Source of the DNA: Isoetes taiwanensis
Taxonomy: Eukaryota; Streptophyta; Lycopodiopsida; Isoetales; Isoetaceae
NCBI GenBank assembly: GCA_021234155.1
Contig: JAJEKV010000015.1
Location: 778,852-842,851, forward strand
DNA: 64,000 bases
Reading direction: 5' to 3'
The notes beneath the pieces were generated by a model. It had not been told where the DNA came from. It did no database searches and worked only from the letters and a program-made list of their open reading frames with translations. This document shows, one piece after another, positions 1-64,000 of this stretch (the first letter of the stretch is position 1; each line of letters begins with the position of its first letter). A program made the position numbers and the translations under genes.

Positions 1-136
1 CAAGGTACGTTTCCCACTTCACAGATACAGAAGAGTTTCCAATGTAGATACAATGGTTGTTCCATGCAGAACCAAAGAAATGTGTCGTGCCATTTTTGAA
101 AGCAAAAATGCAAGATTTTTTACTCTGATATACCCG

Positions 137-2485
137 CTATGTGTCTTCTACTCTGGAGTGGAAAACAAAACTTGGAAAACATGTTGTGATGTCCCTGTCA
201 TAATATTGTAATGTCAGACACATAATGAACATATAAGTTGGACGAAAGTAATAGATGCCAAACAAAGTTTGACCAAAGTCAACGTCAGCTGAAGAGTATG
301 GATAAAGCTTATGCATGCCACACCAGAGAGATATGGGATAATATCTGAAGTGCAGTATTTTATCTAAAAGGTCAGAACTTATCTAAAAGGTCAGAACCTA
401 TCTAAAAGGTTACCACGCTGTTGCAATTTTATCCTGAATTTGCACAACTAAGAAATGTTTCTGCAATAAAACACGAAAAGAAAATTTGGCACATGCTCAA
501 ACAATGAAAAACATACTTAAGGTATGGAAGTGTCATATTTTTTAGGAGCGTGGGGTGCTTTTGTACAAGGCTTCGCCATTCCTCTTTGTCAATTTTCCCA
601 TCATGCTTTGTGTCTGCCTCCTCAAATGTCTAAAAAGGATAAGAAACATTATGTGCGATGTTGCATTTCTTTAAACTTGACTAGTGCAAGAAGAATGTTA
701 CCTTATCAATAATGTTCTCAACGACTTCATCAGAAAGATTCATACCACATTCAGCAAGGGTTGCTACTACCATTCGCTTAACCTGAAATTCCTTCGTATT
801 ATATTCAGCATAGTTGGTACAACTGTTAATTGATCCTGATTTATCGAAATGAGAAAATGTCCTTGTAACTAAATTACTTCTGCTGGTTAAAACTAATTAG
901 GCAGAAGGTCACCATGTGTATTCTTCACTAAGAAATGGAGCCCTATGAAGCTCAACACTTGCCAATATTGAAGAAATCACAGCATAAGAAAAAAAGAAAC
1001 ATAAATCATATTTTAGTTTGTCTTACCTCTGCCCGATCAATGAAGCCTTCTTGTTTAAAATCATACAGTTGAAATGCAACTGCAAGAACAAAAGCAGAGC
1101 GCATAACACTCAGGAAACGAGAAGTCAAAAACACAGATGCATACAGCAATACTAAAAAATACTCACAATCTATTTTCTGATCAACTGGAGCACTGGGATG
1201 GAATAATGAAAGACCTCGAGCAAATTCTCCAAAATCAAGTACACCATTCCGTTTTGCATCAAATAGATCAAACACCTGCAGTCAGATAATGGGCCATAAA
1301 TTGGGAATGATACAAGTAGCCAACTTCCCTCATATGACCTCAATGTTCTTAACACCAGCTGTCATCAAGCAAGTTCAAATACAATACCGAAAACACATAA
1401 AACAATACGTGATTCCTTTTAGTCCAAAGCAGTAATCAGCAAACCTATTGAGATATTACATATAGGCCTTCTTTCTTATTCCAAAAAACACATCAGCCGT
1501 TACCCCTTTTAAATCTAAACATAAGATTTCAAAACTTACACGATCTGCAAATAAGCTGTCCTTTTTGTTGGATTTAAACAGGGCAAACCTAAACTTCTCC
1601 TGCAGAACAACATCATCAGTTTAAAAGGTAGAACTATAGCTCCATATTTGGCATGGCTATAGCTACAGGGATCATTTTATTACGTTTTACCATTAAGATG
1701 TCAAATCAGGTTGGAAATATTTATAAGCTACTTACAGAAGAATAGGCACTTGATGCGGTTAACAAATTTATACATATTTTTTAACTATTATTGAAAGGCT
1801 AGCATTCAAAATACATGCCCTTTGATACTTCATCTATCTGTTTTTTATATTAAGGCCATTGTTGGACGCAGAAAATTGCATGATAATAATAGATTATCAC
1901 AATGCATGTTCCTAAATAAACGGACATATGTACTCTTTACTATCATCACATTAAATAGCATATTGCATCCAGCATCACCATATCTACAGGGATCCCCATA
2001 TCTACGTTTCTAGAAGCAATAGAAGACTCATGTTTAATGCATATGGCCAAAATCAATCAAGAAAATGATACCTTATCTATCAAGCCATCATCATGAGCTG
2101 AACCACTTATTTTCTTGAAAAGCTCATATAGGGCTTCAACCTCGCTTACACTGACTGTCCAAAAACCATAAAGTCAATACGTTACTCTCCTTCAATTGCA
2201 ACGAGCATGCCTCCTAATCAACAGATAGCATTGTGACAATGAAGTATGTACATAGCTTCATATCGAAGTCATCTTAATCATTGAATACAAAAACTCTTTT
2301 AGATTTACAGAATAGTGTCAAAGAAATAAAAAAGTGTGCATAGACTCACAATTAGTATCTCTTGCAATAGCTTCAGGGTCTTCAAAAACAATATGTTGAT
2401 TTAGACTCTTCAAATCAAGGCAACCTAAAAAAATATCTAATACATTGCAACATCCAGATATTGCAGCCCCCAAGCACTTCCACAT
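137..2485 (-). CDS. CBL: Calcineurin B-like calcium sensor, CBL2/CBL3 type, eight exons, complete
   Basis: Plant EF-hand Ca2+ sensor that binds and recruits CIPK kinases. Exons read on the minus strand: 2485-2350, 2154-2072, 1599-1540, 1275-1167, 1079-1027, 782-702, 629-517 and 194-137. All introns are GT-AG, and the exons sum to 693 nt (230 codons plus TAG), close to the usual 210-230 residues. The ATG at 2485 opens a Cys-rich N-terminus ([14 protein letters not shown]), as in tonoplast CBL2/3 proteins that are S-acylated. EF-hand blocks follow, including [34 protein letters not shown] and [14 protein letters not shown]. The last exon gives the family C-terminal FPSFVFHS motif, the known CIPK phosphorylation site. 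No frameshift or stop was seen. The subtype is inferred from memory of CBL2/3 sequences; membership of the CBL family is secure. Confidence 0.93.
359..411. repeat. Three-copy tandem repeat in the last CBL intron
   Basis: The unit TATCTAAAAGGTCAGAAC repeats nearly three times within the intron between CBL exons 7 and 8. The third copy is incomplete. No function is visible. Confidence 0.8.
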
Positions 2486-3625
2486 TATCTTCTTGATGGG
2501 TCACCATTCTGAGAACCTGAACATTAGCACTGAAGTGAATACAATTACTAATTCAAACTAATGATGTCCTCTGTAATTCAACCTAGGACAAGTGGCTAAC
2601 AACTCCCCCAAATGGCATTTGCCCCCCTCTTTTTGAACTATGACGAGGATTGTATCAGCAGGTATAACACATTATTGCGGCATTGAAGATAAATAATGCA
2701 GAGAAATGTTCAAACAACCGTGTTCCTTACCATGTTATCAGCGAGTTCACAATCCTGAGATCTACGTGAATGTTCACCATACCCACAAGATATGGTGCTT
2801 ACTAGCCCTCAATTGACTAACAAAGAAGTCCTCCACAAAACCTAATAACTTAAATACTGCAAATACAAGATAAGAAGAATTAAACATACATACGTAGGTG
2901 TGAATCCATAGAACGAAGGCTGTTGAGCTAATCAGGAACAATAAATCGAGATCTCGAAATCAGAATCAATCAGTAATTCTTCCATAAACAGAAAACCCAA
3001 AAAATCTTTCTTTTCTGAGGTGATTTTGCGGGTGGAAAGGTCCCGAGAAACTAGTAAATTTGCTCTTCAATCCAGGAAAGAATGGGATGCTTCCGAATGA
3101 TGCCCATGCCCCCTTTGCCCTGGGGCGCTAAGGGCAGAAAAAAGAGAGATCTACAGTGCGGGGACTGCCCATGGCCGAATAGGAACTAAACAGCTTCAGC
3201 CCTGAACGGACGGTCAAGATTCTGGGTTGGAACATAGAGCACATCGTGACCGAAGCATTTTGTTCCTTTTTATTGTAATTAAATTGTTTATGGATGTGAA
3301 ATAAAATATTAGCATATCATTTCCTCATTTATACAAAATATAAGCCGAGTCCAAATAAACCATGCATGAACTTGTCAACCCAGCACGCATCATGGAAAGG
3401 GGTCGCTGGTTCTGCCTCTGGAATGGAAAATGGCAGCATCATTCTGCTCAAGCGGTCATCTGCAATCGATCAACAGGTAAAAAAAATGCTGGCGCTCCCC
3501 ACTTACCATGATGTGGGGGACAAAACCGGGTCGATGATTCCAGGAGCCGCTCCCGACTGCCGCCAGTCGCGGGACCCCCTGGAATCATCTCCTCTGTTTC
3601 CATCCCCCATACAACTCTACGAGCT
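2486..3625. other. CBL upstream region, no further gene recognised
   Basis: This lies 5' of the minus-strand CBL start and should hold its 5' UTR and promoter. The sequence is AT-rich with a more GC-rich patch at about 3090-3190. A 96-codon open frame at 3366-3656 (plus) matches no family I recognise and runs into the inverted repeat that follows. No promoter motif could be called with confidence. Confidence 0.5.
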
Positions 3626-3764
3626 GGCTGAAAATACAGTTACCCTTAATCCTTAATGTGTGTCGTGGCAAAATCATAGCCGAGATTTTGCGAGATGGAA
3701 TCTGGAATGTGAACCGTCGAGATTGCACCACATCACCACGTTAAGGGTAACTTTATTTTCAGCC
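3626..3764. mobile_element. MITE-like inverted repeat, 24-bp arms
   Basis: The arms 3626-3649 and 3741-3764 are reverse complements with one mismatch in 24. Each outer end reads GGCTGAAAATA inward and the inner part reads GTTACCCTTAA. The enclosed 91 bp has no coding potential. The structure fits a small non-autonomous DNA transposon. No clean target-site duplication was found, so the superfamily is unassigned. Confidence 0.65.
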
Positions 3765-4180
3765 CAGCCGGGCAGAGAACCAAATGGCTAATCATTGTAG
3801 AGTATGTCAATATCCATCTTGGAATATTAGAGAACCAAATCGCTAGTCATTATAGAGTATGTCAACATCCATGACCTGCCATGGACATTTGACACAAAAA
3901 AAAAGTCGTAAAAACTTGTTTGTTCGTCCCATACGTTTTATTTTAACTATAGTAGGACACATTTATGCAAGTATCGTGGGATTCTCGAACCACCAAATAA
4001 GGCCTTTAATGTTAACCTCTTCCTTTTGTGTTCTATTCAGAAAAGGAGTCTTTTGGTTCTTGTTATCAAATGGGTACTTTAGCTCAGTGCTTTTTGTTCC
4101 CTGACATATTTTACCATGGAAATTGTACTAGTCTGAGGGTACTTTCTACATAATCGTTTTGTATTCTTTGACATAGTAAG

Positions 4181-4462
4181 AACACATCCATGGAAAGTGG
4201 CTATGACTCAAGAGTTCACTGTAATACTTGAGAATAGAATAGAATAGAATAGATTTTTAGCGTCCACGGAGACCGACTGGTCTATGGGACCCAAACAAAA
4301 AAGAGAGCAGCAAACAAAAAAAGAGAACACATCCATGGAAAGTGGCTATGACTCAAGAGTTCACTGTAATACTTGAGAATATAATAGAATAGAATAGAAT
4401 AGAATAGATTTTTAGCGTCCACAGAGACCGACTGGCCTATGGGACCCAAACAAAAAAGAGAA
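4181..4462 (-). repeat. Tandem duplication containing two family A LINE 3' tails
   Basis: A unit of about 145 bp (4181-4325) is repeated at 4326-4462. Each copy has about 47 bp of unrelated DNA starting AACACATCCATGG, then a minus-strand LINE 3' end: the pentamer AGAAT repeated, then a segment containing GCGTCCACGGAGACCGACTGG. That segment is the reverse complement of the LINE ends at 22.9 kb and 30.05 kb. The insertion was extremely 5'-truncated (about 84 bp), and its flank was then duplicated with it. The second copy has a longer pentamer run. Confidence 0.85.
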
Positions 4463-5036
4463 TGAGGAAGAGTAACCAATAATGAATTTGAGGATTTTAA
4501 GAACTTCAATAATGGAAAATGGTGAAAACTGAAATGCATCTGCAGCATCTTCACTTCATCAAATAACAACTAAAAGTGCCATGAAGGTTTTGAATATTGT
4601 CCTAGTTTAGAGCGGCTCTCATTGGGTTCTCATTGTTATTTCTTCCAAAGTGTATCTCTAACTAGAAGTGGGAAAAGTTTGAAAAAAAAAACATAAGATC
4701 TCAGTATTATAGTTGTGATAACAAACAAATAAAACCTAACAATATAATAATATCTAATATTTGTCTATTAACGCACTTTGAAGTTCAAAAAAGATTTCCA
4801 TGAATAAATGCTAAAATAGCACAATGTAAACACCCACGTTATGCATGTTATGAGTTTTTGTGTAAATGTATCTATAGAAATTGTGCATGTTTATAATATT
4901 GTATCATTTTAGAATAGGATAGATCACCTCTTTATTAAAAATTATATTGATCTATCTATCTTATATGAGTTGTATGTTTAATCTAAACATATATAAACAT
5001 TATATAGGAGTTCGCAATATTATAACACGTAGCATT
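4463..5036. other. AT-rich intergenic DNA
   Basis: No gene, repeat boundary or RNA gene was recognised. Open frames here are short and have no domain similarity. Confidence 0.5.
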
Positions 5037-5205
5037 TTTGGGTTGCCCCCAGGGGGGCAAGCCCTCGTCCACGTGGGTTTATGGCATATTCCAGGTATAT
5101 GCCAGTATATTCCCAAAATATGCCAATGACTGCTCGAAACTTACTATCGGGTGTAAACTGGCGGTGACTGCTGTTGCTGGGCAGCCACTTTGGAAAACGG
5201 CTAAC
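5037..5205 (+). repeat. SINE-like dispersed repeat, copy 1
   Basis: The repeat begins with a small palindrome (TTGCCCCCAGGGGGGCAA) and continues through GTGGGTTTATGGCATATTCC and a run of CATATGCC-like words to CTGGGCAG. The first 150 bp or so match, in reverse, the repeats ending at 25777 and 29659. Copies share a fixed 5' end and diverge toward the other end. A tRNA-like promoter was not convincingly seen, so SINE is a working label only. Confidence 0.6.
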
Positions 5206-5940
5206 CTGTGCTTGGTCCTCCTAAGCAAATGATTGTTTAGAATGGAGGATCTGTTTCTTAGACATAGAGTAGGTGATAGGAATACCGGATTTGTTGAAAT
5301 CTGTAAATGTCAGGCAGGCAAACTGGATTCGTCAAACATGTGGCTACGCTTGGAAGGAGGTACTTTTCTTTATCTATGCTTTGAATTTTAGTACATGCAG
5401 GGAGTGAATGAGTTGTGGTGAGGGTTTTCCATCGACTGTTTTAACAGAGCATAATAACTAGACGGGATGATTTCCCTTCTCCACTTTCCATGATTCGTTG
5501 CAGGGCGTCCATAATTTCTTGATTTGTTGCAGGGTTTCACAATGGAGAGAGCAAACTGAATCCCAAATATCTTAAGCAGTACCAGCTTCATCCGGCATCA
5601 GATAGCAGATTTCTCAATGCTTTCGACTCCTTCATTTATTCATTTGATTTCTTCATGTTTAAATATGTAGCATAATAACAGGGGGTTTTTTTTATATTTT
5701 TGTACACTTTTTGCAATGGTTTTACTATGATTTGGAGTCCGTATTGCTTGAAGTGTACTAATGCGTACATCTAGAGTGCACACTATATTTTTATCTTTTA
5801 ATTCCACTATGCTATGGTTTGGCCCATGTTTCTATAATTTTTGTGCCATGCAATTTCTCCCAGGCCATTCCAATGGCCAATATCGACCCTCTCACTTCTA
5901 ATCTATTAGGTAAATGCATGGAAAGGGATATAGGGTCCGG
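5206..5940. other. Intergenic, one unassigned exon-like stretch
   Basis: At about 5530-5670 (plus) an open frame after a TTGCAG acceptor-like site reads NPKYLKQYQLHPASDSRF and onward. It has coding-like composition but matches no family I recognise. Nothing else was identified. Confidence 0.3.
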
Positions 5941-6288
5941 ATCGAAGCTCAAGAACCCTTAGACGGGCTTATTCCTACAAGCAGACTAGATGAAGATCCG
6001 ACCTCGCTTAGCCCCTCCTTCTTTTTGTCGGTTTGGACTCCAACAGGTACATGAAGTGACCTTTGAGTGCGTAAGATTAGGTTAAAGATGATTTCCAGAT
6101 CGAAGTCTCAAAACCCATTAGACGGGCTTATTCCTACGGTTCTCCAGCAGCAGACTAGATGAAGATCCGGCCTCGTTTAGCCCCTCCTCTTCAGTAGGAG
6201 ACTTCTTTTTTGTCAGGGTTTGGACTCCAACAGAGCTATATGAAGTGACGTTTGAGTGCGTTAAGATTAGGTTAAAGATGATTTGTGC
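5941..6288. repeat. Imperfect two-copy tandem duplication
   Basis: The segment 5941-6097 recurs at about 6098-6288. Shared words include GACGGGCTTATTCCTAC, AGACTAGATGAAGATCCG and AAGATTAGGTTAAAGATGAT. The second copy carries two short insertions. No coding function is evident. Confidence 0.85.
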
Positions 6289-9218
6289 TTCATTTTAAAA
6301 TTTCCTTTTTTTTTCCGAGACAAATCTCGCGAGCAACTGCATTGATCTGGTCTACCTGTGGAATGCTTTCTAAATGCAGCCGTGTTCACGACAGTCTCTA
6401 CTTGGAAAAGATGGAAGTAAGATGTCTAACAATTGACTCAGACATTGTGCTTTGATAAATTGGAATCAATTGTTGTCTTTGAATGTATCAGCTCCGCAAG
6501 ATAGCCAGACTAGGAAAGGGTTGCCTCCATGCAGTGGCCAAGTAGTGATGAGCGGCTTTGACGATGGAACAAGGCATTTGAGCTGTAGATTCATGGTTAA
6601 TCTCAAAGTTTAGCAAACACTCTTTACAGAAACGCGATTCAGGTGATAACTTGATGTGTTTTGCCTTGCAGGTCAGATTGTTCTTGCCAGCCTCCAATTT
6701 AGTGGAAACAGAAGCTGATGGCTCCAAATGCTACATATCCAGTAAGTGTGGCTTTCATTATTGCTTTGCACGATATTAATTGTATCCTTGTTTGTTCTCC
6801 TGAGACATTTCTTATGCAGTTTCAAACACTCTATTTCCAAATACTCTATTTTGGTGCAATTATCCAGCCTGTCATCTTATGTAGCACTATATTTAACCCA
6901 TATCATGATGGATGCTTAAACTCCAAGTTTACTATGGCTATAAGCCATCGCTCCATCCAGGAATTTCATGCACATGAATTAGGTGCACAACTATTTTAAA
7001 ATTTGCAGTTGCTCTTCATAGCATTGTGATGAAGAGACAAATTATGCTTCTATGCCATTCATTAGAGTTCTGCAATTGTTTTGAAACCCCGGTTTTTATT
7101 GTGGGAATTGAAAAAAGGTGTGGTGAAGAATAAAATTCTATTTTTATACCATTCTTTGTTTCTCAACTTGGTTCTTTACTCATTCTTCTTGAGAACTCAC
7201 AATACATGTACAAAATTAACACCATTAAGTACATTCTCTCAAACCTTATAGTATTTTGCAAACCTTAATATACAGTATACAAAAACTTGTACATGCATAC
7301 CCCACAAACGAGGATCGCTATGTGCAGTCCAGATCTTGGAATAAAGGGCAAATATGCCCATCCGACAGCTCTCGATGCCCGGAGTAACCCCCCGTGTGAA
7401 TATGCACCCAAACCAAAGGGGGTTTCAGGGGGATTTTAATTCAAATGTATTGGATGCAATGGTTTGTATTAATTAATGTTAATGATAGTTATGTGTTGAT
7501 TTCTATATTAAAAAAAATTTTGGGCCCTTCAGGCCCTTAGGAAGGAATTTGACATGTTAGAAACAACAATATAAACTATAGTAATTGTTAGAAACAATGG
7601 GAGAGACTATTAAATGAAACAAAAGGCCCTAACAAATTCGAACATGCAACACAACATGGTCTTTATGGTAGGACCTCTTAACACATTTACAATGTTACAC
7701 ACATTCGTAAAAAATATACAAGCAGTAATAAAGAAGCAGAGAAATGGAACAAAATAGCAAGAATCCTTCTCTACGTTGAGTTGGATGGCAAGAATCTTCC
7801 TCTAGGTTGAGTTGAATGGCATGGAGAAACGTAATTCTCTTTGCTAAATTAATTCTCTTTGCTAAATGTAAAGAAAAAAAAAAGGAAAAAACTACGATGA
7901 AACTGCTCCAGCCACTACAACTTCTTTCTTTGGGCAAATCAACGGCTTCATCTGACATCAGGTTGCAAATGCTTTCCGTTTGTTCAAATTTACATGTTTC
8001 ATGTTTCATGTTTCTATGAGACATTTGCAGAAACAAAGTTTGAATTTGGTGATTTTTTGTCTGCATGTAGCAATTTCTATTATTTTTCTGGTTTTCATAT
8101 TTGCTTACATGTTATGCACAGGCTTTTTGGAAAACAAAAGCTTTTTGGAACACCAAAAAGGGGGCTCTTTTTTCCTCTGGTACAACATTCTAGCTGTAAA
8201 GCTTTGGCGATACTTGCATATAAGGATTCAAATTTATGTTTACAGGTCTCCAAGCATTTCTGCATCGCATGGAAAAGATTTGGATTGCCATGGGTCTGAT
8301 CAGCTAGTAAGTGAGAAGCTTTTCATGATTGAGAAGCTTTCCATAATTTTTTGTCTATATTCTGCTTTTGTACGTTTGTTTTCTTGTCTTGTTTATCTTA
8401 CTTCAGCATTTATTTTGTTAACATGAGCTATTTAAAGCAATTGAAGCAGTAGTTGACTTGTTGGCTTCTTTGACACATTTCGCAGATGTTAAATCAATCG
8501 GGTATGGTTCTTATTTTCAAAGTTTCTGTTTGATGAAAGAAAGTGCTCAGATTTTGTGCTTAGAAAGTTCTTAGATTTAGATTTCCTTTTGTACCATGAT
8601 TCTACTCTTCAAACATAGAATCTCCCGTGATTATGAGTATGTAAAAATGATAAGCAGGGGAGTTGTAGATGCAAGTTTTCCAACGCCAAGTCCTCGCATA
8701 GAAACCAGCTATTGTTTAATGGCCCTGCCATTTTTGTGCTGACATCCACAAGTCATTTGGTAAAAGCCCTTCCTAATGCAATTTTTACAAGTAATCCTTT
8801 TTTCTGTTCAGAATTTGAACACACTTCAGATCTTCAGATCTTGAGTCGTTGTTTAACTGTACTCCAAACCGACACAAATGAACAAGTAGAGTATACTAAG
8901 GCGCTTGGGAGAACCATGTTGAAGAAAGTTGGCAAAATGGCCCTGTAACTTCTGGATAAGTGGTGCTCTAGAAACCAGTTGAAAAATTAAGTTTAGACAA
9001 GTTAAGCCTTTTATCATGCGCCTATGTTGCTGATGTATTGACTGAATGGACATGCAAATTTTTCCTTTTATCAAGCGTCTATATTGCCGATATTTTGATC
9101 GGATTAACAGGCAAATATGGTAAAAGATTTCTTTTGTTAGCATAACTACTTTTTTGTCATGTTTATTGCGTGGGATATTGATCTAGAATTTCAGGAAGTG
9201 ATAATGTTTTTTTTGTGC
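6289..9218. other. Possible unassigned split gene on the plus strand, unresolved
   Basis: Several short open pieces look exon-like. One at about 6491-6607 reads QTRKGLPPCSGQVVMSGFDD and onward, with a possible GT donor at 6608. It is followed after a TTGCCTTGCAG acceptor by a piece at 6672-6740 (VRLFLPASNLVETEADGSK). Others lie near 7900-7980, 8247-8300 and 8462-8500. They could be parts of one gene, but I recognise no domain and cannot chain them convincingly. The rest is AT-rich without identifiable repeats. Confidence 0.3.
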
Positions 9219-9346
9219 TAGGTAACCGGCCGGATTGAGGGGTTTTCGGCCAGTAAACCAGCAGGCGGCATCGCCGTTCGCGGCGTTACGGCGGCGCCAC
9301 CTGCCGGTTTACCAGCCGAAAATCCCAAAATCCGGTCGGCTACCTA
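9219..9346. mobile_element. GC-rich foldback element, about 128 bp
   Basis: The segment is an almost complete inverted repeat. The left arm starts TAGGTAACCGGCCGGATT and passes through TTTTCGGC, AGTAAACCAGCAGGCGGC. The right arm in reverse reads TAGGTAGCCGACCGGATT with matching inner blocks. It is strikingly GC-rich in AT-rich surroundings. A related hairpin with the same central words (AGTAAACCGGCAGGCGGC) lies at 58673-58757. No transposase or target duplication is visible. Confidence 0.75.
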
Positions 9347-11084
9347 ACGTGAACCTGGCAGGGCATTGAAATTCTGTTCACTTGCCAGAAGTGTCATTTT
9401 TTCGGCTGGCTGGCATTAATTTTTTCCTTTCCTCCTCTGGCGATGGGGGATGCTGGACCTTTTGAAGATGGCGCTTCTGTCGTGTATTGAGGCATTGCAA
9501 GCCATTTGGCCATTTTAAGGTTGCTGTGTGTGGCGCCTTCAGTTCTGGTACGTTTTTTTTTTTTTTTTTTGTGTTGTTCATCTGTGTCTAATGTTCCTTG
9601 TTTCTTTTGTAAGTTTTGGCGATTTTGCAAAGGATTCCATGTGTTCTTGGGCAATTTCTGAGCTTCTTAGCGAGTCTAGAGTTTGAGGCTTGCATTTCTT
9701 AGCATATAATGTGGTTCTGACGAGTCGGGAGTCTGGAGTTCAGTACATGACGAGTTCGGACGTTTTACGAAGTTTATTGCTGTAAAATCTGTCAAAATCC
9801 ACTCCAAATCCGCTTGACATCTGCTCTTTCTTGGTTTTAATTCTCTTTCCGACATTCACCAGATCCGTTTCACCCTTCTTTCACCTTCTAAATCGTCCTT
9901 TTTGGTTCTTTCTTTATTAGCCCTAGCGCCATATCTGTACTGTCATTTTTTAGGCTTCTTTTCTTGTATACATACTGATTCTATTGGAGGCTTCAGTTCT
10001 GCCATTCTAAATTTACTTTGAGCTTTAACATAGCGGCTAGAAGACTACCTAACTGGGGATTTCACAATCTCCATTGAGCCTTCACGTGGTAGAGAGTACT
10101 CGACTTCCTGATGCATTTGGTCACCGGTTTCACTTACAGCCGATAGCTTTCTTTGAATGCAGACGGCTTCAGGAGCCAATGCCTGCAAACCTTCCACTAA
10201 TCTGGCCACCAGATCGCCTTTGTTATGAATAAATATGATGAGGAATTTCAATGGCAGTGCTCTAACGGCGATGGAAACTCAAAAATTACCTAAAATAAAC
10301 AAACACAAAAAAATCTAGGAATTTCAATGCTCTGGCAGTTTACTTATGGATATCCTGGTCTATTGAAGAATATGTTTAGTTCTTTTATTGCTTATCATGG
10401 ATTTATTGCTTGCAGCTTATGATAGATTGTGAAATGTAGCACTTCAACATGAGATGAAGATGTGAAGATCGTATTCCAAGTCATTGCACTACTTGCATAT
10501 AAATTGATGGCTTTTAGGGTTCAATTTTCCTTTTATGTTTTTTTGTGGTCTTCGTTGCTTCTAAAAGATAAAAGTATACAGAGAACTTATGAAGAAAAAC
10601 GAGTTTAGTTTTCAAATATTCTTCAAAACGTGGAGATAGATGTATCTATTATTTAGTGGCTTTCAGGTTATGATTTTTGTCACTATGTCTGATTTTTCAT
10701 ACCAAGTAAGTGCAGGATAAAGATGGAGATAAGTTTGATAAGTGCAGAGAAGTCAAGTTTTTGTTATCTGATTATGCAACCTCTCTGCATATGAGAAGCT
10801 CATAGAGATATATAACAAAAATGCAAAAAGAGAAGTGTATGTTATGGTATGTTAAGTTACGAGGAGCAGTGGACGTTCAATTATTTGCACAAATGCCTGA
10901 TAGGGATGTTATTCTTGGTGAATACGATAATCTTCATGCAGTGACCATTCCCAATGTCAAATACAGTAATCTTAAAAAAAAAGCCCTATGCCCTTGAACA
11001 CATGCCACCTAGAGGTCCCTTTGCCTGCATCATTATGATAAGTATAATCTCAATGTCTGGTTACCCATTTTTCCATTGGAACAG
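9347..11084. other. Intergenic, one unassigned open frame
   Basis: A T homopolymer run lies at about 9551-9569. On the minus strand, 10251-10045 is open for 68 codons (VARLVEGLQALAPEAVCIQR and onward) with coding-like composition, but I do not recognise it. The remainder is AT-rich with no further feature. Confidence 0.35.
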
Positions 11085-11845
11085 ACACTCGGGACGAGGA
11101 AGTGGACTCGGACCACCAGCGCTTGTTCGTGCATCTCCATTGGCAAGCTCCCCGTGCATCTACTGCCTCAACACCCCAGGTGCCCCAGCTGCGCCTGGAC
11201 TACGAACGTGCAGGGACCTATGCCCAGCTGCTTGAGCATGACCTGGCAGGACTGCTGCAACTCCCCATACTTCAACAACAATCTGCTCAGCTGACTCACC
11301 TGCTTCTGACAGCTGCTGAGAGATGCTTTGGGAGAGGCCGCTCACGGCGAACCTCGTGCGCTACCACCTTCCCCCGCAACAGATGGTTCGATGATGAGTG
11401 TCGGGAGCTCAAATGCGCACTCCGGCAAGTCACTGATCCCACCTCCCACCCACAGACCATCAGTCAATACTGCTCCTTCCTCAAGAACAAGAAAGCCAGA
11501 TACCTCGCAGAGCATCAGCAACAGATGTTTGGTCTCGTGCGTCAGCACCCCAAGACATTCTGGAGAAGGGTCTTGAGCAAGACTGCACAGCCCACAGGGA
11601 ACATCACCTCGGAGCAATGGGTACAGTACTTGCAACAGCTTTACGACCCGCTCGGGGGCCAGGCACCAGTCCTTCCACAGATAGGCATGGCTCTGGTCAT
11701 CACAGAGGGGGATGACATCATGGGCCTACAACGTCTAACTAATGGGAAGGCATCAGATTTAGATGGCATACAGGCGGAACTTCTGAAATGGGTTGGGCCT
11801 CCACTGGTGCATGTCCTCACGGCATTATTCAATAAAGCATCGCAA
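11085..11845 (+). mobile_element. LINE family A, 5' part of split copy (end of endonuclease, start of RT)
   Basis: This is the N-terminal section of a non-LTR retrotransposon polyprotein, open in one frame. It includes the linker after the endonuclease (RNRWFDDECRELKCALRQV) and the first RT block (NGKASDLDGIQAELLKWVG). The element is 5'-truncated: no catalytic endonuclease core precedes it. It is interrupted at 11845 by the hAT element and resumes at 20995. If the hAT and one copy of its 8-bp duplication are removed, the LINE frame continues without a shift, so the hAT came later. The LINE clade was not assigned. Confidence 0.9.
11838..11845. repeat. Left target-site duplication of the hAT element (CATCGCAA)
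   Basis: These eight bases immediately left of the hAT terminus recur exactly at 20987-20994 immediately right of it. Eight bp is the duplication length characteristic of hAT transposons. Confidence 0.95.
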
Positions 11846-12218
11846 CAGTGTTGTATAAATACGCGTATTTTACATATACTAAACGTATTTTGCGAAACAA
11901 ACGTATTATACGTATGTATGATAAAAACGTTGGTCAAAAATTTAGTAGTTTTTTTATCCTTGCTTTTTTTTTTAATATAACATATTATATTTGTTAATAT
12001 CTTAGGTAAGTCTTCTTTTTTCTTCCATTCATACGTTTCTCTGTTGCCCTTAACGCCGCTCGGATGGAGTAGACGATCATGGCCTGAGATGACAAGGTGA
12101 AGACCCCAAATCATGTTCGGTTGTCTTGCTTGCTTCCTTGAATGCTTCTTAGCCACCTCACAATGATCTTGGATAGCATCCTCCACAGATAGGCAAATAA
12201 TAGCTCATCAAGGAGGTA

Positions 12219-12800
12219 GATTTATGATTTTTGTTCATCTACTTAAAGCTTTTGCCCAAAAACGAAATAGTTTATTGATTAGGGTGCCCAAAATGAATTT
12301 AGATGCTACTTTCATGATTTCATGTTGCAAAAGAATGAGTTTTGGGCTGCCATTAAGGTTTCTTCTTTTCTTGAATAGGTTATATTGGATTTTTAGATGG
12401 CTTCATAGGCAAATCAATGGGCTCATGAACTAAGTAAGTTTCTGATTTTTTGTTCATCTAGTCAAAGCTCTTGCAAAAATATGAAGTAGCTTCTTGATTA
12501 GAGTGCCCAAAATGAATTTAGATGCTTCTTTGCATGAATTTATGTTGTAAAAGAATGGGTTTTGGGCTGCCACTAAGGTTTCTTCTTCTTGAATAGTGGA
12601 TTTGGGATAGCTTCATATGCAACAAAGGGCTCTTTAAAGAGGTAAATTTCTGATTTTTTGTGCATCTACCCAAAATGATAGCCCAAAAATGAAAGAGCTT
12701 CTTGGTTATGCTGCCAAAATGGATTTAGATACTATTTTGCGTGTATATTGTAAAAGAGCGGGTTTAGGGCTGCCACTAAAGTTTCTTCTTCTCATGAATA
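12219..12800 (+). repeat. Three degenerate tandem repeats (about 200 bp) in the hAT 5' region
   Basis: Three successive units begin near 12219, 12437 and 12645. Shared words are GATTTTTTGTTCATCTA, CCCAAAATGAATTTAGATGC and GGGCTGCCACTAAGGTTTCT. They lie between the terminal repeat and the transposase start. They could be an expanded leader or transposase-binding region; no protein is encoded. Confidence 0.8.
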
Positions 12801-13935
12801 GAAAGAAATGACGCATGCTTTGCTATAATGTTATTTATTTCTCACAAGCTTTGCTCATTTTTTGCAGGTTAAAAAAAAAACTTCTGTTTTAGGCTCATGC
12901 AATCCTTCTTTACTGCAGATTTGAAGAAGAGTTTGATGTCAATGATATAAAGCATTGAATTATATATTGCATTTGTTGTTTCTTGCAGGTCCTCCCATTA
13001 TTTTACATCTTGACTTTGAGTTGAGTACACATTGAAGTAAGTAAGCATCTTCTAAATTTTTTTTTGCCATAATCAATAATAAATGTTTTTCTTGCCTTGT
13101 TTTTATAGAGTGGAAGCATGCCTCCAGAAGAATCAGCTTTATGGGGAAAGTATTGCGTGAATTTGGAGAAACTTGGGGGAGGTTATAACAAATGGAATTG
13201 CAAATTTTGTGGTAAACAAGGCCATGGTACAAAAACGAGGTTGGTAGCACATCTAGCTAACATATCACTAATGGTTGTCCACTTGCTACACAAGAGGCAA
13301 GATAGGAAGCTGGAAGAGAAGGTGATAACTTGGCTAAAAATAGAGCATTATCATCATGCAAATCTAAAACTTCTTCATCTTCTACATCTATGCCGCCACC
13401 TCAATTTGATCATGCATTAGCTAATGATGTCCAATTTAGTAGTGATGACGCAACTATTATTAGTGATGCTCCTAACCCTCCCCCATCTTCTAGCACTGTT
13501 AGACCTTCTATTTTGGAGACCATGAAAAATAGGCATGTGCTGCTGATGCAAAAAAAACAGCATGCAAACATGTTACAAATGCGTTGCTTAGTGGAAGCAA
13601 ATTTGTCATTTAATTTGGCAAAAATGCCTTGTTTTACTAAGATGCTTGAAGCATTCTCTTAGGTTGGAGAAAAGCATAGTGATCTAACATATAAGCAAGC
13701 TAGAACAAGTGCTTTACGAAATGAGTATGTTGCTGTAAATTCTAAACTTGACAAGGTTCGTGCTCTTTGGCCCAAGTATGGTTGTACAATTTTAACCGAC
13801 GGATGGGTAGACACGTGCAAAAGAGCATTGGTGAACATCATGGTATCGTCTTGTTACGGCACATTATTTTTAAAATCAATTGATTGTAGCAAGGTAACCG
13901 TTGTAGCAGAAACTGGTATTTGGTTGGCTGAAAAA

Positions 13936-14261
13936 TGTCGAGATATATGATATCGAGATCACCATCTTGCCGCTAGACGTGATGTACCAGCACTTACAGC
14001 ACTTATAGCACTCAGCACATAAGTGCTGACTAAGCACCTATCAGAGTCTAGCAACGGCCCACCACTTGTCATAATTAGATACGGCATAATTAGGAGTGGT
14101 TGGTTGTTGGTTACGGGAGCAATTAATATTGCCTGCCCTTTGTATATCTTGTATTCTCACATACGTTGAACACAATTCCATTTTGCCTTTGTTTTGGGAG
14201 CTTGCGCTCTCGGATATTGGTGTGCATCCCCTTCTCTCCCTTTCTTGGTGCAACCTTGACA
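13936..14261 (+). repeat. Copia 5' LTR (326 bp)
   Basis: Starts TGTCGAGATATATGATATCG and ends CAACCTTGACA, with the canonical TG...CA termini. It differs from the 3' LTR by one base in the TTAGATACGG/TTAGCTACGG word and by an extra TTGTTGG. Confidence 0.97.
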
Positions 14262-14275
14262 TGGTATCAGAGCAC
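14262..14275 (+). promoter_or_regulatory. Copia primer-binding site (initiator Met tRNA)
   Basis: TGGTATCAGAGCAC directly abuts the 5' LTR. It is complementary to the 3' end of plant initiator methionine tRNA, the usual primer of plant Copia elements. Confidence 0.93.
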
Positions 14276-14311
14276 TAGGTGTGCTGAGATTGATTCAAGA
14301 TCAACACAGCA

Positions 14312-17300
14312 ATGGAGAAGGATGCTAGCTACAACCAGATTACCTTCCCTGGCGGTCGTGTGATTCAAATCTTCGATGGCACAGGTTTCCAGCAATGGAA
14401 GAGAAGAATGACTCTCATTCTTAAGGCTGAAGGAGTTTGGGGAATTGTTAGTGGCCAAGAACCAAAGACCGAGCTTGCATCGGATGGCAAGAATAAATCG
14501 TTTCTTGATACTTGGCAACGCCGGATGACAAGGCTATGGCTACGATTGGGCTTTCTCAAGCGAATCTCTTCTTGATGAGGTTCGAAGGAGAACAACCATG
14601 ATTTATGGAATGCTCTCATCCAAGAGCATGAAAAGAAGACCCAATACACAGATTGGGCATTTGTATGTGAAGTGGTGAATATCTTATTGGGAAGAGACCG
14701 AGAGTCTTGATAAATTCGCAGATCGCATGAAGAACACCTTTCGCGCAGATTGAAGCCTCTCGAGAAGAGAATAAGATCTCTCCTTCATTGCAATTATTCT
14801 TCTTTCTTAGATCCTTACCCAATTCTTTTCCATGCTTTGCGCAGCAATCTCATGCAAATTGCCGACATGGATCTCAATCGCAATCACTTCCGCCAAGGAG
14901 GAGATTATGATGAGGAAAGATGCTGGGATTATCAAAGACGAGCACAATGCTTTCTTTGCAGGTCATTCTGAGACTAAATCCTATGCAAAAGGTAATGAAA
15001 AAGCTAAGAAAAAGAAGAATAACAGTAGCAACAATGCCCTTCAAGGGTGCCGACAAAGAAAGGCACAAAGATCCAAGCAAAGAAGTTTGTGACTATTGCA
15101 AGAAAGGCAATCATACCGCAGCAGAGTGTAGGAAGAAGATGAAGGATCTTGAGCACAAACTGAAAGCTTTGGAGACAAACAAAGCTTCAGCCAATGTGGC
15201 CCAAATTGTTGAAGAAGTAAGCGTAGCCAATGTGGTTCCTTGCAGCCCGGATTATGCTTATCTTTGTAAACAAGTGGCAGCCCCTCGCTCTATCAAATTC
15301 ATCATGGATTCTGGTGCTACAGCTCATATTAGTTGGCACAAAGATTGGTTTGAAAGTTTCAGACCTACCTCTTCCAATCACATTGTTCAAATCGGCGACA
15401 ATAGTGAGCATCAAATCTGCGGAATGGGTGACATTCAAGTACCCACAAGTCTTGGTAATTTCACTCTAAAAGGGGTAATGTAACTTTGCGTAAAGATCTG
15501 ATTTCTGTGGCACGTCTTACTGATATGGGCACAAGAGTTATCTTTGATAGTGACGACTGCATTGTTCGCAGCAAAGTTACAGGAAAGAGCCTTGCTCGTG
15601 CTATTCGTATGGGTAATCTCTACCATTTGGGCCAAGAATATGCTGACCAAGTTGTTCTTGTAGCTGCTGGTAATGGTACCTGTGATCTGTGGCATAAGAG
15701 GCTTGTACACATCAGTCTTAAAGCAATCAATCAGTTGCCTCAACTTGTAGACGGTTTTGATCTTCATCAAAGACCCTACTCTTGCAAGTTGTGAGGCTTG
15801 TGCATTGGGCAAACAAAGACCGCCAGATCCTTTACTCTCATTGGCTCTCGTGCCATCGCTCTTCTTGAATTAGTACACACGGATCTTTGTGGTCCAACTC
15901 ATGTTCCTTCTCTCTCGGTGCTTATTATTTTCTCGATATTCATTGATGATTTGAGCAGAAAACATGGGTCTATTTCTTGAAGCGTAAATCGATGCATTTG
16001 CCCATTTCCAAGAATGGAAAGCGCTTGTTGAGAATCAAGTAGCCCATCGATTAAGAAGCTTAGATCCGATAATGGTGGAGGATTTACCACCAAGCATTCA
16101 ATCATTTTTGTGTTGATCATGGTATTGAGCGCCAACTTACCGAGCCTCATACTCCACAACATAATGGCGTTTCTTGAGCGGAAGAATCGCAAAGATTGTT
16201 GACATGGCACGCTGTTTGCTCGCTCAATCCTCAAAGACCCATTCAATTTTGGGCTGAAGCAACAGTATTCAGTTTACCTTCTCAATAGATTGCCCAATCG
16301 TTGTTGGAAAAATCGACTCTCGAAGAAGCTTTCACCGCATAAAGCCAAATTTGTCTCGCTTATGCGTGTCTTTGGATGTGTTTTGCCTTTTATGCTTATT
16401 CCCAAAGCTAATCGCAAGAAACTTGAGCATACCAGCAAGAAAATGATCTTTGTGGGTTTCTCCGACCGACTGCAAGCATGGTTATAGGCTGATTGATCCC
16501 GATACCAAGAAGCTTTGTGTTAGTCGCGATGTTATTTTTCATGAAGATGTTTCGCATTTCAGCAAGGTTCAAAAACTCCTAATGTGGAATTTATTGATAT
16601 CTCTCGCATGGATAACGGATGATGACGCCATAGCTTCCAAATCCATCGGACTCGGTTTAGATATTCCAAAGACATGCGCCGCCTCCAAAGACTGCAAAGG
16701 CTTTACAAAGACCCCCGCTTTCCTCGATCACGGCAGATCTTGACACATCCGATCCGTGAGGAGATCTTGACCCATCCGATCCAGAGATGATTTTGATCAT
16801 CCCGATCAAGGAGGAGTTGAAGAAGAACTTGGTCGAGGTAAAAGGAAACGTTTTCCTCCTCAAAGGTTTGCTTTCTATGCTGAAATTATGCCCAAAGATT
16901 ATGGAGTTTTGTGGTGTCGCTATTATCGCGGAACCCACCACTATCGTGAAGCTATTTCATGTGTCACGCCGCACCTCATTGGCAGCCGGTGCAATGGACC
17001 ACGAAATGGATTCTATTGTTCAAAATGGCACTTGGGATTTGGTTCCTCTTCCTCATGATAGGAAGGTTGTTGGTAACAAATGGGTCTATAAATGCAAGCT
17101 CCATCCCGATGGCACCATCGCCAGCTACAAAGCTACCGGTTGCCTGAGGGGTTTCAGCCAAAAATATGGCATTGATTACTTGGAAACATTTTCTCCAAAG
17201 GGTAAAAATGATGAGCATTCGCATTCTTCTTGCATTTGTCGCTCATCATAATCTTGAGGTTCATCAAACGGATGTCAAGACAAAGATTTCTTAATGGCAA

Positions 17301-18531
17301 ACTTGATGAAGAAATATATATGAAGCAACCTCGTGGTTATGTCAAAGCTGGTGCCGAGCATTTAGTATGCAAATTGACGAAGGCACTTTATGGGTTAAAG
17401 CAAGCATCACGTGCTTGGTACAAGACCATAGATTCTTTCTTCAAAGACCAAGGATTCCACCCTATTGATGCTGATTCTAATGTCTACATCCGTCGTCAAG
17501 GCAAGTTCTTACTCATCATTTCTTTGTATGTGGATGATTCCTTGCTCATAGGCAATAATAATGAGCACATTGCTGAATTCAAGACAAAGCTTGCTGCTAA
17601 GTTTCCAATGGTAGACTTGGGTGAAGCTCGCTATTGTTTGGGTTTGCAAATTGCAAGAGACCGGAAAAATGGGATTCTTCATATCTCTCAAAAGAAGTAC
17701 ATTGAAGAAATGCTTGAGCGCTTTGGCATGGCTGATTGCAATCCATCTAAAGTTCCTATGACTCCGTGTACTCTTCTCACTAAGAAAGATTGTCCACAAT
17801 CTGATCTTTGACGCCTTTCTATGGCAAAAGTTCCATTTCGCAATTGATTAGCAGCCTCATGTATTGCATGGTTTGCACCAGACCTGATATTGCATTTGCT
17901 GTTATAGCTCTAAGCCAATTTTCAGCAGATCCAAGTCATAAGCATTGGGAAATGGCCAAGCACATTCTCCACTACTTAAAGGGTACTGCTGATTATGGCC
18001 TTACTTATCGCAGCAATAGTGATGCTTTTTCATTGCTGACATATAGTGATTCCTCACTTAGCGATGTGATAGACAACTCCAGGTCCACATCCGGCATTTG
18101 TTTTCTGCTTGCCAATGCTGCCGTTGCTTGGATCAGCAAGAAACAAGGGCATGTATCTCTTTCATCCAATGCTTTAGGAGTATGTTGCAAAGATCTACAA
18201 AGAGTCCGTGAGATCATTAGTTTCGGGGACTTTCTTTATGGGCATTGGGCAACGCACTCCTGGACCAGCAAGGATGCTCATGGATAACAAAGGTGGCATT
18301 GGTTGGTGCTCCGCTGAAGTTCGACATCCAAAATCTAAGCATGTTCCCAAGCATTATCATTTTGTAAGGGACCTTGTGGCTGATAAGCAGGTTCAGATTG
18401 AGCATGTTCCTACACGGGACAATACCGCAGATCTCTTGACCAAGCCTTTGGCTCGTGAGCTCTTTGAGCGACATCGACTTGGTATTGGTCTTGATAGATT
18501 CCAGATCTCATCTCCAGGAGGAGGAGGTTGA
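14312..18531 (+). pseudogene. Copia gag-pol, multiple frameshifts
   Basis: Gag starts at 14312 (MEKDASYNQITFPGGRVIQI). Then come a CCHC knuckle (CDYCKKGNHTAAEC, near 15090-15130), the protease motif FIMDSGATAH (near 15300), the GAG-pre-integrase WHKRLVHISLKAI (15690), an integrase start (HTDLCG, 15870), and RT blocks GTWDLVPLP (17030) and LYVDDSLLIG (17525). RNase H follows, including KHVPKHYHFVRDLVADKQVQ (18338-18400). The reading frame changes at least eight times, so no functional polyprotein can be made. The RT segment 17230-17811 is the longest intact piece. Confidence 0.92.
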
Positions 18532-18550
18532 GCATGGAGATGGTGACCTC

Positions 18551-18564
18551 TCATCAAGAAGGAG
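18551..18564 (+). promoter_or_regulatory. Copia polypurine tract
   Basis: The purine-rich word AAGAAGGAG directly precedes the 3' LTR start at 18565, the expected place for plus-strand priming. A second purine-rich tract (GGAGGAGGAGG) lies about 35-50 bp upstream. Confidence 0.7.
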
Positions 18565-18883
18565 TGTCGAGATATATGATATCGAGATCACCATCTTGCC
18601 GCTAGACGTGATGTACCAGCACTTACAGCACTTATAGCACTCAGCACATAAGTGCTGACTAAGCACCTATCAGAGTCTAGCAACGGCCCACCACTTGTCA
18701 TAATTAGCTACGGCATAATTAGGAGTGGTTGGTTACGGGAGCAATTAATATTGCCTGCCCTTTGTATATCTTGTATTCTCACATACGTTGAACACAATTC
18801 CATTTTGCCTTTGTTTTGGGAGCTTGCGCTCTCGGATATTGGTGTGCATCCCCTTCTCTCCCTTTCTTGGTGCAACCTTGACA
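18565..18883 (+). repeat. Copia 3' LTR (319 bp)
   Basis: Same TG...CA ends as the 5' LTR; 7 bp shorter owing to loss of one TTGTTGG. It is followed at once by the AAAAA target duplication and the resumed hAT frame. Confidence 0.97.
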
Positions 18884-20986
18884 AAAAATTATCTGAAACT
18901 ATCAACGACATTGGTAAAGAACATGTGATCCAAGTTGTTTCAGATAATGCTTCTAATTGTGTCCTCATGGGCAAAATACTTGAAGATGAGTTTTCTAACA
19001 TTGTGTGGACACCATGTGCTTCGCATAGCTTGGATCTTCTACTTGAAGATATTTCTAAACTTCCATGGATTGAACCTGCTAAGAAGAGGGCAGCATTAAT
19101 ATCAAGGTTTTTTTATGAAGAAAAGAAATGCTCGAAAGATTTTTTGAAGCATTAGTGATCTTGTTATATTAAGGCCTAGTAGTACCAGATTTGGTGTCAT
19201 GTTTATTGTGATAGAAAGGCTTGTAAAGGTATGGAATGCACTCGAACAAACTGTTGTCTCCACTCAATGGAGAGATTGGAGTGGTTGTAAGAAAACAGAT
19301 GCACAAAATGTGAAACAATATGTGCTTGATAGATCAACTTTTGAGTCATTTGGATTAGTTTTAACAATCATGAGACCTTTATATTGTGTCTTAAGACTCA
19401 GCGATAAAGAGGGATCTACAATTGGCCTTTTGTACGAGTTCATGCAAAGAAGCGAATCAGTTTTGAAGAAAAGACAATTGGAAGATGCAAATAATGACCA
19501 AAAGTAAGTATTTTAATCTTATATATTTCTTATTTCTGAGATCTAATTTCTGATTTCTGATTTTCGTTGCGTATGAGTTTATGCCTTATATTTTTTTCAG
19601 TTTATAATTAAGGTAGACAATTCTTATCTTTCTTTTATCATTTTTTAGGTACAAAGATGTTTTAAAATGCATGAAAGAAAGATGGAAATGGTTTAGCCAC
19701 CCAATTCACTATGTGGCGTATCTCTTGCATCCACTATGGAGAGGAAGTGACTCTCATGTTGATGAGAAGGCAATGGAGGGATGGCTTACCTACATCGGAA
19801 AAGTATATTCACTTTGTTCAACCAATTTGATGCATATCGCAATGGAGTTGGTTTATTCTCTCATCCACTTGCTATCAATCGTGAAGCTCAACTTAAACCT
19901 GTTTCTTGGTGGGAGCATTTTGGTGGAAAAACACCGGAGCTTCAAGCTCTTGCTGTGCATATTCTATCACAAGTTAGTCTACTTTTTATTTCATAATATT
20001 ACTATATAATGACATAATAACATTTGTCTCATTTTATTGATTTAGGATTGTTCATTTGGAGCAGCAGAAAGGAATTGGAGTGCTCATGCTCTTGCCCACA
20101 CAAAGAGAAGGAACAAATTAAGTCCTGCGCAATTAGAGCGTCTAGTATTTGTTCGAGAGAATTTGAGGTTGATGGATAAATTTGAAAGTGGCACTTTTGC
20201 TCCAATGCAGGTATATCTCAATCTGAAATTTCAATTCTTTTATTGAATACTAATATATTATACTAATTCCTCTTCATTCAGGTCTCTCCTGATGAGGTTG
20301 ATGTGGAAAAGAACCCCGAACTCCCACACTTTGATGATTTTGCTAATAGGCAGATGTATCAAGAGTATTTTAACGAGATCATGGCTTCTAGACGCGCTAC
20401 TAGACAAACTAATAGGGTAAGAACTGCTACTGAAACATCAAGTAGAGGAGGTAGGGCAAGAAAACGATCTCGAATTAGCCGCAATCAAGCAAGTGGAGTA
20501 TCTCAACCAGTGGTGAGAAGAGTGACGAGGTCCTTTACTAGTTCTACTGTTGTTACACCAGCAAGTACAGAGGTTCTTGTGACATCGGAAAATGAAGAGG
20601 AGGATATTGATAGCAATGATGAATTTGTGGCTACAAATTATGAAGAGGATGAGGAATCAGAATCTTCATTGGTTGATTCAAGTGATACTGAGTTAAGTGG
20701 GGATGAGGATGATGATTGCAATGCTAAATGAAGACATGAATTTATGTTACAAAACTTATAACTTCATAATTTAAGTTTACTTTATGACTTTCTGTTCTGA
20801 TAATTTGACCTTCTAAGCATTTTGTCAGCTGAATGTCTGAGTAATTTAGAACCCTTCACACACACAAAAAAAAAAAAAAGGAGAAAAACAAAGTTTTTGT
20901 AAAATACGTTTGTATTGATACATACTTGTAAAAAACGTATGCATACGTATTTTTTACATACATACAAAACGTTTGGGACAACATTG

Positions 20987-20994
20987 CATCGCAA
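20987..20994. repeat. Right target-site duplication of the hAT element
   Basis: Exact copy of CATCGCAA at 11838-11845, directly after the right hAT terminus ACAACATTG. Confidence 0.95.
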
Positions 20995-22961
20995 GAAGGC
21001 TTCCCTCCGCAGTGGACCACAAGTAGAGTTGTGCCCATATACAAGGCAGGGGACCCTCAATGCCCGGCCAGCTATCGTACTATTATGGTCAGCTCTCTCC
21101 TTGCAAAACTGTTGGCTGGCATCCTTGAGCAGCGGCTGACAATATGGACAAAGGAGGCAGATGTGCGAGCTCTCACACAGGCAGGTTTTCGGCCCAGATA
21201 TTCCACCATTGATCATATCTTCACTCTGCGCACATTGATTGAGGATAGCAGGAATCACCGACAAAACATGTATTGTTGTTTCGTGGATTTCGCAAAAGCT
21301 TTTGACACAGTGCCCGGGGACAGGTTATGGGACAGATTGCGGCAGCTAGGGACCTCCCTTGACTTGCAGAATGTAGTATATAGGCTATACAAGCTATGCT
21401 CAAGCTGTATCACATCGTCAAGACAGCCGGTAATCAGTAGTATTGGAGTGCGGCAAGGTTGCCCCCTCTTCCCTACACTCTTTGGCCTATACATTGACCA
21501 GCTGGAAGATTGGCTCTCTGAGCATGGAGATGCGGGCGCCCATCTCATGCATCACACAATCCGGCAACTCATATATGCTGATGATGTCAACCTCCTGGCC
21601 TATACTCCAGAGGATATGCAACGTCAGCTGGATGCTCTTGACACTTTTTGCCGATTCACTGGCATGCGAGTTAACTTGGCCAAAACGAGGGTGCTGCTAG
21701 TTCCATCATCCCGTCAGCCAAGGCTTCCCTCATTCATTTACCAGGGACAAGATGCAGAGGTGGCTCCGACCTACAAGTACTTGGGGATCGAGTTATCTAC
21801 TACCACCCATTGGGATGCTGCCATCAGGTTGCGGGTCACGACGGGTTGGAAAGCACTATATGCCATGCAGAACAACAGCCACAAGACAGAGTTTGTATGC
21901 CTGGGGCCACCAGCCACACTTGTTTCGGGCCTTGGTCGAGCCGGTCCTTTTGTATGGGGCAGAAGTGTGGGGCCCGGTGATATCCCTCAACACCTGGAAT
22001 GACCTCGAGCAGGTGCAGAAAGCCTTCTTGGCACGAGCCCTTGGGGTAAAGTCCACAGTTCCATACCAGATCCTACTCCAAGAAACAGGTTTTCTACCCC
22101 TTCAATGGGCTGCATTGAAGCGCCATATCATTTACTTCCAGAAGGTAGTCGCTATGGGTGATACACGTTTGCCCAACCTTGCTTTGGCCATGGCGATGGG
22201 TCTCCAATGCCTGAAAGCCTGCTGGAAGAACAAGCAAGCTCAGTGGTTCTCACGCTGGGGTGTACAGGCAAACAGATGCGTACATGTAAGGACAAAGAAA
22301 GATCGCAAGGCACTTAAGCTGTAACTAGATGCTACTTTCCTCCGCAAGCTCTGGGATGCAGATGCTCTGACGCACGTTAAGTTGTCACACTATCAGCAGC
22401 AAGTCAATCCTAGGCTCACTAGAGGCCCACACCAGTACTTGTACACCCAGTTGCCCATGAAGAAGCTCAGACTTATAGCTTCTATTCGCACGGGTGCACA
22501 TCGCCTCCGCATTGAGACAGGACGTTGGGCTTGGGAAGCACGAGGGCAAATGCTTTGCCAGTGTTGCCACCAGGGGGCCATTGAGGATGAATGTCATGCC
22601 CTCTAGATCTGCCCAGCGTTTGCCTATATCCGAGAGCGGTATGTTCGATTACTAGTGTCTGGCCAACCGTTGCATGAGTTATTGAATACGGCGTCAGTGG
22701 GTTTGTTGGGGTCATACCTCCAGGAGGTTATGGATGCACGGACTCAGTTGTGTCCTCCGGGATGGTATTGAACTGTTCTATACAATTGTACAGCGTGCCA
22801 GCATACTAAACATTGCCAACGTTTTTCCCTCGAAAACCCTTCGGGGCGGGGGTTTTTTAATCTTGTCAGTAATACGCTTGCTGCTCTCTCTTTGTCTGGG
22901 TCCCACAGGCCAATCGGTCTTCGTGGACGCTAAAGAATCTATTCTATTCTATTCTATTCTT
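20995..22961 (+). mobile_element. LINE family A, 3' part: reverse transcriptase, C-terminus, 3' UTR, pentamer tail
   Basis: RT continues with VVPIYKAGDPQCPASYRTI, QAGFRPRYSTIDHI, FVDFAKAFDTVP, GVRQGCPLFPTLFGLYIDQL and the catalytic LIYADDVNLLAYT. A frameshift near 21880 moves the frame to ALVEPVLLYGAEVWGPVISL. Stops occur at about 22322 and 22606. The C-terminal CCHC-like motif (CQCCHQGAIEDECHAL, then ICP) is typical of this LINE type. The frame ends at 22771 and is followed by a UTR with a strong hairpin and a tail of ATTCT repeats (22940-22961) instead of poly(A). It is a dead copy. Confidence 0.92.
22829..22862 (+). other. Conserved 3' UTR hairpin of LINE family A (copy 1)
   Basis: The word CTCGAAAACCC, a short loop, then GGGCGGGGGTTTTTTAATC forms a strong stem. 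The same hairpin recurs at 29955-29990 in another family A copy and at 33501-33565 in a different repeat. It probably folds in the RNA and may be what the LINE reverse transcriptase recognises; that role is inference. Confidence 0.7.
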
Positions 22962-24911
22962 TACTTTAGTTATTGCTGAACCTCAAATTTTGCATCATTG
23001 GCATCTTTCTTTGGATGCCATATAGTAACAAGGTGCTGTGCACGAGGGGTTGCCCTCTGGTGGCCTGAGAATGTTTTTTTATGGTTTCTGTAGAAAGTGG
23101 GTTTGTTCAAGTTTCATTACTCCATGGGTTGCTTGTTTTGTATTGTAGAACTTAGTAGAAATGAGCAAAACTCTACAATTATACATCCATATATACTCGA
23201 AGATTCTAGTAAATGTTAAAATTTAAAAATGCTTTCTTCTTCTTTATAAGGGGGGGTTGCCCATTGGCTGCGCACTAAAGCGCAAAACTAAAATTGCCAC
23301 CATGTAAGCATCAGAATGGCTATGCATGTGATATGCCAACATGCCCAATGAGATTGCCAATATAAAAATCTTAGTCGCTTGCCAATTTCGCAGTGCCACC
23401 TCAAGTTATAAGGTGTCAAAGTGGCGGGGATAGTGGTGCCACCAGGGCTGAGGTAGCAGCCCCTTAAGATTCCAGGGTGCCCATTGAAGGCTGCCATGAT
23501 AGGCCATGAAGAAACTTGAAGGACAAACAATTTTTTTTCTGAATAAAGTACTTAGAACAATAACTAATCAATATGGCAAAATGTAAACAGAATTCTCATT
23601 GATTCATTACTAAAAGCAACAATAAATATATACTAGGCCTTAGAAACTTGAAGGACCTTAGTTATCAAGTACATTTATTCATCATTTATTGCACCATATG
23701 AGTTGAAAAATCCCTTAACATCATGTCTCGAGATATGTTCATGCTCACAGATTTTGTTACCTGCTCATTCAAACTTTAATGACAGATTTAACTGCATGTC
23801 TTGTCTTCTGCAAACGGCTATTCTTTCTTACCAGTATGTGATCAAAAGTGAACTACTAAGCCTTTGAGGAAAACAGTAGATCTTGTCCTTGTTGTACAAA
23901 ATAGTCATGCATCTAAAATCATTGCATTTTTGGAGGTGTCGAACAAGATACCTGCAGTGAACCAATTGTAAGTTAGCCTCAAAAGGGTAAATACAAAGCC
24001 ACTAGTAAGTAAGTAGTTGTTCAAATATAGCTCTTCTTCCGTCACCAAAAATACACGTATTCTACTTCTTCCTTAGATATTAACGTTGTAGATCATGTTT
24101 CCATAATTCCATAGTAGCATATTAACTTTCTTTTGCATTTTAAAAAAATTCAAATTATCCTTCACCATGTTGCTAAGCATGCCAAAACTCATATGATCTG
24201 GAAATTTGTATTCAGATCCTTAGCACCTGATTACAAGTTCCACTAAAGCAACACAAATATATACTAGGCTACGTATATTCTTACTGCAGCCTTATTTTTA
24301 GAGTATAGCCAGATCTACCAAATCTACTAAAAGTCATGCACAATAAATACTTAGACCCTTGATGCACCCGAATCCTAAATCTTTTTATTTCTGCATTATT
24401 TCCTAGATGCAAACATAATCATGTCAGTTACAATGCTATTTAAGAACAAATATTTCCTAGTCCTTAAAGAATTGCAGAAAAACCTGATTAGGTTGGACTT
24501 GAAACATTTCTAATATGCTCATATCATAAAGAAGGCCTTGAATGAGGGGTAAACTTATAGCTATTTCTGGCAATGCGCTTATTTCACTTAGAGAATTCAT
24601 AATGCGTCACTAAGGCATAATTTGATTGATCCACACAACAATCTTCTCAGACTGCTTGAAATACTTGTGCTTGATGAATAACCTTAGTAACATGTATGCT
24701 TGCAGGTAGTACGTCGCATGAATGAGAGATTGAAATACAGATCCAAGTTTTAAACCTCTTGAAGAAGTTGCCAGTATTGTGCATTCACAATCTTTGATAA
24801 ATCTCCATCATTAGCAAAGGACTTTATCTAATGTTGTAGATGAGAACGAGAATAGAAAATCTAGAATCTCAATGATACACTATACATATTCCTGCAGGCC
24901 ACGACTCCATC
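22962..24911. other. AT-rich intergenic DNA, no gene recognised
   Basis: No domain-bearing frame, RNA gene or transposon terminus was found. An 80-codon minus-strand frame at 23530-23288 has no recognisable similarity. Confidence 0.5.
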
Positions 24912-25777
24912 CACTACTGTCTTCCCATAACTGCCATGTACAAAATGTCTTTTTCCAAGTAAACTTAACAATGTAACGGGATGTCCTTGCTGAGCAAAAT
25001 ATCATTGACACAGTTGTTCACACAGTAATGCACTTTGTTCGCTTAACACAAGCAATCCAATACAAGTTATGCACTCTTCTCTGCTTAACACTAGAACAGG
25101 CATCTTGGTTTATCAAAGAACAGACGTGAAAGAGAACAGTTTTATGGCTCACAAGAAGCAAAAAAAAAGGGGAGAATTCAAGGAAAAAACATAATGGAGA
25201 GCCCAACATACCTCCAGCATCGAAATGCAAGAAAGCAGATGGATTCAAATCGCTAAAGTAGTCTCCGCCTTCCTCTGTGCAGCCCACTGGAACCCTCCCT
25301 TAAAAATCGCCAATGAAACCGGCATTGTAGATGGCGACCCTCCCCTACTGCATTAGAGTGTTTTAATTTCAGCTCCAATACCTATTCCAATGCTCTCTAT
25401 TATCAGTCGCGTTCCTCAATACCATGAATGGGAGCATCATGGCAACAAGGGTTTGAGCTTTCATAAGCCTAATCCTTTGCTGGTGAAATAGAATCCTCTT
25501 CAACAAGGAAAACCCACTCTACTCCGTAATCTAGATCTTGATCTAGTCCTTGATCTTGATCTAGAAGCTGGAGCTACAGCAGCCCATCAACAGAACACCG
25601 GTTACCCGGTTGTTTGCCTGCCCAGCAACACAAATGACCGCCAATTTACAGCCAGTAATGGGTTTAATGGGTTTGGAGCAGTTATTGGCATATTCCGGGC
25701 ATATGCTTGCATATACTTGGAATATGCTACAAACCCACATGGACGAAGGTTTGCCCCTTAGGGGCAACCCAAAAAAC
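24912..25777. repeat. Segmental duplication, copy 1 (partner at 28811-29659)
   Basis: About 860 bp matches 28811-29659 in the same orientation with scattered substitutions. Shared words include CTTCCCATAACTGCCATGTA, AAGTAAACTTAACAATGTAA and TGATCTAGTCCTTGATCTTG. It carries a minus-strand exon-like frame (near 25200-25285, EEGGDYFSDLNPSAFLHFDA) ending at a GGTATGTT donor-like site, also kept open in the other copy. The distal end is the SINE-like repeat. The two copies bracket the AMT/PGR fragments. Confidence 0.88.
25590..25777 (-). repeat. SINE-like dispersed repeat, copy 2
   Basis: Reverse-oriented relative of 5037-5205. In reverse it begins GGGTTGCCCCTAAGGGGCAA and continues through GTGGGTTTGTAGCATATTCC to GTTGCTGGGCAG. 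Confidence 0.65.
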
Positions 25778-26696
25778 ACGAACATGGTAAGTTTGTTGCC
25801 TATACGTTCTCCAACCTTACGAAACGTGCCCTCCCATCCCTGTGAAAACAAGTTTATGGGCTCGGGTTGCAATTGGACTTGCCTACACTTCGTTTCCAAA
25901 ATTGTTCATGTGTCTAAGCTTTTTGTACGAAGAAGGTTGGACCTCTTCACATGATAGCACAAAAAAAAGCATTATTTGCATTTATATACACCTTAAACGT
26001 TCAGTTGCATTGCTGCACTCCAATTTTCTCATGTTTTCTTCTTATGCACCTTTCTTCTTCTTTTGGCAAGGAGTAATAAATTTGGACTATTGTTATTGAA
26101 GTTGATGGAAGATTATAATAATAGACAGATTGATTCTCAGGGCGCTTTCCCATGGGCAGAAAACCTCCTAGGTTTCTGAAGGTCTGGTCTGCTATTCCGA
26201 TGTTCCCATGAGCTAAGAGCCTGAGTGGCTGAGGTTAAGAACCTCATTTAAAAAGTAATCCCGACGATTACTTTTGGACCTGGATCTGACCTCATCCAGG
26301 TCCGTCCGTCCATGGGAAAGCACCCTTATTGTGAAACACGAGTACTGTGGCTTTAAATCGGATAGGCAAAGTTTGAAGTGCATCTCCGGAAACAAGCCGC
26401 CCTATTTATAATGATTATCAACAGGAACTCATAATCTGCGGGCAACTGCTGGACCAAGCCCCAACAGGCGTGATACAATTATCTCTGTAATGGCTTCAAT
26501 AATTTGATAGTTATAGCAGTTTATATTTTAGGGGTGGTAATTCGAACAGAAAGGACACTAGAAATGCTTTACATCCCAAGTCTAGATATTCTTCAGATCA
26601 AAAAGGGTTTTAGAGAAGGTTGGCCACTGACCTAAACTAAAAATTCAGAGTGAGATTTTAGAATTAGCATGGCAACACGAGAATAAACAGCAGCAA
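25778..26696. other. Intergenic, with a short inverted repeat
   Basis: Between about 26140 and 26325 the words TTTCCCATGGGCAGAAAACC and CCGTCCATGGGAAAGC face each other, with AAGTAATCCCGACGATTACTT as a small central palindrome-like core. This may be a degenerate MITE. No gene was recognised; the promoter of the AMT fragment is not identifiable. Confidence 0.4.
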
Positions 26697-27961
26697 CACT
26701 GGTGGGGTTGCAGAGTGTGCCAGAGTTAGTAATTTTACATGGAAGCATAGTGAAGAAGAAATGGGTAGTGAATTCAGCATTTATAGCACTATATGTATTT
26801 GCAGCAGTACTTATATGTTGGGTATGCTGCTGGGCTATGGCATGGCATTTGGACAAAAGCTTCTGCCTTTTTGGGGTAAACCTACAGCAGCACTTGGACA
26901 GCATTACCTCCTCCAACTTGCAAGGCTTGATTCAGGTAAAACAACCTCTAAATCTCACATCCTCTTCCTTATGGCCACCCTTGTGTTTTACCAGTTTGAC
27001 TTTGCTGCAATTACTATGATCCTTATTTTTGGATCGGTCCTCGGAAGAATGAATTTCAGAGCTTGGATGATGTTTGTTCCTTTGTGGCTTACCTTTTCTT
27101 ACACTGTTGGTGCTTATAGTCTTTGGGGTGGAGGATTTGTGCATCAATGGGGAGTTATTGATTATGCTGGAGGATCAAGACTTATTGTTGCAGCTTGGAT
27201 GAGCCTGACGCCTAACCTTCGGGAAAAGAACATGACAAACATTGCTGTTGACACGATATCTAAAGTTGAATCTATCTTGCTGGGCTATTCCAGGTTGGCC
27301 CTAGATTAAAGACAGGGCATGGCGCTTTCGCCCCAAACAATATTCTTCTCACTCTTGCGAGGTGGATTGCTTTGGCTTGGTTGGTCGCTTTCAATGGTGG
27401 AGCTCCTTATGTTTTGCCAATCTTACGGCCTCCATAGTCGTTGCTTAATATGCATATTTGTGCAGCAACAAGTTTGTTTATCCGACTGCCTTAGACGTTG
27501 TGTACTTCAAAAAACCATCCAGAATTGGCTAGGTGCAAGGCATGATTATCGGTCTTATATGCATCACTCCCCGGCGCAGTAATGAACAACCTGTTTCCCC
27601 CGTACCAAAGAAAAATTTGTGAAGAAATTCAAAGACTAAATCCTTTGTAGTATATACCATTTAGATAGATCTCTTGTAACTAGTAGCCATAGTTTAAAAC
27701 TCAGAATCCCCGTTCTGGAGGCCATATTGTATATGAACTAATCTACATATAGAAATTGATTGCAGGTGTGGTGCAAGGTTGGGGTGCCATAATAATGGGT
27801 TTTTTATCAGGAAGCATACCCTGGTTCAACATGATGGTGTTACACAAAAGATTAATTTGGCCACAACGCATTGATGACACTCTAGCAATATTCCACACAC
27901 ATGGAGTAGCAGGATTACTGGGGGGCTTATTAACAGGATTTTTAGCCGAGCCAAAGTTGTG
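26697..27961 (+). pseudogene. AMT2-type ammonium transporter fragment, frameshifted and truncated
   Basis: The Amt/Mep family moves ammonium across membranes. The fragment opens with [20 protein letters not shown] and [17 protein letters not shown]. The frame then shifts near 26820, and it continues with [17 protein letters not shown] and [19 protein letters not shown]. Further breaks occur near 27200-27420. After a short intron it resumes with [25 protein letters not shown]-like [18 protein letters not shown] and FLAEPKLC. The GT of the donor near 27580 appears lost (CGCAGTAATG). The C-terminal third is absent: homology stops near 27961, where antisense PGR-like sequence begins. The AMT2 (rather than AMT1) assignment comes from remembered family motifs. 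Confidence 0.87.
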
Positions 27962-28757
27962 CAACCCAAAGGGATTACCAAAATTTGGTAACTCCAAATA
28001 CTTCCATGGCAACTTGTAGAGAATAAACCAACGATGGAAAACATTAGCCCAATTAAACCACCAGCGGCAAATGCTGCAAGAAGTCCGAGAGTTGTGACTC
28101 CGCCATTTGTGCCCCTAGGAACAGGCTGCAAGATAGCATAATCATGCCAAGAGCAGCATATAAAATAAAGTAGAAAATGTCGCATACTAATAACTATATA
28201 AACCGTGCCTGCATTGTTGTAATTAGACGAGGCTGGCTCTTGCTGAGAACTGCGACCTCAGATGACCATGTATCCCCATTACAGCAGGCACAGTATCCAA
28301 AAATAGCACCCAATAATCCTGTGACAAGAGGGTTTTTCTTCTTGTTCAACCACTGATCCCAGCCCCCAGTAATATAAGCAACTAATAAAGACAACAAAGT
28401 TGCTGCCAAACTATTTGCAAACACCTGTACCCTGCATCCCTTGTCTTTTAACAAAGCCGGACAGTGTGTTGGACCAAAAACAAAAGGAAGCCTTACCAGT
28501 CTCTTTGACCACCTTCTTTAAAACCATCCTCCACAATCTTTTTTTCTTCAGATTTATACTTGGTAAGCATTGAGGAACTCATATAAAACACAATAATCAG
28601 AGCTCCAAATCTGGATCCTAGAAACAAAGCATCAAATTCATCAATGTGGAAAATCAGTAAGAAAAACTTGAAAGAAATGAAATGGGCACCTGATACCAGT
28701 TGATATGGAGAGGGCCATTATAAGAAACCCAGCTAATGCTCCAGAAGTCTCAGAATA
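27957..28757 (-). pseudogene. TMEM19/PGR-like integral membrane protein fragment (DUF92), four exons
   Basis: Minus-strand exons: 28757-28697 (SGALAGFLIMALSISTG), 28617-28497 (RFGALIIVFYMSSSMLTKY), 28431-28209 (CCNGDTWSSEVAVLSKSQPR) and 28125 to about 27957 (PVPRGTNGGVTTLGLLAAFA, then QILVIPLG). The splice phases join these into one frame. The intron after the third exon would start GC (CAG|GCACGG), so it is either a GC-AG intron or a mutated donor. The CCNGDTWSSE and RGTNGG motifs mark the TMEM19/PGR branch, not the phytyl-phosphate kinase VTE6 branch. The C-terminus is lost at the junction with the AMT fragment. The first exon is unclear; the duplicated frame near 29170 is a candidate. Confidence 0.82.
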
Positions 28758-28810
28758 CTAGAACTGAGGAGATAAGAAAGCCCATAGCTGATCGAAGAAG
28801 AAAGCACTAC

Positions 28811-29659
28811 ACTACTCTTCCCATAACTGCCATGTACAATGTCTCTTTCCAAGTAAACTTAACAATGTAACAGAATGTCCTTTCTGAGCAAAATATCATT
28901 GAAATCAGATAATTGTTCACACATTAATGCACTTTGTTTGCTTAACACAAGCAATCCAATACAAGTTATGCACTCTCCTCTGCTTAACACTAGAACAGAC
29001 CTCTTGGTTTATCAAAGAGTAGATGTGAAAGAGAACAGTTTTATGGCTCACAAGAAGCAAATAAAAAAAGCTCAAGAAAAAATATAATGGAGAGCACAAC
29101 ATACCTCCAACATCGAAATGCAAGAAAGCAGATGGATTCAAATCGCTAGAGGAATCTCCGCCTTCCTCTGTGCAACCCACCAGAACCCTCCCTTATGAAT
29201 CGCCAATGAAACCGGCGTCGTAGATGGCTACCCTCCCTACCGCATTAGAGTGTGTTAATTTCAGCTCCAATACCTATTCCAGTGCTCTCTGTTATCAGCT
29301 GTGTTCCTCAATACCATGAATGGGAGCAATATAGCAGCAAGGTTTTGAGCCTTCATAAGCCTAATCCTTTGCTAGCGGAAAAGAATCCTCTTCAACAGAG
29401 AAAACCCACTCTACTCCTTAATCTAGATCTTGATCTAGTCCTTGATCTTGATTTAGAAGCTGGAGCTACAACAACCCATTGACAGAACTGCCACTTCGCC
29501 CATTTCTTCGATCTAAGTATGCTTGCTTTGACCGCCAATCTACTGGCAACAACCAGTTTGGAGCAGTCACCAACATATCCTAGGCATATGCTGGCATATA
29601 CTTGGATATGCCACAAACCCACATAAACGAGGGTTTGCCCCCTAGGGGCAACCCAAAAA
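28811..29659. repeat. Segmental duplication, copy 2
   Basis: Partner of 24912-25777, same orientation, directly upstream of the PGR-like fragment. The minus-strand exon-like frame (EEGGDSSSDLNPSAFLHFDV, near 29100-29175) is preserved, with substitutions only. No in-frame ATG is present in that piece, so if coding it is an internal exon. Confidence 0.88.
29480..29659 (-). repeat. SINE-like dispersed repeat, copy 3
   Basis: In reverse it starts GGGTTGCCCCTAGGGGGCAA and follows the other copies through CATATGCCAGCATATGCC-like words, then diverges near 29540. Confidence 0.65.
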
Positions 29660-29711
29660 TGGTTGTTCTTATATTATCTAGCTTTGAATTAGTATAGCAA
29701 TGTTGGCTAGC

Positions 29712-30087
29712 CCTCCAGGCCTGTCCGGCGTACGAGCATATCCGGGCTCGGTATGCTCGGTTAGTTGTGCCCCATCAGGCCTTGCATGAGCTACTGAGCA
29801 CGGCCCATGTAGGCTTGTTGGGATCGTACCTCCAGGAGGTAATGGATACTGCTGGACTCGCTTATGCCCCCTGTCCGACATTAACCTCACCGTATTTGTG
29901 ATTATGTATATAATGCAGTAAGATGTCAAGATCCTTATTGCTACTAAGATTTTTCCCGAAAACCCTTCGGCGGGGTTTTTTCCTGGTAGTAATACGCCTG
30001 CTGCTCTCTCTTTGTACTTAGGTCCCATAGGCCAGCTGGTCTCCGTGGACGATAAAATCATATTCTATTCTATTCTATTCTATTCTC
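29712..30087 (+). mobile_element. LINE family A, 5'-truncated copy (last codons, 3' UTR and tail)
   Basis: Begins within the C-terminal ORF (ACPAYEHIRARYARLVV, LHELLSTAHVGLLGSYLQEV), matching 22607-22740 of the large copy. The UTR has the hairpin at 29955-29990, the conserved TAATACGCCTGCTGCTCTCT and GGTCCCATAGGCCAGCTGG words, and an ATTCT tail (30059-30087). Extreme 5' truncation is normal for LINE insertions. Confidence 0.9.
29955..29990 (+). other. Conserved 3' UTR hairpin of LINE family A (copy 2)
   Basis: TTTTTCCCGAAAACCC pairs with GGCGGGGTTTTTTCC. An outer stem pairs ATTGCTAC (29937-29944) with GTAGTAAT just downstream. Confidence 0.7.
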
Positions 30088-30130
30088 TCATCTTCATCAC
30101 ATCAGAATTTTTTTTCCGATAATATGCATC

Positions 30131-30131
<1 letters not shown>

Positions 30132-30162
<31 letters not shown>
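30132..30162. repeat. Poly(T) tract of 31 bases
   Basis: Uninterrupted T run, possibly the reversed poly(A) tail of a retroposed sequence. What such an insertion would contain is not clear. Confidence 0.9.
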
Positions 30163-30163
<1 letters not shown>

Positions 30164-30290
30164 GAGAGTAAGGATTGATTTTTTCCATTAATCAGAAAAG
30201 AGGAGTACAAGTAATTGCATATGGTGCCTTCTGCATATGCATCGGTTGACCAAAAAAAACCATGCAATAAAATACTATCTGGGATACCAT

Positions 30291-31650
30291 AGAGATCTCT
30301 AATGTTTCTGGTAAGCAGGGCACTGTAATATCAAATGGTTCTCATCCTCTATCTCATCATCTCTACATACTCTGCATGTTCGCCTATGCCTTGGAAGATT
30401 CCCCCGTCTCCCAACCTCTATTCCCAACTGATGAGAGCTAAGTCTTAATCTGCATATCAGATGCCTTTTCTTATATGAAGCCTTTTCTACAAGATGTGGT
30501 GCTTGACATAAACAAGATTAATTGCCTGCTTGTAGAAACTCATTGTTGTCCCAGAATTGCGCCACAGTTTATGTTGCACGTTGACACCTGCCCATTCCCT
30601 TAATATTGTTTGATCACTGGGTACATTATCAATTGACATGCCCCTTTTTTCAATCCATTTCTGTACGTCTGCAAATCGACCTTTTATATTACTTTCTTCC
30701 ATGGCTATTCGCGGAAGCTTTTCAATTTCCATCTGTGTCAATGTGAAATATAAATCTTCTGCTTCAAGTGGTATCATGCCAGAATCCGCCAACGTCATGG
30801 GATAGTTGTGCTTTACAATTTAGTTAGACTCTTTGATCTGTATTTTATCCAACTTGTTGACCATTTCATCATGTTAAAACGCAAATTTGAGCTCATTATT
30901 ATTTGGAATAAATTGCCTGGTCTCGACTGCCCTGCAGAGGTTTTGAAGTTCTCTTTCTCCTTGATCTCTAATGTTCTGGTAAGCAGGGCACTGTAATATC
31001 AGATGGTTCTCTTCCTCTATCTCATCATCTCTACATACTCTGCATGTTCGCCTATGCCTTGGAAGATTCCCCCGTCTCCCAACCTCTATTCCCAACTGAT
31101 GAGAGCTTAGTCGTAATCTGCATATCAGATGCATTTCCTTATACGAAGCCTTTTCTACAAGATGTGGCGCTTGACATAAACAACGGTTAATTGCCTGCTT
31201 GTAGAAACTCATTGTTGTCCCAGAATTGCGCCACAGTTTATGTTGCATATTGACACCTGCCCATTCCCTTAATATTGTTTGATCACTGGGTACATTATCA
31301 ATTGACATGCCCCTTTTTTCAAGCCATTTCTGTACGTCTGCAAATCGACCTTTTATATTACTTTCTTCCATGGCTATTCGCGGGAGCTTTTCCTTTTCCA
31401 TCTGTGTCACTTTCGCCACATACTTTAATGTGAAATATAAATCTTCTGCTTCAAGTGGTATCATGCCAGAATCCGCCAACATCATGGGATAGTTGTGCTT
31501 TACAATTTAGTTAGACTCTTTGATCTGCATTTTATCCAACTTGTTGACCATTTCATCGTGTTAAAACGCAAATTTGAGCTCATTATTACTTGGAATAAAT
31601 TGCCTGGTCTCGACTGCCCTGCAGAGGTTTTGAAGTTCTCTTTCTCCTTT
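30291..31650 (-). pseudogene. LINE family B C-terminal fragment, tandemly duplicated
   Basis: Two direct copies of a 670-690 bp minus-strand fragment of the LINE C-terminus: about 30291-30963 and 30964-31650. The second copy is open from 31485 to 30874 (MLADSGMIPLEAEDLYFTLK, RLRLSSHQLGIEVGRRGNLP, CRVCRDDEIEEENHLILQCP). The CX2C...HX4C motif is the usual C-terminal finger. The first copy lacks 18 bp (CTTTCGCCACATACTTTA) present in the second. Related sequence lies in the large copy at 60.1-60.9 kb. No catalytic RT is present. Confidence 0.87.
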
Positions 31651-32790
31651 ATCTTATGCAACCGCCGAGGTCACACCCTTTGGTCTAAGATGATTACTTG
31701 CTATTTGCAGGCAACCAGAAAAGCAACCAAAAATAGGCCTTCTCCAACTAAGGAATTCCAAGAAAGATATTAGGGTCACATGTACAAGAAAGGTGAAATA
31801 TAGAAACATTTTTGGTTTTTAAGTTGCCCTTAAATGCAAGATGTTGCACCATTTTGCCTTCGTAGATTTGCTATGGACAATAAGCTTTTTGTGTGCTAAT
31901 TGACCCATTGCAATGTAGCATTGACTCCACTTAAACTTATTTGAAGGAATACTTATTTCTAGATCCTTTCTGGCTTCAGCTCTGCAGGATTAGTTCAGGT
32001 CAAAAGGTTGAAAACTGGTCAGTTCGGTAACATATGTAAGATATGTTTTAAATTGTTTCCTTTTTGCGGGCAATATTTAGCTAAACTAGTGTGGTCACTG
32101 GATAGATATTGGAACAAAATCCCTTATTCATCAACTTGGTCCAGACATGATTGAGTAGATAAAACATATGTGTCATTATTGCAGTCATTCTAGTAAGTAT
32201 GTAAAAAATTGTATTGCAGCTATTATATGGTTGCCGGTGAATTGACGTGAAAACCTTTTCTTCTGTAATTTTAGGTGTTGAAGCTCTTTGAAGGATAGCA
32301 AATCTGGGAGAAGATATAACTAATGAGGATTCAAGTTATACATCTGCAAAACCAATTTTTACTCCAAGTTTGGTCATAAGCAATGTTCCCAGAATATCAA
32401 CTAAGAAGCTCTGGGATTAAAACTCAATTATTGCAAATTGTTGGTTTGGCTTTGTGTATTGCATTAAACTCTATAGCCAGACCTTGCATCAAAATTCAAA
32501 CAAACGATAACATTTTTCTGCTCGGAATATTAATGGACATGTTCATTCTCATGCCATAAATGGATAGGAATGCCAGTCAAGAGGCCAGCCAAAATGAAGA
32601 GTTTTGCAAGATAATACGAGTTTTATTGATAAGAAAATCAGGCAAAAATGCTCCCCTTTATGCCAAGGACTGACCTCTTATCTCGAGCTTTTAGTATCTA
32701 TCATCATGGAAGCAGTGGGAATGCAAATAAAACAAGTTTATGCACATTCTTAACACCGAAACAAAGCCCATGCATCCGTTTTGCATGCAT
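31651..32790. other. AT-rich intergenic DNA, nothing recognised
   Basis: No domain, transposon end or RNA gene could be identified on either strand. Confidence 0.5.
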
Positions 32791-32931
32791 GGGACGAGCA
32801 TGCATGTTTTGCATGCATGCGGGCGGCGCATGCCCGTTCTGGTTGGGAGTTCGCTATTTTAGGCGCGTTTCAGCTTCGACTTCTCATCGGCGCTTCCTTT
32901 TCTCTCTCAGCAGTAACTTATTTTCTTTGAA
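32791..32931 (+). repeat. 141-bp direct repeat, copy A
   Basis: Begins GGGACGAGCATGCATGTTTT and includes GCGGGCGGCGCATGCCCGTT and TCAGCTTCGACTTCTCATCG. It recurs at 33152-33292 with a few substitutions. The flanking word CCCATTCTAGAAT near 33100 and 33140 also recurs at 40217, indicating a dispersed repeat family. Confidence 0.88.
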
Positions 32932-33151
32932 TTGTTTCCAGGCAGGGGAGGGGCTTCTTCCTGCCTGGTTTGGCCAATTTGGCGTTTCTTTCATGCTGTC
33001 CTTTCTCGGCCTTTAGCCTTCATCCTGTGACCTTCGTCCTCGATCCTAGTTTGTTAAGGAAGTCCTTTGGTATTCGGGCGGTTTGTTGGTTTCATGCGAG
33101 TCCCATTCTAGAATCCCATCGATCCGAGACATCGGATCGCCATTCTAGAAT

Positions 33152-33292
33152 GGGACGAGCATGCATATTTTGCATGCATGCGGGCGGCGCATGTCCGTTC
33201 TGGTTGGGAGTTCGCTATTTTAGGCGCGTTTCAGCTTCGACTTCTCATCGGCGCTTCCTCTTCTCTCTCAGCAGTACTTTATTTTCTTTGAA
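33152..33292 (+). repeat. 141-bp direct repeat, copy B
   Basis: Same unit as 32791-32931, 361 bp downstream. It is followed by about 370 bp of GC-richer sequence ending in the hairpin at 33501-33565 and the word GGTGCCCGGCGTTGCCGGGC. A and B could be 5' portions of one repeated retroelement. A short match (CGGCGCTTCCTCTTCTCTC) also occurs near 38812. Confidence 0.88.
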
Positions 33293-33500
33293 CCCACCCT
33301 CCCCCCCTTCTTTGTTATTGTATTTTTATTGCGTGGCACGCGCGTAATCAGCCCCTCCACTCTGGGAGGTTTGTTTTGTCTTGTTGTTTTGTTGGTGATG
33401 TGCAGGTACAGGTTAGCGAGCGGCATCTGTTTTGACTTTTCCATTCGTGGATTTTGGGAGCGATTTTTATGCCTTACGTTTGTCCAAGCCCCTTGCGAAG

Positions 33501-33565
33501 GCTTATCACTAGGGTTTTTCCTCGAAAACCCGAAAGGGCGGGGTTTTTTAATCCCGGTGATAAGC
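33501..33565 (+). other. Two-tier hairpin shared with LINE family A 3' UTRs
   Basis: The outer stem GCTTATCAC / GTGATAAGC is perfect. The inner stem has CTCGAAAACCC, a GAAA tetraloop, then GGGCGGGGTTTTTTAATC. The inner part is nearly identical to the LINE hairpins at 22829 and 29955, while the outer stem differs in sequence but still pairs. The rest of the neighbouring repeat is not LINE family A. Confidence 0.72.
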
Positions 33566-33660
33566 TTTCGGCAGGTACACTAGCCCAGTCTCTATTAGCA
33601 TTGTATTTTGTTGGGGTCCAAATGATACTAGTTATGGTGCCCGGCGTTGCCGGGCTTTAG

Positions 33661-36394
33661 TAACAATTTGAAAGTTAAACAACCATTGTACAAAAATCTC
33701 AGCTGACTGCGAACATCTTCTAGTGCGTTGTTTTTCACTATATGGTACCTCTACCAGAATGATGTTAGGGTCAGGCATTGGTAGGCTTTAGCAACCTATA
33801 AAGTTTTGGATTGCAATGTGAAGGCAACAACAGTTATACTTGAAATCGTGTATTTCAACTATAAGTAATGTTTGCTTGAAAGTTGTAGATGTAGTTGTGT
33901 TGAGTTGCCCTAATATAAGAATTGTGTGTTGTTTTTAATTTGTGCATTATGGATTTGGTTAGGCCATAGAAGCATAATGATTAGAGAATTTTATGAATGC
34001 ACTATACTTCTGGGTTAAATTATATGGTGTTATCGTGTTATCAAATGCGATCATGTATGTCTTACACATGAGAGGTATGGATATATTTAATAGTCAAGTG
34101 ATTTCTTAAGATAGATAGAGCAATTGATTTCGAAATTGAAGATATTATGAACGATACCCCAATATATGGGTCTGCCAATTCACCCTAACGTGGATCTAGA
34201 ATTATTCGTTTATGCTAGTCGATCCAATATGGATGTAATGTATGTTTCAAAAATTCATCCTAATATAGGTGTAATGCTTCATGCAGTAAATAAAATGAGA
34301 ATATCTATTCAATATCTACTCAAATATAGTTTTGTGTTGATTTCTTGGAATAGTGTAATTGTTAGGCTTATATATGTCTGATTCTAATTCATACAGTAAA
34401 TAAGAAAACCATGTTTATTCAATGTGTATCCAAGCGAGTCAATGTGTATGGTGTATTTGCTGTCATTACTCACTGATAAAGTTGCTTGTGAAATAGATAT
34501 TAATGTTGCATGCTGTATCCAGTAATTCGTGCATTCTATATTCAAGTAAATTCGTCAGAAGACTGTTTGCACATTGTTATAATGTAGTCGTCTCCACTAC
34601 ATATGGGCTATGGGCTACATTAAGATTGCAAGAAGCACCCATGGGAAAACTCAAAAGCATCCATTGAATACAAAGTTTCAAAAAGAGAAACAATGGTTCT
34701 TCTCATACATTAGTCTTTTGGGAATTGCCATCTTCACAACAAATAAATAGTCAGCATTCAACTTTGGAGCTGGCACCTTAGAGCTTCCATACCATTGCTT
34801 GAATTTACCTAGATGCCAACAGATCAAATGCCTTTGTAAAAATATTTCTCAAATTCACCATTTCAAAATTACCTTTTTCATCACGCAAAAAATATGGTAA
34901 CCAAGTACATCAATGGTAATTTCTAAGATGGCATCAAGATAGCTGATGGAAATAGTAGAGCGGAAGGTAGTTGCCTCTCTCTCTCTCTATACTTGTAGTG
35001 TCCATAAGTTCATGGGTGGGGTGGTTGAACACAGAAGCCTAACAATGCCAAGCATAAGAAGTTGTATATACCAAGTGTATTGGTCTAGAATGTTGTGTAC
35101 TTTTATTGGAAGAGCATAGAGCAATTTGGCACAAAAAGAAAAGAGTACAAAATTAGATCCAATATAAAGGTGGCCATATCAACAATTGTAATGCATAAGG
35201 TAGATCTTTTGCACACATAGAATTCAGGAGATTAGTTTTTGTGTATATGGCATTAAAGATTTAAAATCAATTATGTTAATAGTGGATGTTTCCTTAGATT
35301 GAAATGTTTCCCTAGACGTTGGTTGAACAATGCTTCTAAATCAATTGTGATTATAGAGCTCGTGACTATCAGTTGCAAACAAAAATCCTAAAACATCCTA
35401 AGCAGAGAGTTGTTCTGAAGATTTCACATTGTTCCTTGCTAGGAGGCATGAGAGAGCTAGGAATGAAATAGAATAAGTTTAAAGATGAATGGGCCATGGG
35501 AGCCATACAAAGCTAGATAGAATTACCATCTACGAAATGCTAGATGGCATATTTGTAGTCTGTAATAAAAATAGTAGTAGCTTTGATATGATTTGAATAT
35601 TGTCAGTTTTAGTATGGGGTATCGTGGTTGCAAATCAGTATGCATTTAATGGAATACAACTGCGGCTGTAAAATTAAGTTTGTTGGCAATAGAATGTGTT
35701 TTAACAATAGCAAAAAGCTAAGGAAGTAAAATATAGTACTAATGGAATCAAAAGCAGCAATTTTAGACAAATACCTCCTGCATCAAAATGTTTCGAATTC
35801 TTAAAGCTTGAAAGGTATGCGTTTTTTATGTGGGCCTCTGCAAGCAATTGCTTCTGATATTTTCTTTGCCATATATTACCTGCATCTGTGCAAGCGAGAC
35901 CTCAATGCTTACAGCATGTTCCCAATTTCTCTGACCCTTCTTAGATGTCTTGCTCCGGAAGAGACCACCTCATCTGTGCAAAGAAATATGAAAGGGTTTA
36001 GAATTGACCTGGCCCATATATAAAGATTTAAGCAGAGGATTCGCTCCTACAAAGACTAACTCATCTATGCAAAGAAATAAGAAAGGGTTTAGGATTAACG
36101 TGGTCCATACATAAGGATTCAAGCAGATATGCATCCTCAGCCACTCAACCGCAGGCCCTTGCTCAAAAGTCGAGCAATCACGGCAGAAAAAACCCAACCA
36201 TTACCGTGTAGATTTTGCAGAAGTATAAAACAGTTGACTTCAGCCGATTAGATTCTTAGACCATTAGCCAAAATTGCAAGAGGAAGCGGATCCATCTGTT
36301 GCATACCCATCTCTTTGTGCACAGAAGGGAAGGATTCGTGTATTCATAGATTAGATAGATTCGTGGGTTTTCAAAAGTAAAAACTTTGCATGGA
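33661..36394. other. AT-rich intergenic DNA with minor features
   Basis: A (CT)n run lies near 34976-34990. At about 35960-36130 two copies of TCATCTGTGCAAAGAAATA-like sequence repeat 80 bp apart. No gene was recognised. Confidence 0.45.
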
Positions 36395-36402
36395 GCTTTT
36401 TC

Positions 36403-36615
36403 AAGGGTTCGAAATTGGGGGGGTTCGACCCTTAAAAATCCGGCCATTCCAAAAAATTTCCGATAGCCAAAAAATATTCCCGGCATTTTTTCAGGCTATT
36501 TTCGGAGAAGTTTCTAAGGATTTCCGGAAAAGTACTATAATTTCATGTATTTCCGGCAGCCTTAAATGTAAGCAGGCATTTTTAATGGTTAGGGCAAATT
36601 CTAATTTCGAACCCT
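36403..36615. mobile_element. hAT-type MITE, 213 bp, 8-bp target duplication GCTTTTTC
   Basis: Terminal inverted repeats AAGGGTTCGAAATT (left) and CAGGGTTCGAAATT (right, reversed) are flanked by exact copies of GCTTTTTC at 36395-36402 and 36616-36623. Length, absence of coding sequence and duplication length fit a non-autonomous hAT. The terminal sequence differs from the large hAT here, so it belongs to another family. Confidence 0.88.
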
Positions 36616-36794
36616 GGCTTTTTCCCTTATCGACATTTCTGTCCTTGTCTTTTTTCTTCTTTAGGAAATTCCTCCAGGTATCAAAGCATGTCCTTTTTTA
36701 AAACACAGAACATGCATTAAAGAGCAATTATTAACGCCAAAAACCTGTCAGTGAAACAAAAGATATATTGAATGTCCCATACTGCCATGCATAC

Positions 36795-37179
36795 CTTCTC
36801 ATCCTTATCCCACATATTCTCCACAATCTGAGAGATAATAGCAGCTGCATAAACATTTAATAGATGAAATGATTAAAAAACAGTTCTAAAGTCTTAACTC
36901 TTTGAGTTCAATCATTTGCAACTTTACCAATAAGAATATGGATGTGTAGAAAATAGTGCAGAACACTGAGTTGCCATGACCCAAACGATGTCCAAGAGAA
37001 TGCTTACCAGGTCTTGCAAAATACTTCCATTTGCTCAACCACAATCTTGGCTAGGCGCTTTCTGTAACGTTGTCGAGCCCTGTAAGGTTGAACACATCTC
37101 TGCAATCTTTGGCACCTCAGAAGAGTTTCACATTTGTGTACATTCACTCTGCACCGCGGGCAGAGATCACTGTTGCCAG
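36795..37179 (-). other. Exon-like pieces of an unrecognised minus-strand gene
   Basis: A piece at 37179-37008 lies between a TTTAG acceptor and a GTAAGC donor and reads GNSDLCPRCRVNVHKCETLL, then RQRYRKRLAKIVVEQMEVF. The Cys-rich start resembles a zinc-binding module and the second half an IQ-like helix. A second piece at 36844-36795 reads AIISQIVENMWDKDEK before GTATGC. The two do not join in phase by simple splicing, so this may be a decayed gene. Family unknown. Confidence 0.4.
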
Positions 37180-37316
37180 CTAAACACACCATGAGGCAAG
37201 AGATTTTCATTATGTTAATGCTGCCCTTAATATTGGCAGCTGACCATGGTATAGGAGATCATGGCCTTCAAAAGATTGCTAAGCGTCTCGGGGCCCTCTG
37301 AATTTTTCTGAATTGA

Positions 37317-37492
37317 TCATCTCAGAAGCTCAAGAAGTTCTTGGGTTATGGAGATTCACATAGCTTGTAAGCATGTAAGTTATACAAAGCTTGTATTACA
37401 TATCAACTCAGAAGCTCAAGAAGTTCTTGGGTTATGGAAATTCACATAGCTTGTAAGCATGTAAGTTATACAAAGGTTGTATTACATAAGTT
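37317..37492. repeat. 86-bp tandem duplication
   Basis: CTCAGAAGCTCAAGAAGTTC and the following 65 bp occur twice with an 86-bp period and very few differences. Confidence 0.9.
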
Positions 37493-40400
37493 ATTAATAT
37501 ATATATTTTGGTTATCGGCAAAGCGAAGTTCTCTTTTCTTCTCCAATTCCTGATAAATACAACTCCATCTTCTGACAGAATCAAGCAGATTATGCATTGG
37601 AGATGCAAATGCTAATTATTGCATTTGCTATGCCAAACTATTGCAGGGCAGGAATGGTATCCAATGCTAGGCAGATTGCAGAGATATCAAATTCCTATGC
37701 CCTATACAGTTTTGTAATTTATCATGTAGACAATAATAGCCTAAGGTATTTCTTACCATAGCATGGCAGATCATAGTCAGGAATATATTTGTGTCTCCAT
37801 CCATCCCTCACCATTACATAAACGCTCTAGCTTCGATGTGTTCAACTCATCAATGCTAATGAGGGGAATAGAAGGGAGAAACTTTACTTGGTTCCCATTT
37901 GGTGCATACAAAGATTCCTGCAACAGTTCCTTCCTTCCCGTCAACACACAGGAGTACTGAAAGAATAGATGAAATCCAAAAATAAAGATGCATCGTGGCT
38001 TCATCTTATTATCGTGTTATTGTAAGTTCTAGTCTATATGCAGTTCAAGCTAACATGGGATGTAACAGACCAACTTGTCGCCTACTCTAAAAGATTCCAA
38101 CATATCTTGGATTTTTTTTATCTTCTATTAGCATCTTAGGCTCCATGAAAAATACGCAGGATAAATGTTAGATGGTTCACATATGGTAAGGAATCACACG
38201 GTTTGCTAGATGCCTACCTTTTTCACAGTGTTGCAACAGGACATAAGCATCCCTATTTCAAGATACATCGTCACCTAAGGAAGACAGTTACAATTCTGAG
38301 TGTTTAGAACAGAGATGTAGCTTCATCACAGATTTGTATGAACATGCCACTTGAGTTCTAAAGAAGTCCAAAAAAGAACCTAGGAACATGCACAGATGAA
38401 TAGATCAACATCTTAATGAACTTAACTCTTAGTTCTTTATCTATTCCTCAGAAAGGACATATCATGAAAGCATTGCCATCTTATCTGAGAATGGAAGCAA
38501 TATGTGAAAGATGGAGATCCTTGAAAGAAACTTCTAGAATTGCATGATTGTGGAAAGTAATATTAGCGCAAAGAAAGAAACATTTAAACATACCCAGGTG
38601 TCAAATTCTGAATTGCAGATGATAGCATGATAATGGATTCTATTCTTGGTGGAATTGCATCTGCAAAGGTAAACAACAAAGAATCATTCTATTCTATTCT
38701 ATTCTACATATATTTCCTATACATATCTTTCACACTACATTTCAATGTGAAGTTGCAATAGACATCTCAAATACTAAATGCATGCAAGCATTCTTAATGA
38801 TATGTCATGTCGGCGCTTCCTCTTCTCTCAACAATTAAATTTGGCCTTCCCCTTCTTTGAAATTTTGTAATTTTTCCACCCAGAATGGTGATGCTTTTTT
38901 CCCCCGGTGATGCTATTCTCTCGTATGGTTTGTTGTGTTGGTCCTTATAGCGTTGGTTTTGGGGCATTGTGCCTTTACGCGTCTAAGCATTTGCTATCCA
39001 AAAGAAGTTGGTAGTCATGTTTATCTATAGCATCATGAGAGCTAAGACATATTTTTTCCCTTTATTTTTCGGAGCTATGGACTTCATCCCAGAGAATCGA
39101 TTTGGGCGAGAAGCCCAATGATGATAGAAGCATAGTCCCATTTAGAATAGACTCTCAATAGCATTCTTAATGATATTCACACAAATGTGCAATCAACCAC
39201 TTCTATAGAATCGATTTGGGCGAATGATGATGATAGAGAAGCATAGTGATGGACTCTCAATAGCAGTAATTCACACAAATGTGCAATCAACCATACTCTG
39301 TCTATATAAATCAAATCTAAAGGGGTCTATACAAACATCATATGCAACTGGTTTCTCTAAGTGATAGGCATCCCCATTCACCTGCACGTTCTGGATCCAT
39401 CCACATAGGGCTTAAGTAATGCATGATCTTCTAGAGATTATTTTGTTTTCACTGGTTAAAGTTCTTCTACACAGAACATGATATGCATGGCAAGCAGACA
39501 CGGAGGCCGAGCTTGTTCAATTAAAAAAGAAAAGAAAATAAGAGCTGCAAACTCTTACCTTGATAACCCAATTAACAGGTACTACTACAGATGAAGTAGC
39601 CTCCCTATTTGTAAAACGTCCTCTATTTGCCCAAAACGACCTCTGCAAAGAATCTTCAAACACAAAAAGGGTAGGAAGGAATCTAAAATAAGCTCATAAA
39701 AAACCACATACCCTGTCAAGAAGAACTGGAAGAATCGTGAAGCGTCAAAGTTACAAAACAGAAAAAATGCTTACCCTGTAATCATCCATCCGACCATGGC
39801 TGTTGTCTTTGCTCCATCAAATCTCTGCCGTCAAGCCACAACCGCACCAAAATCCAAAGGATTAAGAAAAAAACCTTGCTGCATGCTTGTTCTGTATGGC
39901 GTCACACTATATGCCCTCTCGACTGAATAACTGTGGAGCCAAAATCATAGAAGGAAAAAATTCTACGATTTTTGGGAAATCGAGAAGTTTTTCCGGCAGC
40001 AAAATCTTACAAAATCATAAGAAATCAACTTAAAAAAATTCCAAAAATATTTTTGGTCAAACCTGAAAATCCCAAATTAACAAGATTGATAATTGGATTT
40101 TCCCTTTATTTTTAATGGGTAGTTCGCATGTGTGCGGCTACCCACTATCCACCATTGTAGAAAATCTGCTGAGATGAATGAGAAGCAAGTGGCGGTTTGT
40201 TGGTTTCATGCGAGTCCCATTCTAGAATAACAATATTCAAAGATGATTCTATCAGAAGATTTTTATACAACTTTGTTCTACAAAACAATAGTCAAAGGCA
40301 TGTCTTCAACCAACAAAATTGTTGCGTCATGCATTCTTGTTACAGTACTGGGATTTTATGGGCCGATAAATAATAGAACAATTTAAAAATAACAGATTGG

Positions 40401-40807
40401 ATGTTAAAGCCAACAAACACGTTCAGTTCACACTTGGCTCATGTTCAAGCCTAAAGAGACCTTGTAGGCGGACGTCCACTTCTTGCATGCAACTATGAAT
40501 TTTTATTCATGTTATTCAAGTAGCACTAATCTCACCACCTGAGTAGATCATAATGTTAATCACTTTATACATTTGGCAGTATCTACCACTGAGTATAGGA
40601 TCCATGTATATGTAATAAAATAGTAAAATAACAATTGCCTTGCTAGAGGTCTGTGTAGTACCAAGAACTATATTTGACCATTGTTGATCATCCAAAAAGA
40701 AAACATAATTTAATTTATTCCATGGCCGTAATAGATAAATATACATGAGAAACTATTGCCAATGACTTTCTTGACATCATCCAATTTGAAAAAAAGTAAA
40801 ATTCTAC
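37493..40807. other. AT-rich intergenic DNA with small repeats
   Basis: Contains an ATTCT run at 38685-38705, probably a relic LINE tail, and an imperfect duplication of about 115-125 bp at about 39090-39300 (AGAATCGATTTGGGCGA and TGTGCAATCAACCA repeated). The word GTTGGTTTCATGCGAGTCCC at about 40200 is shared with 33090. No gene was recognised. Confidence 0.45.
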
Positions 40808-40815
40808 ATGTCATT

Positions 40816-41305
40816 CAATGTTGTTAAGCACGTCAAAATCCGTACATTTAAAAAATATCTTTTAAGATTTTTGAAAAAATCCTTAAAAACGTATTTTACA
40901 CAAAATACGTTAAAAATCTTTAAAATCCTTAAAAATCTTTGAAGATCCTTAGACTTTGATTTTTTTATCCAAATATATGATATTCTTGAATTTATTTATC
41001 TTTGTATATAGAATTCTTATATTTCTTAACCTCTATAATAATGTTTTTCTGAAGTTTTTTAAGAGTTGCATGGCAAAACAACTATGATATCTTTGTATTT
41101 GAACAAAATAATTCTTAATAGCAGCATAAGCTTCTAATTTACTTGTTGGCATGCTAGGACTTGTAAAATGTAGCAAAGATGTGCATTTTAATCAGAGCCC
41201 CTTTTTTTTGGGAGGGTAATACCAAATCATAAAAATCATTTAAAAAACGTGATGATTTTTATAGAGGGTACTTTAAAAATAAAAAAGGGGTTTTTAACAA
41301 CCTTG
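40816..41305. mobile_element. hAT-type MITE, 490 bp, 8-bp target duplication ATGTCATT
   Basis: Terminal inverted repeats CAATGTTGTTAA (left) and CAAGGTTGTTAA (right, reversed) are flanked by exact ATGTCATT at 40808-40815 and 41306-41313. The terminus matches the CAATGTTGT end of the large hAT at 11846-20986, and both carry AAACGTATTTT-like subterminal words. This makes a shared transposase plausible. The interior is AT-rich and non-coding, with repeated AAAATCCTTAAAAATC words. Confidence 0.9.
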
Positions 41306-41313
41306 ATGTCATT

Positions 41314-43027
41314 GCACACATGTCCTTTCCTCAACGATGTGTCCAAAAATGTATTACATGCATATCAATTGCGCACAAGCACGTAAGATAATCAAGGTCC
41401 TCAAAAAACAAAGCGAGTGGAATTGATACGGAGCTAACGAAAACAGTGAACCAAAAAGCCACAAACATATAAATAACTATAAACCTAACAAATTTTACCT
41501 TGTCAAAGTCTTCTGATGTGCCTCTTGCTAGTTTATTATTATGATTATTATTAATATTTTTAAAGCTTTAGTGCCGTTGTGCCTTTTTTTTCCTATTGGT
41601 TTCTATATTTGTTATGCTCTTGTCTCTTCCTTTGTGGTTGTAACATATTTTACTTCTGTACATAACCCTGAATTGTCTTCCTCTGATTTCCTTTTGCTTC
41701 TGCCGCCATTTCCTTTATTTCATAGGATTTTTAATCTTTCTTATCTGATATTGCTGCCTCTTTCTTCTTTTCATTATACCTCCGACAAGCTACCCCTTGT
41801 GGCTTCCCATGTTCAAGTCGTCTCTCTTTTCGCTTATCCTTCGGCCTTATTTCCTCTTTGTCCCATGGTTCTCTTATTCTTATTTGTCGTCGGGCATCTT
41901 CGCATTTCAGAAGCTTTGAACTTAAATTAGCGAGATTTGTCTTTTGCACCTTTGTATACTAAACTTTTTTAGTCATCATTCAAAGAGGGATCAGTGATCT
42001 CATCATTATTACATCATCTTTTGCTTGTGCCATATCTTCATTCCAGCATCTTCCTATATGGGCCAGTTTTCAAGCCTTGATCCTCCTTCCTGCAACCCTC
42101 TTTTTCGTTCCTCTCCTAGTTCTGTCCTTTCGCTGTCCTATTCAACTGCTTGCCTTTGGTGCCGTCAATGTCTTTCTGCCATTTGATTAGATCCAGCATG
42201 GTATGGTACTCATTTGGCTCAATGCAAAGGTGCTATTGCAGCAGCCGATAGCGGGTTCATGATTCGTCGTCCTCTCATGCACGTTACATTCAACCAGATC
42301 TTCAACAATAGCTGCAATCATATCCTCACTTAGACGTGTGAGTAGAGAGTCATCTTCTATTTGACCAGTTTGATGTGCATACGTCGTGAGTCCTTCTCAT
42401 GAGAATGATCGACCCACATTGTTCGATCGATATATTGGGGAGAGGTGAGCAATACATACTTGGATTCTCATGAGTCCTTCTCAATATTATATCATTAACA
42501 TTCTTCTTCTAGCAGTATTATATCATTGTATGTTTCATATTGTTTGCTTGGTATGAATAGCCTGCGCTATTGAGAATTTTATTTATCATTGATGTTTTTT
42601 TGCTACGGCCAGATCCTTCATTTTATTTATTTATTTATTTATTTTTACGTGGCATGCAGAACCTGGCCCTTTAAAAGTTTATGTTTTTCTAATGTGGTTT
42701 TGCACGACCAAACCCTCTATTTCGTTAGCAGTTTTTTGTAAGTGTGGTGCACTTGGCCATCCCCGCTAGAGGCCATCATCGTGTCACCCCATGCCCGCAT
42801 TCTATAGTGCCCCATTTTTCCACATGGCATCCCCAATGATTCTTTCAGACTCGTATTATATTTCATACAAGATCAGATTTCATCCTTAAAACGAATAAAA
42901 CATGCATTTATCTAGATAATTTGCCACTATATGTCATGCTCCACTAGATTTTGCATATAAGCTAATGAGTCTTTGCCGGATAAAAACGAAACTGAAAATT
43001 AAGGAAACTAACACCCTATTTTCTTAT
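41314..43027. other. AT-rich intergenic DNA, (TTTA)n microsatellite
   Basis: A TTTA repeat lies at about 42620-42647. The 129-codon plus-strand frame at 41541-41930 is hydrophobic because the strand is T-rich; it has no domain similarity and is not called as a gene. Confidence 0.45.
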
Positions 43028-43160
43028 GCCTGAGCCACGTCCCATGTTTGAGTGGATGTGCCATGTTTGAGCCACGTATCCACTTTGAGCCACGTGGCAT
43101 GTTTGAGTCTAAAGGCATGTTTGAGCCGCGTGTCATGTTTGAGCCAAGGTGGCATGTTCT
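43028..43160. repeat. GGCATGTTTGAGCC minisatellite, short array
   Basis: Several degenerate units of about 20 bp (core CATGTTTGAGCCACGT). Same core as the longer array at 43962-44445. Confidence 0.85.
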
Positions 43161-43170
43161 AGCATACGGG

Positions 43171-43395
43171 CAAAACATTTCAACCATAAAAAAATATACA
43201 AAATCCCATATCAACCATAGGCGCTCTGAAAGCCGGTCACACGTTTTCAATTATAACTAGAGATCGAGAACTCTGTTTCAGCTGAAACATTTTAACCATA
43301 GAAAAATATACAAAATCACATATCAACCCTAGGCGCTCTGAAAGCTGGTCACACGTTTTCAATCATAACTTGAGATCTAGAACCCTGTTTCAACC
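43171..43395. repeat. About 110-bp tandem duplication between the minisatellite arrays
   Basis: AAAATATACAAAATC, GGCGCTCTGAAAGC and GGTCACACGTTTTCAAT occur in both halves in the same order. Confidence 0.88.
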
Positions 43396-43961
43396 CCCCT
43401 CCGGGAGCTCGGTTCCCCTATCTGACCATCGAATTGGCCATTTAAGTAACCTGCTTCGAATAGGTTCAAAAAAATCCAAGATCGGTCCGAGAGAACATAT
43501 CAAACCGTGAAGCGACCTGCAGGCGACCGTGTAGAAACCTAAGTGGTTTGTCATGCTCCGGAATGGAGAATTGACTTCGTCATATCATCTGGAATGGCAA
43601 AATTACCTTAGAGACCAAGTTATATGTTTTTGCAACGAAAGAAACACGAACACTCTACATTGCAGTATTCTGTAGCCACCTCCTAGACCATGAGCCTATG
43701 AACATGCTGGACATGAGCTGCTTTGGCGCTTCTTGGAGAGGGGTGGTCCTCTGGCCACAAAACTTGGTCTTTATGATAATGTCGACATTCCGAGTCCGTT
43801 GGCAGAGCCAATTCATAGTTCTGGAGTGCCTTCAGGAGAGAACTTTTGTTGGGAGCTACTTACGGAAGGTTTTAAGGGTCCTTCTTCTGGTATCAACACC
43901 CTCCCTTTACGTGATGATATTATGCAAGATCCTGGTCAAATCTGACCAAGGAGTTTAGGTG

Positions 43962-44445
43962 ACATGTTTGAGCCTTGACACGCTAGAGCCTAGGTGGCAT
44001 GTTGGAGCCCACGTGGCATGTTTGAGCCAGTAGCATGTTGGAGCCCACGTGGCATGTTTGAGCCACCTTGGGCTTGGCATGTTGGAGCCTAGGTGGCATG
44101 GTGGAGCCCGCGTGTCATGTTTGTGCCACCTTGGCATGTTGGAGTCTAGGTGGCATGTTGGAGCCCGCATGGCATTTCGGAACCTAAGTGGCATGTCCGA
44201 GCCACCTTGGCATGTTTGAGCCACCTTGCCATGTTGGAGCTCGCGTGGCTTTCGGAGCCTAGGTAGCATGGTTGAGCCACTTTGGCATGTTGGAGACGAG
44301 GTGGCATGTTGGAGCCCACATGGCATGTTTGGGCCACCTTGGCATGTTAGAGCCTAGGTGGCATGTTGGAGCCCACGTGCGATGTTTGAGCCTAGGTGGC
44401 ATGTTTAAGCCACCTTGGCATGTTTGAGCCTAGGTGACATGATGA
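43962..44445. repeat. GGCATGTTKGAGCC minisatellite, long array
   Basis: More than twenty degenerate units alternate CATGTTGGAGCCCACGTGG and CATGTTTGAGCCACCTTGG, which suggests a higher-order dimer of about 42-48 bp. Minus-strand frames through it (HLGSNMPRW-like repeats) are a by-product of the periodicity, not genes. Confidence 0.92.
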
Positions 44446-44626
44446 TGTTGCATGCCATTGATGACATGCCATGCCAAGTAAGCAAGGCCAACTTTTGACT
44501 GGCAAAGTTGACTGGCAAACTTGTGAAAATAGAGACTGGCAAAGGAATTGCACGTTTTATTAATAGAAGTCCTTAAGATCTCAAGAACAAATATTCAATT
44601 TCTTACTACAGTTCTTAATATCTAGT

Positions 44627-45073
44627 TTAACCCCCCAGCAGATCCCTAACTACATCATGAGTCATGGTTTTAGCCTCTGCTAGTTTTGCATTGAGCAAGA
44701 ATACCTGAAGTAAATGTATGCGTCAGCAAGATCTTTTTTCTTCAGAGTTCATAAATAATAGAATATAAAACAAGTGTAGTACAGGAAGCGTACTACTTTG
44801 TCCGGATGATGTCTCAATGCTAGTTTTTTACATGCCTTTTTAATCTCAATAGTTGTTGAGGATGGCTCAATTCCACTGCAAAAACAACAATTAATAAGGA
44901 CCATAAACACATCTAAGTTTTGAGGCAAACAAAATTGACTACAATATGTGTTCCCACCAAAAATGAGTTAAGGGAAAGAGACATCACTGAAGAGTATTAG
45001 TGGTCAACTGCATCTTCAACTCTTTTTCCGCCTTGGCCAAGCGTTCATAAATCTGCCCCAAGTCTTGCTGCAT
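44627..45073 (-). pseudogene. Exon fragments from unrelated genes: coiled coil, J-domain, kinesin-12-like
   Basis: Three minus-strand exon-like pieces follow one another. 45073-44987 is a coiled coil (MQQDLGQIYERLAKAEKELK). 44875 to about 44790 is a J-domain helix with the HPD motif (EIKKACKKLALRHHPDK), close to plant TPR-DnaJ proteins. 44704-44627 is a tail (NAKLAEAKTMTHDVVRDLLG) resembling plant kinesin-12, ending in TAA. Acceptor sites precede the J and kinesin pieces. Finding pieces of different gene families in 450 bp suggests captured fragments, as in Helitrons or Pack-type elements, or a decayed mosaic. Assignments rest on remembered motifs. Confidence 0.5.
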
Positions 45074-46439
45074 ATTGTGAGATTTATTTGAAGTTGTTAC
45101 ATTATTTCCTTTGAGCATTCTTGTTGGCCTTCAAGAAGACTAATCAAATGCAATGTTAACCATGTCGGCACCATGTCTTGGCCATAATCAATTTTTAACC
45201 TAAAGGTTTATGCATGCCCTAAATCAATATCCAGAAGTGACATAAGGTTTTCAAAGGTTAGAAATACACCAGTATTAGTTTTTATATCCTATAAAGGCAA
45301 TGGAAACTATTAAACTTTTATCAAGGTCATAAGCTTATGACACTTTGAGGCCAAAGGCAACGTTCCCATGTGGTTGCCTCACTTGACTTCGAAAAAAAAA
45401 GTCGAAGTCCAGGTTCACGCAATACCAACACAACTTAACTTTGCGACGTGGCAAAGTTTTTCTCGAAGCTAACTCCGAATTTTCAGAAAGGGCGGAGGAT
45501 TTCTGAAAGCTTCAGTCGACACCTTGATTTTTCTCTAGCCGGTGAACCCTTCCGGTTTACTGGAAATCTCCACAAGCAATACCGGTTATGGGCGCACCAT
45601 TCGGGTGGATTCTCCCCGTTTGAGAACCACAGTTTTGTGCACGGTCAGGTCCATGCATGGAGACATGAACTAGAAAGTAAAAGTTAACCACATCCACGTG
45701 ACATCTCTTTTAAAGTCAGATTAGAGTCCTGGTAACGTTGCCTAAATAATAACCTACACCAACAACTCTAGGGCTATGCGCAAAATGTCCAAGGCATCAA
45801 ATTTCCACATATTGCATTCTTTACATGCAATATACCATTTTCAGTGTCAACTATCGAGCCAATTTTTCAAGGTAGATAAAGATAGGTTTTTCAACCATTA
45901 TAAAATTTTGAAGGTCTTACCAACCTTTAAATATGAACTTAAAGCCATAGTATTAAATTAAGACCACGATCTTTAGACCATGCAACCAAGCAAATGCGGC
46001 TCCTGGCATAGTATCCATCTAGCAAATCTAAAGGGCAATTCACCCTAACTTATTTCCAGTATGCCCTACAAGTATTTTACTAAACCATAAAATACAAAGA
46101 CATTGCATGCATATAACAAATTCTATGTCTCTAGAGATGCCAAATTGTCCCCGACTGTCCCCGAGGAACTCTAGCAAGATTATAAAATTGTCAAGTTACT
46201 GTATGAATATAGTCTTGTAAGTCTATTGGATAGATTCTTAAGTGTCTTAAGTGTCCCATAAACGTCTAAATATGGGGTCTGTGTTAGCTCAAACCTACAA
46301 TACTAGCTAGGGATGGAAATTAATCCCCTCCCGCCCCCCCTCCCGGAACTAAATCAAGCTTAATTAAATAATACATCATTAGACAGATCGAGGAGCTTTG
46401 TGAAACATCAAATTTCATCTAAATAGCGCCTAGAAAAGC
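45074..46439. other. AT-rich intergenic DNA
   Basis: One 79-codon frame (45448-45687, plus) contains FSKLTPNFQKGRRISESF and has coding-like composition but no recognised family. Nothing else was identified. Confidence 0.4.
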
Positions 46440-46779
46440 ACCATCTGACAATTAGTCTGATGCAATATCTGACGAATAGTCTGACGCAAAATCTGATGAT
46501 ATATCGATTTATATCGACATTTTTCTCGACGCATATTCGACGCGAAATTCTGACGCTTTTTCTGACGATACATATTTGACGTATATTCTGACGATTAATG
46601 TGACGCTTAACCTGACGAAGGCTTCTGACGATTTATGTGACGATATGTCTGACGTAGTATCGTCAGGAAAAGCATCAAAATAGTAATCGTCAGTACGTTC
46701 GTCAGCCTGTACGTCAGGCAAAAATCTCTCTAGACAGTTTGACGATTTTTCTGACAAAAATGCTCATTCTCTTGTAGTG
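46440..46779. mobile_element. CACTA (En/Spm) transposon end with TGACG subterminal repeats
   Basis: Read in reverse, the right boundary is CACTACAAGAGAATGAGCA, matching the CACTACAAGAAA-type terminus of plant CACTA elements. Inside it lie about twenty TGACG or CGTCA words spaced 10-20 bp apart in both orientations (for example TCTGACGATTAATGTGACGC), as expected of subterminal transposase-binding repeats. The element must extend to the left of 46779, but no matching left terminus was found, so its extent is unknown and it may be truncated. The 3-bp duplication would be GTT on the right. Confidence 0.85.
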
Positions 46780-46879
46780 GTTGGATCTAACCATTGAAGT
46801 TATATTTCACAAATTTAAAACAATACGATACATTCCCAAAGTTGAGCAACAAATAATATTCCAGGTGGTGGTGCTTTGC

Positions 46880-47510
46880 TTAAGAAATAGCCTCAAAAAA
46901 ACCATACTTCCTTAAGAAATAGCTGCGTACGCCACTTCAGAAAACCACACTTCTGTAAAAAAAACAGCCACTTAAAAACTACACCTACTTAAAAACCACA
47001 CCATAGCTATGTAAAAACTATACCTAGTTATATAAACCACACCAAAAAAATCATATTTCCTTAAAAATAGCTTCTTAAACACTACACCTAGTTATAAACT
47101 ACACCACTTCAGAAAACCATACTTCATTAAAAAACAACCACTTAAAAACTACACCCGCTTATAAACCACACTAAAAAAACCATACTTCTTTAAAAAACAG
47201 CTATTTAAAAACTACACCCACTTATAAACGACACCTCAAAAAACAACACCTCGATTAAAAAAAATCATACCACTTCAGAAAACCATACTTCCTTAAAAAA
47301 CAACCACTTAAAAACTATACCTCCTTATAAACCACACTTCAAAAAACTATACTTCCATAAAAAATGACTACTTAAAAACTACACCTCAAAAAACAACACC
47401 TTCTTAAAAACAACACCCCCTCAAAAAAAGACCACACCTTCAAAAAAAAAAAAACTATAGCTCCATAAAAAAAACTACACCACCTCCTTAATAAACCACA
47501 CCTCCACATG
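46880..47510. repeat. A/C-rich degenerate tandem array
   Basis: Repeated words CTTAAAAACTACACC, TTATAAACCACACC and AAAACCATACTTCCTTAAAA make a variable-period array of about 630 bp with almost no G on the plus strand. No coding potential. Confidence 0.88.
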
Positions 47511-47951
47511 TATATTTTTTGGAACAACGACATGTGGTCTTTTTGTTACTGTTGTTTTTAGGTGTGGACCCAGAATTGGGGTGGTAGTGTAGCCTTCTGG
47601 ATACGCAATCTCATGGTATCACCCATCGAGATGGCTCAGGGTTGCATCTCCCCGGTCCGTTGAGGCAGGAGGGGTTCCATCTTCCCTTCCCGCACTAGGG
47701 ATACCCTAGAGTGCGGGATAGACGGAGGGCCCGTGCGGTCGAAGGACCGGATGGGGGATTTCCTACGGAGTGTACGACTGGGTGCCGTATATTTTATAGG
47801 AAGCATCACAATTCTGTATATAATTCTGGTATTTTTGTTACGGTAACTAATAGATATTTTGTATATGTATAGGAACTCCATAATTTGTAAACCACCAAGA
47901 GTTACAACATAGAGAATTCTTTGTAGAACCCACTCGCGATGATAGCAATGT
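47511..47951. other. GC-richer segment next to the gag relic, possible LTR remnant
   Basis: Contains a strong inverted repeat (CCCGCACTAGGGATACCCTAG then AGTGCGGG near 47690-47725). Lies just 3' of the minus-strand gag and might be part of its LTR, but no TG...CA pair or partner LTR was found. Confidence 0.35.
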
Positions 47952-48913
47952 CTATGTCATTATCAAATAGCCCATGTTCTGACCCAAGGTAGAAGGACAT
48001 GGCGGCTGATACTTAAGTTTATCCTCCTCCAAGCTAAGAGCCTTAGCTTCAGCTTCTGCTACTGTCTTGGGGTCTATGGCTCGGACCGTTTTCCTGAGAG
48101 TAGGGGATAACCTCACAATATACCCCTCAACGGCCCTGCGTTCATTTATCCCAGGAATATACAATCATAAACGCATAAACTCATCTGTATATGCTTGGAA
48201 TGTCATATTCCTTTGTTCCAGACGGCAAAAAGTTTGAATTTGTTGGCAGCAATGAGCTCTGGAAACATAGTGATATTTGAAAGCTTTGGCAAAAACTTTA
48301 TATCGGCACCTGCCTCGAGTCAGTCCATGAGAACGGGCATATCCCTTCCACCAAATATGGGCTGACCCTGTGAGGTCAGTGGTGGCAACTTTGCCGATAT
48401 CCTTTCCATCATTCCATTGGACTTGCCGAATTCATGCATCTCATCTAACCAGGATTCGACATCCATATCCGACCTGGTCTTGCCCGAGAACTGGGCCAAT
48501 TTACGGTTCTTCCAAATGCTGGTAATGGCAGAGTCTATGGTTTTCTGATAGTCCTTCTTCTTGGACTTTGCATGATCATCTGTTGACTCAGAGGACTTCA
48601 ATGACTTGAACGATTTAGAACTGGCATCAGATGTATGCTTTGAGCATGTGGATGTAGCTGGAGCAGGTATTGGTGCAGGTGGTAGTGGCGGCTGATGACT
48701 TGCTATAGGGGGAATTTCAGGGCCATACTCTTGTGGCACTGGTGATGGATTATTCTGAAGTACATAAGCTTGGAGCTTAGTAAGCTGGCGCTTCATAAGT
48801 ATGAGCTCTTGTTCTGGAGTGAGACGACTGGGTTGCACGGGTGTCGCCCATGGAGGGGGACGTGCACCATCTAAAATAGAAATAAGATTGAGATAAGTAC
48901 AACATTCAAGCAT
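47952..48913 (-). pseudogene. Ty3/Gypsy-like retrotransposon gag, frameshifted
   Basis: Gag region of an LTR retrotransposon. 48913-48320 gives a Pro-rich, Ser/Lys-rich linker, then LAQFSGKTRSDMDVESWLDE. The frame shifts near 48390 to TDLTGSAHIWWKGYARS, the aromatic core of retrotransposon gag domains. An in-frame stop near 48167 precedes INERRAVEGYIVRLSPTLRK and IDPKTVAEAEAKALSLEED. No zinc knuckle, protease or RT follows, so pol is missing or the element is truncated. Confidence 0.75.
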
Positions 48914-49144
48914 TGTCGTAATAACACCATTAGGAAGAAAATACTTGATATTAGAGTAGAAATTAATGTTACATTTAATATAGTGCTCAAATGGATAAAC
49001 AGAATGTGAAATTTTATTTATACAAGATGTTTATACATAAGTATAGTCAGTTAGAGATGTGAGGGGATTCAATATCGAATGAAGGGTACTATCCCTTACT
49101 GACCACAGCAGATTATACTTGTGCCAAGCCTGGAGGATGATATC

Positions 49145-50079
49145 CTAGTACTCCATGATCAGGCTTACGACCAAGAGATTGAACAAATTATTCATTGCTC
49201 GATATAGTTCCCAAAGGTGATCATCCACATCGAAAAGTGCTTCCTCATATCTGTTATTCCAATAGGACCGACTCCTTCGCATGGTGCGTCGTAAGTCGTG
49301 GACGGCTCTGTCCCAAAGAAACGTGACAATTTCCCACCCCTTAGTGGTGTAACGTGGCGTAGTTGTCCCTGCAGTAGAGCCTGCAGGTGCACAATCAATG
49401 ACTTGTAATTTACATACAAGGGATTCATTAAAGAGAGAGACAACCAATCATAAGACACCAAAATTTGTATTAAAAATGGCATACAAGTGCCTGTGTAATT
49501 AATACATATATCATAATGGCCAAGGGCCATACACTATGATTAAAAAAACTATATTCAGGAGCTAGGTCCTGCATCATGCTCCATCAGCATAGGAGGCTGG
49601 TGGTGTCGAAGTAGGGTAACACCGGGGTTGATAGTACGGGCCGCGACCGAAGCAATCTCCAGAGGATAAGTCGTGGCCAAAGGAGCGGCCACAAGGAGCT
49701 TCATGCTCATCCATGGCGTGATGTCCTGCTCTAGGGCGGTCAAAGCGAAGTCCCGTCGCACGAGCACATATGTGAGCGCGCGATGGGGGAGCTTCTTATG
49801 GCCGGCCAGGGTGGATAACGCACGGAGTGCCCACCATGATGCCTCTGCCTCTGAAGCCAGATCTCGCGCCACAAAAATGACATGTCCTTGCTTAAAAGCT
49901 GAGAGGAAGAAGTGGGTAATGTGATTTCCCAAAGCACTAACCTCTGGGATGATAGAGGTGGCTACCTCCTTGTCGAGGTCCATAGCAACTTCCTCTTTCT
50001 TAACTTCTTGCTTTTCTTCCTGCAGATGGTTTTTGTTGTCATAAACTTCTTCATCCGATTCTGAGGGAATATCGACCAT
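49145..50079 (-). other. Minus-strand ORFs upstream of gag, possibly part of the same retroelement
   Basis: 50079-49555 is open for 174 codons (MVDIPSESDEEVYDNKNHLQ and onward), with an acidic N-terminus and then LPHRALTYVLVRRDFALTAL. 49447-49145 is open for 100 codons (RRTMRRSRSYWNNRYEEALF). Both lie in gag orientation just 5' of it. I recognise no domain. An accessory ORF in front of gag is known in some Ty3/Gypsy lineages, but that link is inference here. Confidence 0.4.
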
Positions 50080-50191
50080 GTTAATGTTTGGGACGCGAGG
50101 TCCTATAGCTCCTCAGGTGGCTGTGCTGGGGCCTCTTGCAACATAAGGTCTCGCAGCCTCAAGAGGGTGTCAACTGGCTCAATGATCTCCT

Positions 50192-50535
50192 GGTTAATGT
50201 GGCCATAAGTTATAGTGGTTAGTGTGGCTATAGGTTAATATGGCCATAGGGTCCAGGTTGAGTGTGGCCATAGGGTCTATTGATTGAGTGACCATACGTT
50301 AATGTGGTCATAGATTCTAGTGGTTGAGTGGCCATAGGTTAATGTGGCCATAGGTTCTAGTGGTTAGTGTAGCCATAGATTGATGTGGCCAGAAGTTATA
50401 GTGATTCGTGTCGCCATAGGTTAATGTAATAGGTTAATGTGGTCATAGGTTAGAGTGGTTAGTGTGGACATAGGTTAATGTGGCCATAGGATATAGTGGT
50501 TAGTGTGGCCATAGGTTAATGGCCATAGGTTAGTT
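50192..50535. repeat. GTGGCCATAGGTTAAT minisatellite
   Basis: About ten degenerate units of TGTGGCCATAGGTTAATG or TTCTAGTGGTTGAG type, each roughly 18-20 bp and alternating in pairs. It lies 5' of the gag-associated ORFs and just upstream of the proposed S2P exon 1. Confidence 0.88.
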
Positions 50536-51056
50536 AATTATTTAGGGTTTTGGTCGATTGGAGTACATACATTTTATTTCTACAATAATATGGGGCAACA
50601 TGGTGTTTATGGCATTTGGTTTAGGTTTATACGATATTTTTGTACGTTTGGTCTTGTAGAAATAGGTTTGCCAAGATAGTAGTAAGGATTCTAGGTTTTT
50701 GGGCATATCTCAAGTTATATCTTCTCCCAATGACCAAGATTTAGCATGGCTTTAACCATTGTAAATAGCTAGCACCTTGAAGAAACATCCATATATCAAG
50801 ATAACACAAGAAGTTATCTTTCCAAAGATCCATTTTATGTCATGACATGGAGATCTATAGATTGCAGACTTTGACACAATGCTCCTAGATTGCTCCTCAA
50901 CCAAAGTAGAGCAAATAAGACTTGGAAGATCCTAAACTACGGCCACTGGCTCGAACACCAATTCAAAACAGAGCAATGCAATTCCATCCATCGACATCGA
51001 ACCAAGGTGATCATCATGCATCATGGTTCTAAAGTTCGGCGGAAGATCCTGCAGCA
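50536..51056. other. Region upstream of S2P exon 1, presumed promoter and 5' UTR
   Basis: AT-rich, becoming GC-richer near 50990. No core promoter motif is called with confidence. Confidence 0.35.
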
Positions 51057-54000
51057 ATGATTCCTCGGCCGGGGGGCCTGATGGCCTCAGCCACCGTGCG
51101 TCGTTCTTCTCAGTTTCTAGGCCGGGTCCTTTCTTACCTGTAAGTGTCTGCTCTCCATAACCTTGCTTGTTGCTTACCTAGGTAGAAGGCTAAATTCCCT
51201 CCTAATATCATTTTTCCTTTCTCCCTCACGAATGACATGATACAGAACCAAGTAGGACCTGTAACCATCAAATACGTGCCTATATCTCACATGTATCCTG
51301 TTTTACATCTAGTATAGAGGGGTTGGTAACCAAGTTTGTGGGAACTATTGACGTGGATTAAGTCTTATGTTTCTGCAAGAAGAGGGGGACAAGGCTACAA
51401 CTTTGGAGGCAAATCTATTCGGGAAAATGATGTGGAGCTTGGCTGTTCATTTCATGAGATTATTACAGGAGAGCTTGAACACCCTCAAAGTTGTACCTCA
51501 ATCAAAGAGAATATCTGCAGCTCACATTTGAATCTAGAGCAAGAATGTCAGAGGAAAGCTTTAGATTCAACGACTTATGATCTTTTGGGTAAGTTTCGTG
51601 AAAAAAGTTTGTTCAAAGGAAAAAGAGCCCATGCTAGCATTATCAAAGGTGCTAGCGGGGACTTTTCCATGGGGAATATTCTGCAGGGGTATGCCACATG
51701 TGGATCCATTGGGGATGTTTGCACGCTGTTCAATAATATGTTTGAGAGAAACGTGGTTTCCTGGAATACTATGATCGGAGTATATGCTAGGAGTCAAGAT
51801 GTTTTAGAGCTTCTCTATGATATGAAAGTGGAAGGGATTTTACCTAATACATTCACATTCATTACCATCCTTAATGCATTTGACACAAAATTATCTCAAT
51901 CAAAAATTAGATTTACACACTCCCACATTGTCAATAGCAAACTTGATTCCGACATGGCAATCCAGTCGGCTCTGATAAGCACATATGGTGAATCTAGCCA
52001 ATTCAATGATGCTAAGGTGGTCTTTGATAGAATCACAAAACATGATGCAAGATCATGGACAGCCATGATTAAAACATATGGGCACAATGGGCTAGGCAAA
52101 GGAGCAATTGATCTTTATTGGGAAATGACAAAGGAAGGTATCATTGCAGACAAGCGAGTTATTATGAGTGTTTTGCATGTAGTTTCCAAGTGTACAATGC
52201 CATGTCATGGCAAGCAGATACACGCCTGCATTCTTTTCAGTCATTTCAAAATGGATATATTTGTTCTGAATATGTTGTTGAATATGTATGGAAAATTTGG
52301 GCTCCCTAGAGTTGCCTGGGATATTTTTGTTAAGACGGACAAATTGAACATAGTGTCTTGGAATTCTATCATTGCCACATATACCCAAAATGGGCACAGG
52401 ATGGAAGCACTCCAACTCTTTTCGGAGATGGTATCAGGACATATGATGCCAGACAGGGTCACTTTTATTACTATACTTGATGTGTTCTCTGGCTCGTGTG
52501 CACTGGCTGTGGGCAAATGGGTACATTCCTTCATTCTTGCAATCAAGTTAGATGCAGAGATTTCTGTAGGGAATGCTCTTCTAAATATGTATAAAAAATG
52601 TGGAAGTTGGGAGGGTTCAGTAATTGTATTCGATCATATGCCTGTTGTAAGTGTTGTCTCATGGACAGTTATGGTGGCGTTGTGCATTCAGCATGGATAC
52701 GACAAATTTGCAATTCAATGTTTGCTTCACATGCAGCTCCAAAGTTTGCGCCCAAACAAGGTTACATTTGTCACACTTGTTGACGCATATACTAGTGGTA
52801 AATTCCTCCCTTCTGGCCGTATGGTCCATGCATGCATTATAAAGAATGGGGTTGAGTTGGCTGATGTAGGAACTTGTCTTATTAATATGTATGGAAGATG
52901 TGGTAGCACCGTGGACGCTCAATTAATTTTCCACAGACTACAAGACCGCAATGTGATTTCATGGAATGCCGTAACCACAGCTCTTCTATGTAATAGTTTG
53001 TATCATGAAGCGTTACAACACTTCTACCAAATGCATTTGTTAGAAATTGCTCCAGATGAAGTCACCTTTTCTCTTATATTTTCTGCATGTGAAGTTCTAG
53101 CCGAAGGGAAGAAGTTGCATGCATGCTTTATCCATAATGCACTCAACGGAGACTCTATTATAGACACTGCCCTAGTTGACATGTATGGCAAGCTTGGAAG
53201 CATGGAGGATGTGTGGAAGATATTTAATAGAATCAATGAGAAGGACACACCGTCATGGAATGTCATGATTTCTCTATGTGCTCTGCACAAGCATGGGAGA
53301 GAGGCTCTCAGTGCCTTTAGAAGTATGCTATTGGAGAATATGGTGCCTGACAACTTTACATATGTCAGTCTTCTTGATGCATGTGGGAGTCAATCAATGC
53401 TTGGAGAGGGTAAGTGCATCCACAGTCTCATTATTGAGTATGGATATGAGTCAGATGTATATATTAGTAATGCTCTTATTAGTATGTATGGTAACTGCGG
53501 AAAGCTGCATGATGCACGAGCCTGTTTTGAAAGAATGCTTCCAAGAAATGCAATCTCATGGACTGCAATAACTTCTGTTCATGCACAACATGGATATGGA
53601 GGAGAAGCCTTGCGCTTTTTCCATGAAATGCATTCCGACGGCCATGCTCCAGATGTTGTTTCTCTTGTTAGCATTCTTTCTGCATGCAGACATGGTGGAT
53701 TAACTAATGAAGCTTGCTATTTCTTTGTGTCTTTAAGTCAAGACTATTCCATCAAACAAACTATGGAGCATTACAACTGCATGATTTGCCTTCTTAGACA
53801 AACGGAATCTATGGATATAGCTGAGGACTTGATGAACTATATGCCATTTGTACTCACACCTCTGTCATGGTCAAATTTCTTCTGATGTCATGTATATTGG
53901 AAATCTTTCAATGTCTGAATCTTCTATAGAAGCAAGATAATTATAGGATAAAGATTCATCATCGTGTCCTATTCATGCTTCGAGTAGCAAAATTGTTTGG

Positions 54001-57000
54001 AAATGCTCAGGATGCTTTCAATTGTTTCTGAATGAGAAATGCCTCTGAGCCACAGATTACATAATGTTTTTCTACTTATCTAGAGCAGAAAGCTGATGAT
54101 AATCGGCCTATAGGTTTCAATCCCATTCTATAGTAATTCGAAATGCAGTCTTTTATTGTTCAAGTGGAACTGGAAAAAGTGGCAGCTTTGTGTGTCATGG
54201 AACAAAGTATCAGTGATTTCAGCCAGCTAGTATTAGAAAATGTGAGTGCACTAAAGCTCTCATATCTTGTTATGAGTGACAAGCTATTGGGCAGCATATA
54301 CAAAACTCTCTGAAAGATGTCCAAAAGTCTCAGCATTTCCGCAAACTACAGCTGCAGGAATATTAGAGGCATGATATTGATCTTCTCAAAAGTACAACTA
54401 AAGGTAATATTTAAGGCGGTCTCATAAAAGAACTAACCGAAAGACACGTACTTGTTTATGGGTTTCCGTTGCTTCACCTAAGAGCAGTTTTTGCACAAGA
54501 TAAAGGCTCTTATCAGCACAGTTGCTCAACATGTACCTTTTATTTGGTTTTTTTTTGGGTTTAGAGGAGAGGGTGGGGTGGGGTGTTGTTGGGGGGAGGT
54601 TGGCTAGATCCATCAGTATGCTGATTTTGACCAATTTGACTTAGGTCTAGTTTATTGGTCCCCAAGATTTTCAAAGGTGTTAACCAAGGCTTTTGTGATT
54701 ATTTTTTTTCCCTGACAGTGTTGTGGTAAAAGAGACACTGCTCTTTAACAAGTTCCTGTACACCTTTGGGCAACGGCACTCAAAGTAAGATTTCTTTGTC
54801 AGTTCTTGCTTTTATCCTTGTTAGATTAATTTTTTATATAAGTTTATATATTCCACTTAGCTGCAGCCATACTGTTTTCAGGCTGTCAATCTCCAGTGTG
54901 AGATTGATCTAATTCTTTTCGTGTTATTGTCATCAAGCTTTTAGAAAGTAGATATGAAGGCAAGATGCAAGACGATCAAATGAATGTCTTTTTTAGAGAA
55001 AATTCAAAAGATCTACACATATTAGTGTATGTTGATTTTTGAATATTGGGTTCACCAAACTTGGTTGCATGTATAGGTTTTTACATGTTTGGTTTAGCGC
55101 TGGAGTGATTTTTGGAATATTAACAATGCTTGCTGCTGTCTTGGTATGGTATTATTCTCATGTCAGAAAATATTTAAGTGTACCTGCATGTATGAAGTAC
55201 TAATATTGATCTGCAATACTGATCTTTATTATGACAGGTTTTTGCTTTGGATTCTAGTAAGGCCCTTTTGTTTTTGTCTAGGACAGCATCCGTTGAAGAA
55301 CCTTCATATCTTATCAGCCCTGTTGTAAGCATATATGTTATTGGAAAACTATTTTGTAAAATATTCTGATATGATAATAACTTATAACCAAATTCACATT
55401 CTCTAATGGCAGGCATGTTCCCCAGTCTTTATGTTTTCTGAGGTGAAGTTGTGTATGCGAGCTCATTCTTTGCTCCTCTTTGCAGGTTCCTGGCATAAAT
55501 GTGCCTTGGGCTGATGTAGGATACATTTCATTTGGAACAGCTATTGCAATCGCATTACATGAACTTGGTCATGCGCTTGCTGCCACCAGGTCTCATCACT
55601 AGGCAACCTTTTAAGTTCTTTACTCATAAGTGCTTGTGTAAGTAATGATGAGATTGATCTGGTATTTAAAAGACAGTGAAGGGGTCCATGTGGAGCATGT
55701 GGCAGCTTTTGTGGCCGTTATTTTTCTTGGTGCATTGGTGGCCTTGGATACTGAAGCTTTACAACTTTTATCACCCTTGCGTGCTCTTCGTATCTATTGT
55801 GCAGGTGTTTGGCATAACATAATGGTATGAATTAGACTCCTCTGGAACTTTCTTAAATATTCATTAGTTTAACTTTCTTGTAGAACGTCCCATAAAATCT
55901 TTGGACATGTCTGGCCTTTAGAGTTTTCATTCTGGTATGAGAGGCTCCACGTTTTTATTAGAAAGCAGGCATTTTTTGGTACTTTGGATGAACTTTTGTC
56001 CTTCTGGGACTTTTCTTTACCTTCACCCCAGCTTTCAAAGTTAATTTTGTTTATGCATAGAAAGATGTGAACAATCACGCATGCATGTCTTGAAATTTTG
56101 CTTCCAGGGATTGTTCATTAAAATCCATAATGAATGGTAACCTGGATGAGATGATCATTTCTACTTATGGTGGTACCAAAGGAATTATGTAACAAGAAAA
56201 GGAATATCCAGTGGCTAATGTACAATGATTTTAATGTGAGTTTTCCTTCCTACCTTTAGATCCGAGCATAATTTCAATGAATATCAATGCAACTGCTCCA
56301 TAATGATTCCTTAAAGCATTGCCTCAAGGAAGTTTAAAGTTTACCATCGGCCGCATGGTTTGGTCAGCCTCCATATTTTGAATTGCTTACATTGCTCTTT
56401 GTTTTCTCGTCTTCCTATTTTCTTTTGTTCAGATTTGTTCTGTTTCTTAAAATCCCTTTGTTTTTAAACTTTACTGTTTGCTACTCCAGTGCTGTGCAGG
56501 ATGCTGGTTGATTTTGCAGTCCCTTCCATCGCTATTGTTTCCATTTTATTCTCACAATTTGGGGGTTTTGGTATGTAACTTGTCCATGCTGATTATTCAT
56601 CTCTGGAACTCCATTTCTTAAATTTTAAGTAACTGTATTCTAGTTGACCCGCAGGTGTGCAGTATTTCTCCTCAATCGCCTCTTTCTCCACATCTAAAAA
56701 TTGGAGATGCTATTAAAGAAGTGAATGGGATTTCAGTACACAGCTCTCAGGAGTTAGTGGAAAATCTTCTCAAATTGAGCGAAGAAAAGACACATTCAGC
56801 TTTGGGTGTTGGTCATATTTCAAAAAAATTTAGTAGTCGCGGATATTGTGTCCCATTAGACGTATTGAATGGAACTGAGCTAGTAGACAATCACACTTGC
56901 TCCTCAGATTCCTTCCCATTCTCTCAAGTTCCGCCTCTTAACTCAGAAGAAGGGAAGACTGTGGAGACAGGACGTGTAAATTGTCTTCGAGCCATGAATA

Positions 57001-58308
57001 TCATTAGACATCCACCCTGCGGATTTACATGGACAATGAGTTGTCCATTGGTAAGCAGATATACTTGGAACCTGAATTCTTTGATGTCTTCTCATCATGT
57101 ATGGCAATTGTTACAGATGCAGGTCTGTATGAAGCCCAAAGTGCCTCCTGGTGAAGTCTTTGTAACTCTAGATTTTATACCACAGAATTTCAGAAGGTGC
57201 CAGCATTCAAATGACAGTAGCAACTGTAAGAATGAGCTGATATTTGTTGGAGAAGTAGGGGACTTACTTTTCTCTTTGCAATTTGGTAACTACCTACCCC
57301 GTTCTCTAGGCAGCTATTCTGCACCCTACTGGCTTCCTCAAGTGCTTGAAAAGCTATTAACATATTTATTCAACATCTCAGCAGCAATTGCTATCCTGAA
57401 TAGTGCACCTGTAAGTTTTTGTATTTATGTTGCTTCTTAGCCAAGAGTTAGGAACCTTTTGTCGATATTTATGCCCTCTTTCCCAGTTAAACTATGGTTA
57501 GAGTAAATCTGGGTTGAAGAGAGACTTTATATCACGTAATCAGCAGCCATGCCACTGCAAAATTATGCTATCCAGGGAATTTTACTTTAAACCTTGCTGT
57601 GGTAATGTTCTATATTGTCATGAGAGATCAGAGTGTTTGAGCTTTGGGTTATGTTGGGGTTAAAAGATAGCCATGAATATACTGACAGATACGAGGCAGA
57701 TAGCTTGTCAAGGATCTGTCACCAAAATGAAATAGCAAGATCGAGTAGATACAGGGGCAGATACCCAGCAGAAAAATATTCTCTAGCTACTTACATGGAC
57801 AGTAATCTAATCCATACAGGTGCCCTACAATGTGTACGTGTAGGACATGCACTTGGGTCAGTTCGTCTTTACTTCTTTTCCTAATTGAAGGCATTATGGT
57901 CAGTTCATCTTTACATTGCAGTCTTATGAGACTCCACCTAAGCCAAAGTGACGAATAAAACTTTATTATTATGCCTTAGAGTCTAATACGTTATTATCAT
58001 TGAGATGTTCTACTTCAGATATTTTAACTGTGACCAGCAGTCACACTCTTATCATCTAAATCTGTCATTGTATACATCCAAACCTCATGGATAGTCTTTG
58101 TGAGACAGCATTCTTATTCTACTTATGATAAATTATCTTGCAGGTTTTTTATTTTGATGGACAAGATATGCTTCATGGGTATCTTAGAATTCTTGGCTCT
58201 TATATCTCGCCTAGGAGACGCAGATGCTTCATGCAAATATGCCTTCGTGTTTGTTCATTCGTACTTATTTGTGAAATTTTGAGAGGATTTGTGTTAGTGC
58301 TGATGTAG
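51057..58308 (+). CDS. S2P: Site-2 protease (S2P) zinc metalloprotease, M50 family
   Basis: Intramembrane protease that releases membrane-bound bZIP transcription factors after site-1 cleavage, in the Golgi. Exons: 51057-51139 (tentative), 54719-54784, 55077-55143, 55238-55324, 55486-55589, 55677-55824, 56490-56570, 56655-57050, 57123-57410 and 58144-58308. All join in phase to 1485 nt (494 aa), a normal length. Seen: FLHVWFSAGVIFG (first TM), catalytic HELGHALAATR, LRALRIYCAGVWHN, PDZ-like LSPHLKIGDAIKEVNGISVH, and the second zinc motif NSAPVFYFDG. The tail is basic (ISPRRRRC), then hydrophobic. Exon 1 (MIPRPGGLMASATVRRSSQF) rests on splice phase and a weak N-terminal match only. Confidence 0.85.
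51336..53885 (+). CDS. PLS-class pentatricopeptide repeat protein, intronless, 849 aa
   Basis: Organellar RNA-binding protein of the plant PPR family. From about residue 90 on, tandem repeats carry the usual signatures: NVVSWNTMIGVYAR, DARSWTAMIKTYGHNG, NIVSWNSIIATYTQNGHRME, SVVSWTVMVALCIQHGYDKF, NVISWNAVTTALL, TPSWNVMISLCALHKHGREA and NAISWTAITSVHAQHGYGGE. These alternate with KxxHACI and LINMYGRCGS-type repeats. The start of an E-type tail (IAEDLMNYMPF) is cut by a stop at 53883; neither an E2 nor a DYW editing domain follows. The next bases in another frame (LLMSCILEIFQ) look like a degraded continuation. RNA target unknown. If S2P exon 1 is right, the gene lies within S2P intron 1. Confidence 0.9.
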   Translation: MWELLTWIKSYVSARRGGQGYNFGGKSIRENDVELGCSFHEIITGELEHPQSCTSIKENICSSHLNLEQECQRKALDSTTYDLLGKFREKSLFKGKRAHASIIKGASGDFSMGNILQGYATCGSIGDVCTLFNNMFERNVVSWNTMIGVYARSQDVLELLYDMKVEGILPNTFTFITILNAFDTKLSQSKIRFTHSHIVNSKLDSDMAIQSALISTYGESSQFNDAKVVFDRITKHDARSWTAMIKTYGHNGLGKGAIDLYWEMTKEGIIADKRVIMSVLHVVSKCTMPCHGKQIHACILFSHFKMDIFVLNMLLNMYGKFGLPRVAWDIFVKTDKLNIVSWNSIIATYTQNGHRMEALQLFSEMVSGHMMPDRVTFITILDVFSGSCALAVGKWVHSFILAIKLDAEISVGNALLNMYKKCGSWEGSVIVFDHMPVVSVVSWTVMVALCIQHGYDKFAIQCLLHMQLQSLRPNKVTFVTLVDAYTSGKFLPSGRMVHACIIKNGVELADVGTCLINMYGRCGSTVDAQLIFHRLQDRNVISWNAVTTALLCNSLYHEALQHFYQMHLLEIAPDEVTFSLIFSACEVLAEGKKLHACFIHNALNGDSIIDTALVDMYGKLGSMEDVWKIFNRINEKDTPSWNVMISLCALHKHGREALSAFRSMLLENMVPDNFTYVSLLDACGSQSMLGEGKCIHSLIIEYGYESDVYISNALISMYGNCGKLHDARACFERMLPRNAISWTAITSVHAQHGYGGEALRFFHEMHSDGHAPDVVSLVSILSACRHGGLTNEACYFFVSLSQDYSIKQTMEHYNCMICLLRQTESMDIAEDLMNYMPFVLTPLSWSNFF
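53886..54718. other. PPR 3' region and end of the S2P intron
   Basis: Holds the presumed PPR 3' UTR and possible decayed E-domain codons. A G-rich stretch (GGGTGGGGTGGGGTGTTG) lies near 54572. The CCTGACAG acceptor of S2P is at 54711-54718. No other gene was seen. Confidence 0.5.
57051..57122 (+). other. Candidate short in-frame intron in S2P
   Basis: Begins GTAAGC and ends TTACAGATGCAG. It is 72 nt, a multiple of three, with no stop in frame. Removing it joins SCPL to VCMKPKVPPGE; retaining it adds 24 residues (VSRYTWNLNSLMSSHHVWQL and onward). An alternative acceptor at 57116 gives 66 nt, also in frame. Confidence 0.55.
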
Positions 58309-58633
58309 TGCTTCTAAAACAGATAGTTATGAGGAACTCCCTCATCAATTGACAATCAATCCCTTTTTTGAACATATCGCGTTTTTCAAAGAATCTCATA
58401 TTAATAAGAGAAAAGTAAATATTTATGGAAATAGTATAGGAAGAAAGATATTTTATATTAGCTTAGAATACAATTTCTATGCATCCTTATTTTGTAATTC
58501 AAGTGTAGTAAGTTAAACTTTGGCTCATTATATGTAATGAAGTTGTCGTTTTTGTGGGGTTTTTGGGTTGTCCTAAAAAGTGTGTCGGTCAGCATCACTT
58601 TCCACCTTGTTTTTGATGGAGGAGTTCTATCGG
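58309..58633. other. S2P 3' flank, nothing recognised
   Basis: AT-rich; expected to contain the S2P 3' UTR and polyadenylation site. No repeat or gene was identified. Confidence 0.45.
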
Positions 58634-58675
58634 GTGAGCTGGTTGACATCGTCTAATAATGGTTTTGTGTTAAGG
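58634..58675. repeat. 42-bp direct repeat flanking a 950-bp segment, left copy
   Basis: GTGAGCTGGTTGACATCGTC and following bases to TTAAGG recur at 59627-59667 with few changes. The GC-rich foldback segment lies between the copies. Confidence 0.9.
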
Positions 58676-58757
58676 AACCTGCCGGCTGGAGAGGTTTCCG
58701 GCAGTAAACCGGCAGGCGGCGCCGCCGCCGGAAACCTCGACAGCCGGCAGGCTCCCT
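58673..58757. mobile_element. GC-rich foldback element, related to 9219-9346
   Basis: The left arm (AGGAACCTGCCGGCTGG, GAGGTTTCCGGC) and the right arm (reversed AGGGAGCCTGCCGGCTG, GAGGTTTCCGGC) form a hairpin around AGTAAACCGGCAGGCGGCG. The same central word and arm layout occur at 9219-9346. A partial relative lies at about 59505-59607 (GCGGCGCCGCCGATAAACC and CTACCGGCGGTTTACGTGA), suggesting an element bounded by such sequences. Confidence 0.72.
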
Positions 58758-59626
58758 CACGTAAACCGTCGGGAGTCGAAAATTCCGGTGATGTGGCCGG
58801 CAAATATTTTTTTTTCTAGTTCTCATTTATTTTTCTCCTTTTCTCGTGCGACGATGGCGGAGTTCCGGAGCTTCGAGCATGGCGATCTTCGTCGCCGGCG
58901 AAACGCTAACTGTTTGCTTTTCCTTGTCTGGCTGGAGCTTAGGGCTAACGCCGAGCGATTATTTGTTTTAAATGGAGGAGTTTCTTAATTTTTTGCTCAA
59001 CCTTGATTCTCGAGGTTCTTTGGATCTTTATCTTCGATTTTTCTTACGTTCTTTTAGTTTCTCCATGATATCTCGATTTCTATAGGTTCTTCGCGATTTT
59101 TGGTTGGCCTCGCCTATGGTGCCTGTATCCGACGCGTTAAAGAACTTCGATTTAGATGGTATAATGGAGGAAATATGCAGATATATGTCTGTCAGAAAGT
59201 TTATGCCGTGATTAACTTCCGGCGGATGCAACCCCTAGAAATATCTTGGGCTTCACAATTTGTTATTTGGGGTTCATATCTTATCTAGTAGCAGAAGCAG
59301 GGGAAGAAGCTGGTTGCTGCATGCATTTTTGGTAAGGCATGCATTTTTTGGTGGCGTCGTCTATCTCCTCTACAGAAAGGGATTCACAATTTGTTTCAAT
59401 CTGTAAAGTTGAAATTGTTGATTTGTTGATAAGAGAATGATTAATTATGAATACTATATTTTCTATGTCACTGCAAAGATTTCTTGTACCTGTTTTTATT
59501 TTGGCGGCACTCTAAGCGGCGCCGCCGATAAACCTCAAGACCAAAAAATACCCATTTTAAACAAATAGTCAAAAATCCAGGAATTTTCGACTACCGGCGG
59601 TTTACGTGAATCATTTATCCCTTTTT
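58758..59626. other. Segment between foldback blocks, no clear gene
   Basis: An ATG at 58854 opens a 45-codon frame (MAEFRSFEHGDLRRRRNANC). TGCATGCATTTTTGGTAAGG repeats in part near 59318-59350. The composition differs from the surrounding DNA. It may be the interior of a mobile element; no domain was recognised. Confidence 0.35.
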
Positions 59627-59667
59627 GTGAGCTGGTTGACATCGTCTAATAGTGGTTTGTGCTAAGG
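59627..59667. repeat. Direct repeat, right copy
   Basis: Near-copy of 58634-58675 (two substitutions and a 1-bp deletion by eye). GTGAATCATTT is also repeated on either side of it (59606 and about 59674). Confidence 0.9.
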
Positions 59668-60019
59668 TTGATATGTGAATCATTTGTTGTGTTTGGAATT
59701 GCGATTGAGTATTATACATGATTGAGTAGTATTTCTATTTACGTTTACGCTTTTATTTTACGTTTCGTTTTACGTTTATTTACGTTTCTATTTCTATTGT
59801 GGGATGGTTTGAGTCTAGAATTTTATAGAATTCGTAATAAATTTAGGTCAGCTCCTAAGGCAAGGATTGAATTACTTTGATACACATCATTGGTTCTTAA
59901 ATTCTATGCAGGGATGGTAGCTTGTGAAGTCATGTCTACGTAAGCTCCTTGGACAAGGAAATAATACTCAAGATGTTGTCTATGATTTGCTACATAATAA
60001 CCTGAAAGATGGAATTAGA
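59668..60019. other. AT-rich spacer
   Basis: Short ACGTTT-rich repeats near 59740-59790 (TTTACGTTTCG, TTTACGTTTAT). No gene was recognised. Confidence 0.45.
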
Positions 60020-63000
60020 ATATAATAGAATGTTGATTATTTCATCTTTGAGACCATCAGGTCTAAAAGGCATAACAGTAAGGAAATATGTACAATCGTC
60101 AATCATGCAAGTTCTATTTCCAAAGTGCCTTCAATGGAGGCATCATTGGACTCTCTACTCTCATTTTCATCATATAAATCAAGTAAATGTTTATAATTTG
60201 AAATAGACACCTCTCGCATTTTTAGCACCTCTATTAAAAAGTCTCCAATAGTGGTAGCTTCAAGTGTAAAAAGTTCAAGAAGGGTTTTAACATTCGTGAA
60301 CTGGAATCTATGCCTTATGTTCTAATAGGCAGGTCAAAGCAGTATCAAATGTTCTTCATCCTCAATCTCGTCACAGCCGCATACTTTGCATATTCTTCTA
60401 CATCTAGGAAGGTTCCCCCATCTTCTTACTTCCACTCCCAAATGATGAGAGCTACTTACTTCCAATCCCAAATGATGAGAGCTAAGCCTTAGTCTGCACA
60501 CAGTTTGCCTTTTGTATGAAGAGAGATTTCTGCTAAGGTGCGATGCTTCTTGCAAGGACGGATTTATGATCCTCCTATAAAAGTCCATTTTCGTGCCAGC
60601 GGTGTGCTATAATTTCCGTTGCACGTTTGCGTGTACCCAAGCTCTTATGCTATTCCCTTCATTAGGCATTTCATCTAACGACGTCCCCTATTTACTTAGC
60701 CACTCTTGATTATTTGTATACCAACCTTGTTGGCTGTTTTGACTCATAGAAAGGCAGAGAAGACTATTGTCGTCCATCTTTGAGCACCTTTTTCACATAT
60801 CTCAATGTCTGACATAATGCTTCTGCTTCGAGGGGCATCATGCCTGCTTCTGCTAATAGCATAGAATAAGGTGTTTGCATTTTACAGCCCAATTTTGTTA
60901 TCAAAATTTCTGTTGTATCTTCTCGATCCTCTTCCAAGCATCTAGAGAAAGACATGGCCCCCATACCTCACATCCATATAGGAGGATGCTTTGGACAAGT
61001 GCATAATATAGTTTTTTCTTTAGTCCCCAATAAAAAATTTCTGCTTTTTTACATTTCCTCTGCAAAGCATACAATGCTTTCAACCTCCCATCTGCTCTTT
61101 GTTCTGCTGCTTTACTCCAGCTATAGTTATGATCAACTATGAGTCCCAAGTACTTATAGGTAAATGCAATTTATACCTTATTTCCTTCATAAAAGAAATC
61201 ATAATCACGTACCCGCGTCCCAAAGATGAGGATCTTGGTCTTGTCTAGATTGACTCGTAGCTCAGAGTTCTGGCAGAAAGCATCTAGATGTCTTTGCATA
61301 GCAGCAGCCGATTCTAGCAAAAAGCACTATGTCATCTACATATAGGAGCAATAAGATACTATATCCTGCAATGGAGGTACCATCTCCGCGATTGCATCCC
61401 ATCCAATCTTCCAATTCATCTATATAAAGCCCCAAAAGGGTTGGAGATAAGGGACACAACCCTACTTAACACCCATATTGCTAGTAATCTCGTCTTTGCA
61501 TTTATTACTCAAAGGGTATGACAATTGAATTGTTACCTTTTCAGACAACTGAGCGACCCCATTTTTTAATTCAAGAGGCACTCCCAACTTTTCCATTCTG
61601 CTATATATATTGCGTCTTTTAACCATGTCGAAAGCTTTTATAAGATCTACAAAAAGCGTAAAGCATGGTTTCTTTGTCTTCTTAACTATATCTACTGCTG
61701 CTCTGAAAGTGACCAAGTGGTCAATAGTGGATCTATTTAGGCGAAATCCGGCTTGCCCTTTGGCTCTCATATCATTTTCTTCATTCCATGTGCTAATTTT
61801 TTGCTCTAGAATGGTGGCGAGCAACTTAGCAAAAATGCTATCTACCATGATCATCTTGTAATTACCAGGGTTATGTGGATCCCCTGCTTTATAAATTGGT
61901 GCCACTCTGTTCACTTGCCAATCAGTAGAAAGGCCATTCATTAAAGCATCATTCATCATTTCTGTGATTTTGCTATAAATTGTAAGGTCGGCCCATTTGA
62001 TCATCTCTGCAACTAAGCCTGTTGCATCTGCAGCTTTTCCATTGGAAAGTCTTTTTATCCCCAAGGCAACCTCAGTTAATGTTATTTGTAGTTTCACCCC
62101 ATCGTTAGGCATGGTTCCATCGATACCATCTATATGATATAGTTTATGTAGCTGCCCCATTAGGTCACTTATATCCAGGTCATAGGATTGGTGCTTTTTT
62201 TAGGTTTTAAACGTGCCCAAAATCTCCTCGGATTAGCAACCATTTCCTCTACCAAAACTATTTGCCTTTGATGCCATTTTCTTTGTAATAAGCTTGCAAT
62301 ATTCCCTCCTGATCTATATCTTATTTTCATTGTTCGCAGCGTGCAACTCCTTTCTTTTCTTTTTGCATTCTTCATCGTACCAATTGTTGCAAGGAAGCCC
62401 CTTAGCTTTGCGATGTGACATGAAGCATTGTTTAGCGGCCTCTAGAAGCAGTGATGTGAGCTTTGCGCTTATGCCATTGGCATCCCTTGGCCACAATGTT
62501 TCGACTGCTTTCTTCTCACATATGCGCTTATATGCTTCAGCTTTGCGATGGTCTATGCGCACTGTGTTTATGGTATCAAACTTGGCATTATGTCTTTCTT
62601 TGCTTCCAACTTGCATTTGAATGACAAGAGGTACATGGTCATAATCCCTGACATTGGCCATGTAGAAATCTGAAATATATTGTACCATATGAGCTTTTGC
62701 TAAGACAAAGTCAACCACACTAAGGCCTTCGCCTGAGGGTCCTTTTGAAGTGCATGCTGCAGATTTGGGATATTTATCAATTCCATTGTAAATCATCAAG
62801 TCTAAACCGTTACACATGCTCAAGAGGTGCCCACCTTGTGGTGTAATATGTTTATATATATCACTGGTGTCTCTAGACCATCCCCTTTGAATATCATGAT
62901 CATCCAAAGCCTCCATCCACAATGGGTCATGTTCTGTGTTAACTATGCTTGCTTGTTTTTCTGCTATCCTGCCATTGAAATCTCCCATTAATATGACATC

Positions 63001-63360
63001 TCCATGTGCCATCAAATATAAACATGTCCTGTTCTATATGGTGGTATGGGTCATCTTTGTCCATGTCTTGTGTCCTATATATCGGTGATTCCCGCGGAAG
63101 GAAATAGCATCCAGCCACGTATAACTTCTGCAGATGTCCTGATATCTCAACCCATAAACATTGCATTGCTTTGTCCTTTTTTATTATGGTAATCATGTGT
63201 GCAAAAGAATTTCTAACATAGCATGCGATTCCGCCAAAGCCCTTTCGTCTCCATCCTTTGACATTCCAGACTGCATGAAGCAACTGAAAATCAGGTATGT
63301 TTGGAAGTCCGTCTTCCTCATGTTCATGTGTATTATAGAGATTGAAAGGTGACTGTCATG
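60020..63360 (-). mobile_element. LINE family B, nearly full-length but frameshifted
   Basis: Minus-strand non-LTR retrotransposon. From the right edge: endonuclease (GWRRKGFGGIACYVRNSF, DVILMGDFNGRIAEKQ, DYDHVPLVIQMQV), linker (GLPCNNWYDEECKKKRKEL), RT (NGKAADATGLVAEMIKWADL, VAPIYKAGDPHNPGNYKMI, FVDLIKAFDMVKRRNIYSRM, CPLSPTLLGLYIDELEDW, LLYVDDIVLFA), then the thumb (LVQSILLYGCEVWGPCLSLD). The C-terminal finger (CKVCGCDEIEDEEHLILL) and tail end at a TGA at 60105-60103. Frameshifts or stops separate these blocks near 61460, 61320, 60900 and 60600. The element ends with a degenerate ATTCT tail near 60020-60030 and looks 5'-truncated near 63360. Confidence 0.9.
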
Positions 63361-64000
63361 AAAAGGATGTAGATTTAGTTGCGATCAGATGTGAGCAACT
63401 TATTCGTTTGTTTAGATCTCATGGAAGTTTAGTTTAAGACCAAAGATTCTTTAGGACCTCAAATCGAAGCCTATATATGGAATTAATGCAAATTCTAAGC
63501 CAGATAGGGTAGTGTGACTCTATTGCAGGGTTGCCCTTAAGGCCATATCTGCATAGGCGTGATTTAGAAGGTGAGGCGAATCATAAGCTTTCTATATTAA
63601 TTTTGTAGACGATTACTTTTTGCGACTTGAACTATTTCATAGAAACTCTGGCGAATCTTGCCAACGTTAATGTGGTAATTGAAATAAATAAATTAGATGT
63701 CAATTCACATACAACTTACAGGATTAAAAAAACCTATTATGTTTAGCAAAATTTGAGTAGTTGTTGATTTTTTGAGTATTCTACTATGGTCCACTAGGGC
63801 TAGCAAACAATTACTTGATCTACAATGTTGGTAAGGGGATAATCTATGATCCTAAATACTTAGATCCATGGAACTGGAGGCAAAACTCTAGATCTGAGCT
63901 TAAGAATGTATGGCTAATTTAAGAAAGGCGGGTGGACGAAATGGTAAAACTTTGGCGAAAGAATATAATTTATTTTCAATAGTAACCTATTCAGCTTTAG
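63361..64000. other. AT-rich DNA at the window edge
   Basis: No gene or repeat was recognised. Confidence 0.5.

Follow-up and report, generated by a model that had tools for sequence, protein, structure and literature searches.

A hairpin common to LINE 3' untranslated regions and an unclassified repeat is probably an ENE-type RNA stability element

We analysed a stretch of 64,000 nucleotides of Isoetes taiwanensis DNA (the window, to which all positions refer). It contains copies of a non-LTR retrotransposon family, LINE A, and a further repeat, and three hairpins within them resemble an ENE, the element for nuclear expression that clamps poly(A) in a U-A-U triple helix, protecting the RNA from decay. 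The features are:

20987..22771, plus strand: 3' part of ORF2 of LINE A copy 1, with reverse transcriptase, a zinc-knuckle-like motif recognised by eye and the final stop at 22769-22771
22812..22873, plus strand: ENE-like hairpin in the 3' UTR of LINE A copy 1 (sequence, alignment, folding); U tracts 22822-22826 and 22853-22858, inner stem 22827-22832/22847-22852, UUCG loop 22840-22843
22900..22928, plus strand: terminal 3' stem-loop of LINE A copy 1, then a (TATTC)n tail at 22938-22960
29701..30086, plus strand: LINE A copy 2, 5'-truncated (5' limit approximate); ORF2 stop 29899-29901, 3' UTR, tail 30061-30086
29937..29993, plus strand: ENE-like hairpin in the 3' UTR of LINE A copy 2 (sequence, alignment, folding); U tracts 29950-29954 and 29976-29981, UUCG loop 29966-29969
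30022..30050, plus strand: terminal 3' stem-loop of LINE A copy 2
4231..4461, minus strand: two short LINE A 3' ends with terminal stem-loops 4417-4445 and 4262-4290 and tails
32789..33620, plus strand: unclassified, G+C-richer repeat with the 33.5 kb hairpin (end approximate)
32789-32931 and 33150-33292: 143-bp unit of this repeat, present twice 361 bp apart, with fragments at 38805 and 40191
33496..33570, plus strand: ENE-like hairpin in the unclassified repeat (sequence, alignment, folding); U tracts 33515-33519 and 33544-33549, inner stem 33520-33524/33539-33543, GAAA loop 33532-33535

ORF2 of LINE A copy 1 is broken by frameshifts and a stop. In the two copies the hairpin follows the ORF2 stop at distances of 35 and 40 nt, in agreement with the first-pass annotation, which had placed the 22.8 and 29.9 kb hairpins in UTRs of this family. 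It is found inside the 3' UTR of both LINE A copies that are long enough, while the two ends at 4231..4461 are too short to reach it. The terminal stem-loop and (TATTC)n begin 26 nt past the hairpin at 22.8 kb and 28 nt past it at 29.9 kb. When the two copies are compared, the hairpin (48/55 identical) and the terminal part (51/60) are matched as well by 0/500 shuffles, and the segment preceding the hairpin is no more similar than shuffles (134/500). A pattern for the terminal stem-loop gave five matches in the window, four of which are the LINE 3' ends; the fifth, at 52906 with 3 mismatches, falls within a PPR ORF. In genome_contigs, a collection without plant genomes, the LINE 3'-end pattern had 0 matches.

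Each hairpin follows the same layout, namely outer stem, U5, G+C stem, U6 and outer stem, which is recovered in all three copies by structure alignment and in two of them by a descriptor search. The hairpin sequences are present at all three positions given in the first-pass annotation, and the common inner hairpin described there is confirmed by its arms: CGAAAACCC has exact matches at 22831, 29957 and 33523, and GGCGGGGTTTTTT is unchanged at 29969 and 33537 but has 1 mismatch at 22845. CGAAAACCC is also found once on the minus strand (9240-9248), inside a different palindrome. Outer stems that differ in sequence and still pair, as had likewise been proposed, are perfect at 29.9 kb (29937-29944/29986-29993) and at 33.5 kb (33501-33509/33557-33565, extending to 15 bp at 33496-33510/33556-33570) and have two mismatches at 22.8 kb (22812-22820/22865-22873). 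In all three copies a 5' U5 tract, absent from the first-pass annotation, immediately precedes the inner stem and faces the 3' U6 tract. The inner stem carries an A4 bulge, and part of its G+C stem is gone at 29.9 kb. The tetraloop is UUCG in both LINE copies and GAAA in the repeat, so that it differs at 4/4 positions. The upper C-G pair bordering the U loop is present in 3/3 copies. The lower G-C pair is adjacent to the loop at 33.5 kb, where it also forms in the open fold; at 29.9 kb it is one nt away (G29948-C29982, by eye), and at 22.8 kb G22821 opposite C22862 (by eye) is possible and not favoured energetically, since imposing it costs 0.8 kcal/mol more.

On sequence comparison the three hairpins, those of the LINE copies and that of the repeat alike, are homologous. 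The 33.5 and 22.8 kb hairpins align at 75.8% over 62 nt (E 9.5e-6, blastn within the window), and the alignment scores of all three pairs are equalled in 0/2000 dinucleotide shuffles. A covariance search, suggested earlier for all genomic copies, was run on the 64-kb window with a model from the three copies; it returned only these, with no fourth copy and the next match at E 0.46. The descriptor, defined post hoc from the copies (outer stem, T5+, an inner stem of >=4 bp closed by G-C, T5+, outer stem), was applied to both strands of the 64 kb and matches 22.8 and 33.5 kb only, missing the 29.9 kb copy. Shuffled windows contain a mean of 0.005 matches (200 shuffles), and three laxer settings give 0.045 to 0.12 matches per shuffled window (200 shuffles each). 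Exact-pattern scans of viral_contigs, likewise without plant genomes, returned 0, 2 and 0 records for three patterns; in these two the displayed stretch contains no 3' partner strand, and they look like chance.

Base changes between the copies were counted on alignment A4, the MAFFT alignments A1-A3 and A6 being left out as parts of the hairpin are misplaced there. Between 29.9 and 33.5 kb, 8/8 outer-stem pairs are kept and 3/8 (pairs 1, 5 and 6) carry two-sided changes (p about 0.002-0.004), while pair 4 is G-U versus A-U. The compensating outer-stem changes of the first-pass annotation are therefore borne out, in a sample of three sequences that amounts in effect to one informative divergence. 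Over the whole alignment 4/20 pairs show a two-sided change (reached by 11/500 shuffles) and there are six further pair types (64/500). The inner stem shows no base covariation across the three copies; its only change in pairing is a C-G pair gained at 22.8 kb. The U tracts, G+C stems and A4 are 27/28 identical between 33.5 and 29.9 kb as against 15/29 for outer stem and loop (p 1.6e-4), and 30/31 as against 11/27 between 33.5 and 22.8 kb (p 3.4e-6). When the two LINE copies are compared with each other, core (26/28) and periphery (21/27) are not distinguishable (p 0.14).

Folding of 33490-33580 yields a very stable structure (-43.1 kcal/mol, z -6.55), and for the whole LINE 3' UTRs the fold is no more stable than that of shuffles (z -0.63 and -1.49). 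Leaving both U tracts fully open is predicted to cost 1.7 kcal/mol at 22.8 kb, 5.0 at 29.9 kb and 2.1 at 33.5 kb relative to the minimum. In the minimum folds at 22.8 and 33.5 kb two 5' U are paired with the AA after U6. The minimum fold at 22.8 kb also shifts the register of the outer strands (22812-22815 pair with 22867-22870), so that the homologous register of the outer stem there rests on the alignment.

The first-pass annotation had suggested a SINE that borrowed the 3' recognition structure of a LINE; in that reading the LINE reverse transcriptase would bind the hairpin and so mobilise the 33.5 kb repeat. What stands of this claim is a homologous two-tier structure whose outer-stem changes compensate each other, found both in LINE 3' UTRs and in a repeat that, as stated there, has no detected LINE coding sequence: the window search revealed no LINE A similarity at 32.7-33.7 kb outside the hairpin. 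Use of a 3' stem-loop is indeed documented for stringent LINEs (PMC4176376). The SINE itself is most improbable, because the part held in common is not the LINE 3' end; the LINE's own terminal stem-loop and (TATTC)n lie downstream of it and were not found at 33.5 kb. Moreover, the hairpin contains T5 and T6 runs, which act as stop signals for RNA polymerase III and should halt that polymerase. SINEs are described as having Pol III promoters (PMC3747384). The loop differs between LINE and repeat, although two zebrafish stringent LINE proteins are described as recognising the loop specifically (PMC4176376). A tRNA search detected none in the window, where a decayed head could escape detection, and 33.5 kb has no convincing tail. 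Three direct repeats of 10 nt lie around the region, none convincing as a target duplication of an element whose ends are approximate. By raw count there are also 11 LTR-like TG..CA pairs with 5-bp repeats around 33.5 kb.

Ordinary descent of the 33.5 kb unit from a diverged or internally deleted LINE, reduced to 5' monomers and 3' UTR, is rather unlikely and would be compatible with an ENE. It draws on the two 143-bp units, which we take to resemble LINE 5' monomers, and on a 14-nt stretch with one mismatch that its 3' flank has in common with the LINE end at 4.3 kb (9/500 shuffles score as well). Against it, alignments of the 3' flank with the other two LINE ends are equalled by 105 and 267 of 500 shuffles and those of the 5' flank with LINE sequence upstream of the hairpin by 330 and 52 of 500, and the pentamer tail is missing along with any other LINE A similarity in the window search. 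A diverged copy of the middle part of the repeat at 38.8 kb has no hairpin; its alignment past about 33.4 kb is probably spurious. We give little credence to a small mobile palindrome or microRNA-like foldback inserted in the LINE ancestor and at 33.5 kb. The stability and the 15-bp outer stem of the 33.5 kb hairpin would suit it, yet such an element needs no unpaired U tracts, and these are kept at 11/11 and 10/11 positions compared with only 15/25 and 11/23 in the outer arms (p 0.016 and 0.024). Target duplications with inverted ends are not clearly above chance around 33.5 kb (TSD of 8, 9, 10 and 2 bp, 0 matches; TSD of 5 and 3 bp, 3 matches each versus shuffled means of 1.3 and 2.85). The best Rfam hit is mir-9413 (E 0.26, not significant); none reaches the gathering score, and the weak matches below it include no ENE family. 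A transcription terminator or 3'-processing hairpin, for which T6 follows a G+C stem in 3/3 copies and lies downstream of the stop codon in the LINEs, is very unlikely, as it would remove the conserved 3' end of the LINE and leaves the conserved 5' U5 and the outer stem around both U tracts unexplained.

In our view the hairpin is probably an RNA stability element of the ENE type, in the non-LTR retrotransposon as well as in the unclassified repeat. This assignment draws on the layout, judged against Rfam families and against published descriptions of ENEs, and on the stronger conservation of U tracts, G+C stems and A4 in the comparisons with the 33.5 kb copy. G-C pairs are found at the U tracts and, in the two LINE copies, the location is the 3' UTR. 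ENEs are described in plant transposon 3' UTRs, where they increase the mobility of Evade, and G-C pairs adjoining the U tracts are reported as essential in the Evade ENE (PMC12501189). This Arabidopsis Copia element likewise has U-rich internal loops with flanking G-C pairs in a fold-back of its 3' UTR. Evade, however, belongs to the LTR class, and four U tracts are described for it (PMC12501189); the present hairpins have one tract pair and an A4 bulge, occur in a non-LTR element with a pentanucleotide tail, and would form a triplex by inference. The double ENE of a rice transposase (hAT) mRNA (PDB 7JNH) similarly places a G-C-closed U-rich loop in a plant transposon mRNA, with two ENE domains rather than one and in another transposon class (PMC12707130, PMC12846552). 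The MALAT1 3' ENE is also described as a U-rich internal loop between two duplexes in a stem-loop, but pairs with an encoded A-rich tract (PMC11411715). No such tract was seen here; the LINE copies end in (TATTC)n without poly(A), and their partner A tract is therefore assumed. Stringent LINE and SINE elements resemble the present case in their 3' UTR stem-loop, compensating changes and, in some, short tail repeats; the stem-loops they have in common are described within the 3' tail, a role that fits the terminal stem-loop here and not the hairpin (PMC4176376, PMC3747384).

In an ENE the two U tracts would clamp the poly(A) tail of the transcript as U-A-U triples, which might slow deadenylation, raise the RNA level and thereby increase retrotransposition. 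The LINE reverse transcriptase would more likely recognise the separate terminal stem-loop and pentamer tail, and the LINE and the 33.5 kb element would hold copies of one ancestral ENE. ENEs have already been described in LTR retrotransposons and a rice hAT element. If the ENE reading is true, the RNAs of LINEs whose copying starts at a tail other than poly(A) would still be polyadenylated and protect their poly(A) tails, and two jobs would be separated in one 3' UTR, the hairpin protecting the RNA and the terminal stem-loop serving template recognition. Homologous ENEs in unrelated elements would further imply that the module itself spreads among transposons.

A more elaborate version, which we regard as unlikely, is an ENE switch in which the conserved A4 lids the 3' U tract (A4C3/G4U4) and the hairpin alternates between a closed and a tail-gripping open state, with transfer of the module between the non-LTR retrotransposon, which has a pentamer tail, and an element unrelated to it. 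A third strand could even be supplied by the 5' U tract in the closed state. The minimum fold at 29.9 kb has A4C3 paired with the 3' U tract, which closes that tract. Compared with the ENE-like fold, the closed fold (A4C3 with G4U4) is 1.1 kcal/mol better at 29.9 kb, 4.4 worse at 22.8 kb and 3.2 worse at 33.5 kb.

All three hairpins lie where the first-pass annotation had placed them, two in copies of LINE A, a non-LTR retrotransposon family, and one in an unclassified repeat.

Hairpins and LINE A copies in the window
20.99-22.77 kb: span containing the reverse transcriptase (RVT_1, E 3.8e-28) of LINE A copy 1, a long, broken copy
22812-22873: hairpin of copy 1 (22.8 kb), inner stem CCCUCG with CGGGGG, surrounding CCC-UUCG-GGG
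~29.70-30.09 kb: LINE A copy 2, 5'-truncated
29937-29993: hairpin of copy 2 (29.9 kb)
33496-33570, plus strand: hairpin of the unclassified repeat (33.5 kb), in the order outer stem, GGG, U5, CCUCG, A4, CCC, GAAA, GGG, CGGGG, U6, AAU, CCC, outer stem
4.23-4.46 kb, minus strand: two further 3' ends of LINE A, neither long enough to include the hairpin

Homology of the 33.5 kb hairpin with those of the LINE is well supported (blastn E 9.5e-6), and the alignment score of each of the three pairs was equalled in 0/2000 shuffles. A covariance model was built from all three, which match it by construction (E 1.2e-19, 5.1e-15 and 1.2e-13), so the search informs only on the absence of further copies; none was found in the 64 kb, the next matches having E 0.46 and 1.6. 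Four pattern scans of collections without plants returned no relatives, and Rfam gave no match at its thresholds.

Overlooked in the first-pass annotation was a UUUUU tract preceding the inner G+C stem, besides the UUUUUU that follows it, both enclosed by the outer stem. A descriptor of this layout, composed post hoc with the copies already known, matches the 22.8 and 33.5 kb hairpins alone on both strands of the window, with an expectation of 0.005 per shuffled window (0.045 to 0.12 under laxer settings); it misses the 29.9 kb copy because of bases lost from its inner stem. When the repeat is compared with the LINE copies, 27/28 and 30/31 positions of the core (U tracts, A4 bulge and G+C stems) are identical, whereas outer stem and loop agree at only 15/29 and 11/27; both LINE tetraloops read UUCG and that of the repeat GAAA. 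The two LINE copies show no such contrast between core and periphery when compared with each other (26/28 and 21/27, p 0.14). The near-unchanged core and divergent periphery of repeat versus LINE indicate conservation of sequence within the U tracts and the G+C core, and conservation chiefly of pairing outside them. Judged from sequence, this is the pattern that a triple-helix-forming element for nuclear expression (ENE), an RNA clamp gripping poly(A), would show.

Base-triple stacks in the 2016 catalogue of Tycowski, Shu and Steitz reportedly number at most five, which would fit the U5 tract. According to PMC12501189, the 3' UTR ENE of Arabidopsis Evade requires U tracts and adjacent G-C pairs for its triple helix, shields the RNA from deadenylation and increases mobility. 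Given these properties, and with the layout, homology, constraint pattern and LINE 3' UTR position observed here, the hairpin is therefore most likely an ENE-type element. Such an element would form a triplex with poly(A), might protect the RNA and could benefit copying. ENEs in plant transposons are already known; an ENE in a LINE was not found among the literature matches listed, a scope separate from the Tycowski, Shu and Steitz catalogue, and LINEs are a possible new host class.

The compensating outer-stem changes claimed earlier are borne out: between 29.9 and 33.5 kb, pairs 1, 5 and 6 are altered on both sides with pairing kept, pair 4 is G-U versus A-U, and 8/8 pairs form in each copy. 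Of trials placing the three 3' changes at random, 0.2% kept every pair, and 0.4% did so under a transition bias. In the MAFFT alignment (alignment A4), with a sample of three sequences, two-sided change occurs in 4/20 pairs (shuffle mean 1.6, reached in 11/500) and 89.1% of cells pair (reached by 21/500 shuffles); further pair types are less striking (64/500). Sliding the partners by 1-3 columns lowers pairing to 28-55%. In the 22.8 kb copy, two pairs of the outer stem are disrupted, and the minimum-energy fold adopts a different register.

Several results speak against an ENE, the lack of Rfam matches at threshold and of relatives in the pattern scans among them. The fold in which both U tracts are left entirely unpaired lies 1.7 (22.8 kb), 5.0 (29.9 kb) and 2.1 kcal/mol (33.5 kb) above the minimum, energies that leave out any triplex contribution. 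The minimum fold pairs two 5' U with the AA following U6 at 22.8 and 33.5 kb, and A4C3 with the 3' U tract at 29.9 kb. No A tract is visible. The 33.5 kb hairpin (0/500 shuffles as low; z -6.55) and the 29.9 kb hairpin in its closed fold (0/500) are unusually stable, the 22.8 kb hairpin not strongly so (33/500 mononucleotide shuffles), and the stability of the whole LINE 3' UTRs is not unusual (z -0.63 and -1.49). In whole-UTR folds of both LINE copies (29902-30060 and 22772-22937) an outermost third tier of GCAG/CUGC type may enclose the hairpin.

The first-pass annotation had suggested that the 33.5 kb repeat could be a SINE that borrowed the 3' recognition structure of a LINE. Both LINE copies share the order ORF2 stop, short 3' UTR with hairpin, terminal stem-loop and (TATTC)n; stem-loop and pentamer tail were not found at 33.5 kb. 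T5/T6 runs inside an element, as here, should terminate Pol III; SINEs are driven by this polymerase (PMC3747384). In two stringent zebrafish LINEs the cognate protein specifically recognises the loop (PMC4176376); in contrast, the LINE and repeat loops differ at 4/4 positions. The SINE reading was rejected on these points. It is conceivable, though not likely, that the repeat derives from a LINE by divergence or internal deletion. The block, richer in G+C than its surroundings and spanning ~32.8-33.6 kb, carries two copies of a 143-bp unit (97%) at a spacing of 361 bp, and fragments lie at 38.8 and 40.2 kb. Searches there revealed no LTR pair, clear TIR, pentamer tail or convincing target duplication.

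A natural candidate for template recognition is the terminal segment of the LINE, which adjoins the pentamer tail. Between copies 1 and 2 this segment and the hairpin each align better than all shuffles (0/500), while the stretch preceding the hairpin aligns no better than shuffled sequence (134/500). In the four LINE ends tested the terminal segment folds with GUCC..GGAC enclosing a second stem, 7, 37, 1 and 15 of 200 mononucleotide shuffles being as low in energy. Among solved sequences the LINE A reverse transcriptase is closest to R2-type proteins (E 1.5e-22; L1 ORF2p, E 4.4e-13).

At 4179-4461 (minus) two LINE A 3' ends stand one after the other. An identical host sequence of ~52 bp comes after each of them, which points either to an exceptionally long target duplication or to a unit of 145-155 bp having been duplicated in tandem. 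The copy 1 reverse transcriptase is interrupted by a 9.1-kb insertion (11846-20986) with termini CAGTGTTG/CAACATTG and an 8-bp target duplication CATCGCAA (11838-11845 and 20987-20994). It is a nested hAT and Copia insertion, containing a DUF659 transposase remnant and a Copia element with LTRs at 13936-14261 and 18565-18883. A ~125-bp G+C-rich near-palindrome seen by eye (9222-9347), located upstream of the 5' half of LINE A, is possibly a foldback element; the fourth exact occurrence of CGAAAACCC falls in its arm, and a portion of the palindrome recurs at 58663-58727.

The window (G+C 39.65%) further holds, besides the Copia element and the hAT-type DUF659 remnant, an 851-residue ORF of PPR repeats, a content that suggests a land plant. 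At 30294-31654 (minus) the apparent 3' coding end of a second LINE family, zinc-knuckle-like by eye with no Pfam match, is present as a tandem duplication of ~690 bp (94%); it has a relative at 60.3-60.9 kb, next to a reverse transcriptase ORF (61.5-62.2 kb). A ~860-bp repeat occurs at 24912-25775 and 28810-29659 (85%); a further, partial copy lies in inverted orientation at 5017-5187.
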